Assembly (NCBI RefSeq): GCF_029625215.1
Contig: NZ_CP121197.1
Span: forward strand, 3,906,001 to 3,970,000
DNA length: 64,000 nt
Direction: 5' to 3'
From: Aurantibacillus circumpalustris
Lineage (GTDB): Bacteria > Bacteroidota > Bacteroidia > B-17B0 > Aurantibacillaceae
Shown here: positions 1 to 64,000 of the stretch, piece after piece
Layout of the letters: each line of letters begins with the position of its first letter
How positions within the stretch are numbered: position 1 is the first letter of the stretch
The notes under the pieces: model-generated
Databases searched by the model: none
What the model was told of the DNA's origin: nothing
The model's input: only the letters and a program-made list of their open reading frames with translations
Made by a program: the position numbers and the translations under genes

Positions 1-85
1 AAAAAGGATTTATATTTTCGCGAAAAAAGAGAGATAATTTTTTTGCGACATTTTTTTCTGAATCTATTAGTTCTTGTTTTTCCAT
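1..85 (-). CDS. N-terminal fragment of an unidentified protein (runs off the left edge)
   Basis: An open frame starts at the ATG on the minus strand (complement of 83-85) and stays open for 28 codons to the window edge, beginning MEKQELIDSEKNVAKKLS. It starts 9 bases after the stop codon of the MORN-repeat gene on the same strand, a spacing typical of an operon, so the two are probably co-transcribed. Too little is visible to name a family. The call rests on the open frame and spacing only. Confidence 0.4.
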   Translation of the reverse strand, partial: MEKQELIDSEKNVAKKLSLFFRENINPF

Positions 86-94
86 TATAACAAT

Positions 95-844
95 TTAAGA
101 TGTTATAATCTTGTTCTCTATTTCCGTTTCAGGTTTAGCAGCTTCTTTTTCTTTTCTAAAAAGACGTTTAAAGAATGGTTTCTTATCTTCCTTTGGTTTC
201 TCTTCGATAACTTCCTTCTTTTTTTTCTTTTTAAAGAAATTCAATTTTAATTTAAACCTCTTTTTTGTTTTTACTTTAGTTTGAACTTCGTCTCCTTTTT
301 TATATTTCTTTTTGTCGACGAACTTTCCATTAGGACCGTAGGTGTAAAACCATCCATTCAGTTTATCTTCCTTGAACTTTCCTTTGGCCATCAATTGGCC
401 ATAGTCGTTATACAGATAATACGAACCTTTCTTTACGCCTTTTTTCCAGTTAATTACTTCCTTTAATTTTCCATCAGCATACCAGTACTTCCATTCTTGA
501 TTGCGCAGACCATATTTAATTTGACCTTGCTCTTTGAGTTGGTTATTTAAGAAGAAGGATCGGTAGGTACCATGAATTAGTTTCCCATCATAGCCACCTT
601 TGGTTTCAATTATTTTTTGTGCAGCGTACCACATATAGGTGCGGTCATTATTAACTGATATATCTTTTGCATGACTTAACATTTGTGTTTTGACTGTGTA
701 ATCGTCAAAATTAATAGTGATGTTGAACTGCTTCATTTTTGAAGGTTCAACACCAGATTGAGAAAAGTAACTACAACTAAGGCTTAAAAAAAGCGCAAAA
801 AGGAGGAAACGGGAGTATGAAAATTGTGGGTTCATTTCATTCAA
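95..844 (-). CDS. Secreted YwqK/MORN-repeat protein
   Basis: This 249-aa protein has an N-terminal hydrophobic stretch (about residues 11-28) that looks like a signal peptide ending near SYFSQ. Residues 90-185 contain repeated units of the kind G-x-Y-x-x-x-Y-x-x-G-x-L-x-x-x-G-x-Y/F, characteristic of the MORN-variant (YwqK-type) repeats common in Bacteroidota envelope proteins. The C-terminal 60 residues are extremely Lys/Glu-rich (K-runs followed by KPKEDKKPFF) and are probably disordered. YwqK is often annotated as an antitoxin, but no toxin partner is visible, so a structural or envelope role is as likely. The next gene to the left begins 9 bases downstream. Family assignment is fairly safe; function is unknown. 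Confidence 0.75.
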   Translation of the reverse strand: MNEMNPQFSYSRFLLFALFLSLSCSYFSQSGVEPSKMKQFNITINFDDYTVKTQMLSHAKDISVNNDRTYMWYAAQKIIETKGGYDGKLIHGTYRSFFLNNQLKEQGQIKYGLRNQEWKYWYADGKLKEVINWKKGVKKGSYYLYNDYGQLMAKGKFKEDKLNGWFYTYGPNGKFVDKKKYKKGDEVQTKVKTKKRFKLKLNFFKKKKKKEVIEEKPKEDKKPFFKRLFRKEKEAAKPETEIENKIITS

Positions 845-985
845 ATATAACTTAAATAGATGTTTGTTGATAGCCTAAAAAATGCTTTGCTGCCAATAAA
901 ATCAGGTACTGTAACTTCAAAAAAAATTTCAACAAATCAATTTATTGATAATCAAAACTATAAAAGATAATCGTTTTACGAAGAG

Positions 986-1023
986 CTAGGTAAACACCTA
1001 GTGAAAACTATGTGAATGCATAG
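986..1023. repeat. Two adjacent 16-nt palindromes
   Basis: CTAGGT-AAAC-ACCTAG (986-1001) and CTATG-TGAATG-CATAG (1008-1023) are two short inverted repeats 6 bases apart. They lie in the 223-base gap between the DnaC-like gene and the MORN gene. They could be protein-binding sites or weak hairpins at the edge of the integrative-element remnant. There is no T-run, so a simple intrinsic terminator is unlikely. Confidence 0.35.
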
Positions 1024-1067
1024 CGGAATCTTATTTCAAATTGAAAATGTATCTCTTGCTTTCTGAA

Positions 1068-1700
1068 TTATTTTCTTTTATCAGGTGATTTCGGATCAAA
1101 TGCAACCAAATTAAATTGTTCACGCATTCTTGACCTCACTCGATTACCATAACATTGTTCTATTTCACTTGCAGAGAGATTAGTGGTAACATGAGTTAAT
1201 TGGTTCGTGATAATAAAAAACTCATACCTTGAATGTAAAATTTCAGCCATAACGTTACACTCATTGCCGTAGAATTTTAAACTGTTCTCCGATCCCAGAT
1301 CATCAAAACAATACACTATGGATTCATTGCTATTGATGATACGATGACTATACTTCTGAATAATATCGTAACCCTCTTTTATGAATTCGAAGCTTATATC
1401 ACGACAAGACTTAATTACAAAACGATTTTTTACTGGTTGATACAATTTCAATAAAGTCATTAGAGATGTTTTACCGCATCCAATTGGTCCGGCTAACAAA
1501 ATACCTTTCTGAAGATTAATATCATGTTTAAATGCCATTTCTGAATCTTTTAGAAAGTAAATTAAAAGTTTATGGATGACTGGCAAATCTTCAACGTGTA
1601 AAGTAAAGTGCGATCCAAATTTATTTTTACCCTGCAATCCTAACCAAGCAATGGCATGGTTGTAGTCGATTGGTTTTTGCACATGTTCCGCCATACTCAA
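1068..1700 (-). CDS. DnaC/IstB-like AAA+ ATPase (helicase-loader type)
   Basis: A 210-aa AAA+ protein. The Walker A motif is GPIGCGKTS (residues 71-79), Walker B is VYCFDDLG, and the C-terminal part has a sensor/arginine-finger-like stretch (TTNLSASEIEQCYGNRVRSRM). This architecture matches DnaC/IstB-type loaders that place replicative helicases or serve mobile-element replication. It lies 9 bases downstream of an HTH protein and in the same direction as the excisionase and RteC genes, so it probably belongs to the integrative element and supports its replication. There are ATGs at codons 1 and 3, so the exact start is uncertain. No IS21 transposase is present, which argues against an IstB role. 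Confidence 0.75.
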   Translation of the reverse strand: MSMAEHVQKPIDYNHAIAWLGLQGKNKFGSHFTLHVEDLPVIHKLLIYFLKDSEMAFKHDINLQKGILLAGPIGCGKTSLMTLLKLYQPVKNRFVIKSCRDISFEFIKEGYDIIQKYSHRIINSNESIVYCFDDLGSENSLKFYGNECNVMAEILHSRYEFFIITNQLTHVTTNLSASEIEQCYGNRVRSRMREQFNLVAFDPKSPDKRK

Positions 1701-1709
1701 CAGTTATTC

Positions 1710-2669
1710 CTAAAGCGGTTCATTGTAGTTTTTGTCTACCGAGTTTTTTGACAGTTTGGTCGAAGCACTTTTGTTTTCTTCAAACTTGTTTGAGTTGAGG
1801 ATCCATTTGTGAGCAGAGGCTTGCCAATCAACCATCGGTATCTTTCTGCCTACCAGCCAACCGATGCTTTGATAGTGATTGTAAAACTTTTGAGCTTCAA
1901 CGGCAGACCATCTGTTTTCTTCAAAGTAGGTTTTGATTTCTGGCAAAAGCGGCCGCTTGAATCCCTCTGTGGCAAAATCTGGTTCGATCCTGTATTTCCG
2001 TCCTTCGTCAAAGGTGATGGAGACTTTTTCTTTTTTGGCGGAACTTTTTTCTTTTTTTTGTTTCGCTCCATTTTCTTTTTGGACTGATTTCTTTTTTTTA
2101 AGTTTTTCATTTGAAATAAATTTTAAGTCGTTATTGATTTTTGAGAGTGTGTTTTCTTTTTTTGCGTTTACTCTCGTTTGCTGTTTAGTTTTGTTTATAC
2201 TGTTTGTATTGTTTATAATGTTTGTATTGTTTATATATGATACCAGAGCTTGTTCAGAGCTAGTTCGATGCTTGTTCAGAGCTAGTTCAGTGCTTGTTTC
2301 GTTTTTAGTATGGTACCCGTTCAGAGCTAGTTCAGGACTAGTTTCAATTTTAGGCTGCTTATTGACCTTATTAACAGCTGGCTGAAAATTGAACAAGTAG
2401 ACCAAACTTCCTTTAAAAGGATTGTAAGAAGGTTGGTAACTTAAATAACCGAAATCATTTAATTCACGCATGCATTTGTGATAGGTAGCTTTTGAATTAA
2501 TTTTAGAAACCTTCATGGCTTCGTTTCTTGAAATGCTTATAGGGTTGCTAAACCTACAAGCGTTCCAAAATTGAAACAAGGAGACGTACAGGCTCACATG
2601 TGTTGGATTGAGCCTGTCGTCTTTGCTTACTTTATCAAAAAAACCGGAGAGATGTTTTATGTAGTTCAT
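1710..2669 (-). CDS. HTH replication/primosome-type protein of an integrative element
   Basis: A 319-aa protein. Residues 1-95 look like a winged-helix domain (the NPTHVSLYVSLFQFWN stretch, then NEAMKVSKINSKATYHKCMREL, then a WLSYQP-type wing). A long Lys/Asn/Ser-rich, low-complexity linker covers about 110-235, followed by a C-terminal block (about 245-295, EENRWSAVEAQKFYNHYQSIGW) resembling the DnaD-like C-terminal domain found in Bacteroidota mobile elements. Its start overlaps the end of the excisionase gene by 4 bases (ATGA), so translation is probably coupled. Position between excisionase and DnaC-like loader suggests a role in element replication. I infer this from context; no catalytic motif is visible. 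Confidence 0.6.
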   Translation of the reverse strand: MNYIKHLSGFFDKVSKDDRLNPTHVSLYVSLFQFWNACRFSNPISISRNEAMKVSKINSKATYHKCMRELNDFGYLSYQPSYNPFKGSLVYLFNFQPAVNKVNKQPKIETSPELALNGYHTKNETSTELALNKHRTSSEQALVSYINNTNIINNTNSINKTKQQTRVNAKKENTLSKINNDLKFISNEKLKKKKSVQKENGAKQKKEKSSAKKEKVSITFDEGRKYRIEPDFATEGFKRPLLPEIKTYFEENRWSAVEAQKFYNHYQSIGWLVGRKIPMVDWQASAHKWILNSNKFEENKSASTKLSKNSVDKNYNEPL

Positions 2670-2950
2670 AAACCTCTACCGTTAGAGTTATCTACTTCGT
2701 TTTTATCCAGTACTTTTTGAATATCGGACATTGCGTAATAAATGATACTACCTACACGTGTGAATTTTAGTGTGCCATTAATACGTAAGTTTTGCAAGGT
2801 ACCTGGAGAGATTCCTAAAAGTTCTCTGACTTCTGGGGACTTAAGCCATTTTTTTGTCTGTGTGTTTGGATTTACTAATAGTTTAATTTCTTTAATCAAT
2901 TCCGCTCGGAAAAGTTGAAGATCTTCTTTTGTTACAATATCGATTGCCAT
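2666..2950 (-). CDS. Excisionase-like HTH (MerR/HTH_17 type) protein
   Basis: A 94-aa protein with a coiled N-terminus followed by a helix-turn-helix with the signature WLKSPEVRELLGISPGTLQ...LKFTRVGSIIYYAMSDIQKVL (about residues 35-82). This is the classic small winged-helix of Bacteroidota conjugative-element excisionases. It overlaps the next gene by 4 bases and lies in the same direction as rteC. In CTnDOT, RteC activates the excision operon, so this gene is a plausible RteC target. Nothing in the sequence proves excision activity. Confidence 0.75.
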   Translation of the reverse strand: MAIDIVTKEDLQLFRAELIKEIKLLVNPNTQTKKWLKSPEVRELLGISPGTLQNLRINGTLKFTRVGSIIYYAMSDIQKVLDKNEVDNSNGRGL

Positions 2951-3117
2951 AATTTGTTTTGATTAGGCAACAAATGTGTGGGAATGACAAGCTTAATATA
3001 CAGTAGATGAACCCAAGTTCGAACTTGAATTTTTTAGGAGGCTTTAATACAAACTGAACTAAATTGTTTTGGTTTGAAGGTAACCCCGAGTACGGTATAA
3101 CTGGGGTATTTTAAAAT

Positions 3118-3981
3118 CTATTCCAGATCGCTATTGATTCGGTTATGGACTGAAATTTTTAAGGCATCTAAGAATTTAGTAGGATCTTTTTTGAGTTTGA
3201 TTTCAGCCCATGTACGATAGAAGTCACCTAGATCGACATTACACAATTTTGAAAAGGCTTGAGCTATTTCTTTTAATTCGCTTTTACCGTTATTGAAACA
3301 TTGGTACGAATGAAAAGCATAAACCAAAACTGTAAGAGATGCCTTAGTGTCTGTCCAGTTGAGGTTTGAAACTGCAATTAGTTTTGCACTCGTTTTTTCT
3401 TCACGGAGTTTTTCTAATTCGCTAATTATATAAATAGCCAATAAATCGTTAGTAAGAATTTGAGCCACATGGCTATCACGATTCGTCGAGAAATTTCTAT
3501 CGTAATTAAAAAGGCCAGATGAATGAGCAAGATGAATATTAAGTTCACTTCTTACAAAATACTTGTCATCGAGTGCGGTGGAATCAATTCTATAATAGGT
3601 GTAAAATTCAATATTATCCTGATGTTGAAAATTGAGGTTACACAAAGCTTTTTCAAAGTATTCTATTTGACTACTTAGGGTGTTAAATATTCTCCTTCTT
3701 TCTAGGTCAAATAAATGTATAAAGTAATGTAGTTTAGACGTAAACTTAGGCTTAACTTTTTTAAAGAAATAGATCTCTTCCGCTTTGTTCTTAAATGATG
3801 AGTTGAGAATAAGATCTTTTAATTTTGATAGGGATTCTTCACAAGCGATTCTTGATAGATCGGCCAATGAAAGAATATTGTTGTTTTGACTGGAAATAGA
3901 AACTAAATTGGTTTCGAGTTCTTTAAAGAGTTTATCTGCACTGATAAATATCTGTGCGCTGATTGTTTTGGGAGAAAGCAT
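3118..3981 (-). CDS. rteC: RteC-family regulator of element excision
   Basis: A 287-aa protein matching the RteC family. Signatures are the central FYTYYRIDSTALDD stretch, then NWTDTKASLTVLVYAFHS and a C-terminal block with FNNGKSELKEIAQAFSKLCNVDLGDFYRTW, ending in a basic FLDALKISVHNRI tail. In CTnDOT, RteC is a DNA-binding activator of the xis/exc operon (established knowledge for that element). Here it lies 167 bases upstream of the excisionase-like gene, the arrangement expected for this control. The full domain is present, without frameshift. No RteA/RteB two-component pair is present in the window. Confidence 0.85.
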   Translation of the reverse strand: MLSPKTISAQIFISADKLFKELETNLVSISSQNNNILSLADLSRIACEESLSKLKDLILNSSFKNKAEEIYFFKKVKPKFTSKLHYFIHLFDLERRRIFNTLSSQIEYFEKALCNLNFQHQDNIEFYTYYRIDSTALDDKYFVRSELNIHLAHSSGLFNYDRNFSTNRDSHVAQILTNDLLAIYIISELEKLREEKTSAKLIAVSNLNWTDTKASLTVLVYAFHSYQCFNNGKSELKEIAQAFSKLCNVDLGDFYRTWAEIKLKKDPTKFLDALKISVHNRINSDLE

Positions 3982-4045
3982 AGGAGTTTCTGCAAGGAAG
4001 TATTTCTTCCTCAGTTAATTGAACTAAGTTATATTTAGAAATGGA

Positions 4046-4651
4046 TTAAATAAAGATCTGATTGATGTAAGATTTCAATATATCTTTTGAGAAGTTGATG
4101 TTTGTTGCATATTTTGGTGTTACAAAGTACATCCGGTAAATGCCTAATATCAATGCAGTAACATGTGTCGCGGTTTCTAAAGGTTTAATACCATTTCTCA
4201 GCTTACCTTTCTTATGAGCTTGAACGAAGAGTTTGTTTAATTCCTCAAGAAAGAACTCATTGAAATTTGTTTTATCATGCATGATGTGACAATCAACTTC
4301 CACTTCAACTCTGAACCAGGTAAGAAGAATTACTTTTCTAAATCGTTTATTGTTGTAGAAATTATCAAGAACATTAAAAAGTAAGTGTCCTACCTTTGCC
4401 TTTTCATCACCTTCTTTAATAAAAGAGTCAACTATGAGACCGGAAATAAAGTCAAGTTCTTTGGCGATTACTTGTTTAAAAAGATCTTCTTTATCATTGA
4501 AATGAAAATAGAAAGCGCCTTTAGTGAGATTGATCTTAGTTATTATATTGTTTGTGGTTGTCTTGGAGTAACCTTTTGTAATAAATACATCCAGAGCGCT
4601 TTCCATGATGCTTTCCTTAGTTAGTTGAGCATCTTCTTTAGTTCTTTTCAT
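4046..4651 (-). CDS. TetR-family transcriptional regulator
   Basis: A 201-aa protein with an N-terminal TetR HTH (about residues 10-60: ESIMESALDVFITKGYSKTTTNNI, then NLTKGAFYFHFNDKEDLFKQV) and a helical ligand-binding domain. It lies between rteC and the integrase gene in the same orientation. It may regulate the element or be cargo; no transporter or enzyme partner is next to it. The family call is firm; the target is unknown. Confidence 0.88.
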   Translation of the reverse strand: MKRTKEDAQLTKESIMESALDVFITKGYSKTTTNNIITKINLTKGAFYFHFNDKEDLFKQVIAKELDFISGLIVDSFIKEGDEKAKVGHLLFNVLDNFYNNKRFRKVILLTWFRVEVEVDCHIMHDKTNFNEFFLEELNKLFVQAHKKGKLRNGIKPLETATHVTALILGIYRMYFVTPKYATNINFSKDILKSYINQIFI

Positions 4652-4772
4652 TTAGGTAGTTTGTGTATGGTTTTACATGCACGAAAGTATGTAAATTTTT
4701 ATAACGTAAATCACCTTGTCGCATTTTTGCAAAGAAATAATTATTAAAAGGGGTATGCTGATAAAATAGCTT

Positions 4773-6023
4773 TTACACGGCTGATGTTAATCCGTGTTGA
4801 TTTATATTACCCGTTTTAAATTTCTCTTTTAGTATTCTCATATCTTCGCTTACTTTTCTATCCACAATTTTAGCATAGTGTTGTGTGATTTTTAAATCTT
4901 TATGTCCAAGCATTTTACTCACACTTTCAATAGGAACACCGTTGCTTAATGTTACTGTTGTAGCAAACGTATGGCGGGCAGTATGAAATGTGAGAGTCTT
5001 AGTAATTCCAGCTAAGTCAGCGATTTCTTTTAAATAAGCATTCATTTTTTGGTTACTTAGTACTGGCAGCAGTAATCCTTTATTGTTGCATACGGGATCA
5101 TCTTTGTATTTATCTAGAATTGCTTTAGCAATTGGTAGAATTGGAATATTACATTGTGTTTCCGTTTTTTGACGAAATGCATAAATCCAGTCTTCGCCAT
5201 CAATGCCTTTTACCACATTATTCAAACTCAGCTTTTTTAAATCGGCATATGCTAAACCAGTAAAACAGCTAAAAACAAATATATCACGCACTTGATCAAG
5301 GCGACCTGATGGAAAAATCTTGGTAGTTATGGCTTGTAGTTCATCTTCATTGAGATATACACGTTCTACTTCTCTTGTTTTTGATTTAAAATTTACAAAG
5401 GGATCTTTAGTCAACCATTCATTTGCGATACAGATGCGTATTATTTTACTAAAGTTTTTGATGTATTTAACTGTAACGTTATTTCCACATTTTCTCTCTG
5501 ATCTCAGATAAAATTCAAATCCTGTGATAAAAGCATGATTTACGCTTCGAATATCTAAATCCGAGACATTAAATTGCATTTTCATGTAATCTGTAAGGTG
5601 TTTTAAGGTTGTCGTGTATCTTTGTAAAGTTCCGGCAGCATATTCCGTACCAAGGAGTTTCTTCATTTTAGAGTTGTGATCTTCAAATACGGTAACTAGT
5701 GAATAACGTTTTTCCTCTCTACCAGTTAACTTATTTCTCATGTTATCAGTATTCACTGGCTGACCATTCCGGATAAGCTCAGTTTGGTAATCATACACTT
5801 TTGCCCGAAGAGCATCCAAATAACTATTAGTTGCTTTTGCTTCCTCAGAACCAAGTTTTACTTTTCCAGCTTGTGAAAGCCACTTTGTATCCTCTACATA
5901 CCGTTTTGTGCTAATTTCGACCCTAAGCCCATCGATGGTGACTCTCATATAAATTGGCGCCAATCCATCTGTTGTTGATTTTGTTCTTTTTATATAAAAA
6001 AGAATTGAAATTTTAGTTTGCAT
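4773..6023 (-). CDS. Tyrosine recombinase (integrase) of a CTnDOT-like element
   Basis: A 416-aa integrase with an arm-binding N-terminal domain (about 5-90), a SAM-like core-binding domain (about 105-215) and a catalytic domain (about 220-400). Visible catalytic residues are Lys286, His347-x-x-Arg350 (HTARH), His374 (GHKDLKIT) and the nucleophile Tyr383 (QHYAKI). The position normally held by the first catalytic Arg (TGLR) is Ala258 (FTGLAYADL). Loss of this Arg is known for IntDOT, where Ser takes its place. The gene is at the outer end of the element remnant, about 250 bases from the 3' end of tRNA-Ser, a common location for an integrase at an att site. Confidence 0.9.
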   Translation of the reverse strand: MQTKISILFYIKRTKSTTDGLAPIYMRVTIDGLRVEISTKRYVEDTKWLSQAGKVKLGSEEAKATNSYLDALRAKVYDYQTELIRNGQPVNTDNMRNKLTGREEKRYSLVTVFEDHNSKMKKLLGTEYAAGTLQRYTTTLKHLTDYMKMQFNVSDLDIRSVNHAFITGFEFYLRSERKCGNNVTVKYIKNFSKIIRICIANEWLTKDPFVNFKSKTREVERVYLNEDELQAITTKIFPSGRLDQVRDIFVFSCFTGLAYADLKKLSLNNVVKGIDGEDWIYAFRQKTETQCNIPILPIAKAILDKYKDDPVCNNKGLLLPVLSNQKMNAYLKEIADLAGITKTLTFHTARHTFATTVTLSNGVPIESVSKMLGHKDLKITQHYAKIVDRKVSEDMRILKEKFKTGNINQHGLTSAV

Positions 6024-6119
6024 CTTTCTCCACCTTTTATGTTGTTAAATTTAGGTTCTATCAAAACACTGTACAAGATGTTCAAATTCTGAACTGCTTG
6101 ATTTTAAAGACTTCCAGAT

Positions 6120-6164
6120 AAATTCGGTGTCTCTAAAAGGGTGGAAATCCGGGACACCGAATTT
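6120..6164. repeat. 12-bp perfect inverted repeat upstream of the integrase
   Basis: AAATTCGGTGTC (6120-6131) and GACACCGAATTT (6153-6164) form perfect arms around a 21-base spacer; a second GACACC follows at 6165-6170. The site lies about 100 bases upstream of the integrase start and about 105 bases from the 3' end of the tRNA-Ser gene. It may be an integrase arm site, part of an attachment site, or an operator of the integrase gene. Which of these is right cannot be decided from this sequence. Confidence 0.5.
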
Positions 6165-6215
6165 GACACCTACAGGTTACGATTCCATGAAAGATTTGAA
6201 TAATGCTAAAAACAA

Positions 6216-6249
6216 AAAAGCCCGTAAATACTGAGTTTTACGAGCTTTT
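6216..6249 (-). terminator. Intrinsic terminator downstream of tRNA-Ser
   Basis: On the minus strand AAAAGCTCGTAAA and TTTACGGGCTTTT form a hairpin with one mismatch and end in a T-rich run, 20 bases beyond the 3' end of the tRNA gene. It is placed to end tRNA transcription. Confidence 0.65.
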
Positions 6250-6269
6250 GATTTGTTTTGACTTTCGTC

Positions 6270-6362
6270 TGGCGGTCAGGGGGGGATTCGAACCCCCGGT
6301 ACGGCTTAACACCGTACGTCGGTTTAGCAAACCGGTGATTTCAGCCACTCATCCACCTAACC
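6270..6362 (-). tRNA. tRNA-Ser (anticodon GCU), CCA encoded
   Basis: The minus strand folds as a class II tRNA. The acceptor 5' strand GGTTAGG pairs with CCTGACC (one G-U), followed by discriminator G and an encoded CCA (6270-6272). The anticodon arm is CGGTTTGCTAAACCG (anticodon GCT), there is a long variable arm (GTACGGTGTTAAGCCGTAC), and the T arm carries GGGGGTTCGAATCCCCC. The long variable arm and GCT anticodon identify serine (AGC/AGU codons). The integrase gene lies on its 3' side, so the tRNA is a candidate integration target. Confidence 0.95.
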
Positions 6363-6532
6363 AGTGGTATTCTCTTACTTTGTTAGGTGAATGGCTTTCG
6401 CTCCTACTCGCTCAATTGTCCACAGGACAATTGACGTCCACCTAACCAGTGGCATTTTCTTATTTTGTTAGACGGATGGCTCTCGCCCATTCTCGCTCAA
6501 TTGTCCACAGGACAATTGCCGTCCACCTAACC
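6353..6532. repeat. 85-bp tandem duplication carrying the tRNA-Ser 5' end
   Basis: CCACCTAACCAGT occurs at 6353, 6438 and 6523, exactly 85 bases apart; the first copy is the 5' end of the tRNA-Ser gene (complement). Each unit carries a perfect 9-bp inverted repeat, CAATTGTCC-ACA-GGACAATTG (6413-6433 and 6498-6518). Unit 1 also holds an inverted near-copy of the tRNA 5' end (GTTAGGTGAATGG on the plus strand), so it can fold back on itself. The units lie where the tRNA promoter should be and could affect its transcription. Confidence 0.75.
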
Positions 6533-6880
6533 AGTCCTTTATCATTTGATAATCCTAAATTATGCCAATGAATTTTGAGTGGCAAATTTAATTAATTTTT
6601 ATTTATGTTGGACTTTTTTTTTCAATTATTACACAATAAAATTTGGTTTTGGTCTAATTCCCTTTAAATCTGAAATATATATATTTTCAACTGTTTGCCA
6701 GCAACCTAAAAAGTCTAGTGCCAATTTAATTCTTAAGGCCAATTAATAAATTTATGTTTACCAATCTGCGGTTTATTTTTTTTATTTAAGTGTGAAAAGT
6801 CAATTAAGCAATTTTCTCCTGCATAAATTCGATGCGTTTGGTTTATTGTACCTAAGCAGTAAATTTAATTCCATCGAATC
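6533..6880. other. AT-rich gap without a recognisable gene
   Basis: About 350 bases between the tRNA-associated repeats and the ATPase control region. It is strongly AT-rich, has no convincing frame on either strand and no hairpin with a T-run. It probably contains upstream promoter sequence for the tRNA-Ser gene (minus) and the ATPase gene (plus). Confidence 0.5.
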
Positions 6881-6977
6881 AATTTGGCTATAAGTTAATA
6901 AAAACACTAATATATAGCCAAATTAAAATTACGTATTTCGCTATATGTGTATAATATTGTATATTTATAGCCAAATT
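6881..6977. promoter_or_regulatory. Three copies of a TATAGCCAAATT operator-like element
   Basis: AATTTGGCTATA at 6881-6892 is followed by two copies in the opposite orientation, TATAGCCAAATT at 6913-6924 and 6966-6977. The last copy ends 9 bases before the ATPase start codon, so a protein bound there would block transcription or translation. I infer an autoregulatory operator. The repeats are seen directly; the bound protein is unknown. Confidence 0.5.
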
Positions 6978-6986
6978 GAATTTCAA

Positions 6987-8402
6987 ATGATTATTGGGAG
7001 AATAAAAGAAATTGAACTTCTAAATAAAAATTATAAATCGTCTAAATCTGAATTTATAGCGCTTTACGGAAGACGTAGAGTTGGAAAAACTTATTTGGTA
7101 CGCACGTTGTTTAAAAAAGAATTTACCTTTCAATTAACAGGTCTCGCTCAGGCTGGTCTTCAAGATCAACTAATCAATTTCAATATGGCCGCTCAAGAAC
7201 AAGGCCTCCTGAAAAAGAAAAAAAATGCTACTAACTGGATGGAAGCGTTTCAACAAATACGTGAGGGTATTCAGAGGTCTAATCAAAAGAAAAAGATAAT
7301 TTTTATTGATGAACTGCCTTGGTTCGATACCCCTCAAGCTTCCTTTATACCAGCCCTAGAGCATTTTTGGAACAGTTGGGTTTCTGCTCGTAAAGATGTA
7401 CTCTTAATTGTATGCGGTTCTGCTGCTTCATGGATGATTCATAAACTCATCAATAATAAAGGAGGATTACACAATCGCGTAACCCAAAAAATAAAAATCG
7501 AACCATTTACATTAAGTGAATGTGAACAGTTACTCCGGTACAAGAAAATAAACATAGATAAATATCAAACAATTCAGCTTTACATGGTGTTAGGGGGTAT
7601 TCCCTTTTATTGGGATGCCGTGCAGAAGGGACAAAGTGCAGCCCAAACAATCGATAAATTATGCTTCGACGCGAATGGTTTACTTACAAGTGAATTTCAG
7701 AATCTATATGCCTCCTTATTTAGCAAAGCTGAAAGACACAAAGCAATTGTGCTGGCCCTTTCCAAAAAAAATAAAGGATTAACGCGCTCTGAAGTAAGTC
7801 AAAGCAGCAAACTAGCTAACGGTGGTGGGCTAACAAGACTTCTAGATGAATTAGAAGAAAGTGGTTTTATAAGAAAATACACCCCATTTGGTAAAAAATC
7901 ACGCAATAGTTTGTATCAACTCAGTGATTTTTTCACTTTGTTTCACTTAAAATTTATGGAAGGCCAAAAGTCTTTTGCTAAAAATTATTGGGTAAAAATG
8001 ATTGATCATCCAACTCAAAGAGCTTGGAGTGGTTATGCTTTTGAGCAAGTTTGTCTGGCTCATATTCTCCAAATTAAACAAGCGCTAGGAATAAGCGGCG
8101 TTGAAACACAAGTATCTTCATGGAAAACACTTTTAGAAAAAGATGGTGCGCAGATTGATTTAGTGATAGATCGCCGAGACGGTGTCATTAATCTTTGTGA
8201 AATGAAATTTTCAATAAACCAGTTTAGCATCGACAAAAAATACGATTCGGTGTTGCGGAACAAAACTGGTGCTTTTAAAAGGGAAACAAAAACACGAAAA
8301 GCCCTTTTTATTACTCTTATTACTACCTTCGGCTTGCAAAACAACGCCTACTCTGGCAATATACAGAACGACTTAAAAATGGATGTTTTGTTTCATCCAT
8401 AA
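6987..8402 (+). CDS. Archaeal-type AAA ATPase with C-terminal DUF234-like nuclease domain
   Basis: A 471-aa protein. I chose the ATG at 6987, giving MIIGRIKEIELLN, the usual N-terminus of this family; the longer frame from 6945 would run through an operator-like repeat. Walker A is YGRRRVGKTYL, Walker B is IIFIDELPWFD, and sensor residues follow in LIVCGSAASWM. A winged-helix segment (about 260-320) follows. The C-terminal part (about 370-470) contains the motif GAQIDLVIDRRDGVINLCEMKF, which fits the D...E-x-K arrangement of PD-(D/E)XK nucleases in DUF234-type ATPases. Its physiological role is unknown; such genes are often mobile. It converges with the CoiA-like gene, with 3 bases between them. 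Confidence 0.85.
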   Translation: MIIGRIKEIELLNKNYKSSKSEFIALYGRRRVGKTYLVRTLFKKEFTFQLTGLAQAGLQDQLINFNMAAQEQGLLKKKKNATNWMEAFQQIREGIQRSNQKKKIIFIDELPWFDTPQASFIPALEHFWNSWVSARKDVLLIVCGSAASWMIHKLINNKGGLHNRVTQKIKIEPFTLSECEQLLRYKKINIDKYQTIQLYMVLGGIPFYWDAVQKGQSAAQTIDKLCFDANGLLTSEFQNLYASLFSKAERHKAIVLALSKKNKGLTRSEVSQSSKLANGGGLTRLLDELEESGFIRKYTPFGKKSRNSLYQLSDFFTLFHLKFMEGQKSFAKNYWVKMIDHPTQRAWSGYAFEQVCLAHILQIKQALGISGVETQVSSWKTLLEKDGAQIDLVIDRRDGVINLCEMKFSINQFSIDKKYDSVLRNKTGAFKRETKTRKALFITLITTFGLQNNAYSGNIQNDLKMDVLFHP

Positions 8403-8405
8403 ATT

Positions 8406-9266
8406 TTAATTCCCACAATACTTCTCAGCAAACTTCAATTTTGATATTTTAGTACCGACACCGGATTTTTTTCCTATTCCGGAATTAACGTAATAAAGGA
8501 ATTCTACTCCAAAATCAATAAATACAGGTCTTGCTGTTCCTTGCCATGAACGGCGTGGATGTTCCCAAATAAATTCTGTTTTACCAAAACTATAGTCTTC
8601 ATTGTTTTCCTTGTATAAATCCAGTAATTCAAAGTTCAACTTAAGAACAAATTGTTCGCGATTAACAAACTTGTGTTCTGAAAGGTTCAAACTAAACACT
8701 TTTTCTTGTATGTTATGGGTGAGTCCATTCCTCACCAATAAGTCTCTTACTTTCTCGTGTTTTACCTGCCAGTCTTCGATAATGAGTGAATTTTTTAGTG
8801 CTGGATAATTCGTAGCAGAGAATTCATCAAGAATATGAATTTTCCAATTTTTCAAATACGCTTCGTCAAAAATTTGAAACGTATCTTTAAACTTTATGCC
8901 GTTAATGACCCAAATCATCTTATCACCATAAAAATTTTCACGCGTTTTAATTATCTCTGACGAAATAGGTGAATTTTGAAACTCAAACACAATTCCCTCT
9001 TTATTGATTACATCAGCAATGTGGTAAATGTCATCCTTTTGAACTTTTATTTCCGAATCATCTTCTCCAAATAATTTCTTCCAATCTCTGTGCCATTGGG
9101 TCTCTGGCTCCGACCACGAATCGCAATTTTCAGATTTTGTGTGCGACCAATGCCACACATTTTTCGCACCACATTTCGCTAAAACTTCTTGTTTACAATG
9201 CAGACAAATACCTTTTAATTTAGGTTCTGCTTCCGCCCTTTGATTATTATAAATAGCAAACTGCAT
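8406..9266 (-). CDS. coiA: CoiA-like competence nuclease
   Basis: A 286-aa protein resembling CoiA. The N-terminal zinc-binding-like region has CLHCKQEVLAKCG followed by WHWSH; the nuclease-like core has WHRDWKKLF and then HIADVINKEGIVFEFQNSPIS, matching the D-x-n-E-x-Q...S pattern of this PD-(D/E)XK branch. CoiA proteins take part in natural transformation in Firmicutes (known); the role in Bacteroidota is not established. The C-terminal 120 residues are specific to this protein. It converges with the ATPase gene to its left. Confidence 0.7.
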   Translation of the reverse strand: MQFAIYNNQRAEAEPKLKGICLHCKQEVLAKCGAKNVWHWSHTKSENCDSWSEPETQWHRDWKKLFGEDDSEIKVQKDDIYHIADVINKEGIVFEFQNSPISSEIIKTRENFYGDKMIWVINGIKFKDTFQIFDEAYLKNWKIHILDEFSATNYPALKNSLIIEDWQVKHEKVRDLLVRNGLTHNIQEKVFSLNLSEHKFVNREQFVLKLNFELLDLYKENNEDYSFGKTEFIWEHPRRSWQGTARPVFIDFGVEFLYYVNSGIGKKSGVGTKISKLKFAEKYCGN

Positions 9267-9312
9267 TAACTTTTATCTCGCAAAAGTAATGAAATGATTC
9301 CGTCGCAAAAAT

Positions 9313-9660
9313 TCAATTTCTGGGAGCTCCCGCATCTAACCAACATTTTATTCTTTCTCGATCTTCTAAACTAAGTGCCGATCTCTTGGGCATATCTTTC
9401 GTGTACAATACACGTTTCGAGAGAGTGCCGTTATTTACCCGAATAATTAACCCCTCATATGTTGTCAAATTTCCATTCGAAGACTTTGCATCATGACAAC
9501 CGGAGCTTGTACAATTAGCGTCAATTAAAGGCTTAATTGTACTTGTGTAGGAAGCATTTATAGAAGAACAATCCAGATTCTTGTACTCGTCTTCCTTTTT
9601 ACCACAGCTCCAGTTGCAAATGCAATTGACAAAAAAAAGTAAATAAATTAGTTTCTTCAT
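9313..9660 (-). CDS. Small lipoprotein with cytochrome-c-like (C-x4-CH) motif
   Basis: A 115-aa protein with a lipoprotein signal peptide (lipid-anchored Cys in NWSCGKK). The body has STIKPLIDANCTSSGCHDA, an expanded haem-binding-type motif C-x4-CH, and a later KDMPKRSALSLEDRERIKCWLDAGAP. The latter matches the C-terminal signature of planctomycete-type cytochrome c domains, where Met can be the second haem ligand. The gene follows another lipoprotein gene with no gap (stop at 9661), so they form one operon with the Met/His-rich outer-membrane protein. A redox or metal-related periplasmic role is likely. Confidence 0.7.
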   Translation of the reverse strand: MKKLIYLLFFVNCICNWSCGKKEDEYKNLDCSSINASYTSTIKPLIDANCTSSGCHDAKSSNGNLTTYEGLIIRVNNGTLSKRVLYTKDMPKRSALSLEDRERIKCWLDAGAPRN

Positions 9661-10053
9661 TTAATGACCTACGTCCAAAGTTACTTCTTTCAGTTTTTTT
9701 CTTTCGCTCCACTTTATCTCTGTTGCCATACCTCCTGAAACTTCTTTGTTGGCAATACTATCGTAACCCACCGCGTATAAATAGTAATTACCCGCTCTAA
9801 GTCCTTCTACATGCACATGATTCTCATCCTCTTCACCCAATAATTTAAGATCGTAATTTGAAGTTGGATCAGATGGTTCGCTTTTTGCATCAAACTTTAC
9901 ATAAAGCGTGCTGGCCTTAATTGGTGTATCGTGATGATAAACCAACACATGAATTTCTGCATCTCCACCAATATCATTTTTCTTGCATGAATAATTAAAG
10001 GCTAATAGAACAGTTGAGAGTAAAACGAATTTTGCATTTTTAAGTGTTTTCAT
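9661..10053 (-). CDS. Lipoprotein of unknown function
   Basis: A 130-aa protein with a lipoprotein signal (FNYSCKK). The mature part looks like a small beta-sandwich (AEIHVLVYHHDTPIKASTLYVKF... GLRAGNYYLYAVGYDS), reminiscent of prealbumin-like or carboxypeptidase-regulatory folds. A histidine pair occurs in YHHDTPI and another His in ENHVHVEG, which fits metal handling, but that is inference. It sits 9 bases after the outer-membrane protein gene in the same operon. Confidence 0.6.
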   Translation of the reverse strand: MKTLKNAKFVLLSTVLLAFNYSCKKNDIGGDAEIHVLVYHHDTPIKASTLYVKFDAKSEPSDPTSNYDLKLLGEEDENHVHVEGLRAGNYYLYAVGYDSIANKEVSGGMATEIKWSERKKLKEVTLDVGH

Positions 10054-10062
10054 ATTTGTTTT

Positions 10063-11103
10063 TTAAAAGGTTAATGACCATGAGGTCGTAAATAAATTTT
10101 TTGTTGGCATTTGAAGTCCGTTAAGCTTTTGAAAGAATGGTAAACCATACTCAAAACTCAGCCGATTTTTTTTAAGGAACCCTCTTTTGCCGTTGAGCGA
10201 GGAACCGAGATGAATAAAAGCTTGCAGTCCCCCATAATTAGAAGGATTAGCAGCTATTTCTTCACATGAGTTTAATGAAGGATCTCGCCCATTAATCTTA
10301 TCTGAATAAAGAAATTCTGCTCGTAAAGAACTACTAATCACTCTTAGCCATTTTAGAGAAGTCCAAGCATTAAAGTTTAATTCATTGCCCAGTTTGTATT
10401 CGTTGGAGTTATAGTAAGGCCTCAAGATAGAGCCAAGCTGGACACTCCAAGTTATTCTGTTCTTTTTTTGGATATAACTTAGGCTTGGCATTAAATCAAA
10501 ACTTCCTGAACCTAACTGCATGTCATAGGGATACCGTTGATCTGCATACATGGCACTGTGCTGTGCTCCTTGAGCGTTAATACTTCCAAACGGTAAATTT
10601 AATCCCATGCTCAGTAAAAACTCTTTCTCTGATTTTTTTATCACAGACCAAAGCACATAGAGTTTCATATCGCCCAAGCCGTTAGTAGACATGCTATGCC
10701 TGTGAAATTTTGTTCCAGAAGGCATAGTCATTTCCATGTAATTACTTGTGTAATGAAACATGCCCATCAAGGTTATTTTATCACTTAAACCGTACATAAG
10801 CATCAGCATGTGCATATCCATCTGCATGAGGTCGGGAGAGGTTCGGTAATTTAAGAGCACATCAGTAGCATTGATTGCTTGTGATCCTTCTAATAAACCG
10901 GACATGTTCATCCGCATCATTCTGTACGAAACCATCCATTCTCCTTTCATGTGAGTGTGGCTAATCATAACACCAGCTGGAACTTCATACTTGTTGCAGG
11001 AGCAATACTCTTCACTTACACAGGTAGTGTCGGAATAATTTTGTTGCGCTTTTATAGAGCTACCAATTAGTAGCCCTAAAAGCAAGATTAATTTACAATA
11101 CAT
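10063..11103 (-). CDS. Met/His-rich outer-membrane protein, probable copper-related
   Basis: A 346-aa protein with a signal peptide ending at SIKAQQ. Its N-terminal third is exceptionally rich in Met and His (MISHTHMKGEWMVSYRMM, MRMNMSGL, MQMDMHMLMLMYG, HRHSMSTNG). The remainder alternates aromatic and polar residues in beta strands and ends in F (SWSLTF), as expected of an outer-membrane barrel. Met/His clusters are typical of Cu(I)/Cu(II)-binding proteins. Together with an SCO protein and Cys-motif protein nearby this suggests copper export or sequestration. Substrate and family are inferred, not proven. Confidence 0.65.
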   Translation of the reverse strand: MYCKLILLLGLLIGSSIKAQQNYSDTTCVSEEYCSCNKYEVPAGVMISHTHMKGEWMVSYRMMRMNMSGLLEGSQAINATDVLLNYRTSPDLMQMDMHMLMLMYGLSDKITLMGMFHYTSNYMEMTMPSGTKFHRHSMSTNGLGDMKLYVLWSVIKKSEKEFLLSMGLNLPFGSINAQGAQHSAMYADQRYPYDMQLGSGSFDLMPSLSYIQKKNRITWSVQLGSILRPYYNSNEYKLGNELNFNAWTSLKWLRVISSSLRAEFLYSDKINGRDPSLNSCEEIAANPSNYGGLQAFIHLGSSLNGKRGFLKKNRLSFEYGLPFFQKLNGLQMPTKNLFTTSWSLTF

Positions 11104-11179
11104 TGCAGGTATAGTTAGATTATTTCAACATGTATCACCCTTGTGAATACGTAGTTTAATTAAATAAAGTTTATTGAAA

Positions 11180-11605
11180 CTATGCTAACTGCGGTGGGCG
11201 AAATACCGACTTAAGAGACGCTTCAGGTAATGAAGCATTGTATCGAGAAAAATTAAAAAGAATTAGTTCGTTTGAGGTATTGATAAATTCATTAGAAAAT
11301 GATTTTTGTGAATAGAGTTGAATGCTTTGTTTTTTTAAATCTGGAAATTTTTTCTCGCTTTGTTCTTTTTCCTTCAATTTTTTAGTTAAGAAACATTTTC
11401 CTTTGCAAATAGAAACTGCATCGAAACGGTTGACACAAAGGTTTTGGGAGATGTATTGTTTATTCGCATTATAATACCCTAAAATAAATAAACCAGAAAC
11501 AGACTGAAACAGGATAAGGGCTAAAAATAATATTGAGAATATATTTTTCAATGTGATGCAAAGGTACTGCCAAAAAATTATTATGGCAAATAAATTTACC
11601 AGCAA
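11180..11605 (-). CDS. Small membrane-anchored protein with C-x-G-x-C motif (copper locus)
   Basis: Up to 141 aa. One hydrophobic segment (FSILFLALILFQSVSGLFIL) is followed by QNLCVNRFDAVSICKGKCFLTKKLKE, a CxGKC motif seen in a small Bacteroidota family that accompanies copper genes. The ATG at 11605 gives a long N-terminus; a TTG at 11551 gives the more usual MKNIFSILF start and may be the real one. It lies at the head of the operon running to 9313, about 76 bases before the outer-membrane protein gene. Function is unknown; a metal-binding or assembly role is likely from context. Confidence 0.6.
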   Translation of the reverse strand: MLVNLFAIIIFWQYLCITLKNIFSILFLALILFQSVSGLFILGYYNANKQYISQNLCVNRFDAVSICKGKCFLTKKLKEKEQSEKKFPDLKKQSIQLYSQKSFSNEFINTSNELILFNFSRYNASLPEASLKSVFRPPQLA

Positions 11606-11675
11606 TTAGACAGTAGAAGTCTTTGAAAAAGACGAGTATCTGTCTTAGTGCTGGTAATCCCTCCCGATAGCTATC

Positions 11676-13082
11676 AAATTGGCGTCAAGGTAATTCTAAT
11701 GAAATTAACTTTTATGTATTGATAATTAAGAAGATAGAGGAATAAAAAAGTTTCCTGCTTGCTGTATTTTAATTGCGCTAACAAAACAAAATATGCGCAC
11801 AGGAAACCATTTCAAAAATAAAATTATCTCTTTAAAAGAAAGACTAAAAGAATTAAGAATTTATTCACTTTCTCATTCATGCAATTTTCAAAAGCGACGA
11901 ACCAAAAAAATCGATCCTTTAAATTTGATTTTGAGTTTTTACAATTGTAACCTAAATGGTTCGTTTTCTCTTTCTGGCTGGGCTTTTCATCTAAGTCAAC
12001 TTATAAATAAACCGATTTCGAAACAGGCTATTTTTGAGCGAGTTGATGCTGATTTTATAAATTTATGTCGCGAACTTTTAAATAGATCTTTTAATTCTAA
12101 GCGCACGGTAAATAAATTCATGAAAAAATTCAGTAATGTTTACATTCAAGATAGCACCTGTATTCACTTACCAAGCTCATTGTATGAATTTTATCAGGGA
12201 AATAAAACTTACACAGGTAATCACTCCGTTGCGAAGATTCAGGTTATCTATAATTTAATGAAGAATACATTTGAAGAACTAATGGTTACTTCTTTTACCA
12301 GAAATGATCAGGCAGCTTCCGCTGACATCTTGCAATATATTAGCGCGGGCGACTTAATAGTAAGGGATTTAGGTTATTTTGTTTTAAGATCTCTTAAAGA
12401 GATTCTTAAGAAAGGAGCGCATTTTATTTGTCCATTACGAAAAGATGTTCATTTGTTTTTCCCACATAACAATCAACTCATTGATTTGAAGAAGCTATTA
12501 AAAAACAAAAAGTATTTGAAACAGACTGTTCTTTTAGGTAAAGAAGAAAAAGTACCTGTTACACTTTTTGCAATTAAATTAGATCGTAAAACAGCAAGCT
12601 ATAGACAAAAATGCGCTATTCAGGATCGTGACAGAAGAAAAAAACTTACAATAGAAAAACTTCATTTATTAGGATGGGATGTTTTTGTAAGTTCTTGTGC
12701 AGACCTTGAACCACAAGTAATACAAGATATTTACAAAATAAGGTGGCATATAGAAATAGTTTTTAAATCATGGAAAAGTCATCTAAAATTAGAAAAAAAC
12801 ATCCCTAAAAGACTAAACCGACCATTTATTCCTGAAGCAATTATTTACCTCACCTTACTTTTGACTGTCTTATTTATAATGCCTGTATACCGACTAGCAA
12901 TAAAAACATTTAAGGGTATAAGCTTAATAAAAACAACAAGATTTATTGTAGGATTAATGCCGCGATCGGATTGGACCTTAAGTCAAGTACAACTTAATAA
13001 CAGTCGAAGATTAATAACCTACGAAACAAGGAATAGAGCGAACTTTACCGATAAAGTGGCATTTTTAACTTGACGCCAATTC
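11676..13082 (+). mobile_element. IS4-family insertion sequence, apparently complete
   Basis: A 1,407-bp element bounded by inverted ends AATTGGCGTCAAG (left, from 11677) and its complement CTTGACGCCAATT (right, ending 13081). It is flanked by a 10-bp direct repeat GATAGCTATC at 11666-11675 and 13083-13092, read as the target-site duplication. The duplicated sequence is itself a perfect palindrome, so the ends can also be read as longer 24-bp inverted repeats with one mismatch. It carries one intact transposase gene. The insertion lies between the copper operon and the SCO gene. Confidence 0.85.
11793..13073 (+). CDS. IS4-family DDE transposase
   Basis: A 426-aa transposase. Catalytic residues can be placed at Asp120 (VYIQDSTCI), Asp192 (LIVRDLGYF) and Glu321 (IRWHIEIVFKSWK). 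The last motif is the Y-(2)-R-(3)-E-(6)-K signature of IS4 transposases. The frame is uninterrupted, so the element may still be active. The stop codon lies 9 bases inside the right end. Confidence 0.92.
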   Translation: MRTGNHFKNKIISLKERLKELRIYSLSHSCNFQKRRTKKIDPLNLILSFYNCNLNGSFSLSGWAFHLSQLINKPISKQAIFERVDADFINLCRELLNRSFNSKRTVNKFMKKFSNVYIQDSTCIHLPSSLYEFYQGNKTYTGNHSVAKIQVIYNLMKNTFEELMVTSFTRNDQAASADILQYISAGDLIVRDLGYFVLRSLKEILKKGAHFICPLRKDVHLFFPHNNQLIDLKKLLKNKKYLKQTVLLGKEEKVPVTLFAIKLDRKTASYRQKCAIQDRDRRKKLTIEKLHLLGWDVFVSSCADLEPQVIQDIYKIRWHIEIVFKSWKSHLKLEKNIPKRLNRPFIPEAIIYLTLLLTVLFIMPVYRLAIKTFKGISLIKTTRFIVGLMPRSDWTLSQVQLNNSRRLITYETRNRANFTDKVAFLT

Positions 13083-13154
13083 GATAGCTATCAGGATTGT
13101 GCTTAAAGGTTTATTTAAAACATTGATAATAAGCCTTACAAACACTTAATCGCA

Positions 13155-13176
13155 GACAGTTCTTTTTTGAACTGTC
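13155..13176. terminator. Hairpin terminator after the SCO gene
   Basis: GACAGTTC-TTTTTT-GAACTGTC is a perfect 8-bp stem with a T-only loop, 10 bases beyond the stop codon of the SCO gene. It probably ends the SCO transcript on the minus strand and would separate that gene from the copper operon even without the IS. Confidence 0.55.
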
Positions 13177-13185
13177 AGTCTAGGA

Positions 13186-13803
13186 TTAGAATTGTTCTTT
13201 TAATAAGAGTTTTATATCCGCAATAAGGCGTTCGGTTTCAGAAGATTCTGTACCATTATATACACCGCGAATATTTTTATTTTTGTCAATCAATAATAAT
13301 CCACCACCATGCACGAGCCCATCAGTCTCCGTGCTATCGGGATAAGCTATTGTAAAATAATCTCTTTCAGCCATTTTATAAATGCTATCCTCATTTCCGG
13401 TAACAAAATACCATTTTTTCGAAGATACACCGAGATTTTTCGCGAACTCATTTAATTTATAAATACTATCCCTTTTTGGATCAATTGTATGAGAAAGAAA
13501 AAGAACACGCTTATCATCATTAAAAGCTGTATATACTTTTAGCATTTCAATATTCATGAGTGGACAAATGGTGGAACAAGAAAGGAAAATAAAATCAGCT
13601 ACATACACTTTACCTTCAAAATCTGAAGAGTTTACTGTCTGATTTTCTTGATTAATGAATGAAAATTTTGATATTTTTGGATAAACACTTTTTCCATCTA
13701 CAATTATAGGATTACCCAATACAGGAAGCTTTTGTTCCTCACTGGTATTGCATCGCACAAGCATTAAGGATGCAGACAGTAGCAATATTCTAAAGCACTT
13801 CAT
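13186..13803 (-). CDS. SCO1/SenC-family copper chaperone lipoprotein
   Basis: A 205-aa thioredoxin-fold protein with a lipoprotein signal (MLVRCNTSEE). The copper-binding set of the SCO family is complete: Cys76-x3-Cys80 (FLSCSTICP) and His165 (GLVHGGGLLLID). SCO proteins deliver copper to the CuA site of cytochrome c oxidase or act as periplasmic thiol-redox proteins (known). Its neighbours beyond the IS element are metal-type membrane proteins, consistent with a copper role. Length is normal for the family. Confidence 0.88.
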   Translation of the reverse strand: MKCFRILLLSASLMLVRCNTSEEQKLPVLGNPIIVDGKSVYPKISKFSFINQENQTVNSSDFEGKVYVADFIFLSCSTICPLMNIEMLKVYTAFNDDKRVLFLSHTIDPKRDSIYKLNEFAKNLGVSSKKWYFVTGNEDSIYKMAERDYFTIAYPDSTETDGLVHGGGLLLIDKNKNIRGVYNGTESSETERLIADIKLLLKEQF

Positions 13804-13908
13804 TGAACGAAAGTAAGAAAATTACATTTAAAAGAATGGGCTAAATAGAGTCCATTTTAATTTATATTTGTTCGATCTAAACCTGACCAAAGTATCATTA
13901 ACAATCTA

Positions 13909-15273
13909 ATGAAATATTTTAAACTGCTTTTTGCTGACATAGTTAAAAGACCCTCTTTATATTTCTTTATATTTCTTATTGTTTTTGCAATCGACCGCCA
14001 CCACCGATTTGAGGCTAGTGAAGACAAAAACTTCGGCCCCTTTTCAGGAGATGTATTGGAGTATTACACATTCCTCCCAGAATATTTTTTAGACTATAGG
14101 CAAGTAGACGGGATTAATTTTGAAACGAACAAACGCACAGTAGGTATGGCAATCATGTATGCACCGTCTTTCCTTGTAGGTCATTTCATTTCAACAATTA
14201 CCGAAGACCGTCATACCGGTTACACCTACCCCTACCAATACTGTATAAGATGGGGCAGCATCATTTATTGTTTTCTTGGTTTATTTTTTTGTAGAAAAAA
14301 TCTGCTCTTCTTTTTTAAGGAACCCATTGTTTTAGTAGCACTCGTCTGTATATTTTTTGGTACCAATCTATTCTATTACACCTTTTCAACGGGTGAGTTT
14401 GCTCATGCTTATTTATTCTTTCTGTATTCTGTTTTTATTTATGCCACACTAAAATGGATTCTTTTTAAAGAAATACGATTTATTTTATTAATTGGATTTT
14501 TAACGGGATTCATAACATTAGTAAGGCCGACAGGAATTATTATTCTACTCATTCCACTTCTATTTAATATTAGTTCGCTCGACGATTTCATAAAACGCCT
14601 TAAGCTTTTTTTTGCCAAAAAAGGATTACTTTTCTTTGCCCCACTCTTATTTAGTATCCCACTCCTTTTCCAATTGCTGGTATGGAAATTAACGAAAGGA
14701 CATTTTATTTATTACAGCTATGGAAAAGAACGTTTCTTCTTTAACGACCCACAGATACTTAATTTTTTAGTTAGCATTCGAAAAGGCTGGCTGGTATACA
14801 CGCCAATAATGGTCTTTTCTTTAATTGGAATCTTATTGTCAAGAAAATATCTTAAGGAATTTTTTATTCTACTTTGTGTTTTCTTTTGTTTGAATGTATA
14901 TATTCTGAGTTCATGGTGGGACTGGGCCTACGGAGGGTCATTCGGTTGCAGAGCTCTAATTGAATCTTACGCACTCTTGATTTTTCCTCTTGCAGTATTT
15001 ATACAATTTGTTTGGGAATTCAATGCAGAAAAAAAATGGTTGAATAGAAGTCTGCTTACTTCTGTTCTTGTAGTTTTTTATCTACTTATAGAGTTTAATA
15101 TCTTTCAAACATGGCAATATAAATATGGGCGAATTCATTGGAGTGGAATGAATTGGGAAACATACAAATATATTTTTCTCAAAGACATAACAACAGAAGA
15201 AGCAAACTATTTAAATACCAGATATACTCCCCCAGATGCCGACGAAATGTTGGAAGGGAAAAGGGATGAATAA
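13909..15273 (+). CDS. Polytopic membrane protein, glycosyltransferase-39/mannosyltransferase-like
   Basis: A 454-aa protein with roughly ten hydrophobic segments. An early luminal acidic region (FAIDRHH, then FGPFSGDVLEYYTFLPEYFLDYRQVDG) and a late SSWWDWAYGGSFGCRALIESYALL stretch resemble dolichyl-phosphate-sugar-type membrane glycosyltransferases. The family resemblance is moderate. It is followed at 28 bases by the ferredoxin-reductase gene. No other envelope-sugar gene is adjacent, so substrate cannot be guessed. Confidence 0.6.
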   Translation: MKYFKLLFADIVKRPSLYFFIFLIVFAIDRHHRFEASEDKNFGPFSGDVLEYYTFLPEYFLDYRQVDGINFETNKRTVGMAIMYAPSFLVGHFISTITEDRHTGYTYPYQYCIRWGSIIYCFLGLFFCRKNLLFFFKEPIVLVALVCIFFGTNLFYYTFSTGEFAHAYLFFLYSVFIYATLKWILFKEIRFILLIGFLTGFITLVRPTGIIILLIPLLFNISSLDDFIKRLKLFFAKKGLLFFAPLLFSIPLLFQLLVWKLTKGHFIYYSYGKERFFFNDPQILNFLVSIRKGWLVYTPIMVFSLIGILLSRKYLKEFFILLCVFFCLNVYILSSWWDWAYGGSFGCRALIESYALLIFPLAVFIQFVWEFNAEKKWLNRSLLTSVLVVFYLLIEFNIFQTWQYKYGRIHWSGMNWETYKYIFLKDITTEEANYLNTRYTPPDADEMLEGKRDE

Positions 15274-15301
15274 AAGATAAACTTTTCATAATTAGTAATC
15301 T

Positions 15302-16351
15302 ATGGCAAACGACACACTTATTAAGAAAATAAAAATTAGCGCGATTATTCAGGAAACAGAACATGCTAAAACTTTTGTGTTTGAATGTTTGAATGGATGG
15401 AAGCCTTTATATAAACCCGGGCAGTTTATCACACTCATTTTTTATACTATGACAGGTGAAAAAAGAAGATCGTACTCGATTTCATCCACTCCATCATTAA
15501 ATGGAGAACTAAGAATAACCGTTAAAAAGGTTGATAACGGAGAGTTTTCCAGATATATGCTTAGCCATTTGATGGTTGGAGACGTTCTCAGTACTTCAGG
15601 TATAAGCGGCTTGTTTATACTTCCAGAATCTATTTCCTTAACTAATCATTTTTGTTTTATAGCCGCCGGAAGTGGTATTGTTCCATGCTTTTCATTAATC
15701 AAAACAATTCTTGCAACTACAAGCAATGAAGTAACACTCATATACAGCAATAAGAATAAAGAAGAAACTATTTTTTACGAAGCGCTACAAACTTTACTGG
15801 AAAAACATGCAACTCGGTTTAAAACTCGTTTTTTATTTAGTGATAATAATGATCTCTACAATAAGCGCTTGAGTAAATGGCTTTTAGAACAATTGCTGCA
15901 AGAGTATCTTGGTAGAAATATTGAGAACGCTTTGTTTTACCTCAGTGGTCCGCATGATTACATGCAAACCGTTGAGATTACTTTAAGAATTCAAGTACCC
16001 AAAGAAAAAATAATTAAAGAAAATTTCAGTTCATTTCCTCGCTTAATACTTCCAGAACCTCCCGACAAAAATTCACATCATGTAAAAATTCATCTTAATG
16101 AAAAAGTTCACACCATTCGTGTTCAATATCCTAAATCAATATTAGCGGCTGCAAAAGAACAAAACATTGAGCTACCCTATAGCTGTGAAGCCGGACGATG
16201 CAGTAGTTGTGTTGCAACATGCACCAAAGGAAAAGTCTGGATGGCCTACAACGAAGTTTTGGTAGAAAAAGAAATTGAAAAAGGAAGGATTTTAGTTTGT
16301 CAAAGTTTTCCAATTGACGGCGACGCTGAAATCGTTTACGATATAAATTAA
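15302..16351 (+). CDS. Flavodoxin-reductase-type electron transfer protein with C-terminal [2Fe-2S] ferredoxin
   Basis: A 349-aa protein with an FAD domain (RRSYSISS, about residues 55-62), an NAD(P)-binding domain (AAGSGIVP, about 122-129; YLSGPHDYM, about 217-225) and a C-terminal plant-type ferredoxin (about 260-349). The ferredoxin carries CEAGRCSSCVATC and a later Cys (VCQSFP) as cluster ligands. The order matches PaaE/Hmp-reductase-like proteins that pass electrons from NAD(P)H to an oxygenase. No oxygenase gene is next to it, so its partner is unknown. Confidence 0.88.
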   Translation: MANDTLIKKIKISAIIQETEHAKTFVFECLNGWKPLYKPGQFITLIFYTMTGEKRRSYSISSTPSLNGELRITVKKVDNGEFSRYMLSHLMVGDVLSTSGISGLFILPESISLTNHFCFIAAGSGIVPCFSLIKTILATTSNEVTLIYSNKNKEETIFYEALQTLLEKHATRFKTRFLFSDNNDLYNKRLSKWLLEQLLQEYLGRNIENALFYLSGPHDYMQTVEITLRIQVPKEKIIKENFSSFPRLILPEPPDKNSHHVKIHLNEKVHTIRVQYPKSILAAAKEQNIELPYSCEAGRCSSCVATCTKGKVWMAYNEVLVEKEIEKGRILVCQSFPIDGDAEIVYDIN

Positions 16352-16362
16352 ATCCCAATACA

Positions 16363-16863
16363 ATGAAAAAAATCACAACACTTAACTGCTTGCTACTGTT
16401 ATTTTTTAATTATCAAAGCAAAGCGCAACTCAAATTAAAACAGTATTTAGTTGCAGCTCCTGTAATGCTGGTTACAGGAATGATTGATGGTACAATCGAA
16501 AGTATTAATTATCATTATGAAGACGGATTTAAACTAACCTGTCCGAATGCCAATGATCAATTTTGGAATCCGGCAGTAAGTTGGAAAAATAAATACAAAA
16601 ACAACGATCCGGCTCAAGGTCAAAAATTTATTGGAAGTACGAACGTTTTTGCTTTTACTACCGACGCTTATCATTTATTAAGAACAACCAATCGAACACT
16701 CACAGGCGTTGCAATGGCATATTACATCAATCAAAGTTACCGGGAAAAGGAACTTACGAAGAAAAAAAAATGGTTAAAAATAGGGGCTGATTTCCTCATT
16801 CTAACTGCTATTAGAACTGTGGGCTTTCATTTCACCTATTCTTTATTATTCAGAAAGCAATAA
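16363..16863 (+). CDS. Conserved Bacteroidota protein of unknown function
   Basis: A 166-aa protein with an N-terminal signal sequence or membrane anchor (MKKITTLNCLLLLFFNYQSKAQ). Its conserved-looking body includes GTIESINYHYEDGF, FWNPAVSWKNKYKN, GSTNVFAFTTDAYHL, and a C-terminal hydrophobic segment. I recognise this as a recurrent hypothetical family of the phylum but know no function. It begins 11 bases after the ferredoxin-reductase gene, so co-transcription is likely, and converges with the NifS-like gene. Confidence 0.65.
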   Translation: MKKITTLNCLLLLFFNYQSKAQLKLKQYLVAAPVMLVTGMIDGTIESINYHYEDGFKLTCPNANDQFWNPAVSWKNKYKNNDPAQGQKFIGSTNVFAFTTDAYHLLRTTNRTLTGVAMAYYINQSYREKELTKKKKWLKIGADFLILTAIRTVGFHFTYSLLFRKQ

Positions 16864-16865
16864 TA

Positions 16866-17915
16866 TTAACGTAACATTTCTTCCACAAAAGACTTCACTT
16901 CATCCAATGTGTTATTTTTTCCGAATGAAAAACGAAAAGAATTTTTGATCTCCTCGGCATTCAAACCCATTGACTGCAAAACATAAGACGGTTTTTTTAC
17001 GTTATCAGCAAAGTCAAAACGCTCTTTGAGTAAAATTACTTTTTCAGAATCAGCAAAGGTGATATTGCTGGTGTTATACAAACGTGTTCTTGTACTGCCA
17101 TTAATGGTTAAGCCCTGCAAGTCGAGCAACTGATGTTCGAAATAGTTTTTTAATCTCGAAATATGAGCGCTGTCTTCCCAGTAATTCTTCGAACTAATTT
17201 CGGCAGCCAGTCCAAATCCTGCAATTTGCGCCAAACTCAACTCCTGTGTATAGGCATGTTTTATTATGTCCATTAACTCGGCATACTTTTGATGAATGTA
17301 CAAGACGCCAATACCAGCGGGTCCATACATTTTGTGTGCACCAAAAGCAATACCCGAAAAGCCAATTTCCTTGGTATCACACCTTACTTTACCTGCAAAC
17401 TGCGAGGCGTCGCTGAAAAATAAAACACCATTCTCTTCACATATTTCAGCTATTTCTTCCACCGGTTGAATGACGCCTGTTTCATTATTGGCTGCCATTA
17501 AACAAACCATAATAGTGTCTTTTTTAATAGCTTTTCGAAACTCTTGAAGATCTATTAAACCTTCTCTGTCAACCCCAAGTCGCGTAACCTCAGCATCCTC
17601 TAACTCCAGTTCCTTCAAACAATCTAGCGTTGCAAAATGTTCTGTTACATTGGTAATAACATGCTTCCCTTTGGTCTTTAAGAAGTTAAAACCTCCCTTT
17701 ATAAATAGGTTTATCGATTCTGTAGTACCTGAAGTAAAAAGTATTTCAGATGAAGCCGCATTTAAAAGATCACCGATTTGCTGTTTTGCTTTAGAGGTTA
17801 CCTCTTCTTTGCTCTGTTCTGATTTTTCAATAAGACGCATGGCTTCCGCAACCGATTTATCTATTTGGGTTGTGCGGTTATTATTAAAATAAATTAAATT
17901 GCTAATCCTGTTCAT
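16866..17915 (-). CDS. NifS/IscS-family PLP enzyme lacking the catalytic cysteine
   Basis: A 349-aa class V aminotransferase-fold protein. The PLP site is complete: His93 (TEHFA), Asp169 (SDASQ) and the PLP Lys195 (GAHKMYGPAGIG). In cysteine desulfurases the persulfide-forming Cys lies in a loop reading like SGSACTSA before PSYVL. Here the equivalent stretch is ERFDFADNVKKPSYVLQSMG, which has no Cys. The protein is also shorter than typical IscS (about 400 aa). It may act on another substrate (selenocysteine lyase-like, epimerase-like) or be inactive in sulfur transfer. Divergent from the EamA transporter gene, sharing its promoter region. Confidence 0.8.
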   Translation of the reverse strand: MNRISNLIYFNNNRTTQIDKSVAEAMRLIEKSEQSKEEVTSKAKQQIGDLLNAASSEILFTSGTTESINLFIKGGFNFLKTKGKHVITNVTEHFATLDCLKELELEDAEVTRLGVDREGLIDLQEFRKAIKKDTIMVCLMAANNETGVIQPVEEIAEICEENGVLFFSDASQFAGKVRCDTKEIGFSGIAFGAHKMYGPAGIGVLYIHQKYAELMDIIKHAYTQELSLAQIAGFGLAAEISSKNYWEDSAHISRLKNYFEHQLLDLQGLTINGSTRTRLYNTSNITFADSEKVILLKERFDFADNVKKPSYVLQSMGLNAEEIKNSFRFSFGKNNTLDEVKSFVEEMLR

Positions 17916-17928
17916 TCAATTAACTTTG
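17898..17928 (+). promoter_or_regulatory. Bacteroidota-type promoter of the EamA transporter gene
   Basis: ATTG (17898-17901), 19 bases, then TAACTTTG (17921-17928) fits the phylum's -33/-7 consensus (TTTG / TAnnTTTG). The start codon TTG follows at 17941, so the leader would be only a few bases long. The element overlaps the start of the divergent NifS-like gene. Confidence 0.55.
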
Positions 17929-17940
17929 CATTCGTAAAAA

Positions 17941-18837
17941 TTGTTTAAAGGTATAAATAAACACTATTTGTTGCTCCATGTAATCGTCTTTATATGGGGA
18001 TTTTCACCCATTTTAGGTCGCTATATTACAGCTAATGCATGGCAACTGGTTTGGTTTAGAATTCTCATTACTGTAGGAGTAATGTTTCTGTATCTAAAAT
18101 TCACCAAACATAGTCTAAAAATTTCTTCAAAACATTTTTGGCAATTAAGTGGCATCGGTCTAATCATTATGGTGCATTGGCTTGCTTTTTACGAAGCAAT
18201 TAAGGTGTCGAATGTTAGCGTTACCATGGTAGCTTTTAGTACCGGAACTTTATTCAGTTCTATTATTGAACCAATTTTTTTTAAAAGACGCGTTAGGTTT
18301 TACGAATTGGTAATCGGACTCATTATTATTGCTGCTATTACCATGATTTTTTCGATTGAAACAGAATATTGGTGGGGAATTACTTTGGGTATCATTGCGG
18401 CTTTCACATCCTCTTTATTTGGTGTGTTCAATAGTATTCTTGCCCATCAACTAAAATCAGGTGTTCTTAGTTTTTATGAATTAAGCGCTGCTGTTTTTGG
18501 TTTAACTATTTTTATTTTTGTTAAAGGAGATTTTAATTCAAGTTTTTTTGTTTTAGACAACGCTTCTGTAGTTGGAATTTTAGTGTTAAGTATTGTTTGT
18601 ACGGTTTTTCCTTTTATCGCCGCTGTAGGACTTTCAAAGCATATTAGTCCCTACACTATTGTTTTAACCGTAAATTTAGAAACAGTTTATGGTATAATTT
18701 GGGCCATTTTATTTTTTAAAGAAAACCAAGAAGTTAAGCCATCATTCTACATTGGTGTATTTATCATATTGTTTGCCATTTTTTTAAATTCGTATTTGAG
18801 GAAATTAAGTGACCGTAGAATGAATCGGATTCCATAA
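17941..18837 (+). CDS. EamA/DMT-family transporter
   Basis: A 298-aa protein with about ten hydrophobic segments in two EamA repeats, beginning HYLLLHVIVFIWGFSPILGRY, the usual first helix of the family. The only plausible start is TTG at 17941, just downstream of a good promoter; there is no ATG nearby. DMT transporters move small metabolites across the inner membrane; the substrate cannot be told. It is followed after 8 bases by the GT9 gene. Confidence 0.85.
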   Translation: MFKGINKHYLLLHVIVFIWGFSPILGRYITANAWQLVWFRILITVGVMFLYLKFTKHSLKISSKHFWQLSGIGLIIMVHWLAFYEAIKVSNVSVTMVAFSTGTLFSSIIEPIFFKRRVRFYELVIGLIIIAAITMIFSIETEYWWGITLGIIAAFTSSLFGVFNSILAHQLKSGVLSFYELSAAVFGLTIFIFVKGDFNSSFFVLDNASVVGILVLSIVCTVFPFIAAVGLSKHISPYTIVLTVNLETVYGIIWAILFFKENQEVKPSFYIGVFIILFAIFLNSYLRKLSDRRMNRIP

Positions 18838-18845
18838 ATTTAAGC

Positions 18846-19817
18846 GTGCAAAAAATTCTGATCATACGTTTTAGTTCTATTGGCGATATTGTGCTAACTA
18901 CGCCTGTGATAAGGTGTTTAAAAGAGCAATTACCTAAATTTGTAGTGCATTACGTGACAAAGGATGCTTTTAAATCTATTTTAGAATCGAATCCTTATAT
19001 CGATAAACTACATAGTTTCAAAAAAGATGTTTCGGAAATATACTCAGATCTAATTAGCGAAAACTATGATCTTGTAATTGATCTGCACAAAAACCTAAGG
19101 AGTTTACGCTTAAAACAACAGCTCAAAACAAAAAGCTATTCTTTTAAAAAACTTAACGTTCAAAAATTTCTGGCCGTTAATTTTAAATTAATCAAAACTC
19201 TACCGACACTTCACATTGTTGATAGATACCTTGAAACAGTAGCAGAAATTGGTGTGAAAAATGACCACAAAGGGTTAGACTTTTTTTTAAAAGAAGAAGA
19301 TAAAGTAAATACAAAAGATTTATTTTTTAGTAATACCGAAACTAAGTTTATTGCACTTGTTGTTGGCGGATCCTATTACACGAAAAAAATTCCTGTAAAT
19401 AAGTTAAAGGAGATTTGCGCGTCGGCCTCACTCCCCGTTATAGTGTTAGGAGGCCATGAAGATATTTCGATTGCTAAGGAACTCAAAAAAGAATTTTCCT
19501 ACATTATAAATGCTTGTGGTATTTTTTCAATCAATCAAAGCGCTTCACTAATTCAGCAGGCTGAATGGGTTATCACCTCAGATACTGGTTTAATGCACAT
19601 TGCTTCAGCATTTAATAAAAAAATAATTACCGTTTGGGGAAATACAATTCCCGAATTTGGTATGGGGCCCTATTTGCCGAACACTGAAAATAAAATCTTA
19701 GAGATTAAATCTTTAAGCTGCCGTCCTTGTTCGAAATTAGGTTACAAAAAATGTCCTAAAGATCATTTTAAATGCATGAACGATATCGACTATTCTTTTA
19801 TTAAAAAATTAGTCTAG
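18846..19817 (+). CDS. Glycosyltransferase family 9 (heptosyltransferase-like)
   Basis: A 323-aa protein starting with GTG. The N-terminal ILIIRFSSIGDIVLTTPVIRCLK is the hallmark of GT9, and the C-terminal domain has ITSDTGLMHIASAFNKKIITVWG, the donor-binding motif of this family. These enzymes add heptose or another sugar in LPS core assembly. A cysteine-rich tail (SCRPCSKLGYKKCPKDHFKC) is frequent in the family. Its 3' end overlaps the convergent subtilisin gene by 9 bases. Confidence 0.9.
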   Translation: MQKILIIRFSSIGDIVLTTPVIRCLKEQLPKFVVHYVTKDAFKSILESNPYIDKLHSFKKDVSEIYSDLISENYDLVIDLHKNLRSLRLKQQLKTKSYSFKKLNVQKFLAVNFKLIKTLPTLHIVDRYLETVAEIGVKNDHKGLDFFLKEEDKVNTKDLFFSNTETKFIALVVGGSYYTKKIPVNKLKEICASASLPVIVLGGHEDISIAKELKKEFSYIINACGIFSINQSASLIQQAEWVITSDTGLMHIASAFNKKIITVWGNTIPEFGMGPYLPNTENKILEIKSLSCRPCSKLGYKKCPKDHFKCMNDIDYSFIKKLV

Positions 19818-22800
19818 TACTAGTTTCTTAACCAGCTTTTCTTTGCCTGTTGATATTTCTAACAAATATACGCCTCTTGGAAATTCTCTTAACTCAAGAT
19901 CAACTGAATCTTTAATGCTCTTCTTATCAATCATTAATCGTCCTAGAGCATCATACAACTTAATGTCAAAACTAAAACCTGCAAACTCAACACTTACATT
20001 GGCTTTAGCGGGATTTGGATAAATTAATATATTAGAATTAGCAACAGGACTTTGAATTCCTGTGTTAAAAGCAATACAGGCATCTGCAGAAGAAGCACAA
20101 GTATTAGCGTCTGTAATAATAACGGTATAACATCCCGAAGCTAGCTGTGAATTTGTATTGGAAATGCCTCCAGATGGAATCCAATTGTATGTATAGGGAG
20201 CAATTCCGCCATTAACAGCAACAGAAATTGCACCGTCCTGGCAGTTTGGACAGGATAAATTTGTTGAGCTTACAATCGATTGTAATGGACTTGGTGATTC
20301 AATCGTAAAAGTATCCATTGAAGAACAGCCGCTTGCGTTATCCGTTGTGGTTATTGTGTATAAACCTGCACAAAGGTTTGTGCAAGGTAAACTGGTGCAT
20401 TGGCTATTGTTTAGACTATAAGAATAGGGTCCTGGACCACTAGCAGTAATCGCATCTATAACTCCATTGCATTCACCGTCACAAAGTGCATCAGAAAACG
20501 AAACCGCTGTAACAGGTTTTGGAATAACTGTAACTGTAACAAATGCATTCACAAGACAAGAATTATCTGAGCCAATAATCGTATAAGTTGTTGTTGTACT
20601 TGGTGCTATCATAATAGATGATGGACCTGCTAAACCATTCCATGTATAGGAATTGGCACCTGTAGCAGTAAGTGTTCCTATACTGCCACTACACAATGTT
20701 GTAGAATTCGCGGTTACAGTAACTGTAAAATTTGGTACTCCAACCACTACACTTACGGTTTGTATATTGACGCATCCTGGATTTGAACCGATAACTGTGT
20801 AGATGGTACTTACCAAAGGAGAAACTTGAATAGGATTATTTACAGGCCCCGCAGACCAAGAATAGCTATCAGCACCACTTGCACTCAATGTTACCGTTGC
20901 ACCTGCACAAATACTTCCACCAGGACTTGCTGTTATACTAATATTAGGTGCAGCAACAACAGTAATTGTGCGAGTTATTGAAGCTGTAGAAGTACCGTTA
21001 ACACCCAAAATATTAAATGTATAGTTTCCGGCAGTTGCGTAACTTACACTCGGGTTACTAGAAGTTGACGTAGCCGGAGATCCACCCGGTAAACTCCAGG
21101 TATAATCACTTGCACTTAGGCTGGTATTTGTGAATGTATAAGGTAATCCAATGCAAACTGTAGGTGAAGTACCCACATTAAGAGTTGGCGTTGGAAATAC
21201 AAGATTGATATTGTCTAAATAAATGGGCTGACCATAGTGCCCTCGATTTATAAAACTAAAACTCACATTTCCCTGGCCAGCTGTTGGGATCGAAATATCA
21301 ATTGTATCTCGACGCCATTGGGTGCTTGTAGGAACAAATTGATTGCTTTGATCAGACTTAGTAGCTAAACCTGTACCTCCTTTTAAATAAATGCTAGTCC
21401 AGGTAGTCCCACAATTTGTGGAAACCTTTACTTCCAGTGAATCTGAAAATGTTGCATCATAACGCGCATAAGCCACATCAAATCTTAAACGTGCATTAGC
21501 AACATTGCTAAAATTAAACTTCGGAGTACGCATTTCATCACGCTCACCAGGTGCATTCATTGTAAAATTATCAAACATGGCGCAGGCGGTACTTGTTCCA
21601 AAGCCACCTGCTGTTGTGGTGCGCTGCCAATAAAGATTGTCGTTCCAGATATTATTAGCTACCCAATTGGTCGGTAAAAAAGTAGTCGCTTGAAATCCTT
21701 CAGAAAAGGGCAAAGATTGCGGATTACTAACAGTTACGTAAGAAAGTTTTGTTTTGGCATTTGATCCATTTCCATTGGTCACAGTTAATGAAACTGAATA
21801 ATTACCCGGTGTTGCCCACATTACAGAAGGATTAGAAGATGTAGACGTTGCAGGTGTTCCACCCTGAAAAGTCCAACTCCAACTAGTAGGAAAATACAAA
21901 GAACTGTCTACGAATGGTATGGAAACATTCGGACACGTATTGGGAAGAAATGCATAAAAATTAGCAACAGGAGGCAATGCAGAATAAGTAGCCGCACAAT
22001 TCATGGCGGCGAAGGCATCAATTCTTCCTGCGCCAAGTAAATTACCAGATACATAAGAAGAATTACCACTCAGCGAGTAAATATTCACTGCTGTGTTAGA
22101 AATACAATTTAAAACATCACTCCGTGTCATACCCGGACTTTTAGAGAGCATTAATCCCGCCAAACCGGCAACCATTGGAGTGGACATAGAAGTTCCGCTA
22201 TACGAAACATATGCCGGTGTGCCGCTATATGGCACAGTACTCAAAATATTGTTTCCCGGTGCACAAATGTCTACCCAGGTTCCATAATTTGACAAGGACC
22301 ATTTAATATCTGAAGCATCAACAGCCGCAACGCAATACACATGATTATACGCACCGGGATAATTGGGAGTGCTCGTATTTGCATTGCCAGCCGAAGCAAT
22401 AATAATGCAACCGCGATTCCATGCATAATCAATTACGTACTGTTCGGTTTGCGAAAAACCGCCTGTATTATTTCCCCAGGAACAAGAGATGATTTTTGCT
22501 TTGGCTTTTACTGCGTAAAGAATGCCTTCATAACCTAAATCTACAATGCTTCCGGCACTATTGTCAAAGGAACATTTCACGGGAATTATTTTGATACCCC
22601 AACCAATGGAAGCGACTCCTATCGAATTATTGCTGCTTGCGCCGGCTATTCCAGCACAATGCGTGCCGTGATCTTGACCTAAAGCTGTAGGACTGGTAAT
22701 CCCGTCCATTCCGGCAACATCATAACCGTTAATATCATCAATATACCCATTTCCATCGTCATCAACTCCAGTAATGCCTCCAGCTTCTAATGTGTTGGTA

Positions 22801-23339
22801 TAAGTGTTCCCTATCAAATCAACATGTGTATTCATCACTGCATTATCCACAATTGCTACTGTGATATTTGAATTTCCACTAAAAACATTCCAGGCATTTT
22901 GTGCATTAATTTGATTGAGGTGGGTTGATCCATTTACGCTTGCAAACAAGGCATCATTCGGTGTAATATCTGTTTTATTTAAACTAACTTTTTCAGCGTA
23001 TTCCACACCGGTAATTTGAGTTAAGTCTTCAATTAAAGTATTTACCTGATTAATTTTAGAAAACTCTAATTTCAAAATAAAAGGAAGGTTGTCATCATCA
23101 CCTACCTGATAAAATGGCATGTGAGCCTTAGTAATACCATGTTTCGATATAAGTTCTTTAATAACCCCTAATTTTGCAAGCGGGATATTCTTCGGATCCT
23201 CATGACTTATCGCTTTTAGTGAAGCTTTTCTGAATTTAACGTAAACTCTTCCATCAACATATTTGTCAAAAACAGTTTGAGAATAACCAAGATTAAAGCA
23301 AATGCTTAACAAAATCAGAACAGTTAGCTTTTTTTTCAT
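19809..23339 (-). CDS. Secreted S8 subtilisin-like protease with PKD/Ig domains and T9SS sorting domain
   Basis: An 1176-aa protein with a signal peptide (residues 1-20) and a propeptide-like region (20-130). The S8 catalytic domain carries Asp165 (VAIVDNAV), His227 (HGTHCAG) and Ser384 (SGTSMSTPMVAG). A PKD domain follows (about 470-540), then a jelly-roll-like stretch (about 545-710), further PKD/Ig-like repeats rich in Cys, and a C-terminal type A sorting domain (YPNPAKANVSVEF ... GVYLLEISTGKEKLVKKLVLD). It should be exported by Sec, then across the outer membrane by T9SS. The catalytic triad is complete, so activity is expected. Substrate is unknown. Confidence 0.92.
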   Translation of the reverse strand: MKKKLTVLILLSICFNLGYSQTVFDKYVDGRVYVKFRKASLKAISHEDPKNIPLAKLGVIKELISKHGITKAHMPFYQVGDDDNLPFILKLEFSKINQVNTLIEDLTQITGVEYAEKVSLNKTDITPNDALFASVNGSTHLNQINAQNAWNVFSGNSNITVAIVDNAVMNTHVDLIGNTYTNTLEAGGITGVDDDGNGYIDDINGYDVAGMDGITSPTALGQDHGTHCAGIAGASSNNSIGVASIGWGIKIIPVKCSFDNSAGSIVDLGYEGILYAVKAKAKIISCSWGNNTGGFSQTEQYVIDYAWNRGCIIIASAGNANTSTPNYPGAYNHVYCVAAVDASDIKWSLSNYGTWVDICAPGNNILSTVPYSGTPAYVSYSGTSMSTPMVAGLAGLMLSKSPGMTRSDVLNCISNTAVNIYSLSGNSSYVSGNLLGAGRIDAFAAMNCAATYSALPPVANFYAFLPNTCPNVSIPFVDSSLYFPTSWSWTFQGGTPATSTSSNPSVMWATPGNYSVSLTVTNGNGSNAKTKLSYVTVSNPQSLPFSEGFQATTFLPTNWVANNIWNDNLYWQRTTTAGGFGTSTACAMFDNFTMNAPGERDEMRTPKFNFSNVANARLRFDVAYARYDATFSDSLEVKVSTNCGTTWTSIYLKGGTGLATKSDQSNQFVPTSTQWRRDTIDISIPTAGQGNVSFSFINRGHYGQPIYLDNINLVFPTPTLNVGTSPTVCIGLPYTFTNTSLSASDYTWSLPGGSPATSTSSNPSVSYATAGNYTFNILGVNGTSTASITRTITVVAAPNISITASPGGSICAGATVTLSASGADSYSWSAGPVNNPIQVSPLVSTIYTVIGSNPGCVNIQTVSVVVGVPNFTVTVTANSTTLCSGSIGTLTATGANSYTWNGLAGPSSIMIAPSTTTTYTIIGSDNSCLVNAFVTVTVIPKPVTAVSFSDALCDGECNGVIDAITASGPGPYSYSLNNSQCTSLPCTNLCAGLYTITTTDNASGCSSMDTFTIESPSPLQSIVSSTNLSCPNCQDGAISVAVNGGIAPYTYNWIPSGGISNTNSQLASGCYTVIITDANTCASSADACIAFNTGIQSPVANSNILIYPNPAKANVSVEFAGFSFDIKLYDALGRLMIDKKSIKDSVDLELREFPRGVYLLEISTGKEKLVKKLVLD

Positions 23340-23525
23340 AGATGCGGATAAATTTCTTTATAAATATACTGAATTGAGCCTAAACCAAAAAGCTCTTTAC
23401 TCACTCAAACGCCGGGCTTGCTCAAAGATTTCGACGAAAAAACCAATTAATTTATAAGATTTATAAAGTCTCTTAATTAAAAGTATTTATATTTAGACTT
23501 ATCAATAGTTTTGATTTAATCTTTT

Positions 23526-24470
23526 ATGAGAATTGCGATTATAGATTGCGGTACAAATACATTTAATTTGTTGATTGTAGAATTATTAGATCGTAAAAGA
23601 TATAATAAAATTTATTCGACTCGCGTTGCCGTAAAATTAGGTGAAGATGCCATCAATAAAGGATATATAGCACCGGAACCTTTTGACAGGGGTGTTGAAG
23701 CTATTCGTATTTTTACTGAAAAATTCATTGAATATTCTGTAGATAAAACACTCGCATTTGCAACATCTGCCATCCGTGATGCCAGCAATGGTCTGGCCTT
23801 TGTAGAAGCTATTTTTAAAGAATTTAATATTGAAATCTCAATAATTGATGGCAACCGCGAAGCTGAATTGATTTACTTTGGAATTAGAGAAGCGATTGAG
23901 TTAAACGATCAGATTTCTCTGATTATGGATATTGGCGGAGGAAGCAACGAGTTTATTATTGCCAATAATAAAGAAATATTTTGGAAACAAAGTTTTAATA
24001 TTGGTGCAGCCCGCATTCTTGAAAAATTTAAACATTCTAATCCGATTACCGAGTTTGAAAAAAAAGAAATTCAAAATTATTTAACGAAAGAGTTAGCGCC
24101 CTTAAAAATTGCCGCTAAAAAATTTACTCCAAAAGAATTACTAGGTTCTTCCGGCGCTTTTGATTCTTTGGTAGACATGATTCATGGGGAATTGGCAGGA
24201 GAGCCTCTTACTGATTCTAAAACAGAATATACCTTAAATATTGAACAGTATCATGCTATATCCGACCTGGTAAAAGGCTCAACACTTGAAAAACGCAAAA
24301 AAATAAAAGGATTGTTGGCAATAAGGTTCGACATGATTGTTATTTCATGTATCATGATCGATCATATTTTGAATCTATTAAACATTAAAAAAATACGCGT
24401 CTCCACCTACTCGCTAAAAGAAGGTGCGCTCGCAGAATTTATTCACGCTTTAGGAAATAAAACAGTATAA
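23526..24470 (+). CDS. Ppx/GppA-family exopolyphosphatase
   Basis: A 314-aa protein of the ASKHA phosphatase fold: IAIIDCGTNTFNLLIVE at the N-terminus (phosphate 1 motif) and LIMDIGGGSNEFII at about 135-148 (phosphate 2 motif), plus GREAELIYFGIREA-like stretches. It is a short version with only the two N-terminal domains, as usual in Bacteroidota. It hydrolyses polyphosphate or (p)ppGpp in characterised relatives. A TAGTTTTG promoter-like element ends 12 bases before the ATG. The NtrC-like gene follows after 6 bases. Confidence 0.88.
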   Translation: MRIAIIDCGTNTFNLLIVELLDRKRYNKIYSTRVAVKLGEDAINKGYIAPEPFDRGVEAIRIFTEKFIEYSVDKTLAFATSAIRDASNGLAFVEAIFKEFNIEISIIDGNREAELIYFGIREAIELNDQISLIMDIGGGSNEFIIANNKEIFWKQSFNIGAARILEKFKHSNPITEFEKKEIQNYLTKELAPLKIAAKKFTPKELLGSSGAFDSLVDMIHGELAGEPLTDSKTEYTLNIEQYHAISDLVKGSTLEKRKKIKGLLAIRFDMIVISCIMIDHILNLLNIKKIRVSTYSLKEGALAEFIHALGNKTV

Positions 24471-24476
24471 TTAATC

Positions 24477-25628
24477 ATGGCAAAGATTTTAGTGATAGAT
24501 GATGAAAAGGCTATTCGCCGTTCAATTAAAGAAATTCTTGAATTTGAAAAACATACCATTGATGAGGCTGAAGATGGTCAAACCGGTCTAAACATGGCTC
24601 TGAAAAATAACTACGATATTATTTTAAGTGATATTAAAATGCCAAAACTAGATGGTACAGAGCTTTTGCAAAAGCTTATCGAAAACGGAATGTCTAGTTC
24701 TATTATTATGATGAGTGGTCATGGTACCATTGAAACAGCTGTGGATGCTGTAAAAAAAGGTGCGTACGATTATCTAGCCAAACCCATTGATCTCAATCGT
24801 TTATTAGTATCGATTCGAAATGCACTAGAAAAAGGAGATTTAGTAACCGAAACAAAGATCCTTAAGAAAAAAATAACCAAGAGTGTTGATATGATTGGTA
24901 ACTCTAAAGCTATTCAGGATATAAAAGATGTTATTGAAAAAGTTGCGCCAACAGATGCCAAAGTGCTTATAACAGGGAGTAATGGTAGCGGAAAAGAATT
25001 GGTAGCAAAATGGTTACACGAAAAAAGTAACAGAGCTAACGGTCCGCTAATTGAAGTCAATTGCGCAGCCATTCCATCAGAATTAATAGAAAGCGAGTTA
25101 TTTGGTCACGAAAAAGGTTCCTTTACAAGCGCAGTAGCACAACGAAAAGGTAAATTTGAATTGGCAGAAGGCGGAACCTTATTTCTTGATGAAATTGGCG
25201 ACATGAGCCTGAGTGCTCAAGCGAAGGTTTTAAGAGCCTTACAAGAAAATAAAATTACCAGAGTTGGTGGCGACAAAGAAATAAAAGTAAATGTACGCGT
25301 GATTGCTGCTACCAATAAAGATTTAGAAAAGGAAATAGAAAAAGAAACCTTTCGTCAAGATCTTTTTCACCGACTGGCAGTAATTCCAATACATGTGCCT
25401 TCGTTAGATGACAGAAAAGATGACATCCCCGTGCTTGCTGATTATTTTTTAGAACTCATCTGTGATGAAATGGGAACCGGAAAAAAAACCATAAAGCCCG
25501 ATGCTATTGCAGCCTTGCAGGATCGGAAATGGCTAGGTAACATTCGTGAATTTAGAAATGTTATCGAAAGACTTATTATTCTTGGCGGTAAAGAAATTTC
25601 GATAGAAGATGTAAAACAATTTGGGTAA
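24477..25628 (+). CDS. NtrC-type response regulator lacking a C-terminal DNA-binding domain
   Basis: A 383-aa protein with a receiver domain (1-120; phospho-acceptor Asp in [13 protein letters not shown]) and a sigma-54-type AAA+ domain (about 130-370) with Walker [14 protein letters not shown] and Walker [12 protein letters not shown]. The sigma-54-contact loop reads GSFTSA rather than GAFTGA, and the protein ends at VKQFG without the usual Fis-type HTH. Such shortened regulators recur in Bacteroidota. It is 6 bases after the Ppx gene and likely co-transcribed. No sensor kinase is adjacent. Confidence 0.88.
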
Positions 25629-25653
25629 AATTAAGCTAAACTATTAGCCAGCT

Positions 25654-25685
25654 AAAAAGCCCTCACATTTTTGCGAGGGCTTTTT
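25654..25685. terminator. Bidirectional intrinsic terminator
   Basis: AAAAAGCCCTC and GAGGGCTTTTT form a perfect 11-bp stem with T/A runs on both sides. It lies between the convergent NtrC-like gene and the TPR-PD40 gene and can serve both. Confidence 0.9.
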
Positions 25686-25702
25686 TTTATTTTAAATTTT
25701 GT

Positions 25703-28024
25703 TTAGTTGGAATGACCTGACATAAAATCTATCATAATTAAATCTTCTAAAGTATAACGTTTGCCATCGACAAAAGCTATTACCCAAGCATCTTTCTGAC
25801 CTTTGCCAATTGCTTTTTGACGATGCGATTCAGCTTGTTTTAATGTAGTGTACTCGCTTTGAGTAAAACGGGTAATACCATCAGGATAAGAGTCTGACTC
25901 AACTTTACCTAAAGATTTTAAAGCGCTAGCGGTAAAATTTTCAGGATTTCTATAAGCACCAATTTGCACTTTAAATACAATATTACTTGCACAATAATTT
26001 CCAGCTAAAGACAATAATTGTCTGTAATTAGCATCATCATTTAATGACTTACCTTTCAAATTACTAATGTCTGGTAAGTTACTGTTGCATGGTCCGGACG
26101 ATTTAGCTGCGGGTGTTGATGCTACTTCTGCTTTAACTTGCTTTACAGCATTCTCCTTTTTCGGCGTAGTTTTCTTTTCATTAACTGGTGGGAGGCTGAG
26201 TAGAGGATCTACTTCTTTAACCGGTGCAGCATTTGCAACTTCTTCTTTTACTTTTTGTTTCACTTCTTCCTTAACAATCTCAACAGGCGTTTCCACCTTA
26301 GGAATTTCTACAACCGGTGTTTCTACTTTAGCAATCGGCTCTGTTTTTGGTTGTTTTTTAGGAGCTTGAACCTTTACAGTTGTTTTTACACCCGATTGTT
26401 TTGGCGGTGAAGAACTTGCTGCATAAGCCGGAGTATACATGTAAAAATCTTTCACTTGCTCCATATAGCCACCAATATCCTCAACATCTAAGTCTTCTTC
26501 AATAAAATCATAACCTTCGGCACTTACCTTAATTCTGTATATAAAACCAGGACTTAAAGCCATTAAATATTTCCCCGTTTTATTATCGCTAATATAAGGT
26601 CCTATTTTTTCCTTTTGAGCAGTCTTAACCACTTCAATCTTCGCTTCCATTTTACGATCATCGCCATAAACAGTTCCTTTAATCAAAGCTACAATTGGCT
26701 TCTCACCTAAAATTCCCGGTGTAACCATATAAATATCTTGAAGTCCCAAAGCTCCACCTCCCGTGCGATCACTACTAAAATAACCTTTATCACCTTTAGA
26801 ATTAATTACATAATATCTTTCATCTTCGGTTGTATTTAATGGAATTCCCATGCTTTTTGGTTTTGTCCATTCATTTCCTTCTTTTATAGAGAACATAATA
26901 TCATATCCACCAATACTTTGATGCCCTTTCGAACTGAAAAACAAAGTGATACCATCAGGGTGAATAAAAGGAGCATCGTCATCATAAATCGTATTAATAT
27001 TTGGTCCCATGTTTATAGCTGGTCCCCAATCACCGTCAATGTTTTCACTCATCCAAATATCTCTTCCACCAAGCCCTTCTGGTCGCTCGCTTGCAAAATA
27101 AAGAAACTTTCCATCAGCAGAGATCGTACAAGACCCTTCCCAAAAATCCACACTGTTAATATTGGAGTTTAAAGCGATAGGCGTAGTGTATTCATTTCCT
27201 ACAAGCTTACTTACCATGATATCTCCTGGATTTTGAGCGCTACTTAAATAGGTAAATAACGTTTGCCCACTTGGAGAGATTGCTATTACAGCATCTTCAC
27301 CTGGAGTATTTAAAATCGTTAAAGGTTCAGGCTTATTCCATTTAGTATCACTGGCATCACGTGTAGCCATAAAAATATCAGAACGGTACAAACCATTTAT
27401 TGGATCTGATTTCCCGAAATCGTTTAATTTACCGCCAGTACTCTTATTTCCAACATAAGTATAAATAAGTTGAGATTCATCAGCTGTAATAATAGGAACA
27501 CCTTCTAACTCAGTAGTGTTAATAGGAGGTCCTATGTTCTGAATTTCTGCTACAATTTTGTTTTCCATCAAATACAAGCCATTCTCGCAGTTTGCAATAG
27601 TTAGAGTAACATCATCCAATAAAAATTTATCTTCTTTTCTAGTGCTTTTGCTCAATAAATCAACTAAAGGTTTAAGCGTATTTAGACCTTCATTAAATTT
27701 ATAATTACGATGGTAAGCTTTACCTAAATATACCTCAACCTCAAGCGTATTGTATTTGGCTTTCATATCCTTAAAAATCTCAATTGCCCTATCTTTTTTC
27801 TCAGGATAATTTAAACAACAAATTCCAAGCTTAAACTCATAATCAATCTCTTTCGGATACCGCGAATGCAGCTTATCGAAAATCTCATAGGCCTTTATGT
27901 ATTGATGCGTATTAAGGGCATCGTAGCCCTGATCTTCAAGCGTACTTTTAGATTGAGCACGCATTTGGCCCGAAAACAATAATAAAGCCAGTGCCGCAAT
28001 GTAATAAAAGGTATTTTTCGCCAT
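25703..28024 (-). CDS. Envelope protein: TPR, PD40 propeller, carboxypeptidase-regulatory-like domain, SPOR-like domain
   Basis: The ATG at 28024 gives MAKNTFYYIAALALLLFSGQMRAQ, a good signal peptide, so I prefer it to 28048. Mature order: TPR-like helices (to about 165), a PD40/WD40-like propeller (about 170-450; repeated SPSGQTLF, ADGKFLYFASERPEGLGGRDIW, PDGITLFFSSKGH), a CRD beta-sandwich (about 450-530), a Pro/Lys/Val-rich linker, and a C-terminal SPOR-like domain (FKVQIGAYRNPENF ... AWVIAFVDGKRYTLEDLI). The first three domains match PorE-like proteins. The last replaces the OmpA domain with a different peptidoglycan-binding type. Role in envelope anchoring is inferred. Confidence 0.85.
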   Translation of the reverse strand: MAKNTFYYIAALALLLFSGQMRAQSKSTLEDQGYDALNTHQYIKAYEIFDKLHSRYPKEIDYEFKLGICCLNYPEKKDRAIEIFKDMKAKYNTLEVEVYLGKAYHRNYKFNEGLNTLKPLVDLLSKSTRKEDKFLLDDVTLTIANCENGLYLMENKIVAEIQNIGPPINTTELEGVPIITADESQLIYTYVGNKSTGGKLNDFGKSDPINGLYRSDIFMATRDASDTKWNKPEPLTILNTPGEDAVIAISPSGQTLFTYLSSAQNPGDIMVSKLVGNEYTTPIALNSNINSVDFWEGSCTISADGKFLYFASERPEGLGGRDIWMSENIDGDWGPAINMGPNINTIYDDDAPFIHPDGITLFFSSKGHQSIGGYDIMFSIKEGNEWTKPKSMGIPLNTTEDERYYVINSKGDKGYFSSDRTGGGALGLQDIYMVTPGILGEKPIVALIKGTVYGDDRKMEAKIEVVKTAQKEKIGPYISDNKTGKYLMALSPGFIYRIKVSAEGYDFIEEDLDVEDIGGYMEQVKDFYMYTPAYAASSSPPKQSGVKTTVKVQAPKKQPKTEPIAKVETPVVEIPKVETPVEIVKEEVKQKVKEEVANAAPVKEVDPLLSLPPVNEKKTTPKKENAVKQVKAEVASTPAAKSSGPCNSNLPDISNLKGKSLNDDANYRQLLSLAGNYCASNIVFKVQIGAYRNPENFTASALKSLGKVESDSYPDGITRFTQSEYTTLKQAESHRQKAIGKGQKDAWVIAFVDGKRYTLEDLIMIDFMSGHSN

Positions 28025-28260
28025 GTGAATTGTGTGTAAGTTATTCAACCATAAAAATTGTAATTAAAGGGCTCGAAAAAGCGGCTCTAACCACAAACTT
28101 ATTAAGAGTGTATTGTTTAATACCTCAAAAAAGCTTATTTGATGCCTGCATTTTCGCAATTAAGCGACTTAATTTAATTGATAAGGTGTTACTCTTTTGG
28201 CGCTCTTATGAAAAACGTCGGTTTTAAAATGGTTCCTTTAGATTACCTTGTAACAAAGGC

Positions 28261-28860
28261 TTACCAACTGCAATTGCAAGGAGGGCTGAAGAAAATTGTT
28301 GTGTTCGGTAACATGTTTTGGATATTATCCTGATGTGTTTGAGGAATAAGAATATTACGAAGGTCCATAATACGTAAATTTTTCAGTTTTGAAAGTGTCT
28401 CTGGGAAATAACTTAGATTATTGCTCCATAGATCAGCAATTTCTAAGTTTTCAAGATCGCCAAAACTGTAAGGCAATACGCTTACCTCATTTTGATTTAC
28501 ATTTAAACATCTTAAATTTTTTAATTGTCCAATGTTTTTCGGTAACATTTCAAGCCCTGTTCTGCTAACAATTAAATATTGGAGATCTTTAAACATTATA
28601 ATAGAGTCTGGAAGCTCCTTAAGACTATTTTTACTGAGATCGAGGTATTGAAGATTTTTAAACTGATAGATTTCTTTTGGGAAAGATTTATACTTCTTTT
28701 TTCGAAGCACTAATTTAATTACATTATCAGGATCTGCTAAAGCCTCCTTTAAATCGTCATATTCTGCATAATTAGCCAGTGTTATAGAATCAAGAAGGGC
28801 TTGTGAGGAAGCTGTTAGTGAAAATAGAAAAAGAAAAATTATACTAAAGTTTTTAATCAT
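28261..28860 (-). CDS. Secreted leucine-rich-repeat protein
   Basis: A 199-aa protein with a signal peptide (to SSQA) and five or so LRR units of the form L-x-x-L-x-L-x-x-N-x-L-x-x-L-P (FKNLQYLDLSKNSLKELP, FKDLQYLIVSRTGLEMLP, and so on, residues 60-175). Its start overlaps the ribF stop by 4 bases (ATGA), which suggests translational coupling. LRRs mediate protein binding; the partner is unknown. Confidence 0.85.
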   Translation of the reverse strand: MIKNFSIIFLFLFSLTASSQALLDSITLANYAEYDDLKEALADPDNVIKLVLRKKKYKSFPKEIYQFKNLQYLDLSKNSLKELPDSIIMFKDLQYLIVSRTGLEMLPKNIGQLKNLRCLNVNQNEVSVLPYSFGDLENLEIADLWSNNLSYFPETLSKLKNLRIMDLRNILIPQTHQDNIQNMLPNTTIFFSPPCNCSW

Positions 28861-29795
28861 GAGTAAGCAGGTATTAATTTTAAACTCGTTTCTTTATCTA
28901 AATCAATTCCTTTTTTTAATTCAGTTAAGTTAGCAAACTTTTTCTCATCTCTTAAACGCTTAAGAAAATTTAATTTTATAACCTTTCCGTAAATATCTTC
29001 ATTAAAGTTAAAAATATTTACCTCTAGTTTAACCTTGTTGTCAGAGTCTGTAGTTGGATTAATTCCTATACTCATCATTCCAAAATATTTTACTTCGCTA
29101 ATAAAAACCTCCACAAAATAAACTCCTGTTTTTGGAATTATTTTTTCTTCACCTTCAGGTTTTATGTTGGCGGTAGGATATCCTAAAGTGCGTCCCAATT
29201 GTTTTCCTTGCACCACTTCTCCAGTTAAAGAGAAGGGGTGTCCTAAGAAGTCCTTCGCGTGTTCCACATTTCCTTCATCCAAAGCCTTACGTATTTTGCT
29301 ACTACTTATGGCAATATGATCAATATCTCTGGCGCTGATTTCTTCCACCAAAAATTTTCCTTGAGTAGCCAATTCCTTAAGGGAATTAATATCTCCGCTC
29401 CTATTTTTTCCAAACTTATGGTCATAACCAATAACGAGATACTGTACTTTTAAACTCCGCAACAATACCTCTTCTATGTAAAAAGGCGAATCGGTTTCTG
29501 AAAAACGCTTTGTAAAAGGATAAACAACTGTTACATCTACACCATACTCATCTAAGAGTTCTAACTTTTCATCAATAAGTGTAATCAATTTCAAGTCTTT
29601 CTGCTCAGGAAATAATACCTTACGGGGATGTGGCTCAAATGTAAGAACCACGGTTTTAAGTCCCGTTTTTTCTTTAAGCTCTTTTAAGCGTTCCAAAATT
29701 TTTTGGTGACCTAAATGCACACCATCAAAGGTTCCAATAGTCACTATTGTTGGGGACTCTATTCTAAAATGTTCGGTGTTTTGAATAATTAGCAC
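28857..29795 (-). CDS. ribF: Bifunctional riboflavin kinase/FMN adenylyltransferase
   Basis: A 312-aa RibF. The N-terminal nucleotidyltransferase domain has TIGTFDGVHLGHQKIL and later a DHKFGKNRSGD motif and ISSSKIRKAL; the C-terminal flavokinase domain has GRTLGYPTANIKP and VKLEVNIFNFNEDIYGK. It makes FMN and FAD from riboflavin. Length is normal. It is the upstream gene of the pair with the LRR protein. Confidence 0.95.
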   Translation of the reverse strand: MLIIQNTEHFRIESPTIVTIGTFDGVHLGHQKILERLKELKEKTGLKTVVLTFEPHPRKVLFPEQKDLKLITLIDEKLELLDEYGVDVTVVYPFTKRFSETDSPFYIEEVLLRSLKVQYLVIGYDHKFGKNRSGDINSLKELATQGKFLVEEISARDIDHIAISSSKIRKALDEGNVEHAKDFLGHPFSLTGEVVQGKQLGRTLGYPTANIKPEGEEKIIPKTGVYFVEVFISEVKYFGMMSIGINPTTDSDNKVKLEVNIFNFNEDIYGKVIKLNFLKRLRDEKKFANLTELKKGIDLDKETSLKLIPAYS

Positions 29796-30150
29796 AGTGC
29801 AAAAATAAGTTTAATTTATTTAACGGCAGTTAGACAACAGAAACCTTTCACAAAGTTGTCCAACCTCTTTAATTGCCAAAGACCTTCCTGTCTATATCGG
29901 GGTGGTGATTTTTTTAAAAGATTTTTTTGAATCATGATTGATGGTTATATGAATAATTGTATTTTAACTTAAGAGCAAGTCCTTTTACTTTTAGCCAATA
30001 AGAAATCTCCTGTTCTTTTTTAACTAGACATTTCCAACCTGAACTTCGATTTTAAGTACATTTATACGTTGATTGCAGCCACATATACATTTCTTGTCTA
30101 AACCAGTATTGATAATAACTATTTTTAAAAAACTTTAAACCCAATCTCAT
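29796..30150. other. Intergenic region between divergent ribF and a T9SS cargo gene
   Basis: About 355 bases with no gene-like frame. It should hold the promoters of ribF (minus) and of the 692-aa secreted protein (plus). I see no exact TAnnTTTG element near the latter, and no clear hairpin. Confidence 0.5.
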
Positions 30151-32229
30151 ATGAAAAAACACATGCTACTAATAGTGGTCTTGTTTGCAGCAACAAGTAT
30201 TCTTTCACAAACTGTAATTAGCTCCAAGCCAGCAGGCATAGTGAATTTCAAATTAATTACAGATATTAAATATTTTAACGAAGGTATACCTTCTGCTAAA
30301 ATTAATCCTGTAAATCAAACAACATTACCTATTCGTAGTGGCTCAAAACTAAGTTCAACAACTACCTGGCATAGTTTTACAAGCTCAATGAACATTTATG
30401 GGGTTTTATATTCCTATTGTAAACCATTACAATGGAATGATGACCTAGACGCTGTAACTTTTATACACCGGAAGGGTGCTGGTTATAATCCTTCACCCTT
30501 ACCGTCTGCAGATGCTGCAAATGGAGCAATGGTTGTTCATATAACGCTAGATTGTGGTAATCATTGGGACAGTACAGCTCTTTATGCCAATGATTTATAC
30601 TGGGGGCGTTTTCCTAGCGGTGCAATTTACAATCCACCTTCATCACCTGTTAATACAAATATGAGCAACGCTTATTTTGTTGGCGCAGGACCTACAACGA
30701 GTGTCGCTGCCGATAGTTGGGTAGGAAATTTTTATGCCAGCAAACAACTGGGAACCACTAATTATAATAATGCACCCAGCACTGTAACGAATGCCGTGCA
30801 GGTAATGTCAAATAATGGGCCACTTCCTCCAAATGTACCAGGCAACCACTATTTAGCAATTTACGATTTTACGGCTACTGATGATGGCAAAATGAGAGTA
30901 TTGGCTCACATGGGTGCTAGCTCTGATACAGCTGTGATGTTAATGACTGGAACATTTAACAACGGAGTTTTTGACTGGGCAGGAAAAGCCTTTTCTCCCC
31001 CGGTAACAGTTGCTATCGATGGAACACGTAATCTAAGTTCACCTTTTTTGATGGCCTGGAACGAATTGGGAACTGTAGGCTACATTGTAATTATGGGTTC
31101 AAGAATAGGTGCTAACGCATCAAATGTTGGATTGCAACCAATCGTTTATAAAACAACTAACAGTGGTTCAACCTGGTCTTTGGAAAGTAGTATTGACTTT
31201 AACTCTTCTGCCTATTCTGATTTAAGAGACCGATTAGAACCCATTAACGTAAACCCTACACTAAAAATTCCATGTTTTCCGTGGTTTGAAGGAATGGATT
31301 GTACTGTAGACGCCAATAATAAATTACATATTTTTACTACACTTTTAGGGCACAAAAGCGGTCACCTCGATTCGCTTAAAATCTACAATGAATTCACCAC
31401 TGAACAATATTTGTGGCGCCATATACCAGGCAGAAGACCGTATTTGTATGATTTTGTTTATGATGGATCCAACGCAAACCCATCATGGTCGCATCTGTTA
31501 ATTGATTCTATGTCTACTCAGGTTGCTCCAGGTAACAATGATAATCCATGGGATAATAAAGAGCAGATTGGTGCCCGAATACAAATGAGCCGTACTCCTG
31601 ATGGCCAGCATTTATTATACAGTTGGGCTGAGTCAGATACATCTCTTACAACCAATCAAAAAAAATTTAACACTATGCCAAATATCAAAACGCGTTTGTA
31701 TGATGTAAGCGCAGCACTTTTGAGTCCTACAGAATTAGATTTAACTTCTGACGCTTCTTCAAACATCTCCTACCGTGCTATGTGGCATTTTGTTTCGCCG
31801 AAATTTAAATTAATTTCAAAAACGTCAACTACTATTACAGCTATGGTTCCTATGACTATCACAAATAGTAATCCATATACATCCTTATCAGAAAATACAC
31901 ATTGGTACTCTTGTTCTCCTTTGTCTTTTGCAAACACATCAACACTCATTGGAATAGCAGAAAATACAGCTAACAGTATAAACAACAGTTCTATTTTTCC
32001 TAACCCTGCTAAAAATAATGTTACTGTGAATATTAACCTGATTAACACCTCAAAAGTTCAAATTGATGTACTAAATACTGTCGGACAACTAGTAAGAACT
32101 ATTCAGTCACAAGCGCAAACAGGTTCTAATTCAATCACTATAGACTTAAGCGGTTTATCAAGCGGTATTTATTTTGTGAATATTAAAGTTGATAATGTAC
32201 GCAGCGCTAAAAAATTGGTTATTGAATAG
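30151..32229 (+). CDS. Large secreted protein with T9SS sorting domain (function unknown)
   Basis: A 692-aa protein with a signal peptide (residues 1-19, ILSQ). The body contains repeated propeller-like pieces (WHSFTSSMNIYG, GMDCTVDANNKLHIFTTLLGH, TPDGQHLLYSWAESD), suggesting a sialidase/beta-propeller-like fold, but I cannot name a family. The C-terminal 75 residues are a type A sorting domain (IFPNPAKNNVTVNINL ... GIYFVNIKVDNVRSAKKLVIE). It is therefore exported to the cell surface or medium by T9SS. A hairpin terminator follows. Confidence 0.8.
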   Translation: MKKHMLLIVVLFAATSILSQTVISSKPAGIVNFKLITDIKYFNEGIPSAKINPVNQTTLPIRSGSKLSSTTTWHSFTSSMNIYGVLYSYCKPLQWNDDLDAVTFIHRKGAGYNPSPLPSADAANGAMVVHITLDCGNHWDSTALYANDLYWGRFPSGAIYNPPSSPVNTNMSNAYFVGAGPTTSVAADSWVGNFYASKQLGTTNYNNAPSTVTNAVQVMSNNGPLPPNVPGNHYLAIYDFTATDDGKMRVLAHMGASSDTAVMLMTGTFNNGVFDWAGKAFSPPVTVAIDGTRNLSSPFLMAWNELGTVGYIVIMGSRIGANASNVGLQPIVYKTTNSGSTWSLESSIDFNSSAYSDLRDRLEPINVNPTLKIPCFPWFEGMDCTVDANNKLHIFTTLLGHKSGHLDSLKIYNEFTTEQYLWRHIPGRRPYLYDFVYDGSNANPSWSHLLIDSMSTQVAPGNNDNPWDNKEQIGARIQMSRTPDGQHLLYSWAESDTSLTTNQKKFNTMPNIKTRLYDVSAALLSPTELDLTSDASSNISYRAMWHFVSPKFKLISKTSTTITAMVPMTITNSNPYTSLSENTHWYSCSPLSFANTSTLIGIAENTANSINNSSIFPNPAKNNVTVNINLINTSKVQIDVLNTVGQLVRTIQSQAQTGSNSITIDLSGLSSGIYFVNIKVDNVRSAKKLVIE

Positions 32230-32295
32230 AAATTTGTGATTAAGATCGAACATTTTGCAACACTAATTTTGTTACTGTATATGTTACAGATTAAA

Positions 32296-32335
32296 ATAGA
32301 AACTTCTCCTGATATAATCTGGGAGAAGTTTCTAT
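32296..32335. terminator. Intrinsic terminator between convergent secreted-protein genes
   Basis: ATAGAAACTTCTCC (32296-32309) and GGAGAAGTTTCTAT (32322-32335) form a perfect 14-bp stem with a 12-base loop. It lies between two convergent genes and probably serves both. Confidence 0.75.
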
Positions 32336-32344
32336 ACTTAAAAT

Positions 32345-35300
32345 TTAGTTATTGCTTTTAATAAGCTTAACAACCTCATAAGAATCTGTCTGAGTTATTT
32401 TGACATAATAAATGCCATTAGCAAACGCATTGATATCAAAACTAACTTTTCCTTCAACATTCTGGTAAGATGAAATTACGCGACCCGTTAAATCACTTAT
32501 TTCTATTTTGCTTGCTGGTTTATTTAACTCGATAGCAAAAACACCATGAGTTGGATTAGGGTAAAGTTTTGAAACATTTGAACTCGATAATTTAGTCAAA
32601 CCTGTACACTCTTCAACGGCGAAACTTACAGTTGTTTCTCCTTCACAGCCTTTGTTGTCTGTTCCAATAACCGTATAAGTTGCCGAAGCATTTGGATTTA
32701 TTGTTAAAGGATTACCAGTTTGAGAAGAGTTGAAACTCGTTAGCCAATTATATGTTCCGGCACCAGACCCTGTTAAGGTTAATTGATCTCCATTACACAA
32801 TTGTGTTTTAGAAATTAACACCGTGATATTAGGAGCAGGACTCACAGAAACCTGAATTATTGCAGTACCTGCACAACCTAAAGAATTTGTACCAATTACC
32901 GAATAAGTTGTAGTTACGTCTGGAGCAACAAAAGTTGATGCACCTTGTGCGCCAGTATTCCAAAAGTAATTACCTCCACCGTAAGCCACTAAGTTAACAG
33001 TTTGTCCAGCGCAACCTGTTGGACCATTTACAAACGCCGTCACTTGAGGGGAAGGCATAACATTGATCTTTTGACTCAGAGTTGTTGTGCATCCACTAAG
33101 TGCATTAAACCCTGTAAGCGTATATGTTTGTGGGTAAGTTGGAGAAAAAAGACCTACCGTAGATGTTTGACCACCACTCCATAAATAAGAGTCTGCACCA
33201 ACACCTGTTAATAAAACGTTTTGCCCAGAACAAATTGTAGTGGCGCTTGCATTGATTGATAAGTTAGGTCCATTAATTTCACAAGGAATTGTAATGCTTA
33301 AATCATCCCAGGTTAAATATGGCGCTACACCTGCACCAGAAGTAGCTTTCACGGCAACGTAATATAAGCCCGAAAGAGGTACTACAAATGTATTTGAAAG
33401 CGGTGTGTAAAGTATAGGTGTTACAGTACCACCTGTTGACGCAACGGTTACCATACCAGCAGGGGTTTGTCCTGCGCCTACCATGATAGACAAATCTGCC
33501 CAATCATTAAAACCTGACTCTGTAATATACCACATGGAAGCAGAATAGGTAATTCCGGCAACTAGTTGAATACCGTTAGTGTAGAAGTAACTAGTTCCAG
33601 ATGGTGAGCTAGAGAAAGAAGCAAAATTACTGCCATTATGCGGAACTCTGTTATTTCCATAAGGAGCAGTATAAGTAAGGTTACTAGTACCAATACTACT
33701 TGCAGCCCAAGAACAATTTGGAAGTTCATTTAAAGCAAGTGTTTCGAAACCTTCATGGTAAGGAACAACACTAGTTGTAACCGGTGCTACGTTTACTGAT
33801 TGCGAAGTAGTTGTATAACTTGAACCGGCTGTACAGGTAATTACCGCTCTGTAATGAATTGTTTGAAGAATTGGACCAGTATTATAACTATTTAAAGTAG
33901 CTCCCGAAACAGAGGTAAAAGGGCCAACAGCAGAAGCCGTTGCTGTTTGCCATGAAATTGTATATCCTGAATTCAAATAAGATCCGCTATTTAATAATTC
34001 AAGATCGAGTACCATACCAGGGCAAAAAGCCACAGTTGGTGTAACAAAAGAGTTTGGACCAGGAGTTCCCACACACGGTGTGTTAAACGCCTCAACAGCA
34101 CCCGGATCAGGAAACAAGGCACTCCTCGCGTTTAAACTAAAATCAGTTGCAATTTCTAATGGAGGGCACATATTGTTAACCACTGTAGCAGTTGGCGCGA
34201 AATCCCAACCAGCAGGATTACTAAATACTGGATCTGCTTCAGAGCTTCCCATATCGTGAGAAGAAACTGCTTGCCAAGTTGCTAAACTCGTGTAATTTGT
34301 GCCAGCATAAACAAGACCATTTGTTCCTGAAGTAGATAACATATTAAAAACATTGTGATCAGAATTCCATGCACTTGATGAAGAACTTGTATATAAACAA
34401 TATTTAGTACCACTACCTGCACGATCAATTACTACAATGTTATTGTGAACAGGACTGGTTGACGTACTTGAATAAATACCATAAGTAGTGCCTGAAGTGT
34501 TACCTGGCCCATCTATGATTACAGTATTATGATAAATTTTATTATAAGTATATGTATTAACATAGATTCCATAAAAAGTACCATTTGAACTAATATCTGA
34601 AATAATGTTATTTGCTATTAAATTTTCGTGACCAGAAGATGCTGAAGAAGAAAAATAAATCCCATAACCAGTAGATACACTCGTTGGCGAAACTCCAAAT
34701 GGATTTCTAATGTGATTTCCATTTATTAGTGCATCGATGGTTCCTGCTCCACAGTAAATACCATAAAAAGTTGAAACCGAACTACGCGTAGGCCGATCGA
34801 TAATGTTGCTACTTACAATTGTATTTTCGCTGTAATAATTACGTAAACCATAATAATAAAATTCTGTTAAGTTGGAATTTATTACTTTATTGCCTGTATT
34901 TTTAGGGGTACCAGAATTACCATAAATAACGGTATTGTAGTATCCACCTGTAATCGTACATGAATTCACCACATTATTGTTACCCGAATTTCCTGAACTC
35001 GTAGCACTCGTACCAGAACCACTAATAGAAAATGGTACAAAATTTGATGAGCTCGAATTTATTGGAGCCGTGATGGTACAACTAAGAAATTCATTGTTGT
35101 TAGCCTGATTCCATAAATGAACCACTAAACCATAACTTGAACTTGTTCCAATAATATTTAAATTATTAAAGAACATGTAGTCCGCGCCGTTTAAAACCAA
35201 TGTATGACGATTACTAGAGGAGGTCGCACCAAAAGTTAATACACGGCCATTTCCGTTAATGGTAACGGTATTAGTTGAAGAAATACCAGACGCTTGCGTA

Positions 35301-35536
35301 AAACTAACTTGTTCAACATAAGGTCCTGAAGAAGGATCAACATTTACAGTTAATGGCCCTGTAACCCCACCTGAATTTAGTGCGGTTGCAAACGCAGTAA
35401 AACTTGTAAAATTTGTTACTGATGCAGGTGCTGCATCGTTAATGGTAACAACTCCTGATAATTGTGCAAAAGCCTTTATACTAAAAAGCAGTAAACAGGC
35501 GAAAAACACTTTCGTGATTTGGTAATTTTTTTTCAT
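32345..35536 (-). CDS. Large secreted protein: parallel beta-helix, Ig-like repeats, T9SS sorting domain
   Basis: A 1063-aa protein with a signal peptide (KAFAQ). Residues 60-480 show beta-helix repeats (N-N-x-I-x-x-N-x-I, GIYFSSSASSGHENLIANNI, HNTVIIDGPGN); 490-800 an Ig-like/jelly-roll part with EGFETL; 810-980 three PKD/Ig-like units of the SxxxxCxGxxVxLTGxG type with Cys pairs; 985-1063 the type A sorting domain (KLYPNPTHGVFAIEL ... GIYYVKITQTDSYEVVKLI). Beta-helix proteins bind or cleave polysaccharides, but no catalytic residues can be named. Expected at the cell surface through T9SS. Confidence 0.85.
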   Translation of the reverse strand: MKKNYQITKVFFACLLLFSIKAFAQLSGVVTINDAAPASVTNFTSFTAFATALNSGGVTGPLTVNVDPSSGPYVEQVSFTQASGISSTNTVTINGNGRVLTFGATSSSNRHTLVLNGADYMFFNNLNIIGTSSSYGLVVHLWNQANNNEFLSCTITAPINSSSSNFVPFSISGSGTSATSSGNSGNNNVVNSCTITGGYYNTVIYGNSGTPKNTGNKVINSNLTEFYYYGLRNYYSENTIVSSNIIDRPTRSSVSTFYGIYCGAGTIDALINGNHIRNPFGVSPTSVSTGYGIYFSSSASSGHENLIANNIISDISSNGTFYGIYVNTYTYNKIYHNTVIIDGPGNTSGTTYGIYSSTSTSPVHNNIVVIDRAGSGTKYCLYTSSSSSAWNSDHNVFNMLSTSGTNGLVYAGTNYTSLATWQAVSSHDMGSSEADPVFSNPAGWDFAPTATVVNNMCPPLEIATDFSLNARSALFPDPGAVEAFNTPCVGTPGPNSFVTPTVAFCPGMVLDLELLNSGSYLNSGYTISWQTATASAVGPFTSVSGATLNSYNTGPILQTIHYRAVITCTAGSSYTTTSQSVNVAPVTTSVVPYHEGFETLALNELPNCSWAASSIGTSNLTYTAPYGNNRVPHNGSNFASFSSSPSGTSYFYTNGIQLVAGITYSASMWYITESGFNDWADLSIMVGAGQTPAGMVTVASTGGTVTPILYTPLSNTFVVPLSGLYYVAVKATSGAGVAPYLTWDDLSITIPCEINGPNLSINASATTICSGQNVLLTGVGADSYLWSGGQTSTVGLFSPTYPQTYTLTGFNALSGCTTTLSQKINVMPSPQVTAFVNGPTGCAGQTVNLVAYGGGNYFWNTGAQGASTFVAPDVTTTYSVIGTNSLGCAGTAIIQVSVSPAPNITVLISKTQLCNGDQLTLTGSGAGTYNWLTSFNSSQTGNPLTINPNASATYTVIGTDNKGCEGETTVSFAVEECTGLTKLSSSNVSKLYPNPTHGVFAIELNKPASKIEISDLTGRVISSYQNVEGKVSFDINAFANGIYYVKITQTDSYEVVKLIKSNN

Positions 35537-36127
35537 GTGTAAAATATTAAATTGTTATTAAAATAGATCGTACTTAAACAAACTTATTAAAAAAAATAAG
35601 TCGACACCAAAAACACATTCATAAAATTTGTTTAATTTTTTTTATTAGAAAAAAACTATACCCGCTGTAACTACCTATTTTATTATATATACAGACGATG
35701 TTACAGAAAATAAAATTGACATGCGTCAATTTTTATTTTTCAAAAAGTTGATGAATGCTAATGTTTAAAATTGACGAAATTCAACTGAGTTTAATAAACT
35801 GAAATAAATCAATAAATAATATTTCTTCATAATTATGAATTCAAACTACTCAAATACGCACGTTGAATTTTAAATTTTGAAATATTTATTGCGATGCGAA
35901 CCTTTGGGTGGATAGAAGTTTTTTTTGAAAAAAAATCAAAAGATGCTTTTATTACTCATTTAATACTGTCAGAAAAATAAAGGTTTCATTGTATTTGAAT
36001 ATATGATAATAACCAATCATATACAATTAATTACCATGGAATAGAAAGTTTTATAGAAGCAATGTGTTTACCTCGACGAATGACAAGAGCTTAAAATGAA
36101 TTAAAAAATGCGTGAATATCTTTCTTA
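35537..36127. other. AT-rich intergenic region with a copy of a dispersed repeat
   Basis: About 590 bases, strongly AT-rich, with no gene-like frame. Positions 36017-36112 hold the 5' part of a repeat that recurs at 39841-39994 and 41201-41362 (shared words include AATTA, GGAATAGAAAGTTTTATAGA, ACGAATGA). The rest probably holds the promoter of the beta-helix gene. Confidence 0.55.
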
Positions 36128-36373
36128 TCAATGAGAAATACAGTCTAATTTAAAATACTCAAAAGCGTTGTATTTACCTTCTGCTAATATTAGTTCATTC
36201 TTATTGTATGAATGAAAACTTCCACTCTCAGTAATCAATTTAATAACACCTTCAGAAACTGGCGAATATTTATTAAGAAATGTTAGTTGTTTCAATCGAT
36301 TTATTTTACTGTTCCTGACTGCGTCGTTTCTTTGTTTCATTGTTTTTCCATAAATAAGTTGTTTTGGTGTCAA
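36128..36373 (-). pseudogene. Fragment of a Crp/Fnr-type cyclic-nucleotide-binding domain
   Basis: An 81-aa frame whose residues 28-75 (FLNKYSPVSEGVIKLITESG...YNKNELILAEGKYNAFEYFKL) match the start of the Crp/Fnr cNMP-binding domain. It then stops where the glycine-containing strand and the rest of the domain and HTH should follow. I read it as a truncated remnant; it is not long enough to be a functional regulator. It is next to a dispersed repeat, in line with local rearrangement. Confidence 0.5.
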
Positions 36374-36401
36374 CTTATTTTCAAGACGAGAATAAGAAAA
36401 T

Positions 36402-36434
36402 AAAAAAGGCCATCCAAATGGACGGCCTTTTTTA
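36402..36434 (-). terminator. Intrinsic terminator after the glycine-rich protein gene
   Basis: AAAAAGGCC-A-TCC and GGA-C-GGCCTTTTT pair around an AAAT loop (one mismatch), with a T-run on the minus strand, 17 bases past the stop codon. Confidence 0.85.
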
Positions 36435-36450
36435 TTTTATTCTCGGTAAA

Positions 36451-39132
36451 TCAATGGACGATGATTTTTGTAGCATTATTTGAAGAGCTGTTTTGATCAG
36501 CTACAAAATAAATACCTGGTATTAAATCCCTTACTTCATATTTGAAATTATTTTCCACATTGAGACTGATAACACTGGTCTTTTGTCCTAAAGCATTTAT
36601 CAGCAATAGCTCAAGAGGTCTGTCTGATTGAATGCTAAAGTTTCCTTCACTCGGATTAGGATAAACAAGAATACCTGTTAGGCTTTTTGAAACCTCGCTA
36701 AGTCCTGTGCAGGAACTCACAATTGCCTGATAGGAAGTTGTATTATCACAACCATTGGCATCAATTCCCAAAACTGTATATGTTTGTCCGGTGATAGTAG
36801 GTGTGATGATCAATATACTATTACTGCTACCTCCAGTCCAGGTATAATTCTGAGCTCCGCTAACAGAAAGTGTATTGGTTTCGTTTTTGCAAATGGTTTC
36901 CCGTTGCGGCGAAACTGACAAAGTAGGAAGCGGATTTACTACGATAGCGAAGGTATGGGTAACAGGACAATTAACAGACAAAGTACTTGTCGTAGCTATT
37001 AGCGTTACTATTAGGCTTTGAGCAGGTTGTGTAGTGTAAACACCAATGTTTCCGGTAGATGTGGAATTCCAGGAATAATTATTGGCGCCGCTGGCGAATA
37101 CCGTTACGCTTTTTCCGGCACATACATTGGTATTGGTCGGTAATGTGAGATTCGGAACAATAGCCGAGATGGTAACCGTTTTTTCAGTTGTGCAGGTATT
37201 GGTAATATGACTACCTGTTACGGTAAAAACTGTTGTGGCATTCACCGTGGTTACGTAGATGGCTGTTGAAGGACCACCTGTCCATACATAAGAATCGCCT
37301 CCACTTGCAGTGATTGTTGCAGTTGCACCTGAACACAATAAAGTTGGATTTGCATTGATATTTATTATAGGAGGAGAATCGACAACCACCAACTGCTGCT
37401 GTGTAGAAGTACAACCCACCGTATTCTCGCCAGTAACAACATATAACGTTGAAGTGGAAGGACTGACTGTGATTGTGTTCCCATTCACATTCCCCGGCAT
37501 CCATGTGTATGTACTCGCTCCATTAACGCTCATGGTTAAGGATTGTCCTTCACAAACAGCCGGAGCGCTACTTACAATGGTAATGGTGGGACTGGGCTTC
37601 GTGTTTATTGTCACAGTTTCAGTTCCTGAACAAGTTCCATCCGATCCGAATACAGTATATACCATACTGCTTGCTGGAGCTATAATGGCGGTAATCCCAG
37701 TACTGTTAGTCGGATACCAGGTATAATTGCTCACCGAAGATGCCGCTGTTAAAGTAGTTGTTACACCTTGGCATACCAACGTAGAGGTGGCAGAAACAGT
37801 TATCTGAACCGGTGTCACGGTTATAGCAGTGGTGGCAGACGCTACGCCACAAGGGTTTTGTCCGTTAACCGTGTAAATAGTAGTTGAAGACGGCGTAAAC
37901 GATTGTCCGTTTACAACTCCAGAATTCATCCATGTATAGGTTGCAGCGCCACTGGCAGTTAGGGTTGCCGTTTGACCTGGACAAATAGTATTGCTAGGGT
38001 TTGAGATACTCATGACAGGCAGGCCGGAAGTTACGCTGACACTTTTACTGGCATTTGCATTACAGGCTAAAGAACTTGTTGCTGCAAGAGAATAAACCGT
38101 ATTGGTGGTTGGCGCCACTACAATAGAACTGGTAGTCTGTCCCGTACTCCATGAATAATTGCTTGTTGCATTGGTTGTAAGGGTGAGTGATTGTCCGCTG
38201 CAAATTGAAGGGTTTGAAGTATTGGTTCCTGAAGAAAAGATGGTAATGCTGCATAACTCTGTAATGAGCACTCTGCCGTTTCCTGTAAGATCTGGATTGG
38301 CAACATAACCGGTTTGACCGAACATAATAGTTGTACCACTAGTTACTCCACCAATGTAGCCAGAGCCACCACCACCACCGCCTTGCGATGATGAACTATT
38401 GCCAGTAGCACCGCCACCACCACCATAATAACCGCCGCCGCCACCGCCGCCGCCAGACTTAGAAGCTGCTGTACCTCCATCTCCACCTAAACCCAATGCT
38501 CCGTTTGTTCCAATTATATTACCAGTGCTTCCACTAGCGAGTCCGCCTGCAAGCTGTGTGCCACCGCCTCCATTGTAAGTATTTCCACCGTTTCCTCCTG
38601 ATGCTCCTCCTCCATTTCCACCTGGATAAGAAATGCTATAAACGCCGCCACCACCAGCACCAGCAACAATAACACGGTTGCTTAGCGCAGTACCTCCAAC
38701 ACGTACATCAGTACCACCGCCACCGCCGCCGGCACGGTATGATGTTGTAGTAACATAATTATTTGCACCAGACGCACCACCACCATTGAATCCCCCGGCA
38801 CAAATTTGTCCTACCGTTGTACCGTTAGCGTCTGTTCCCGCTCCGCCTGCATAAATATATATAGTTTGTCCAATCGTTAGATTAAGGATACCAGAAGAAT
38901 ATCCTCCTCTGCCACTATTGGCAATTTGACTTGTTTGATAACCCTTTCCGCCATCGGCACCCCAACACTCTATTGAATAATTACCTGCCGGGAGGGATAT
39001 GTTTTGTGAACTTCCTGTGTACACGAAAGTGTAGGTTGTTTGTGAGTATGCCGTACCCAAAAAAATGATCAATGCAAGGGCAAAAAATCCTCGTTTTGCG
39101 TTTGAAAATAATTTGTAAATATTTTTTTTCAT
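36451..39132 (-). CDS. Secreted glycine-rich protein with Ig-like repeats and T9SS sorting domain
   Basis: An 893-aa protein with a signal peptide (YSQ). Residues 30-290 form a glycine-rich domain (GAGGGGVYSI, GGNGGGASGGNGGN, KSGGGGGGGGYYGGGG) preceded by TYTFVYTGSSQNISLPAGNYSI; it resembles the glycine-rich domain found in Bacteroidota surface proteins. Residues 300-810 hold seven or so Ig/PKD-like units with the phrase x-ICxGQxxTLTxxG. A type A sorting domain (LVYPNPSEGNFSIQS ... GIYFVADQNSSSNNATKIIVH) ends the protein. It is likely an adhesin or sheath component exported by T9SS; function is inferred. Confidence 0.85.
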   Translation of the reverse strand: MKKNIYKLFSNAKRGFFALALIIFLGTAYSQTTYTFVYTGSSQNISLPAGNYSIECWGADGGKGYQTSQIANSGRGGYSSGILNLTIGQTIYIYAGGAGTDANGTTVGQICAGGFNGGGASGANNYVTTTSYRAGGGGGGTDVRVGGTALSNRVIVAGAGGGGVYSISYPGGNGGGASGGNGGNTYNGGGGTQLAGGLASGSTGNIIGTNGALGLGGDGGTAASKSGGGGGGGGYYGGGGGATGNSSSSQGGGGGGSGYIGGVTSGTTIMFGQTGYVANPDLTGNGRVLITELCSITIFSSGTNTSNPSICSGQSLTLTTNATSNYSWSTGQTTSSIVVAPTTNTVYSLAATSSLACNANASKSVSVTSGLPVMSISNPSNTICPGQTATLTASGAATYTWMNSGVVNGQSFTPSSTTIYTVNGQNPCGVASATTAITVTPVQITVSATSTLVCQGVTTTLTAASSVSNYTWYPTNSTGITAIIAPASSMVYTVFGSDGTCSGTETVTINTKPSPTITIVSSAPAVCEGQSLTMSVNGASTYTWMPGNVNGNTITVSPSTSTLYVVTGENTVGCTSTQQQLVVVDSPPIININANPTLLCSGATATITASGGDSYVWTGGPSTAIYVTTVNATTVFTVTGSHITNTCTTEKTVTISAIVPNLTLPTNTNVCAGKSVTVFASGANNYSWNSTSTGNIGVYTTQPAQSLIVTLIATTSTLSVNCPVTHTFAIVVNPLPTLSVSPQRETICKNETNTLSVSGAQNYTWTGGSSNSILIITPTITGQTYTVLGIDANGCDNTTSYQAIVSSCTGLSEVSKSLTGILVYPNPSEGNFSIQSDRPLELLLINALGQKTSVISLNVENNFKYEVRDLIPGIYFVADQNSSSNNATKIIVH

Positions 39133-39191
39133 GATACTGTTTGTTTTAGTTTGAGGGAATTACTGTTTTCAATTTTTAATCTGTCACTACA

Positions 39192-39521
39192 CTAGTCTGC
39201 ACCAGGACTACCGCCACCACTCGGGTTGTAATGCCCTGTAATACGCGTTTCTGTGATCCATATACCTGGTGCAGGCAAGACAAACTGTTCTCTGTTTTGT
39301 TTATAAACGGTTACAGATCTCATAAGGTTACTTGTTGAGTGAGAGTTTTTGGTTTGTAATTGCGCAGAACCAATGGCGCCCATAACTCTGCAAGGCTTAA
39401 AAGTCAAAGCCTTCTGTGAGTATGAATTCCCTGCGAGCAGAATCGCGAAATTGAGAGATAAATTCCTAGTGGCAATTATGCTCTTACAGCCACAGGATTG
39501 AAAGTAATTTTCTTTCCCCAT
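39192..39521 (-). pseudogene. Decayed fragment of a glycine-rich-domain surface protein
   Basis: A 109-aa frame. The stretch ALTFKPCRVMGAIGSAQLQ, then SVTVYKQNREQFVLPAPGIWITE and a GGGSPGAD end, matches the opening of the widespread glycine-rich surface-protein domain (CGATG...GPTQ, VTV...GIQ-F-LPA-G-Y-I-A-GA-GG). Conserved glycines and the tyrosines are replaced, and the reading ends abruptly. I read it as a relic related to the intact gene immediately downstream, though not an exact copy. Confidence 0.45.
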
Positions 39522-40068
39522 AGTTTAGGATTTAATGTATTTCTAAGATAATAAAAATATCAATCTAAACACAAAAATTTATTGCATCGTAATTTAACAA
39601 CTATAACCCCTATATTTTTTGAATTTAAAACCTTTTCCATACATATTGAATTACGGAAACCTCCTTGCTCTGCAGGTTACAATAACCAGCGGGGTGTTTC
39701 AAATGCCGTATTACGCAATACTACATATGCTCCCAAAAAAAGTGATTGAGAGTTTAAGAGCAAATATTTTATTTATTAAATAATTATAATAAAAAAATCT
39801 TCAATAAAATCTAGATTTGCCACGAAGCCAAAAGAGTGCTTGCATTCATCAGCATTAATTATCAAGGAAAAGAAAGTTTAATAAAAGTAATGTGCTTACC
39901 CCAACGAATGATAAGGGTTTAAGTGAATTAAAAATTCAGATTTTACTTAGGCCGCAGGATTACAAAACGATAGTTATAAGAACCTGCGGAGCGGAATTTT
40001 TTCACGATTAGTAAAAAATAAAATAGTAATTGAAAAATAAACTAAGGCGGCTATGTTCTTTCTATTTA
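39522..40068. other. Intergenic region with dispersed repeat copy 2
   Basis: About 550 bases without a plausible gene. A dispersed repeat occupies 39841-39994. Its 3' end is a hairpin-forming CCGCAGGATTACAAAACGATAGTTATAAGAACCTGCGG, related to the copy at 41201-41362 and to a short piece near 46060. Confidence 0.6.
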
Positions 40069-40587
40069 TCATTTCACTAAAACAAGATTATAATTACCTG
40101 CTATGTCGCGGTTATACAGGCCGTCATGCTTGCAACTCATTTCAATTCTGTTTTTGCTAAGCGAGGTAATTATCCAATACGAACCCCCGCACCATAGCCT
40201 AAAAACATTCATGGCGCAACCGCCTTCTGTATGATTATCGCAATCTGATATTCCATTAAAAAACTTAAGTCCATTTTCGCCTGACTTGTATTCAAATAGG
40301 TTTTCATAACCGGTTCCGTTCACAATAGGGCTAGGATAATCTTTAGCCTTTTTACTTTTAAAGACCATACGAGCTATCTCTTTATTAGAGTTTAAAGAAG
40401 GGAATGCATAAGCTGAAGAATCTAGTCCGTTAGCAATGTATTTATCAACATACCAAACACCATCCCCATCAAATAATTCTTTTATAGGTTCTAAATCATC
40501 AGGCAGTTTATCCTTTCTGCAAGCCGTGCTAATAGTTAAAAGGCACACTATCATAACAAGAAAACCAATTTTACTTTTCGTTCTCAT
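40069..40587 (-). CDS. Small lipoprotein, function unknown
   Basis: 172 residues from the ATG at 40587, giving MRTKSKIGFLVMIVCLLTISTACRK, a clear lipoprotein signal (Cys in STACRK); a longer frame begins at 40614. The mature part includes LFDGDGVWYVDKYIANGLDSS and ISDCDNHTEGGCAMNVFRLWCGGSYWIITSL, resembling lipocalin-like small Bacteroidota lipoproteins, but no family can be named. It stands alone between repeats and a broken toxin gene. Confidence 0.6.
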   Translation of the reverse strand: MRTKSKIGFLVMIVCLLTISTACRKDKLPDDLEPIKELFDGDGVWYVDKYIANGLDSSAYAFPSLNSNKEIARMVFKSKKAKDYPSPIVNGTGYENLFEYKSGENGLKFFNGISDCDNHTEGGCAMNVFRLWCGGSYWIITSLSKNRIEMSCKHDGLYNRDIAGNYNLVLVK

Positions 40588-40632
40588 ATTTTGCATTTCT
40601 TTATTATTGAACAAAATTATTATCTTTTAATG

Positions 40633-40789
40633 CTATTTGGGCGGAGAAATAGGAATTCGAACCCCCAGAACTTCCATTTTTTTCATGACCTTTTTAAATT
40701 TCCTTTCATGTCCATTTTTTTTCGAGATACGCTATTATTTTATCAAAACTGGAAATTGCTCTTGTAGACCAAACTATTTTTTTAGCCAT
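40633..40789 (-). pseudogene. ParE/RelE-type toxin gene, frameshifted and truncated
   Basis: The ATG at 40789 lies inside the end of the antitoxin gene, the usual toxin-antitoxin overlap. The frame gives MAKKIVWSTRAISSFDKIIA, then YLEKKWT, a clear ParE N-terminus (V-W-S-x-x-A-x-x-x-x-x-x-I-x-x-Y-L-E). TGA follows at 40706-40708. In a shifted frame it continues ERKFKKVMKKMEVLG and then runs into a tRNA-3'-end-like sequence and stops at 40633. About two thirds of the normal toxin is missing, so the gene cannot be active. Confidence 0.75.
40639..40666 (-). repeat. tRNA 3'-end fragment (probable att remnant)
   Basis: The minus strand reads GGGGGTTCGAATTCC then TATTTCTCCGCC: a T-arm with its GTTCGAAT loop followed by an acceptor 3' strand ending in a G discriminator-like base and CC. 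No anticodon arm precedes it; instead the toxin coding sequence joins directly. The sequence resembles the 3' end of serine tRNAs with GGAGA acceptor stems. Such 3'-end copies are left by integrase-mediated insertion into tRNA genes. Confidence 0.6.
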
Positions 40790-41007
40790 TTCTCATACTT
40801 TTCCATGACTTGATCATTTGAAATACCATCACCATTGTCGAGTTCCATCAAAGCAAATTCAACATCTGCCTTTACTTTATCGTTGAGTTCATCCCAAAGA
40901 TCAGCATCCTCAGTTTTGATAAGATTTTTTATTTTCTCAATCAAATCTTTGCTCTCTATGTTTAAAATTAGTTGAGTAAGTTTTAATTTTTCGGCAGAAA
41001 GGTTCAT
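40774..41007 (-). CDS. Addiction-module antitoxin-like protein
   Basis: A 77-aa protein with a helical body typical of the small addiction-module component family (LSAEKLKLTQLILNIESKDLIEKI ... VEFALMELDNGDGISNDQVMEKYEKWL). Its stop overlaps the start of the broken ParE-type toxin, so it is an orphan antitoxin. The gene itself is intact. Confidence 0.7.
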   Translation of the reverse strand: MNLSAEKLKLTQLILNIESKDLIEKIKNLIKTEDADLWDELNDKVKADVEFALMELDNGDGISNDQVMEKYEKWLKK

Positions 41008-41200
41008 GAAATTTAATTTTATGCTTTATAAAGATACAAATTTTCACACACACTTTAAAGCATATATTGACGGTAGAAGCTATTGAAATGGTACAAAACT
41101 ACCTTAATGTAGAAAGTCACTGAAGATATATATCCTTAAGTCTCAAAACTTCGCTACACTGTAGCTTAATATTCAGAAGAAGTAGGAAAGAAGGGCCGCT

Positions 41201-41362
41201 TGTATTCATCAACATTAATTATCATGGAATGGAAAGTTTAATAGAAGTAGTATGTCTACTCCAACGAATGATAAGGGTTTATGTGGATTAAAAATCCGAA
41301 GTCTGTGCAGTGTATACCGCAGGATTGCATTCCGATAGTTATCGGAACCTGCGGAGCGAGCG
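41201..41362. repeat. Dispersed repeat copy 3
   Basis: Starts TGTATTCATCAACATTAATT and ends CCGCAGGATTGCATTCCGATAGTTATCGGAACCTGCGGAGCG in structure, with an internal CCGATAGTTATCGG palindrome and outer CCGCAGG/CCTGCGG arms. It matches the copy at 39841-39994 over most of its length and the shorter one at 36017-36112. The rest of the gap 41008-41422 shows no gene. Confidence 0.65.
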
Positions 41363-41422
41363 TTGGGGTGGTGCTGGGGAGATGGTTCTTTATGGTCAAC
41401 AGAGGGCTTAGTGATACTGTTA

Positions 41423-43753
41423 TCATTTCAAATAAATTTCTTGTGTTGCATTACATAACCCAATTATATTATTGTTAACAGAGCTAATTCCTTCGTAACG
41501 CCCTCTAATTTCATTACTCCAGCAATAAGGAGGTTGATGATATGCAACCAATTCTGTTTTTGTAAGTATGAGTACATTTCCATTTTTTGTGATTTTTTTA
41601 GACTTTCTGTTAATTGAATCTATCAGCGTTCTAATCCCCTTTTTTTCTTTATCATTTAAGTGATTTTTTAAAGTAGCGAAAAGTAAAATCGACCCAGGGA
41701 ATAGGCCATTCAAAATTTTCATCTTTTTAAAATCGTTAGCTTCAAAATCATTATTCGTTTTACATTCTGCCAAAACTAAATATGTTTCAGAAACCCCAAA
41801 ACGGTTTTCTTGAAAAAAAAGACCTAAATCAACTTCAATTGAGTTTTTTATTTCTATACCTTTGATATTAAAGCTAAAAAGCGAAGTCGTTGGATAGTGA
41901 GCATGCAACGTGAAAAAATTATGTGATAATAATACACTGTAAGCTCCATAGGAACGATTCGGTAATCCAAAAGGGCCTTTAGATTTATATGCCGTTACAA
42001 TTTCACTTGGACTATGAACAGGGGTTGTAAAAGTTGACAGACATTTATAGCATCTTAATTCTTCCGCTAAACTGTTTAACGCATACCAATTCCTTTGTGT
42101 ACATATTGGACATTGAATCTCAAAACCTAATTCAAATATTTTTTTATCAGTTAATTGTTGCATCAAATCACTAGCTTTAAAGAACAATTTCTGAATTTGA
42201 ATTATCTTTTTTAATTTACCTAGCACCTCTGATGCTTTTAGGTGGATGTTGTTTTTAAACTGATCCAAAAGATCTACTATCCCTTCTCTTCCAATTGTTA
42301 GCATAACTCCGTATTTACCTTCCAGTTGAAAGTACATTTGTTCGGTAAGTCTCCCCGCATAAGACTTTTCCGCAATAAACCCTGATTGCTTAAACCAACT
42401 AATCATTATTTCATCAGCTTTAGGAATTAAAAAGCCTACATTCCTTTCATAATTATTTGCTAAATATAAAACTCCATTTTTCGAAATTCGCCATTCATCT
42501 CTAAAGCTTGTGTAACTGAATAAGTGGTTTTTTATTCCTTGAGGTATCACTTCGGCATTCAGAGCAGAGGAACTGTATAAGTTATAGTTTATTTCATTTA
42601 CAAAATAATACTCCCCACTTCTTGGAAAGTCATAATTAAAAAATTTAGGTGCAAGCACCTCTACTTCAATCCTCTCCTTTTGTACAGTTAGCTCGGTTCT
42701 CTTTTCATCTGCCATTAGGTCAATGTTATGAATAAAATCAGAAGTGTGAGACCATTTCAACCACATTCTGGGTATCAAAGCCTGAACAAGAAATTTTGGG
42801 CTACTTAAATTAAGGCTGGGATTTACGATCTCTTTTAAATATTTTATGAATGTATCAAATTCATGCTTCTCAACCCCAGGCGCCTTTATGACTTTTGCAG
42901 TTCTAAATACATTTGGATTAGCGCTAAATACTTCATAGTGTTCTTCAATAAATTTAACGATTAATTCTTTAGTTTCTTGAGATCTGTAACTTTGCTTCGG
43001 AATAGGAATTATTCTCCATCCTAAAGCCCTCAAATTCCAATAGGTTATCACATCAAGTGCATTTTTACTATCAACAAATAAAATACATTGACTCTCTTCA
43101 CGATTAATTTTGAAATCATTTTTTATGTAAAGAAACGAAAGCCGCCTCAAAAACAAATCGGATCGAGTAAGAAATTTACCAAAATTCGAAGTGCTAACCA
43201 CCTCCTTTTTTGCATCTAAGAGTTTCGAAAAGCTTGTCCAAAAAGATTTTTCCACTTTGTCTGGCATTACACCGAAAATAGCAGAAAGAAGTAGTTCCGC
43301 ACTAGAGTCAAATTCAGGAATGGTAATCTTTGGCGGATATTTCGGAACAAATTTAAATTCATCAGTCACATATTGTTCTAATATTTCAAATAAACCAATA
43401 CCATATTTCGGTAAAGCAGTCCTTTCTAATCCATCAAGAATTTCTTTAAAATTTATAACTTTTCGCCCTCTAAAGTTAATTTTCTTAAGATCGACCTGAT
43501 TTACATTAACGATTATGTCTGGATCAAAGGTTTCGATATAGTTTTCAATGAATTCTTCAGTGGTTATACCTTTCAAGGTGTCTTTAAGAACATTAGGGAT
43601 TCTTTTGAAAAAAGGAATAACGGCATTGTGCTGTCCAGCCCACAAAAATGTGTTTGCCTTAATAACGTCTAATAGATCGTTGTTTTTTTTATAATCTACA
43701 ATAAATGCAAACTTGATAGGTCTCAACCTCACTGTAACAGTTCCTGTTGACAT
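41423..43753 (-). CDS. 776-aa protein with zinc ribbon and PD-(D/E)XK-like C-terminal domain, candidate defence protein
   Basis: I do not recognise the full-length family. Residues 1-200 look alpha/beta with IVDYKKNNDLLDVIKANTFLWAGQ; 200-330 has FRTAKVIKAPGVE. A zinc ribbon occupies about 560-590 (CPICTQRNWYALN, then RCYKCLSTF). The C-terminal part has EVDLGLFFQENRFGVSETYLVLAECKTN (about 655-685), an acidic residue followed by E-C-K, as in PD-(D/E)XK nucleases. It sits in an accessory island with TIR and toxin genes, so anti-phage or restriction-type activity is plausible but unproven. Codon content is AT-rich like the neighbours. Confidence 0.6.
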   Translation of the reverse strand: MSTGTVTVRLRPIKFAFIVDYKKNNDLLDVIKANTFLWAGQHNAVIPFFKRIPNVLKDTLKGITTEEFIENYIETFDPDIIVNVNQVDLKKINFRGRKVINFKEILDGLERTALPKYGIGLFEILEQYVTDEFKFVPKYPPKITIPEFDSSAELLLSAIFGVMPDKVEKSFWTSFSKLLDAKKEVVSTSNFGKFLTRSDLFLRRLSFLYIKNDFKINREESQCILFVDSKNALDVITYWNLRALGWRIIPIPKQSYRSQETKELIVKFIEEHYEVFSANPNVFRTAKVIKAPGVEKHEFDTFIKYLKEIVNPSLNLSSPKFLVQALIPRMWLKWSHTSDFIHNIDLMADEKRTELTVQKERIEVEVLAPKFFNYDFPRSGEYYFVNEINYNLYSSSALNAEVIPQGIKNHLFSYTSFRDEWRISKNGVLYLANNYERNVGFLIPKADEIMISWFKQSGFIAEKSYAGRLTEQMYFQLEGKYGVMLTIGREGIVDLLDQFKNNIHLKASEVLGKLKKIIQIQKLFFKASDLMQQLTDKKIFELGFEIQCPICTQRNWYALNSLAEELRCYKCLSTFTTPVHSPSEIVTAYKSKGPFGLPNRSYGAYSVLLSHNFFTLHAHYPTTSLFSFNIKGIEIKNSIEVDLGLFFQENRFGVSETYLVLAECKTNNDFEANDFKKMKILNGLFPGSILLFATLKNHLNDKEKKGIRTLIDSINRKSKKITKNGNVLILTKTELVAYHQPPYCWSNEIRGRYEGISSVNNNIIGLCNATQEIYLK

Positions 43754-43906
43754 ACTTATTATTTAAATCCTGTTTTGGTATTTTAAAGATAAGGGTAATC
43801 TATTAATAACGTATTAAACCAAAAAAATTAAATGAATGTTTCTGAAGAGTCGCTCTTAAAGTTCATGATTTTTTGTTTTTAATAAAAAACAGTTCATTTT
43901 TGTAAT

Positions 43907-44170
43907 ATGGGAAGTAGAATGAAACAACATTATGCTAAAGTTAAACGAGATATTTTAGAGTACTTTTTTGGTCGCTATAAATCGGATGGAGAAATAAAAA
44001 GATATAATTTATCTGAGATAATCTTCATGCATGGATTTTCACTTACTGAAGTAGGGAATTTTTTGATTCAAAACCACTTGGTTAAGGGTGAATTATTCAG
44101 GCCAAGAGAGTTTTCAGCTTGCATATCAGACAAAGGAATAAAAGAGATCGAAAGCACAACTAGAGTTTAA
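43907..44170 (+). CDS. Small winged-helix-like protein
   Basis: An 87-aa protein: MKQHYAKVKRDILEYFFGRY, then SEIIFMHGFSLTEVGNFLIQNHLVKGELFR and a basic ISDKGIKEIE end. The helix-helix-wing pattern suggests a winged-helix DNA-binding protein. It is upstream of, and in the same direction as, the TM/TIR pair, 130 bases away, and could regulate it. Family unknown. Confidence 0.5.
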   Translation: MGSRMKQHYAKVKRDILEYFFGRYKSDGEIKRYNLSEIIFMHGFSLTEVGNFLIQNHLVKGELFRPREFSACISDKGIKEIESTTRV

Positions 44171-44300
44171 AAATCAAAAAAAGTGTCGGCAAACCAGCTC
44201 TTTTTTCTTTACAAAAAAATCATACATTTGAATCGACTCCCATTTCTTTTGTTCTCAGCGTTTTATTTTTTTGAAAATTACTTACTAACCATTTAAGATT

Positions 44301-44975
44301 ATGTCTGAATCCGTAGAAGAAAAAAATCAACTTGTCATTAATTATATGACGTTAAGATGGCTGACAGGATTGCTAGGAATTATACAGCCAATCGGTCTGA
44401 TAATTTATTCCCTAGTAAAGCGTGAGGAATTGCAAATTTCCATAAGTCATTATTATCATACCGGAATGCGAGACTTTTTTGTCGGAACACTTTGTATGAC
44501 ATCCTTGTTTCTATTTTCTTATAACGGTTATAACAAAAAAGATAAAAGGGATTTTATAGCCAGTAAAATCGCTAGTATTTGCGGTTTAGGTGTTGCGTTT
44601 TTCCCAACAACATATAAAACACCAGGAATATGCTTGTCCAATACAGATACTATAGGCTACATACATCTGGCTTGCGCTTGCGGTTTCTTCCTGACACTCG
44701 CATTTTTTTCTTTATTTCTGTTTACAGAAAGTGACAAAAAAAAGGAAAATTGGACACTTGAAAAAAAAACAAGAAATAAAATCTATAAGTTTTGCGGAAT
44801 AGTTATGATAATGTGTGTTTTAATAATTATTGCTTATTTACTACCTCATCCAAAATGCGATCTTTACGATTTAAAACCTGTGTTTTGGTGCGAGGCAGTT
44901 GCCTTATGGTTTTTTGGGCTTTCTTGGTTTGTAAAGGGAGAAGCGATTTTAGGAGATAAGGCCAAACATTCTTAA
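44301..44975 (+). CDS. Six-or-so-TM membrane protein paired with a TIR protein
   Basis: A 224-aa protein with about six hydrophobic segments (first LRWLTGLLGIIQPIGLIIYSL). Conserved-looking polar motifs in it are ISHYYHTGMRDFFVGTL, FFPTTYKTP, and a C-terminal FWCEAVALWFFGLSWFVKGE. A membrane-protein family with the S-x-YY-x-T/G-M-R motif is common in bacteria but has no known function. The TIR-domain gene follows after 14 bases, so they form one unit. A membrane effector activated by the TIR product is one possibility (inference). Confidence 0.6.
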   Translation: MSESVEEKNQLVINYMTLRWLTGLLGIIQPIGLIIYSLVKREELQISISHYYHTGMRDFFVGTLCMTSLFLFSYNGYNKKDKRDFIASKIASICGLGVAFFPTTYKTPGICLSNTDTIGYIHLACACGFFLTLAFFSLFLFTESDKKKENWTLEKKTRNKIYKFCGIVMIMCVLIIIAYLLPHPKCDLYDLKPVFWCEAVALWFFGLSWFVKGEAILGDKAKHS

Positions 44976-44989
44976 TTTTTTATATAGCT

Positions 44990-45883
44990 ATGGCGAAATT
45001 AAAAGCTTTCATATCACACAGTAGTAAGGATAAAGCATTTGTTAGAAAACTGAAAGAAGATTTAGACCTTAATGAAATAGATACTTGGATTGATGAAGAC
45101 GAACTCAAAGTAGGAGACAAACTTTATGATTCCTTAATGTTGGGTTTAGGTTCGTCTTCCCATTTTTTAGTCATACTTTCCGATAATATTAAAGGCAGTG
45201 AGTGGGTAGAGGCTGAAATTAATGAGGCTATTAAAAATTTTGATAAAAAAACATTAAGAAAAATTATTCCAGTTCTATTAAGGAAAACGGATATTCCCAA
45301 AGGTCTCCAGGATTTATTTAGAGCAGATTTTTCTAAAATCACCTTTACTCTAAAAAATGATAAACTGAATTTTATCGGGGACAGTTATCATACAGAAGTT
45401 GAAAAGATAATTAAAGCTATTAAAAGCTCGACGGACTTTACTTTAAATTCAACGGAGAAAGATAAAATTTTTGAAAGAACTGAACAGCAAACGTCAAATG
45501 GTAGCGAATTAGGCAAGATTATAGGTCTATACAAAGTAATTGGATTTGCTAGTAAGGAAAGTCGCATAAATTTGATTAATCATCGTTTGAAAAAGTATCC
45601 TCAATCACTTTTAACAAAAGTGCCAAAGAATAAAATAATGCCAATTTGTCTGCCAAATTTAGTAAAACAGGTATTTGGTAAGAGGCTTATGGGAGAAGAA
45701 ATTTATGTAACAATTCAAGGTGGACAGAAAAAATTTATAGGGCATTTTTGTGGATACGTTTCCAATGGACAATTTATCGTTATACCAAAGGAGATCAGGA
45801 CACTATTAAATTTAAGGTCTCAGAGCGTATATACAGTTGAAATCAATGGAATAAATAAAACCATAACTTTTATTAAAAGATAA
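44990..45883 (+). CDS. TIR-domain protein with unrecognised C-terminal domain
   Basis: A 297-aa protein. Residues 1-135 form a TIR domain: KAFISHSSKDKAFVRKL (box 1), DTWIDEDELKVGD (box 2) and HFLVILSDNIKGSEWVEAEINEA, where Glu76 aligns with the NADase glutamate (W-x3-E pattern). Residues 150-297 contain no domain I recognise, and end in a beta-rich part (EEIYVTIQGGQKKFIGHFCGYVSNGQFIVIPKEI). In known defence systems TIR domains hydrolyse NAD+ or make cyclic-ADP-ribose-type signals. Pairing with the upstream membrane protein suggests a small immune or signalling system. Confidence 0.85.
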   Translation: MAKLKAFISHSSKDKAFVRKLKEDLDLNEIDTWIDEDELKVGDKLYDSLMLGLGSSSHFLVILSDNIKGSEWVEAEINEAIKNFDKKTLRKIIPVLLRKTDIPKGLQDLFRADFSKITFTLKNDKLNFIGDSYHTEVEKIIKAIKSSTDFTLNSTEKDKIFERTEQQTSNGSELGKIIGLYKVIGFASKESRINLINHRLKKYPQSLLTKVPKNKIMPICLPNLVKQVFGKRLMGEEIYVTIQGGQKKFIGHFCGYVSNGQFIVIPKEIRTLLNLRSQSVYTVEINGINKTITFIKR

Positions 45884-46268
45884 ACTCACAAAAAACGGAA
45901 ATCACAACCAGAAAGGAAGAAAAAGCCGTGTTAATGAAAAAAATTTTATGTGATTTAACGGTTAAGAAATAGCCGATATGCTGCTATGAAACGTAGCGGC
46001 AAAACTCCAAAATCTTGTTTATATTTAAACCAATGCTTTGGCCAATACACAAGCCTTAACCTCCCGCGCTCCGAAGGATTTGCAATCCTGCGGTAAAAGG
46101 CATCTCAAGGAATTTGTAATTCCTACCAATAATTTGAATTTGATCTATAAGTTCCTGAATTAATAAAATCATGTTTATAACATAATTTTATTTACCATCG
46201 CTATCAGCAAAAAAAACAGACAGTTAAAAAACTGCCTGTCAAATATTACTCAATAAGAATTGTAAGTA
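45884..46268. other. Intergenic region with repeat fragment and terminator
   Basis: About 385 bases. A fragment of the dispersed repeat (GCGCTCCGAAGGATTTGCAATCCTGCGG) lies at about 46058-46094. At 46216-46239 ACAGACAGTT and AACTGCCTGT form a hairpin with one mismatch, placed to terminate the minus-strand operon ending at 46269. No gene-like frame. Confidence 0.55.
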
Positions 46269-47054
46269 CTAAGGTCTCGGGAACATTCCGTCTAATAAAG
46301 AATCTCTGAATTTTCGTGGAAGAATTTTACTCAACACAACTAAAAGATTTACATCGCCCGAAGGAACGATTAAATATTTTTTAGAGCCTTTTGCTTGTTT
46401 TAATATTTTAACGGCAACCTCTTCTGTTTTCATCAATTTACGCGGTGTTTCTTTTTTCATCCACTCCGGTGCATTTTTTACCTCATTGTGAAACTGAGGT
46501 GTATCCATGTCACCAGGACAAGCTACGTAAACATTTATTTTTTTGCTTAGTAATTCGCGACGTAAACATTCGCCAAAATTAATTACACCGGCCTTCGCAG
46601 CGCAATACATAGAGTAACCCGCAGCACCCATTAAACCAAAGCCTGAAGAAATCATCAGCACTTTAGTACCGCTTACCAATAAAGGTAAAAAGGTATGCGC
46701 AGAAAGAATCGTTCCCCATAAATCAATTTCAAGATCTTGTTTCATTTCTGAAGCACTTGTATAATCAGAAACCAATTTAGTAGTCACAACACCCGCGTTT
46801 AAAACCAGGTAGTCAATTTTTCCGTACTCCGACTTAACTTGTTCAGCTACCTTTTTCAAGCCTGCTTCATCTGTGATGTCACAAGAAATTCCTTTTGCTT
46901 TTATATTTTGCGCTGCTAATTTTGCAACCGAAGCCGTAATTTTTTCCTGATTTCTGGCTACAATTACAACAGAGTAACCGTCTTTACCAAGTAATTCTGC
47001 TAGTGCGTATCCTAGTCCGGATGAGCCTCCGGTAACTAATGCAACTTTTTCCAT
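46269..47054 (-). CDS. SDR resembling 3-ketodihydrosphingosine reductase
   Basis: A 261-aa short-chain dehydrogenase. Nucleotide-binding motif TGGSSGLG (8-15), NAG motif (86-88), catalytic Ser136/137, Tyr150 and Lys154 (Y-C-A-A-K). The C-terminal tail (KILPRKFRDSLLDGMFPRP) has a hydrophobic-basic ending like KDSR/Tsc10-type enzymes that reduce the 3-keto group of the sphingoid product. It is 3 bases after the oxoamine synthase gene in the same operon, the expected partner for such an enzyme. Substrate could equally be a ketone of another amine product; the specificity is inferred from context. Confidence 0.7.
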   Translation of the reverse strand: MEKVALVTGGSSGLGYALAELLGKDGYSVVIVARNQEKITASVAKLAAQNIKAKGISCDITDEAGLKKVAEQVKSEYGKIDYLVLNAGVVTTKLVSDYTSASEMKQDLEIDLWGTILSAHTFLPLLVSGTKVLMISSGFGLMGAAGYSMYCAAKAGVINFGECLRRELLSKKINVYVACPGDMDTPQFHNEVKNAPEWMKKETPRKLMKTEEVAVKILKQAKGSKKYLIVPSGDVNLLVVLSKILPRKFRDSLLDGMFPRP

Positions 47055-47057
47055 AAA

Positions 47058-48359
47058 TTATTTTTTTAAGAAATCAAATTTTTCAGCGGCACGTAAAATA
47101 ATATCTGCTGCTTTATCCAATTGTGCGTGTGTATGCTCTGAAGTAACAAACATGCGGATTCTAGCTCCACCTTTAGGTACCGCAGGAAACTGAATGATAC
47201 TTGTATCTAATCCTTCACGTTGTAAAAAATCGTTTAGATTTAATGTCTTCGCCTCGTTACCAAAGTTTACAATTACTACCCACGAATCATTTCCCCCCAC
47301 ATGCACTTTGTCTTGAAGTAAACTTCTAAAATAATTTGCATTATCCTTAATTCTTAATCTTCTTTCTTTTCCAAGTTCAGTACCAGCTAATTCGACCACT
47401 TTCGCCATTCCACCTGTAACAGCAGGATCTAAAGCACAAGAGAACATTCTGCATTTTGCATACCAGTTCATGTATTGGATAATTTCTTTTTTTCCATACA
47501 CGCCTCCTCCAACTCCACCAAACGCTTTGCTAAATGTCATCACATAAAGATCTACATCGGCTAAAACACCTTGCATTTCGCAAACGCCTCTGCCATGTTC
47601 TCCAGCAACTAAAGCTGAATGTGCTTCATCCACCAAAGTATACGCTCCGTATTTTTTTGCGAGTTCAACAACTCCTTTTACATTTCCATAATCTCCATCT
47701 CCACTATACAATCCTTCAATACAAATTAATACACGTGTAAATCCATCACACACTTTTTTAAGAATTTCTTCTAAGTGCGCCATGTCGTTGTGCTTAAAAT
47801 ACGTCATTTCACCACCTGAAAGTTTTGCACCTTCGATGATTGACATATGTGAAGCTTCATCCATTACCACATGATTACCCGGCTTAATAAAAGCAGAAAT
47901 TGCTCCTAAGTTTACGCTGTATCCAGCTGTAAACAAAGAAACCCCGCGATCAGGCAAACCAAAGAAATTCACAAGTGCTTCTTCCAATTGTTTGTGCACT
48001 AAATACGTTCCACTAATAACAGGAGAACTAGAAGCACCAAGACCGTATCTTCCCACCGCATCCTGTGCTGCTTTGATAACATCTGGATGGTAACTGAAAC
48101 CAAGATAATTGTAGCTCGATAAATTTATAATGTGAACATTCTCACCATTTTGTCTCGCTAAATCTATTTCTGTTTTTTGTGCCGCAGAGCGCACAGCTTC
48201 AAAGGTGTAAAGATCTTTCTTATTAAGAATATCTACCCACTCTGAAAATAAATCCATTTCTTCTAATTCAGAAGACATATTCATCATAAACATGTCGTAG
48301 GTATAATTCGAAAAATTATCCTGAAGGTGCTTCGACATTGTTTCATCAATTGTTGACAT
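47058..48359 (-). CDS. Alpha-oxoamine synthase (serine palmitoyltransferase family)
   Basis: A 433-aa PLP enzyme: SYNYLGFSYHPDVI (82-95), GLGASSSPVISGTYLVH (106-122), Asp244 and His247 (VDEAHS), PLP Lys278 (TFSKAFGG). It joins an acyl thioester to an amino acid with loss of CO2. Compared with usual bacterial serine palmitoyltransferases (about 395-400 aa) it has a 40-60-residue N-terminal extension (MFMMNMSSELEEMDLF). It lies 2 bases after an enoyl reductase gene and two genes after an ACP, so an ACP-bound chain is the likely acyl donor. Serine, cysteate or another amino acid is possible as co-substrate; the sequence does not decide it. Confidence 0.88.
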   Translation of the reverse strand: MSTIDETMSKHLQDNFSNYTYDMFMMNMSSELEEMDLFSEWVDILNKKDLYTFEAVRSAAQKTEIDLARQNGENVHIINLSSYNYLGFSYHPDVIKAAQDAVGRYGLGASSSPVISGTYLVHKQLEEALVNFFGLPDRGVSLFTAGYSVNLGAISAFIKPGNHVVMDEASHMSIIEGAKLSGGEMTYFKHNDMAHLEEILKKVCDGFTRVLICIEGLYSGDGDYGNVKGVVELAKKYGAYTLVDEAHSALVAGEHGRGVCEMQGVLADVDLYVMTFSKAFGGVGGGVYGKKEIIQYMNWYAKCRMFSCALDPAVTGGMAKVVELAGTELGKERRLRIKDNANYFRSLLQDKVHVGGNDSWVVIVNFGNEAKTLNLNDFLQREGLDTSIIQFPAVPKGGARIRMFVTSEHTHAQLDKAADIILRAAEKFDFLKK

Positions 48360-48361
48360 AA

Positions 48362-49177
48362 CTAAGCTGATTTAAGTTTGTTTTTTTGAGATCGGTTATA
48401 AATTTCCATCAAATTATCGAAGAAGGTCGTGCCTTTATCAACGGTAACTGTTTCGCCACTAATGGCATCACAATAACCAGAACAAAGACCAACAATGGCT
48501 TCCGACAATTCTTCTGGTAAAATCCAGAAATTATCTGGCATAAATTTTTCTACAAATTCTGCTAAATCTTTACCAAATGTATCTTCTAAAGATTTTGTTT
48601 TTATTGCACGAGAACGCACAACATTTACACAAACATCGTGTCCACGAAGATGGTAATTAAGATATTTAGCAAATAATTCGATCAAAGATTTAGAAGCTGC
48701 AACGTAATCGTAACCCATGGAATAATTATCAGGGCCTGTTGATGACATTCCTAAAATATACTTGGGATATACACCAAAAACTTTATAAATTTCTTTTGTA
48801 TAGCCAACCATTGGCCATGTTGAATACGAAATACTTTGTTTTAATCCTTTTAAAGAAAGATCATCAAAACTCCTAACAGAAGCAGCAACGGCTACGTTAC
48901 TAATAAATATATCAACCTTTGACGCGCGTTCTTTTATTTTATTTAATAATGCCGTTGTGTCGTCATTATTCACTACATCCGCCTGAATTAACATCGGTGT
49001 AGGAGCTCCTACTTCCTTGAAGCGGTTAAGTATAGCTTGCTCATCATGGTCTCCCCAGCTGTATGTAAGTACGCACAAGGCTCCCCTTTTTCCAAAGGAG
49101 AGCCCTGTTTCTAAACCTATACCCCTGGTTCCACCGGTAATAAGTACAACCTTACCTGAGAAATCCGGGAAACTCAT
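48362..49177 (-). CDS. FabL-like enoyl-ACP reductase (SDR)
   Basis: A 271-aa SDR with TGGTRGIG (14-21). The catalytic pair is Tyr156-x6-Lys163 (GYDYVAASK), the Y-x6-K spacing of enoyl-ACP reductases such as FabI/FabL, rather than Y-x3-K. The stretch SYSTWPMVGYTKEI is also reductase-like. It is a paralogue of the product of 50400-51203. It lies between the ACP and the oxoamine synthase genes with 2-base gaps on both sides, so it should reduce an ACP-bound enoyl chain before release. Which position is reduced is unknown. Confidence 0.72.
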   Translation of the reverse strand: MSFPDFSGKVVLITGGTRGIGLETGLSFGKRGALCVLTYSWGDHDEQAILNRFKEVGAPTPMLIQADVVNNDDTTALLNKIKERASKVDIFISNVAVAASVRSFDDLSLKGLKQSISYSTWPMVGYTKEIYKVFGVYPKYILGMSSTGPDNYSMGYDYVAASKSLIELFAKYLNYHLRGHDVCVNVVRSRAIKTKSLEDTFGKDLAEFVEKFMPDNFWILPEELSEAIVGLCSGYCDAISGETVTVDKGTTFFDNLMEIYNRSQKNKLKSA

Positions 49178-49179
49178 AA

Positions 49180-49428
49180 TTATGCAGTTTTAGGTGCAAA
49201 TGCTTCGAATTTGTCAATTAATCCAGAAATGTTCTGAATGTCTGATAATTCGGTACGTGGTATTTTTACTTTCAGCTCACGCATAGATCCTGAAACAATT
49301 TCTACGATATCTAAACTGTTAGCACCGTAATCTGTGAATTTTTTTTCAGGGTCAATTCCTGCGGCAATACCCGGTACGGACTTAGCCAAATGCTTTTCAA
49401 TAACTTTTAAGATTTCTCCTCTTTCCAT
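49180..49428 (-). CDS. Acyl carrier protein
   Basis: An 82-aa ACP with the phosphopantetheine attachment site Ser38 (DYGANSLDIVEIV). The acidic helix II and length are typical. It heads the operon ACP, enoyl reductase, oxoamine synthase, ketoreductase, with gaps of 2-3 bases. The only ACP in the window, so it likely carries the chain for the whole cluster; no second donor ACP is seen. Confidence 0.93.
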   Translation of the reverse strand: MERGEILKVIEKHLAKSVPGIAAGIDPEKKFTDYGANSLDIVEIVSGSMRELKVKIPRTELSDIQNISGLIDKFEAFAPKTA

Positions 49429-49471
49429 GTAAACTAAATATTATATTTTTTATAACTAATTGAGTAAAGGC

Positions 49472-49479
49472 CAAAATTA
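49472..49479 (-). promoter_or_regulatory. TAnnTTTG promoter element of the ACP operon
   Basis: TAATTTTG on the minus strand, 43 bases upstream of the ACP start codon, matches the phylum's -7 box exactly. I see no clear -33 TTTG at the usual spacing. Confidence 0.45.
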
Positions 49480-49583
49480 ATAAAATTCACTTGTTATTCA
49501 TATTTTTAATAAACAAAATATATATTTTTATTCACGTTTACGCGAAAATTGATAAACAAGGCCTTTAGAGCCCAATTATTTGT

Positions 49584-49591
49584 TATTTTTG
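49584..49591 (+). promoter_or_regulatory. TAnnTTTG promoter element of the divergent hydratase/reductase pair
   Basis: TATTTTTG followed by C at 49584-49592 is an exact -7 box. It lies 21 bases before the TTG at 49613 and 57 bases before the in-frame ATG at 49649. It faces the ACP promoter across about 100 bases. Confidence 0.45.
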
Positions 49592-49612
49592 CCCGCTAAT
49601 GTTAAATATTAG

Positions 49613-50410
49613 TTGAATAAGCAACTAGTACGAGAAGCTTTTATACGAATGGGATCGACTTCAAAGAATAGTTCAATAAACCTAACGTCTGAGTCAAATG
49701 GCGTTTTCACTCTTTTTATGGCGGATGCGGGAAGCAAAAATGCCTTAACGCCTGAATTTGTTGAATCTTTGGTGGAATGCTTACACTCCATAAAATTAAA
49801 CGATGCCATAAAAGTGCTGGTTTTAAAAGGCCTTCCTGAAGTATTTTGCTCTGGGGCAGATATGGATACGCTTGTGAAACTCTGCAAACGCCAACTTAAA
49901 CCGGTGGATATCATTCTTTCGAAAATGATGTTGGATATTCCCATTCCTGTGATTTCTGCGATGGAAGGCCACGCAATAGGAGGCGGATTGGCTTTGGGTC
50001 TATGTGCCGATGTTGCTGTGCTTGCAGAAGAAAGTCGCTACGGCTGTTCTTTTATGAATATGGGTTTTACACCAGGTATGGGAATTACCAAATTAATGGA
50101 ACATTATATGTCTCCTGCTATCGCCCAAGAGATGCAGTATACTGGTAAGTTTTATCAGGGCAGGGACTTAATTGGAAAAACAAATTTTAATTATATTCTT
50201 CCAAAAGAAGATGTTCTTGAAAAAGCAAATGCTTTAGCGGAATCAATGGCTGAAAAGCCTAGAAAAGCTTTAGCCGTTTTAAAACGTTATCAAAGTATGC
50301 AACGCCGTAAATTGTTTGAAGAAACATATAGCATTGAAACCATGATGCATGAATTAACTTTTAACGAAGACGAAATTTTAAAAATTATAAAAGAAAACTA
50401 TGTCAGATAA
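49613..50410 (+). CDS. PksI-like enoyl-CoA hydratase/decarboxylase (ECH2 of a beta-branching cassette)
   Basis: A crotonase-family protein of up to 265 aa. The oxyanion-hole loops are FCSGADMDTL and MEGHAIGGGLALGLCADVAVL, and the later GFTPGMGITKLM is the signature of PksI-type decarboxylating hydratases in beta-branching cassettes. It starts with TTG at 49613 or with ATG at 49649; the first gives a short leader, the second a more usual N-terminus. In known cassettes it decarboxylates the glutaconyl-ACP intermediate to leave a beta-methyl branch. It overlaps the next gene by 11 bases, so the two are coupled. Confidence 0.8.
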   Translation: MNKQLVREAFIRMGSTSKNSSINLTSESNGVFTLFMADAGSKNALTPEFVESLVECLHSIKLNDAIKVLVLKGLPEVFCSGADMDTLVKLCKRQLKPVDIILSKMMLDIPIPVISAMEGHAIGGGLALGLCADVAVLAEESRYGCSFMNMGFTPGMGITKLMEHYMSPAIAQEMQYTGKFYQGRDLIGKTNFNYILPKEDVLEKANALAESMAEKPRKALAVLKRYQSMQRRKLFEETYSIETMMHELTFNEDEILKIIKENYVR

Positions 50411-51203
50411 GAAAACAAAACGTGTAGTTCTCATAACAGGAGGAACTAAAGGAATTGGAAAAGAAATTGCATTTAAATTTGCCGAACATGGCGATCAGTG
50501 CATTATCACGTATGGTTGGGGAAGTATCGAAGATTCTGATTTTTTAAATGAGTTTAAAGCAAAAAATCTTCCTGAGCCTTTTTTAATTCAGTCGGATGTT
50601 ATCAATAACGAAGACACTGCCAATTTAATGAACGAAATTAAAACGCGTTTTGGCACAGTAGATATTTTTATTTCAAACGTTTCTTTTGCAAATCTTGTAA
50701 AAGGCATCGACGATTATAGTGAAGCCGCTCTTCTTAAAAGTATTGAATACAGCTGTTGGCCAATGATTGAATACACACGCCAAATGAAAACCATTTTAGG
50801 AAAATATCCTAAATACGTGATGGGTCTTTCATCTCATGGTCCTGATAGGTTTTATGTGAACTACGATTTTGCTGCTGCGACAAAAACTTTAAACGAAGTT
50901 TTGGTAAAATATTTGAATTACCATTTTTACGATGAAGCTGTGATCTTCAACATTCTTCGTACACGTCCTGTTATTACAGATTCTTTATTAATGACTGTAG
51001 GAAAAGAGTGGAAAGAATTTATTGAAAAATATGATATTCCAGGCACACACGTCGATCTTGAAGAAGTGGCGAATGTGGCTTACATCATGTGCAGCGGTTT
51101 AATGGACGGTATTAGAGGTCAAACCATTAATGCAGATAAAGGATATAACTTTATTGAGGGATATTCTTACATGTATAAAAATCGTGAAGAGTTTGGGATT
51201 TAA
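50400..51203 (+). CDS. Second FabL-like enoyl-ACP reductase
   Basis: A 267-aa SDR with TGGTKGIG (13-20) and Tyr155-x6-Lys162 (NYDFAAATK), so also of enoyl-reductase type. It shares long stretches with the reductase at 48362-49177 (LIQSDVINNEDT against LIQADVVNNDDT; YPKYVMGLSS against YPKYILGMSS). It is coupled to the PksI-like gene by an 11-base overlap. Since beta-branching leaves a double bond, this enzyme may saturate the branched product while the other acts elsewhere; that assignment is speculative. Confidence 0.72.
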   Translation: MSDKKTKRVVLITGGTKGIGKEIAFKFAEHGDQCIITYGWGSIEDSDFLNEFKAKNLPEPFLIQSDVINNEDTANLMNEIKTRFGTVDIFISNVSFANLVKGIDDYSEAALLKSIEYSCWPMIEYTRQMKTILGKYPKYVMGLSSHGPDRFYVNYDFAAATKTLNEVLVKYLNYHFYDEAVIFNILRTRPVITDSLLMTVGKEWKEFIEKYDIPGTHVDLEEVANVAYIMCSGLMDGIRGQTINADKGYNFIEGYSYMYKNREEFGI

Positions 51204-51217
51204 TCTGCGGGGAAAAT

Positions 51218-51404
51218 AACCACTAAGACACTGAGAAGCACTAAGAAATTGGTTGGCAGTTGGCGCTCGACTGTTTTAACCACGGAGGCACTAAGAGCAC
51301 TGAGAATCACTAAGAAATCAATTGGCAGTCAGCAGTTGGCAGTAAGTGATACAAACTATCAAAAACTCCGTGCAACTCTGTGATCTCCGTTACTCTGTGG
51401 TAAA
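51218..51404. repeat. GTGG-type short repeats in tandem and inverted orientation
   Basis: Two direct units start with AACCAC(T/G)...CTAAGA and end in TTGGCAGT (51218-51266 and 51279-51341). An inverted unit (CTCCGTGCAACTCTGTG, ending TCTGTGGTAA) lies at 51366-51404. They belong to the same family as the sequences flanking the GxxExxY gene. The stretch lies between the convergent ends of the reductase and PksH-like genes. Confidence 0.6.
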
Positions 51405-51415
51405 GAGATGCCGGA

Positions 51416-52108
51416 CTACATAAAATCAGAAATATCTTTTAATCTCTGTTTTATATCGGGTTCTTGTAAGCGTTTATTCAGAATATTCATGCCTCTTACA
51501 GCAAGCTCATCTTTATTAGCATTCGAAGTATAAACGATTTCTTTTATATCATTCACTGCATCGGGCTTACACGATCGCATTGAATTAATTGCATCTGTCA
51601 GTGCTTTTTCTTGGTCGTTTGTAATTTCGTCAACAACGCCAAATTCTTTTGCAATAGAAACAGAATATTTTTTTCCGGTAAATACCATTTTTTTAACCAG
51701 CTGCGGACTCAAGCGGTTTAACAAAGAAGGTAAAATCATTCCTGGTATTAATCCTAATAAACCTTCGGGTAAAGAAAATGTACTCGATTCATCAGCCACC
51801 ACGTGGTCACAAGCACACACTACCCCCATTCCCCCACCAGATACAACGCCTTTTACCAAAGCAATAGAAATAAATTTACCGCATTGCAACTTTTTTAAAA
51901 AGTCTGCATAGTGTTTCATGTCATGATGATGATCAGCCTCTTCGCTGTTGGCAACCCAAGATAAATCGAGTCCGTTACAGAAAATAGAACTACTCCCTTT
52001 TAATACAACAAAGCGCACATTTTGATTTTCGCATTCGAGTAACTGCGCATTTAAACTGCTAATAGATGCGGGATTTAGAACTTCCGGAATATTTATTTCT
52101 TTATACAT
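51416..52108 (-). CDS. PksH-like enoyl-CoA hydratase (ECH1 of a beta-branching cassette)
   Basis: A 230-aa crotonase-family protein. Oxyanion-hole stretches are IFCNGLDLSW and VKGVVSGGGMGVVCACDHVVADE; the motif FSLPEGLLGLIPGMILPSLL matches PksH-type dehydrating hydratases. In known cassettes it removes water from the HMG-ACP intermediate. It begins 2 bases after the HMGS gene, so the two are one operon. Length is normal for PksH. Confidence 0.8.
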   Translation of the reverse strand: MYKEINIPEVLNPASISSLNAQLLECENQNVRFVVLKGSSSIFCNGLDLSWVANSEEADHHHDMKHYADFLKKLQCGKFISIALVKGVVSGGGMGVVCACDHVVADESSTFSLPEGLLGLIPGMILPSLLNRLSPQLVKKMVFTGKKYSVSIAKEFGVVDEITNDQEKALTDAINSMRSCKPDAVNDIKEIVYTSNANKDELAVRGMNILNKRLQEPDIKQRLKDISDFM

Positions 52109-52110
52109 GA

Positions 52111-53343
52111 TTAACTAAAGGCGTAACTCCTATAATAATCTTTTGTTCCTGTATAAGTCAATAAGCCTTTACCTTTGTAAGCCTTTTCATACAAGCCTTC
52201 TACAGCATTGTAATCAGGAGTGAATTCACGGCTTTTAATACGTTCTTCACGCGCTAGTTCCATTGCCTCGTATTGTTTTACGGTAATAGGAAAACGTTTG
52301 CTGATTAAATCTGTTAAGCCCGTACCCAATGCAATTTCTTTTGATTTTGCGGTAGTTTGCATCACATAAAATTCAGCGCAAGAACCAGATCCGTATGAAA
52401 ACACACTTATTCTATCTTCTGCTTTTAAATCATTTACCACGCTTATAGTTGAGAGTAATGCAATAAAAACGCTACCTCCATAAGTACCACCAATACGTTT
52501 TGAAAAATTAATGGAAGGAGATACTTTGTTTGTCCAACTTTCTAAAATCGCTTCATCCGTTACATCATAATTACTCATACGCATTAATTGTTTGTGCGCA
52601 CGGTAGCTAATACCACTAAATGGTACATGATAAACATGGTATTTAAAATAAGAATCGTAATCAATAGTGCCGACATTTAATTCAAAATCCTCATAAGTCG
52701 CTGCTAGTGCTTCCATGTACGAATACAAACTATGCTCACTGTTACCTGTTTCTAACCAAGGTAAAGGACGAATAACATCGGCCACTTCATGTGCATATAA
52801 ACCAAATTTTTCCGTCTCTAATACTAAAAATTCTGGTTGATCGGAAACCAACATCGCTACTGAACCGCCACCACAAACGTATTCCCAAGGACGGTGAATA
52901 GAATTTAAACTTTCGTCCGTACTAATAATAAGCGCTTTTTGACCTTTGCGCGCCATGCCTGAAGAAAGCCATGACACAGCCATTTTTAATGCGGCCGTTC
53001 CAGAATAACAAGCAATCTTAACTTCGAAGTGACGACAAGCACTTGGTAAACCTAAATGTTGTAAAACCCATGAACTCACGGATTTTTCGTTATCTAAACT
53101 CGTTTCAGTACCAACTATGAGTAATCCAATAGAAGCAATATCTTCTTCTGTAAGCATTGGTTTTGCTGCATTAACAGCCATCGTTACTGTATCTTCCCAA
53201 GGTGGATTCACACTGCGTGTTTCAACCATAAGTTCCTTGCGCATGTGCTCAACATCGTAATTACGAGCAACTGCTAGCTCTTCAAGATTAAGTTGAAGGG
53301 CTGTAGGATACACTCTAATTTTTTCTATTCCGTATTTTTTCAT
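52111..53343 (-). CDS. HMG-CoA-synthase-family enzyme (beta-branching HCS)
   Basis: A 410-aa HMGS homologue. The catalytic Glu80 (IVGTETSLD), Cys112 (EVKIACYSGTAALK) and His239 (YHVPFSGISYRAHK) are all present. The position next to PksH- and PksI-like hydratases, an ACP and a ketosynthase identifies it as the aldol enzyme of a beta-branching cassette (as PksG) rather than a mevalonate enzyme. It would add acetyl from an acyl-ACP to a beta-ketoacyl chain. It ends 592 bases before the ketoreductase gene because a GxxExxY cassette lies between. Confidence 0.88.
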   Translation of the reverse strand: MKKYGIEKIRVYPTALQLNLEELAVARNYDVEHMRKELMVETRSVNPPWEDTVTMAVNAAKPMLTEEDIASIGLLIVGTETSLDNEKSVSSWVLQHLGLPSACRHFEVKIACYSGTAALKMAVSWLSSGMARKGQKALIISTDESLNSIHRPWEYVCGGGSVAMLVSDQPEFLVLETEKFGLYAHEVADVIRPLPWLETGNSEHSLYSYMEALAATYEDFELNVGTIDYDSYFKYHVYHVPFSGISYRAHKQLMRMSNYDVTDEAILESWTNKVSPSINFSKRIGGTYGGSVFIALLSTISVVNDLKAEDRISVFSYGSGSCAEFYVMQTTAKSKEIALGTGLTDLISKRFPITVKQYEAMELAREERIKSREFTPDYNAVEGLYEKAYKGKGLLTYTGTKDYYRSYAFS

Positions 53344-53360
53344 TTTATTCCTTCAAATGG

Positions 53361-53926
53361 GAACCACAGAGACACGGAGGTCACGGAGGTTCACAGAGTT
53401 TTATTTATTATTCTTTCCGCAATTTCGCAAATTCTTCTGTAACAAGCGAAACTAATTGTTCAGTAATATTTTCGCAGTGGAAATTTATTAATAATCCTTT
53501 TGGTTTCCCAGCAAGTTTTAAATAGGATAAAAGTTGCGCTTTGTATAATGGAATAATTTGATCAACAGCCTTTTCTTCAACTATTATTAAATCATTAACA
53601 AGTAGATCAAGCTTTAAAACACCACCCAAATCCTTTCCTTTATAATTTACCGGAACGTACCTTTGTGATTTTACTGATAATCCGGCATTTCTCAGCTCTT
53701 CAATAAAACATGTTTCATAAACCGATTCTAACAATCCTGGGCCAAGATGTTTGTGAACTTCAATCGCACAACCAATGATTTTGTATGAAATATCGTTGAT
53801 GTATTTTTGTGTTATTGTCATTCTGTTCTTAACCCGCAAAGTTTTAACAAGTATGAGGTAATCGAGACAAATTAAACTTTTTACCTCTCAGTGACCCTCC
53901 GTGTGCTCAGTGCCTCCGTGGTTCAA
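53361..53926. mobile_element. GxxExxY gene cassette bounded by imperfect inverted repeats
   Basis: The left end reads GAACCACAGAGACACGGAGG (53361 onward); the right end, on the opposite strand, reads GAACCACGGAGGCACTGAGC (ending about 53922). The two are inverted copies of the same repeat with a few differences. Between them is one GxxExxY gene. The arrangement is that of a small mobile cassette inserted into the lipid operon. Mechanism is unknown. Confidence 0.55.
53408..53839 (-). CDS. GxxExxY-family PD-(D/E)XK-like protein
   Basis: A 143-aa protein with the signature GPGLLESVYETCFIEEL (G-x-x-E-x-x-Y, about residues 33-49) and the nuclease-like motif KLDLLVNDLIIVEEKAV (D...E-x-K). This family recurs in Bacteroidota and cyanobacteria, sometimes inside rRNA intervening sequences. 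Its flanks here are inverted repeats. It has no obvious role in lipid synthesis. Confidence 0.88.
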   Translation of the reverse strand: MRVKNRMTITQKYINDISYKIIGCAIEVHKHLGPGLLESVYETCFIEELRNAGLSVKSQRYVPVNYKGKDLGGVLKLDLLVNDLIIVEEKAVDQIIPLYKAQLLSYLKLAGKPKGLLINFHCENITEQLVSLVTEEFAKLRKE

Positions 53927-53935
53927 CTTACTCCA

Positions 53936-54679
53936 CTACTCAGCCCAATCCAAACCACCAGTAACGCTTATTACTTGACCGTTTACAAAACTCGCAGCAT
54001 CAGAACCCAAAAACAAAGCCACCTCAGCTAATTCATCCAGATGTCCCATACGTTTCATTGGATTGTGCAGAAGCCAAAATTTTCTTAGGTTTTCACTTAA
54101 GGTTTCTTTAACCATGTCTGTTTCAAACATACCTGGTACCACTACATTACTGGTAATACCTTTGATTCCATATTCTTTCGCAATAGTCCCCGATAAACCA
54201 ATCAATCCGGCTTTACTAGCACTGTAATTCGCTTGGCCTGAAATACCATCTTTTGCGATTGAAGAAACAGAAACAAAATGACCTTTACGATTCGCTAAAA
54301 ACACTGGTAAAAATTGGCGAATGATATAAAATGCACCATTTAAGTTGGTGTCAATCACATCATGCCACTCTTCGTCGGTCATATGAAACGCTAAGTTATT
54401 GCGATTGATAGCAGCATTATTAATTACAGTATCAATTGATTCAAAATCATCCAACACAGCGTCAGTCACTCTTACAACATCATCAGGGTTTCTTACATTC
54501 AACTGATAACCTTTACACATGCGATCAGGTGCAAGTTTTTTGGTTTCATCCATCAACTGCTTAATGTGTTCGGTGTTGGAACTGTTATAGGTAAACGCAA
54601 CATCATGTCCTCTTTCCAAAGCCATGGTTACTATTCTACGACCAATTCCTCTTGATCCTCCTGTTATAAAAATCTTCAT
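53936..54679 (-). CDS. FabG-type ketoreductase
   Basis: A 247-aa SDR with TGGSRGIG (6-13), NNAAINR, catalytic Ser (SVSSIAKDG), and the Y-x3-K motif (NYSASKAG). The sequence closes with the FabG-like NGQVISVTGG. It reduces a 3-ketoacyl-ACP. It starts 15 bases after the ketosynthase gene in the operon malonyltransferase, dehydratase, ketosynthase, ketoreductase, (cassette), HMGS, PksH. Annotated as fabG-like; specificity for this chain is inferred from position. Confidence 0.9.
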   Translation of the reverse strand: MKIFITGGSRGIGRRIVTMALERGHDVAFTYNSSNTEHIKQLMDETKKLAPDRMCKGYQLNVRNPDDVVRVTDAVLDDFESIDTVINNAAINRNNLAFHMTDEEWHDVIDTNLNGAFYIIRQFLPVFLANRKGHFVSVSSIAKDGISGQANYSASKAGLIGLSGTIAKEYGIKGITSNVVVPGMFETDMVKETLSENLRKFWLLHNPMKRMGHLDELAEVALFLGSDAASFVNGQVISVTGGLDWAE

Positions 54680-54694
54680 ATGTGTGGTATATTT

Positions 54695-55978
54695 CTAGCC
54701 TTTGTATTTCTTAATTAAGCTAATCGAATTTAATCCTCCAAAACCAAACGAGTTTTTAAGGAAAATATCGATGTTATGTTTTTTGCGTTCACCTCTACAA
54801 ACATCCACATCCACTTCTGGATCCAGATTATCAATATTAATCGATGGATGCAATTCGTTACGATTCATTTGTAAAATCGCAGCAACGGTTTCAACTGTAG
54901 CAGCTGACCAGCAGGTATGTCCTAATATTGATTTTGGTGCATTAATTTTTAGTGTTTTGCAATGATCTCCAAACACATCTTTAATTGATCTTAATTCTGT
55001 AAGATCTCCTAATGGAGTTGAAGTAGCATGAACATTGATGTAATCAACCTCTTCTGGTTTTACATTCGCATTTTTCAATAAACGTTTCATTAAACGTGAT
55101 TGACCAATTTGAGAAGGCTGTGGTAAATGGCATCCATCTGAAGAAGATTCAACACCCAGAATTTCAGCATAAATTTTAGCTCCACGCGCAAGTGCATGTT
55201 CTAAATCTTCAACAATAAGACAAGCCGCACCATGTGAAGGAACAAAGCCCTCACGTTGTGTATCGTAAGGCCTGCTTGCTCTTTGAGGTTCTTCATTAAA
55301 TGATTTATAAGTAATGGCACCTAAGATGCACATACCTTGTAAATCTAAAGGAGAGAAATCAAGTATTGGTCCAACAACCGCAGCAACTTTTACATCGTGT
55401 GATTGAATTTCATCAACTGCACAACGAAGGGCTACGTTACCACTTGCACAAGCAGCGCCAACGGTATAAGCTGGTCCGTGCAATTGTAAAACATCAGTTA
55501 CACTACCAACGTGGTGTGTATCCAATCCATTTAATGCAAATAAACCATCAATAAATTCAGGCTCTTCGTTAAACTCATCGTGGTTTTCGAAAGTATATTT
55601 TTGATTTAAATTATGTCCGGCAATAATTGTTGCCACATTATTTCCATCTTCTAGAGAGCCAATGTATCCTGAATCTAAAAAGGCTTCTACGGCAATCAAT
55701 AATGAAATGCCGATTGACAAAGGCGACTTGCTTCCTAGTTTTATAAGTCTATCGTAGGTAGCTTCCGGAATACGGCCTTTGTAAGATTTTATTTTTGCAA
55801 CTACATCGTAATTGCCCAAATCTCCACCAACCTTTGCATAAATCTTTGATGTATCAAGTGTATCCCACTTAGTTACAGCAGATTTACCATCCATCATGTT
55901 ATTAATAAATTCATCTAAAGTGTCTCCAATAGGGGTATTGATTGACATGCCTGTTATTACTACGCGTTTTTGTAACAT
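54695..55978 (-). CDS. Beta-ketoacyl-ACP synthase (KAS II/PKS-type ketosynthase)
   Basis: A 427-aa ketosynthase with Cys177 (GAACASGNVAL), His317 (NVHATSTPLGD) and His354 (SILGHTCWSAA), so the C-H-H active site is complete and it should form C-C bonds. Beta-branching cassettes usually carry a Cys-to-Ser decarboxylating ketosynthase; this one does not have that change, and no second ketosynthase or chain-length factor is in the window. The phrase DGCHLPQPSQIG replaces the usual motif near the pocket, so substrate preference may differ. It follows the dehydratase gene after 23 bases. Confidence 0.92.
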   Translation of the reverse strand: MLQKRVVITGMSINTPIGDTLDEFINNMMDGKSAVTKWDTLDTSKIYAKVGGDLGNYDVVAKIKSYKGRIPEATYDRLIKLGSKSPLSIGISLLIAVEAFLDSGYIGSLEDGNNVATIIAGHNLNQKYTFENHDEFNEEPEFIDGLFALNGLDTHHVGSVTDVLQLHGPAYTVGAACASGNVALRCAVDEIQSHDVKVAAVVGPILDFSPLDLQGMCILGAITYKSFNEEPQRASRPYDTQREGFVPSHGAACLIVEDLEHALARGAKIYAEILGVESSSDGCHLPQPSQIGQSRLMKRLLKNANVKPEEVDYINVHATSTPLGDLTELRSIKDVFGDHCKTLKINAPKSILGHTCWSAATVETVAAILQMNRNELHPSINIDNLDPEVDVDVCRGERKKHNIDIFLKNSFGFGGLNSISLIKKYKG

Positions 55979-56001
55979 AAACGTTTTTTTTATTGTTTTG
56001 T

Positions 56002-56535
56002 TTAAGGATAATATACTTCTAAAATGCTGTGCGAATAAATTTCGTTGTTAATTGTAATTTGTGCTGCCATTAAACCCATAAAATCATCGTCTTCGATTGA
56101 TTTTACTCTAACAGTGAGAACGTCACCAGGCATAACACCTTTATTAAACCCTGCATTGTGTACTCGTGTGAAAAGTCCTTTTACAGGTATGTTTTTGTCA
56201 TTTATCTCTAAAGAGTTGTTTTTAACAAAATAAGCGAGGCATAATCCTGCCTGACCCATGGTTTCTATTTGCATAACCCCTGGATAAACAGGTGATCCTG
56301 GAAAATGTCCGGCAAAAATAGGATCAGTTGGGTCTATTTTGCTGGTTACTTCAATGATCGTTTCTTCAATATTAATGGCACTTATAGACGTAATAAGGGC
56401 AAATGGAGGTCGGTGAGGAATGATTTTATAAATATCCTCGACTTTAAAAGACACCTGAGCTGAATTTTTAGCAGGCATTTGTAATAGATCTCTTTTAAGG
56501 CTACTTATTAAGATTTCTGTTTCGTTACTATTCAC
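56002..56535 (-). CDS. FabZ-type 3-hydroxyacyl-ACP dehydratase
   Basis: A hot-dog-fold protein with IPHRPPFALI (about 39-48), catalytic His in AGHFPGSPVYPGVM and Glu in QIETMGQAG. The start is uncertain: GTG at 56535 gives 177 aa, while the internal ATG at 56478 gives 158 aa, closer to the usual FabZ length. A TAATATTG promoter-like element lies only 4 bases upstream of the GTG. It forms the trans-2-enoyl-ACP that the two reductases of the cluster use. Confidence 0.88.
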   Translation of the reverse strand: MNSNETEILISSLKRDLLQMPAKNSAQVSFKVEDIYKIIPHRPPFALITSISAINIEETIIEVTSKIDPTDPIFAGHFPGSPVYPGVMQIETMGQAGLCLAYFVKNNSLEINDKNIPVKGLFTRVHNAGFNKGVMPGDVLTVRVKSIEDDDFMGLMAAQITINNEIYSHSILEVYYP

Positions 56536-56639
56536 AGTGCAATATTACTTTTTATTTCTCTTAGGAAATAATTTTAATTGTATTTCTATTCTGGAATTAT
56601 TTTATACTTACTAACCATCTATCGTATTAATTTTCAATA

Positions 56640-57485
56640 CTAAATGGATATTTTTTTAACGATATTGGTTAAAACCTCACTTGCGCCTATTTCGATGAAG
56701 TCGCACTCGCCTTGATACATAAGATATTCAACACTTTGTAACCATTTAATAGGGCTGTCAATTTGGTTAATCATATTTTTAATAATGGCTTCTCTTTCAA
56801 GTGGATAAACTGCTGCTGTATAATTAGAAATTACAGGAGTAATGCAGAATTTTAAAGTCATAGATTCAATAAAGTCATGAAACTGCTGCTTAACTGGCGT
56901 CATGTATCTAGAATGAAAGGCTCCACTCACTTTAAGAGGGATATAAACCATTCCTTCTTCTTCAAAAAAATCGGCTGCTTTGTTCAGTGATTCCGTTTTA
57001 CCAGAAATTACTATTTGAGACATGGTGTTAATGTTAGCAATGTCTATATCTGGAAAATTATTTTTTAAAATCTCTTTAATTTCTTTATAATCACCGCCAA
57101 TAACTGCAGCCATAGAAGTACCACCAACAGAAAACATAAGCTCTCCTCTTTTTTGTACTATTTTTAGACCTGTTTCAAAATCATAAACACCAGCCGCATT
57201 TAAGGCGTTAAACTCTCCTAGACTATGACCAATAAAATAGTTTGGAGCATCGTTTGATGCAAGATATTTTTGATAGTTTAAATAGTTAACAAAATACAGG
57301 GCGGGTTGGGTATAATTCGTTTGATTGAGCTTATTTTCTGGGTCAATTAGGCATAATTCGGCAATATCATAGCCTAAAGCTTTATTCGCTGTTTTAACAG
57401 CTTCCGGATATTCTTTAAACAATTGTTCTCCCATACCTTTGTACTGAGAACCTTGTCCGGGAAACATTATAACTTTGATTGACAT
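56640..57485 (-). CDS. Malonyl-CoA:ACP transacylase-like (trans-AT type)
   Basis: A 281-aa FabD-family protein with GQGSQYKGMG, nucleophile Ser88 (IGHSLGEFNAL), Arg113 (QKRGELM; binds the malonyl carboxylate) and His191 (SGAFHSRYM). The SGAFHSRYM phrase is typical of stand-alone acyltransferases of trans-AT PKS. It loads malonyl on the ACP for the cluster's ketosynthase. It is the first gene of its operon and follows a promoter-like element. Confidence 0.9.
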   Translation of the reverse strand: MSIKVIMFPGQGSQYKGMGEQLFKEYPEAVKTANKALGYDIAELCLIDPENKLNQTNYTQPALYFVNYLNYQKYLASNDAPNYFIGHSLGEFNALNAAGVYDFETGLKIVQKRGELMFSVGGTSMAAVIGGDYKEIKEILKNNFPDIDIANINTMSQIVISGKTESLNKAADFFEEEGMVYIPLKVSGAFHSRYMTPVKQQFHDFIESMTLKFCITPVISNYTAAVYPLEREAIIKNMINQIDSPIKWLQSVEYLMYQGECDFIEIGASEVLTNIVKKISI

Positions 57486-57518
57486 TTTGTGTTAAATTAC
57501 TATTAAAAAATTAAGCTG

Positions 57519-57526
57519 CAAAGGTA
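57519..57526 (-). promoter_or_regulatory. TAnnTTTG promoter element of the malonyltransferase operon
   Basis: TACCTTTG, followed by C, on the minus strand 33 bases upstream of the ATG is an exact match of the -7 box. No clear -33 box at normal spacing. Confidence 0.45.
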
Positions 57527-57601
57527 AAATGAAATTTCACTTTGCGCCCTATATAAATGTTAAAGCCTTATACTACTATTAATTCTAATTAGCCGTTAAT
57601 G

Positions 57602-58504
57602 TTAAATCGGTTTTGACGAATTAAATCTTAAAAATAATGCGTACACCTTGTTACTCAGCAAGATAAATAATGGAGCTGAAATAATTCCTGCTATTACATC
57701 TACCAAATAATGCGCTTTAATGTACACAGTTGCCATACATATTCCCAAAACAAAAGGTAAAATCACATAAAACACTTTTTTTACGTGCTTATAAGCGAAA
57801 TAGGCAATAATTACAGCAATACCCACATGTGAACTTGGAAAAGCCGCTGTTGGTCTTTCCAAATCAGAAATTATGGTATGCATTAACTCTCCAAAAAACA
57901 GCCGAGGTGTTACATCACTATCAGCGCCAGCAACGTAATAATGAGGCCCTGCAACCGGAAAAATATCAAAAATAACATAATACAAATAAAACGAAAACAC
58001 GATCACAAAAATGTCTTTTTGCGAATTTTTTGGTGATTTTAGATAGATTAAAATGCAGACAGAACCAATAAGCAAATAATACGAAAAGTAACACATGTTC
58101 ATTAATTCGTTAAACCATACTTGTGGCATTACTTTTTGAAAAATGAGACTGGGCTGACAATTCCAAAGAATTTGTTCCAAATTAAAAAATAGCTCATCAA
58201 AATTTTCTTTGAAAATAATGTTTTTCATACAGCTTGTTTCTATATAAAAAAAACCTAGGAAAAGCAATGGATACAGATTCCTTACAAAAGCAAGCGATTT
58301 ATTTATAGGGTATTTATTCGTTATAAAAACGAGCGTAAAAACAGTTAAAACAAGCACTAGTCGCATACTTATGTGATTAACAACACAATCAACGTCTGAC
58401 GAGCCGAAAAGAAGATACACTAATGAAAGAAGCGCATATAACAGGGTGCTTATATCAAGTGGTAAAAGCCCCTTCCAACTATTATAAACTGTTTTGATTA
58501 TCAC
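57602..58504 (-). CDS. PAP2-superfamily membrane enzyme, Aur1-like (candidate inositol-phosphoceramide synthase)
   Basis: A 300-aa protein with six or so membrane spans. The phosphatase motifs are PTAAFPSSHVG (218-228, His226) and KAHYLVDVIAG (263-273, His265, Asp269); the second is close to the Aur1/IPC-synthase form. Such enzymes move a phosphoinositol head group to ceramide in fungi, and homologues exist in Bacteroidota. Its start overlaps the GNAT-like gene's stop by 4 bases (ATGA). Inositol-3-phosphate synthase lies near by, which supports the lipid assignment. A simple lipid phosphatase is the alternative. Confidence 0.72.
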   Translation of the reverse strand: MIIKTVYNSWKGLLPLDISTLLYALLSLVYLLFGSSDVDCVVNHISMRLVLVLTVFTLVFITNKYPINKSLAFVRNLYPLLFLGFFYIETSCMKNIIFKENFDELFFNLEQILWNCQPSLIFQKVMPQVWFNELMNMCYFSYYLLIGSVCILIYLKSPKNSQKDIFVIVFSFYLYYVIFDIFPVAGPHYYVAGADSDVTPRLFFGELMHTIISDLERPTAAFPSSHVGIAVIIAYFAYKHVKKVFYVILPFVLGICMATVYIKAHYLVDVIAGIISAPLFILLSNKVYALFLRFNSSKPI

Positions 58505-59622
58505 AAAGCAAGTTTGTACACTCTATATGTTTTGTAGATGTGCGCATTGATGTTAACCAAAGACTGATTCATCATTTCATTATTCTCTAAGATTAATGAA
58601 GCTTCCGCAGCGTGAATGTTATGTTTTTTCGCGTAAGCAATTGTTTTAGCGAAAAATACGGCTTCAATGCCCATTTTACGATAGCCCTCAATTACACCTA
58701 AAACAACAACACGCATTTTATCAATTTTTTTGCGTCCAAAAAGCAATTTAAAAATTCCAAAAGGCAACAAACGTCCCCTTTTTACATTTTTTAAAACCTG
58801 ATTAATATCTGGAAATGAAAAAGCAAATCCAATAAACTTTCCTTCGTGTTCTGCTATAAAACAAAGTTCAGGTTCCATAACAGCTTTCATGTCGTTACAC
58901 AAATACATGAATTCGTTATAGGTCATTGGAACAAAGCCTGTGTTTTTACCCCATGCCGAGTTGTATACATGCTGAGCTTTTTCGGCTTCTTCCTGAAATT
59001 TTTTCATGTTAACCGTTCGGATTGTTATTCCTTTTGTTTTTAAACGGTTTTCAAAAGCATCGCTCACACGGGTTGATTTCTCTGACACTTCCATGTCAGT
59101 TAAATAATAAGCAAAATGATCGGTGTTTTTTGTAAAGCCGTATTTTTCAGCGAACACGGGGTAATAAGGCTTGTTATAAGCAATGGCCATCATTGGCGGA
59201 GAGTCAAATGCATCAATGTGCCAACCGAAAAATTCGTTTGTAGAAAAACTTGCAGGCCCCAAAACTTGGGTTAATCCTTCTTTTTTTATCCAATCAGTAG
59301 CTGTATCAAATAAAAGTTTTGCAACTTCATAATCTTCTATACATTCAAAAAAGCCAAAAAAACCATCGTTACTACCGTTATGTTTGTTATGATTATTATT
59401 TCTAATAGCGGCAATACGCCCAACAATTTTATTATCGTTATATGCTAAAAATAGTTGTAGTTTGGAATGCTCATAGAAGGGGTGCTTCTTTGGATTGAGC
59501 ATACTTTTCTGAGATATATATAACTCAGGCACGTAGTTTGGATCACCTTCGTAAAGGTCGTGCGGAAAGTCGATAAACTCTTTTATTTTTTCTGGATACG
59601 TAATTTTCTCAATTCTAATCAT
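58501..59622 (-). CDS. GNAT-fold protein, candidate N-acyltransferase of the lipid
   Basis: A 373-aa protein with an N-terminal domain and a GNAT-type core: LFLAYNDNKIVGRIAAIRN (about 56-74), FFGFFECIEDYEVAKLLFDTATDWIKKEG (about 87-115), then LGPASFSTNEFFGWHID, and a second acyltransferase-like half (ELCFIAEHEGKFIGFAFSFPD, VVVLGVIEGYRKMGIEAVFF). The tandem GNAT arrangement fits bacterial ceramide synthase-type N-acyltransferases, which are GNAT-like, but I cannot confirm orthology. Translational coupling to the Aur1-like gene supports a step just before head-group transfer. Other acyl or amino-acid transferases remain possible. Confidence 0.6.
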   Translation of the reverse strand: MIRIEKITYPEKIKEFIDFPHDLYEGDPNYVPELYISQKSMLNPKKHPFYEHSKLQLFLAYNDNKIVGRIAAIRNNNHNKHNGSNDGFFGFFECIEDYEVAKLLFDTATDWIKKEGLTQVLGPASFSTNEFFGWHIDAFDSPPMMAIAYNKPYYPVFAEKYGFTKNTDHFAYYLTDMEVSEKSTRVSDAFENRLKTKGITIRTVNMKKFQEEAEKAQHVYNSAWGKNTGFVPMTYNEFMYLCNDMKAVMEPELCFIAEHEGKFIGFAFSFPDINQVLKNVKRGRLLPFGIFKLLFGRKKIDKMRVVVLGVIEGYRKMGIEAVFFAKTIAYAKKHNIHAAEASLILENNEMMNQSLVNINAHIYKTYRVYKLAL

Positions 59623-59737
59623 TGCTGTAAGTATTCGTGTGTGGAGTGTAAAATTAAAAATTCTTTTTATTTAGATATTAAAATTTATTACCGCATAACT
59701 CACTGTTTTTTAGGCTGTAAGCTTCGGAAGCGCTGAA

Positions 59738-60961
59738 CTAAAACACTTCGCCAAGATTAATAAATAAACCTTGAGAGCCTTTGGTGCCGAAACCATAATC
59801 AATGGACAAGTTTGTGCCCGAGAATTTATTTAGTTTAATACGCAATCCAAAACCAGCTGCAGGTGAAATTGCAGTAAATTTATTTGACGGCCAATCGGTT
59901 ACAGATTGGGCGTTAGCAAACAAAACACCTCCTAAAAAGCCGCTGCGCAAAATTTTAAATCGGTATTCTGTTTCTAGGTAAAGTAAATTTTGTCCTCTCA
60001 GTCTGCTTTGAATATACCCTCGCCCTATGTTTGAATAAGCATCCCAGCCTGTGCTCGGTAAATCAAGATAAGGAACTTTACCTCCAAAAGTAAACCAGTT
60101 ATAACTCCAAAAAGATAAAACATTTTTCGCTTTACCTAAACTAAAATATTTTCTAAGGTCAACTATCACCGATTGCCAATTGGAGTTGCTACCTAAAAGT
60201 TTTGAGTAGTTGTAATAGGTTAAATTAGCATAGGTTCCACTTTTTGGATTAATTGTATTGCCACGATTATCAAAAAGTGTGTGTATAGATATACCTGAAG
60301 AAGTTGACGTTTCTGTTCGTCCGTAAAGATCAAAATCAGTGATAGTATCCGGAGAAGCAGTTACTTGTTTAATATTTGTATGGTGACTAAGATTGTATCC
60401 CAAACCGGCGTAGACATGCGATCCCTCAAAGTGTCTTAAAACAGCCTCTCTAAAAAGAAAAAATGTATAATCAAGACCCACACGATCTTTTAAATCTGTA
60501 TTTCCCCCAAGTCCGTATGTTTGTTCTGGGTATTTGTAATAGCGCCAGTTACCAAGAAAATTGTATTTGTTTTTTCGTGTCCAGATATTTGAACTAAGTG
60601 GTGCGATAATTTGATTGTTTTGCGAATAACTGCAACTTATACTCACTGCGGATTGATTTGTTTCTTCCAATGTATCTACATAAAAAGCCACGTTACCAGC
60701 GATTATTCCCGCTAAACGCGTTTGAAGCGTATAACCGATAAATGGAACAACCGTTATTCTTGGTTTTGTAGATTTAACACCAGTACCTTCCCCTCCAGCG
60801 TGTTTAAACTTAAAAATATCAATGATATCTTTTTCTTCATAAGTTGGAACACCAGAATTTTTCACACTATCTTCCCGAACCTCATTACTATCAACCTGCG
60901 AAAACGATTTTGAAACTAGCAAAAGACAAAGTAGTATTTGCCACAAGGGTGAAAAATTCAT
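59738..60961 (-). CDS. Omp85/D15-like outer-membrane barrel protein
   Basis: About 407 aa from the ATG at 60961, which gives a signal peptide (MNFSPLWQILLCLLLVSKSFSQ); a longer frame starts at 60994. The mature part lacks visible POTRA domains and looks like a barrel only: FIGYTLQTRLAGIIAGNVAF, SSGISIHTLFDNRGNTINPKSGTYANLTYYNYS, GRGYIQSRLRGQNLLYLETEYRF and a final GLFINLGEVF, matching the surface-antigen (D15) barrel. It may export the lipid product or be unrelated. It lies 50 bases after the PPTase gene, in the MFS-PPTase-barrel direction. Confidence 0.78.
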   Translation of the reverse strand: MNFSPLWQILLCLLLVSKSFSQVDSNEVREDSVKNSGVPTYEEKDIIDIFKFKHAGGEGTGVKSTKPRITVVPFIGYTLQTRLAGIIAGNVAFYVDTLEETNQSAVSISCSYSQNNQIIAPLSSNIWTRKNKYNFLGNWRYYKYPEQTYGLGGNTDLKDRVGLDYTFFLFREAVLRHFEGSHVYAGLGYNLSHHTNIKQVTASPDTITDFDLYGRTETSTSSGISIHTLFDNRGNTINPKSGTYANLTYYNYSKLLGSNSNWQSVIVDLRKYFSLGKAKNVLSFWSYNWFTFGGKVPYLDLPSTGWDAYSNIGRGYIQSRLRGQNLLYLETEYRFKILRSGFLGGVLFANAQSVTDWPSNKFTAISPAAGFGLRIKLNKFSGTNLSIDYGFGTKGSQGLFINLGEVF

Positions 60962-61011
60962 CGGCCAAAGATAATGGAATTGTTTGTTATACAAGACCCT
61001 TGTGATAATTA

Positions 61012-61689
61012 TTAATCAAGTTTAAATTCTGAATAAGAGTTCATAGTTCCCTTAAGAGCGAATGCCGCTTTATATCCAGGCCCGGCATTAATTTGCTTCA
61101 TCGTATAAACAGTATTATTAAACCCTAACTTATTTACTTCCGTGTTATAATAATCTGATAAATCTATTTTGGTAAGATCAGCGTTTAAGCCCACTCCAAT
61201 TGCTTTTATCATTGCCTCCTTAAATGTCCAAAACGTAAAAAGTGTGTCTTGAAACGTTTCATCCGAACTTTTAAAAATAATTTCTTTTTCTTTTTCGGAG
61301 AAAGAAAAGTCTGCAAATGTTTTAAGATCGTGAAGGAGCTTCATTTTCTCAATATCTATGCCTATTTCCCGTCGCTTAGAAATTCCTAATAAACCAAATG
61401 TGGTGCGGTAAGAATAATTAAAAAGAATATCTGAATTTTCTAAAAAAGGCTTTCCTTTATCGGAAAGATTGAAATTAATTTCGGAAGCTGGTTGATTGAT
61501 GTACTTAGCTAAAACTTGCCTCACAAAACGGTGATTGCAGGTGTAACGAATTTTCTCTGCTTCATTCACAAATCTGCTACACCTTTGTTGTTCATCTTTC
61601 GATAACAAAGGCTGTGATTTTTCTTTATAGTATTCCGCTTCATCAAGGGTATAACGCCATAAATGCAAGTCCCCTTCTTTGATAGTCAT
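61012..61689 (-). CDS. Sfp-type 4'-phosphopantetheinyl transferase
   Basis: A 225-aa Sfp-type enzyme: EIGIDIEKMK (Mg-binding Asp/Glu) and FWTFKEAMIKAIGVGL (W-x-x-K-E-A), preceded by RFVRQVLAKY and an FNYSYRTTFGLLGIS stretch. It turns apo-ACPs into the active form by adding phosphopantetheine. Its place in the cluster suggests it serves the ACP encoded at 49180-49428. It begins 18 bases after the MFS gene. Confidence 0.92.
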   Translation of the reverse strand: MTIKEGDLHLWRYTLDEAEYYKEKSQPLLSKDEQQRCSRFVNEAEKIRYTCNHRFVRQVLAKYINQPASEINFNLSDKGKPFLENSDILFNYSYRTTFGLLGISKRREIGIDIEKMKLLHDLKTFADFSFSEKEKEIIFKSSDETFQDTLFTFWTFKEAMIKAIGVGLNADLTKIDLSDYYNTEVNKLGFNNTVYTMKQINAGPGYKAAFALKGTMNSYSEFKLD

Positions 61690-61707
61690 CTGTTCGCTTT
61701 TAATTTT

Positions 61708-62907
61708 TTACGCTTTCACGAAGGTTTCTTTCAGTCCTACAATAGCAGTGACCAATGTTACAAACATCAGAAACACCATTAAATAGATGGCGTTCATCCA
61801 TGAATTAGTTGTGCCATTTACTACCGGCATTAAAAGGATAACTATAACGGCTCCGGCATTGCCAGCAAGCATTAAAATTCCCGTTGCTGTTCCTGCTTTT
61901 TCAATTCCGGCAATTTCTTCACACATAGATAATAATAAGGCGTAACCAGGAAGAAAAAAGAAACCCATTAATGCACCAAGAATATAAAGCGTCGTTAAAT
62001 CGCTTATTATGCAAAGTGGGTATAAAATTATAACGGCAACCAAACAGCAGAGAACAAGAAATGGTTTTCTAACTTTTAATTTATCCGAAAGTCCCGGTAT
62101 AATAACAGAACCCAAAATACCGCCCACAATTAAAAACGCCCCTATAAGTCCAGCATCTTCGGCATTAATTCCATTTGGCTTTAAAATGGGTTCGAGCCAT
62201 GAAGTGAGTCCGTTAAAAACACCAAGTGCCAAAAAACAAATAATCAATAAAATTTTAAGATTCCTTATTTTTAATAGGGCGTTTATCTCTCCTTTTACAG
62301 CGGATGCCTTTGCTTTAACAAGTTTGAGGTTGTTTTCTTTTGCAAGAAAAATAAAAACAAGTGTTAACACTAAAGAAATAGCTGCAAATACAAGCATGGT
62401 GTTACTAAATCCAATACTATCGTTTAATACGGGTGTTAAACCTAAACCAAGAGCCATTCCAATTAACATGCCTGCAGTGCCAATGCCAGTAGCCATGGCA
62501 GTGTGTTCTTTACTGAACCAATCAGAAACCAATTTGGAAATAGCGTTAATAATATAAGGCTGACCAATCGCAATACCGGTTTGACCAATTAAAAGAATGT
62601 AAAAGCTGGAATCAAAAATGCGCAAACAAGCAAACACAGTGCTAATGACGCTTCCTAAAATTACAGCGTAACGATAGCCCTTTTTATCAATCATTTTACC
62701 AGAATGTATTGAAAGAAGGACGTAAAGAAGCGGAAAAGAAAGTAATAAACCACTAACCATAAGTTCGCTTACACCATAGGTTACTTGAAGGAAGGAAACC
62801 AATGGCGCGAAATTTAACCATAACATCTGGCTCATTGCCACCACGCCGAAATAAACCATTAATACTACCCAACGATAGGGTTTATTGTACTCGCTTTGTG
62901 TAGACAT
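61708..62907 (-). CDS. MFS transporter
   Basis: A 399-aa protein with 12 predicted membrane segments (GVVAMSQMLWLNFAPLVSFLQ and so on), MFS motif (SGKMIDKKGYRYAVILGS) after TM2, and IGIAIGQPYIINAISKLVSDWF further on. The family exports or imports small molecules. First gene of the operon with the PPTase; a promoter-like element lies 22 bases upstream. Export of the cluster's product is possible but unproven. Confidence 0.85.
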   Translation of the reverse strand: MSTQSEYNKPYRWVVLMVYFGVVAMSQMLWLNFAPLVSFLQVTYGVSELMVSGLLLSFPLLYVLLSIHSGKMIDKKGYRYAVILGSVISTVFACLRIFDSSFYILLIGQTGIAIGQPYIINAISKLVSDWFSKEHTAMATGIGTAGMLIGMALGLGLTPVLNDSIGFSNTMLVFAAISLVLTLVFIFLAKENNLKLVKAKASAVKGEINALLKIRNLKILLIICFLALGVFNGLTSWLEPILKPNGINAEDAGLIGAFLIVGGILGSVIIPGLSDKLKVRKPFLVLCCLVAVIILYPLCIISDLTTLYILGALMGFFFLPGYALLLSMCEEIAGIEKAGTATGILMLAGNAGAVIVILLMPVVNGTTNSWMNAIYLMVFLMFVTLVTAIVGLKETFVKA

Positions 62908-62929
62908 AAACTATAATATTGATACACTG

Positions 62930-62937
62930 CAAACATA
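62930..62937 (-). promoter_or_regulatory. TAnnTTTG promoter element of the MFS-PPTase operon
   Basis: TATGTTTG, followed by C, on the minus strand, 22 bases upstream of the MFS start codon. Exact match of the -7 box; spacing to an upstream TTTG is not typical. Confidence 0.45.
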
Positions 62938-63004
62938 ATAAATTTGTGTGTTTTTAATCTAAACGGGTTTAGTTAATTTGATTAATATCTAGCAAAACGG
63001 AATT

Positions 63005-63238
63005 ATGTTATTAAATGCAAAAAACTTTGAAAACATTTATAGTTTCCATAGTTTTACAGCGTATTTTGATTTGACTTTGCCGCTTGTTAATCGTCTAATT
63101 GAAAAAACTGAATTGAAACGTTCAATTTTGAATGAAAGTGAGAGCAAAGTTCCGTCTTTAAAACATTTAATATTCAGTATTGTTAATGTGAAAGAGACAC
63201 GAAAATACTCAGATGCAAAAGCAAATAAGAATAAATAA
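63005..63238 (+). CDS. Small hypothetical protein (doubtful)
   Basis: A 77-aa frame ending 31 bases before the inositol-3-phosphate synthase start, in the same direction. It is rich in Lys, Ser and Asn with no domain I recognise (LLNAKNFENIYSFHSFTAYFD). It may be a real leader peptide-size protein or a chance frame in the promoter region of the next gene. Confidence 0.25.
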   Translation: MLLNAKNFENIYSFHSFTAYFDLTLPLVNRLIEKTELKRSILNESESKVPSLKHLIFSIVNVKETRKYSDAKANKNK

Positions 63239-63269
63239 AACTAAATAATCTAAAAATAAAACTAATACT

Positions 63270-64000
63270 ATGGACAATATCAAAAAACCTCAACCAGCCA
63301 ACGGCAAACTTGGTATTCTTATACCTGGACTTGGTGCTGTTGCCACTACTTTAATAGCAGGTGTTGAAGCTGTTAAAAAAGGAAAGTCTCAACCAATTGG
63401 ATCACTTACTCAAATGAGTACTATTCGTTTAGGAAAAAGAACAGATGATAGAAATCCCTTAATAAAGGATTTTGTACCTCTTGCCGACTTAAACGATATT
63501 GTTTTTGGAGGTTGGGATATCTACGAAGATAATGTATACGAAGCTGCACTTAACGCAAGAGTTTTAGAGGTTCATCAAATTCACGATTTGAAGGAAGAAC
63601 TTCAAAAAATAAAACCCATGTCGGCTGTGTTTGATAAATCGTATATCAAAAACATTAGTGGGCCAAATGTAAAAACGGCGCCAACTAAATACGACCTTGC
63701 ACTTGAGTTGATGGAAGACATTAAGCGATTTAAAAAAGAAAATAACTGCGAACGTGTAGTCATTGTTTGGTGTGCTTCCACTGAAAAATACATTGAGCCT
63801 AGTATTATTCACAATGATCTTTCTTTGTTTGAGAGCGCTTTAAAGAATAATGAGGCAAACATTGCGCCAAGTATGATTTATGCCTATGCCGCATTAAAGA
63901 TGGGAGTTCCATTTGCAAATGGCGCACCAAATTTAACAGTTGATATTCCAGCATTGATTGAACTATCAAAAGAAACGAATACACCTATAGCAGGTAAAGA
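63270..64000 (+). CDS. ino1: Inositol-3-phosphate synthase (N-terminal part, runs off the right edge)
   Basis: The frame opens at the ATG at 63270 and is open to the window end (243 full codons). It starts MDNIKKPQPANGKLGILIPG with the NAD-binding GLGAVATTLIAG, then GSLTQMSTIRLGKR, FGGWDIYEDNVYEAAL and CERVVIVWCASTEKY, all matching myo-inositol-1-phosphate synthase. It converts glucose-6-phosphate to inositol-3-phosphate, the head-group precursor of inositol lipids. The gene is divergent from the MFS operon. The C-terminal half is outside the window. Confidence 0.9.
   Translation, partial: MDNIKKPQPANGKLGILIPGLGAVATTLIAGVEAVKKGKSQPIGSLTQMSTIRLGKRTDDRNPLIKDFVPLADLNDIVFGGWDIYEDNVYEAALNARVLEVHQIHDLKEELQKIKPMSAVFDKSYIKNISGPNVKTAPTKYDLALELMEDIKRFKKENNCERVVIVWCASTEKYIEPSIIHNDLSLFESALKNNEANIAPSMIYAYAALKMGVPFANGAPNLTVDIPALIELSKETNTPIAGK

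What the first reader, a model, noticed from the sequence alone, without database searches (positions are those of the whole stretch)
49613..53343. Complete HMGS beta-branching cassette without a modular PKS
HMGS (Glu80, Cys112, His239 intact), a PksH-like hydratase and a PksI-like decarboxylase are present with ACP and ketosynthase, but no modular PKS gene is in the window. Beta-branching is best known from trans-AT and other modular PKS; here the partners are discrete type II-like enzymes.
Basis: partly seen in the sequence, partly recalled or inferred. Interest (0 to 1): 0.8.

Follow-up and report, generated by a model that had tools for sequence, protein, structure and literature searches.

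The report
Methyl-branching enzyme set without giant synthase
A Bacteroidota bacterium carries a set of separate small enzymes for adding methyl branches to a growing carbon chain, a chemistry known mainly as a helper of giant assembly-line enzymes, and here it may feed an enzyme that makes sphingolipid-like molecules.

Summary
HMGS, ECH1 (weakly PksH-like) and ECH2 (PksI/CurF-like) lie at the stated place beside discrete AT, ACP, KS, KR, DH, two FabL-like enoyl reductases, a PPTase and an alpha-oxoamine synthase (AOS). The 4.6 Mb genome has no modular PKS: 11 KS-family matches, all in frames of 450 aa or less. It holds one HMGS and no NRPS condensation domain over cut-off. The HMGS is of polyketide rather than mevalonate type by HMM scores and C-terminal tail; its tree position is favoured, not proven. 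HMGS, AOS and ECH2 occur in 17, 16 and 17 of 87 family genomes and coincide in 15-16. The KS is sister to the decarboxylating KS0 of classical cassettes but keeps its catalytic Cys, so the classical definition is not fully met. A Serratia plasmid carries a homologous discrete set without the AOS. Best reading: a dissociated, reducing, beta-branching synthase makes a methyl-branched acyl-ACP that the AOS releases as a sphingoid-like aminoketone. The product is unknown. New variant of a known kind; an annotated Streptomyces type II aromatic cluster shows that beta-branching genes outside modular PKSs are not unique.

The parts
46269..47054 (-). SDR1, classical YxxxK ketoreductase; proposed reducer of the AOS product
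   Evidence: PF00106 3.5e-47; Y150/K154 in 17 of 17 rows; adjacent to the AOS in every mapped locus that holds both
47058..48359 (-). AOS: PLP-dependent alpha-oxoamine synthase, proposed chain-release enzyme
   Evidence: bioF, KBL and SPT models all below cut-off; best PDB matches 8s1y (named BioF/KBL, 214 bits), KBL 3tqx (213) and SPT (192); own clade 100/99, apart from the genome's KBL, SulA-like and BioF-like enzymes; K278, H171, D244 in 18 of 18 rows
48362..49177 (-). SDR2, FabL-like enoyl-ACP reductase candidate (Y-x6-K)
   Evidence: best NCBIfam match FabL 105.7 bits, cut-off 328; Y156/K163 in 21 of 21 rows, some of which are matches to the sister gene SDR3
49180..49428 (-). ACP, the only carrier protein found in the cluster
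   Evidence: PF00550; best NCBIfam PRK07117 51 bits, cut-off 79; Ser38 in 18 of 18 rows; 59% to the Serratia pSF001 ACP
49613..50410 (+). ECH2, PksI/CurF-like decarboxylase; start probably ATG 49649
   Evidence: PRK07110 280 bits, over cut-off 215; CurF/PksI best in PDB; His246 (CurF His240, numbering recalled) in 20 of 20 rows
50400..51203 (+). SDR3, FabL-like enoyl reductase candidate (Y-x6-K); overlaps the ECH2 gene by 11 bases
   Evidence: best NCBIfam FabL 92.8 bits, cut-off 328; Y155/K162 in 21 of 21 rows, some of which may be matches to SDR2; overlap
51416..52108 (-). ECH1, PksH-like dehydratase
   Evidence: PksH best PDB match, 84.8 bits against 78.8 for the next; PRK07112 128.7 bits, cut-off 250
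52111..53343 (-). HMGS, polyketide beta-branching type
   Evidence: only PF08540 match in the genome
53408..53839 (-). GxxExxY protein, probably an accessory insertion, not part of the pathway
   Evidence: TIGR04256 135 bits, cut-off 35; at this place only in L018/L147 among the relatives mapped
53936..54679 (-). FabG-like ketoreductase
   Evidence: PF13561 9.1e-53; Y152/K156 in 17 of 17 rows
54695..55978 (-). KS, sister to cassette KS0 but with Cys-His-Lys-His intact
   Evidence: PRK07103 340 bits, cut-off 445; fabF 303, cut-off 494; tree 97/96 with six cassette KS; Cys177, His317, Lys349, His354 in 17 of 17 rows
56002..56535 (-). FabZ-like dehydratase
   Evidence: PF07977 7.2e-17; His77/Glu91 in 16 of 16 rows
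56640..57485 (-). discrete AT (malonyl-CoA:ACP transacylase, FabD type)
   Evidence: TIGR00128 289 bits, over cut-off 260.9; Ser88 in 14 of 14, His191 in 15 of 15 rows
57602..58504 (-). PAP2-family membrane protein
   Evidence: PF14378 5.6e-20; beside the GNAT gene in 8 distinct relatives
58501..59622 (-). YghO-like GNAT acyltransferase, candidate bacterial ceramide synthase (inference)
   Evidence: 31-36% over at least 95% of its length in the 15 of 45 plasmid records listed, among them YghO and GNAT genes near SPT-like AOS + ACP genes in Sphingomonas and Roseomonas
59738..60994 (-). Omp85-family outer membrane protein; role unknown
   Evidence: PF01103 7.5e-08; Omp85_fam 71.9 bits, cut-off 200
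61012..61689 (-). 4'-phosphopantetheinyl transferase
   Evidence: PF01648 2.2e-13; HetI-like 131.8 bits, cut-off 370
61708..62907 (-). MFS transporter, candidate exporter
   Evidence: PF07690 9.5e-44; 18 bases from the PPTase gene; among the mapped relatives seen only in L022

Best explanation
The locus encodes a dissociated (type II), reducing synthase with built-in beta-branching. Proposed route: AT loads malonyl on the single ACP; the KS elongates (and perhaps also decarboxylates malonyl-ACP to acetyl-ACP); at one or more beta-keto stages HMGS adds acetyl, ECH1 dehydrates and ECH2 decarboxylates to a 3-methyl-enoyl-ACP, which a FabL-like reductase (SDR3, whose gene overlaps that of ECH2) saturates. 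Other cycles use FabG, FabZ and SDR2. The AOS releases the methyl-branched acyl chain by condensing it with an amino acid to an alpha-aminoketone, SDR1 reduces the ketone, and the YghO-like GNAT may N-acylate it, giving a sphingolipid-like product. Shown: gene identities, intact catalytic residues, co-inheritance of three marker genes, no modular PKS in this genome. Inferred: reaction order, ACP sharing, AOS release and the lipid end product. My estimates: discrete beta-branching on a non-modular chain 0.8; release by the AOS 0.65; sphingolipid-like end product 0.45. Whether the branch is set once (isovaleryl-type starter) or repeatedly is undetermined.
For: Family matches and intact residues. 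No modular PKS in G000; in 17 further genomes 102 of 103 KS-family matches lie in frames of 460 aa or less, the other in one of 620 aa with a 27.8-bit partial match. Co-inheritance over 87 family genomes: HMGS 17, AOS 16, ECH2 17; HMGS with AOS 15, HMGS with ECH2 16, AOS with ECH2 16; Fisher p 8e-14, 2e-15, 1e-16; the mismatching genomes are G398 (60% complete), G452 (56%) and G447 (82%). In L019, L020, L024, L025 and L026 no ACP, AOS or ECH2 lies within 10 kb of the HMGS, yet G454, G468, G470 and G453 keep HMGS, AOS and ECH2 with the AOS on another contig than the HMGS. Homologous discrete set on Serratia fonticola pSF001: AT 39%, ACP 59%, DH 35%, KS 39-50%, FabG 47-51%, HMGS 45%, ECH1 31-36%, ECH2 50%, SDR 36%. 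KS sister to cassette KS0 (97/96) but with Cys. AOS-like and GNAT relatives co-locate in Sphingomonas and Roseomonas plasmids.
Against: No product is known and nothing was tested chemically. ECH1 is only weakly PksH-like. In ECH2 the residues aligned with CurF Tyr82 and Lys86 are Thr (20 of 20) and Leu or Ile, although the PksI chain shown also differs there. By PDB search alone the KS looks like FabF (227.7 bits), and another Cys-bearing KS of the genome (L003) joins the KS0 plus window group next (95/98). No Cys-less KS0 and no second ACP are in the cluster; the ACP has no Trp shortly after its Ser (the acceptor-ACP Trp motif is recalled), so which ACP is the acceptor is open. The HMGS tree does not formally reject grouping with MVA rows (p 0.08). 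Serratia pSF001 showed no AOS, so the AOS is not part of the shared core. The AOS passes no named family's cut-off and its clade is not joined to the SPT-like rows. PAP2, GNAT and Omp85 are absent from the 21 kb locus L027.
Confidence: 0.6

Rival explanations
1. Starter-unit variant (a special case of the best explanation, so the odds are not exclusive): the branching enzymes act once, on acetoacetyl-ACP, to make isovaleryl-ACP without leucine (an ACP-borne analogue of the myxobacterial alternative isovaleryl-CoA route, recalled), which primes an iso-branched chain for the AOS.
For: Acetoacetyl is the natural acceptor of HMG-CoA synthases (recalled); SDR3 beside ECH2 would give isovaleryl; the genome has a SulA-like cysteate acyltransferase, so capnine-type lipids, which carry iso chains (recalled), are plausible in the same cell.
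Against: A dedicated KS, FabG, FabZ, AT and second enoyl reductase would be superfluous if the housekeeping FAS could extend the starter. The sequence alone cannot decide.
Confidence: 0.35
2. Short-chain alpha-aminoketone signal: the AOS releases a short branched acyl-ACP, as CqsA does for CAI-1.
For: AOS and reductase genes are adjacent; CAI-1 synthase chains are among the PDB matches (97 bits).
Against: CAI-1 synthase is a weaker match than KBL or SPT (213, 192 bits); a GNAT of the family found near SPT-like genes and a PAP2 gene lie in the same block in 8 distinct relatives.
Confidence: 0.12
3. Two unrelated pathways that happen to be neighbours: a branching set for one product, and AOS+SDR1 for another.
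For: Sub-blocks are separated in several genomes; Serratia has the branching set, and no AOS was found on its record.
Against: HMGS, AOS and ECH2 are kept or lost together over 87 genomes, also where not neighbours; ACP, SDR2, AOS and SDR1 are 2-3 bases apart.
Confidence: 0.1
4. The HMGS belongs to mevalonate metabolism, or the cassette helps a modular PKS encoded elsewhere.
For: AU p 0.08 for HMGS with MVA rows. HMG-CoA reductase was not searched for.
Against: HMM scores 355 against 217, PKS-type C-terminal tail, PksI-type ECH2, no modular PKS in the genome.
Confidence: 0.04

Closest known systems
HMGS beta-branching cassettes of trans-AT and other modular PKSs (PksG/PksH/PksI, CurD/CurE/CurF; pTML1, the thiomarinol plasmid by recall)
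   Same: HMGS, ECH1, ECH2, a small ACP and a KS-family protein with recognisable relatives here
   Different: No modular PKS to act on; KS keeps Cys where 6 of 6 compared cassette KS have Ser (five) or Met (one); one ACP; own KR, DH, ER, AT and an AOS
Serratia fonticola plasmid pSF001 (CP013914.1), a discrete set
   Same: AT, ACP, DH, KS with Cys, FabG, HMGS, ECH1, ECH2 and a Y-x6-K SDR as separate genes; HMGS joins the window clade (100/99)
   Different: No AOS found on the record; several genes are broken in the deposited sequence
PKS-derived sphingolipids of Pseudomonas MYb115 (SgaA PKS + SgaB AOS, PMC12134224; abstract and passages seen)
   Same: A dedicated polyketide-type synthase whose chain is taken off by an SPT-like AOS
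   Different: SgaA is a monomodular iterative type I PKS; the term beta-branch does not occur in that text
Type II aromatic PKS cluster with an HMGS/LnmK cassette, Streptomyces xanthii plasmid NZ_CP061282.1
   Same: HMGS, an enoyl-CoA hydratase family gene, a second ECH-sized gene and ACPs near a discrete KS and chain-length factor; no modular PKS is annotated in the 49 kb shown
   Different: KS-CLF with aromatase/cyclases, LnmK and deoxysugar genes; no AOS annotated
Bacterial ceramide pathway (Spt, bCerS, CerR; PMC11087976, passages seen)
   Same: AOS plus an acyltransferase; the window GNAT belongs to a family found near SPT-like AOS + ACP genes
   Different: That route uses fatty acyl-CoA or -ACP and serine; the AOS here is not an SPT over cut-off

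Membership tests
HMGS beta-branching cassette (definition: PMC12560621, passages) | HMGS of PKS type with catalytic Glu/Cys/His | tested here: met
   tree placement favoured, not proven
HMGS beta-branching cassette (definition: PMC12560621, passages) | ECH1 dehydratase | tested here: inconclusive
   best PDB match PksH by a small margin; NCBIfam PRK07112 below cut-off
HMGS beta-branching cassette (definition: PMC12560621, passages) | ECH2 decarboxylase (in several cassettes) | tested here: met
   PRK07110 280 bits over cut-off 215, CurF/PksI best
HMGS beta-branching cassette (definition: PMC12560621, passages) | KS0: non-elongating, decarboxylating (tested as loss of the catalytic Cys) | tested here: not met
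   Cys present in 17 of 17 rows, 14 distinct; 6 of 6 comparison cassette KS have Ser or Met
HMGS beta-branching cassette (definition: PMC12560621, passages) | separate donor ACP and acceptor ACP | tested here: inconclusive
   one ACP in the cluster; 18-33% to eight cassette ACPs and 17-23% to five other ACPs of the genome (a sixth, L032, was read in the wrong frame there and is dropped); a housekeeping ACP could be the acceptor
HMGS beta-branching cassette (definition: PMC12560621, passages) | acts in trans on a modular PKS | tested here: not met
   no modular PKS in the genome
Mevalonate-pathway HMG-CoA synthase | passes TIGR01835 equivalog cut-off | tested here: not met
   246.6 bits, cut-off 360.35
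Mevalonate-pathway HMG-CoA synthase | HMG-CoA reductase in the genome | not tested
Type II (dissociated) PKS/FAS | activities on separate proteins, malonyl AT and ACP with Ser | tested here: met
Type II (dissociated) PKS/FAS | condensing KS with Cys-His-His | tested here: met
   residues met; activity not testable here
Serine palmitoyltransferase / sphingolipid pathway | AOS passes an SPT equivalog cut-off | tested here: not met
   SPT models 223-264 bits, cut-offs 500-670
Serine palmitoyltransferase / sphingolipid pathway | N-acyltransferase (bCerS) | tested here: inconclusive
   31.8% over the full length to the GNAT about 6 kb from an SPT-like AOS (annotated only as PLP aminotransferase) + ACP in Sphingomonas plasmid L167; no bCerS reference sequence was compared
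Serine palmitoyltransferase / sphingolipid pathway | sphingoid base or ceramide product | not testable with these tools
   needs lipidomics

The most novel reading that the evidence does not exclude
The cluster is an iterative beta-branching fatty acid synthase: one KS, one ACP and the HMGS set act repeatedly, so that the chain carries several methyl branches and resembles an isoprenoid although it is built on ACP from malonate, and the AOS turns it into a methyl-branched sphingolipid. Its KS and HMGS would represent the state from which the helper cassettes of modular PKSs arose, before the cassette KS lost its Cys.
Probability: 0.2. Interest if true: 0.88.

Novelty: new variant of a known kind. 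Interest (0 to 1): 0.64.

Why it matters
Beta-branching by HMGS cassettes is described as a helper function of modular assembly lines with a non-elongating KS0. A self-contained, dissociated version with an elongation-competent KS in the KS0 sister position, in Bacteroidota and (without the AOS) on an enterobacterial plasmid, suggests that the chemistry can run on a fatty-acid-like synthase. It offers a minimal system for reconstitution and points to a class of branched sphingolipid-like molecules that the ten literature searches made here did not show. It also poses a testable evolutionary question: did the KS0 arise from such a condensing KS, or the reverse?

Tried and rejected
Modular PKS outside the window: rejected by the whole-genome KS search. 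NRPS: one sub-threshold hit, 20.8 bits against a cut-off of 30.6. Mevalonate HMGS: disfavoured, but the AU test does not reject it outright. A standard SPT role for the AOS: below every SPT cut-off; the genome's other AOS enzymes are KBL (over cut-off), a SulA-like enzyme (593 and 576 bits to 7u7h and 28eh) and two BioF-like proteins below cut-off.

A wide distribution in the phylum: not seen. In 392 genomes drawn across the phylum only the window's own genome has a close HMGS; the other 56 matching genomes score 65.6 bits or less. The order search returned the same 87 genomes as the family search. A viral-contig scan found nothing. The 15 loci and the genomes overlap.

Literature: ten searches listed no paper that I recognised as describing a dissociated reducing beta-branching set with an AOS. 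Only the held open-access library was searched, lists were capped, and most hits were seen as listings only. Passages were seen of PMC12134224, PMC5116633, PMC11334938, PMC11087976, PMC12560621 and PMC9582728, and one whole section of the last.

Limits of the trees. The comparison HMGS and KS were picked by me from plasmid hits (one search lists 40 of 47 records). The label 'PKS-type' rests on low distance to each other and on neighbouring ECH, KS or PKS genes where annotated; Photobacterium and Nostoc have no annotation. Of the 13 'MVA' rows three have an HMG-CoA reductase neighbour; the nine flavobacterial rows and Natrinema (annotated 'PksG family protein') are so labelled from similarity alone. 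HMGS trees used 13 of the 15 loci (L018, split, and L023, cut, left out); the KS tree used six relatives. From I dropped MVA_Natrinema, four flavobacterial rows and three cluster rows that were; its outgroup was not one clade, and long branches meet. In one search locus L014 was not in the set, and two or three identical pairs per gene are included (listed; for GNAT and PPTase one). No structures were predicted; no trees of ECH1 or ECH2 were made.

Full report
What is there. They sit inside a larger block, 46269-62907, of discrete genes: SDR1, AOS, SDR2, ACP, the four above, a GxxExxY gene, FabG, KS, FabZ-type DH, AT, PAP2, GNAT, Omp85, PPTase and MFS. SDR1, AOS, SDR2 and ACP are 2-3 bases apart, ECH1 and HMGS 2, FabG-KS-DH 15-23, and ECH2 overlaps SDR3; other gaps on the same strand are up to 116 bases, except PAP2-GNAT, which overlap.

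Is it a beta-branching set? HMGS matches CurD, 8s81 and PksG best (240, 230 and 225 bits; next HMG-CoA synthase 168) and fails the equivalog cut-off of the bacterial HMG-CoA synthase model (246.6 against 360.35). HMMs built here score it 355 (11 PKS-type rows) against 217 bits (13 MVA-type rows), and the PKS-type C-terminal tail of about 50 residues is present. In a 39-row tree the window clade plus Serratia is one deep clade (100/99), next to the PKS-type clade when rooted on MVA rows. With more distant rows the join is 93/82, and neither alternative is rejected (AU p 0.080 and 0.089). ECH2 passes the curated cut-off of its family (280 against 215). ECH1 is the weakest assignment (84.8 against 78.8 bits). 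The catalytic residues tested in HMGS, KS, AT, ACP, DH, FabG, SDR1 and AOS were the same in every Bacteroidota row read (14 to 19 rows per site, with two or three identical pairs per gene). SDR2 and SDR3 keep the enoyl-reductase pattern Y-x6-K (pattern recalled from FabI/FabL) in 21 of 21 rows each, some of which are matches to the sister gene. In ECH2 the His is kept in 20 of 20, but the positions of CurF Tyr82 and Lys86 are Thr and Leu/Ile (CurF numbering recalled). For ECH1 only one oxyanion-type Gly was checked.

No modular PKS. The genome is one contig of 4,604,442 bases. All 11 KS-family matches lie in open frames of 359-450 aa. Only one HMGS is found, and no condensation domain passes its cut-off. 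In 17 further genomes (16 with the HMGS, and G447 with AOS and ECH2) 102 of 103 KS-family matches lie in frames of 460 aa or less; the other is a 27.8-bit partial match in a 620 aa frame. Several of these assemblies are fragmented, so this is weaker than the complete genome.

A single inherited unit. Among 87 genomes of the family a close HMGS (71% or more, own genome included) is found in 17, the AOS at E <= 1e-80 in 16 and ECH2 at E <= 1e-40 in 17. HMGS and AOS coincide in 15, HMGS and ECH2 in 16, AOS and ECH2 in 16; Fisher p 8.1e-14, 2.4e-15 and 1.4e-16 (relatedness of the genomes is not corrected for). The disagreeing genomes are incomplete: G398 60%, G452 56%, G447 82%. In several genomes the set is split into an AT-DH-KS-FabG-HMGS(-ECH1) block and a SDR3-ECH2/ACP-SDR2-AOS-SDR1 block, and G454 has HMGS, AOS and ECH2 on three contigs. 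Small contigs alone can cause such splits, but L019, L020, L024, L025 and L026 show 10 kb beyond the HMGS without the second block. A phylum sample of 392 genomes shows no other close HMGS, so within the phylum the set looks patchy and confined to one family as far as sampled.

The odd ketosynthase. Among NCBIfam models the KS scores best with PRK07103 (340 bits) before fabF (303), below both cut-offs; in the PDB its best matches are FabF. In a 21-row tree it is sister to six KS proteins that lie next to HMGS genes (97/96); grouping it with the FabF rows is disfavoured (AU p 0.038); another KS of the genome, L003, joins next (95/98). Those six have Ser (five) or Met (one) at the catalytic position, in keeping with the non-elongating, decarboxylating KS0 of the classical definition (PMC12560621, passages; PMC9582728, section on type II KSs). 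The window KS and its relatives have Cys (17 of 17 rows, 14 distinct), and so do both Serratia pieces. A condensing role is therefore likely; whether it also decarboxylates malonyl-ACP is open. The cluster has one ACP, so donor and acceptor roles are shared, or the acceptor is another ACP; six other PF00550 matches exist in the genome.

A relative on a plasmid. Serratia fonticola pSF001 encodes AT, ACP, DH, KS, FabG, HMGS, ECH1, ECH2 and a SDR with the same Y-x6-K motif as separate genes, at 31-59% identity. The AOS query finds nothing on that record (the tool warns that an empty answer without a positive control shows nothing by itself). This suggests a shared core without the AOS. An annotated Streptomyces xanthii plasmid shows HMGS, LnmK and ECH-family genes in a cluster with a KS, a chain-length factor and aromatase/cyclases. 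Beta-branching genes outside modular PKSs therefore already exist in deposited records, which limits the novelty claim.

Where the chain goes. The AOS is a separate clade (100/99) in a small tree with long branches. The genome has a SulA-like enzyme, KBL and two BioF-like proteins besides. The GNAT belongs to the YghO family; members lie about 6 kb from an SPT-like AOS and an ACP in a Sphingomonas plasmid, and about 10 kb from an AOS and ACP in a Roseomonas plasmid (those AOS are annotated only as PLP aminotransferases). Together with SDR1 and PAP2 this points to a sphingolipid-like product, by inference. PKS-fed AOS release has precedent in SgaA/SgaB (PMC12134224, abstract and passages).

Verdict. 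It works like a beta-branching cassette joined to a dissociated fatty-acid-like synthase. New variant of a known kind; product unknown.

Noticed in passing
window 53408-53839: A GxxExxY protein gene sits between HMGS and FabG; among the relatives mapped only L018/L147 has one there, so it looks like a recent insertion.
   Followed up: partly
L018 6923-8159 / L147 13808-15044 (G403): The HMGS gene is split into two frames in this assembly, real or a sequencing error; read as pieces only.
   Followed up: no
G000:C1:4525931-4543774: Five KS-family matches and three ACP matches within 18 kb, probably an aryl polyene/flexirubin-type cluster (recalled resemblance, not tested).
   Followed up: no
G000:C1:2323530-2324585 (L037): A SulA-like cysteate C-fatty acyltransferase (576 bits to 28eh), suggesting that the organism may also make sulfonolipids.
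   Followed up: partly
window 63270-63998: Myo-inositol-1-phosphate synthase (PF07994) next to the cluster on the opposite strand; a link to inositol lipids is possible but untested.
   Followed up: no
window 44990-45883: Protein that by eye begins like a TIR domain (FISHSSKD), next to a membrane protein gene; possibly a defence gene.
   Followed up: no
window 6352-6535: Tandem repeat, 85-base unit, 2.2 copies, 88% matches.
   Followed up: no
L133 and L134 (CP013914.1): The two ends of this circular record carry overlapping copies of the same branching genes with frame differences, so the deposited sequence looks untrimmed and error-rich.
   Followed up: no
L174 24384-30395 (NZ_CP061282.1): HMGS/LnmK cassette within a type II aromatic PKS cluster with deoxysugar genes.
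   Followed up: partly
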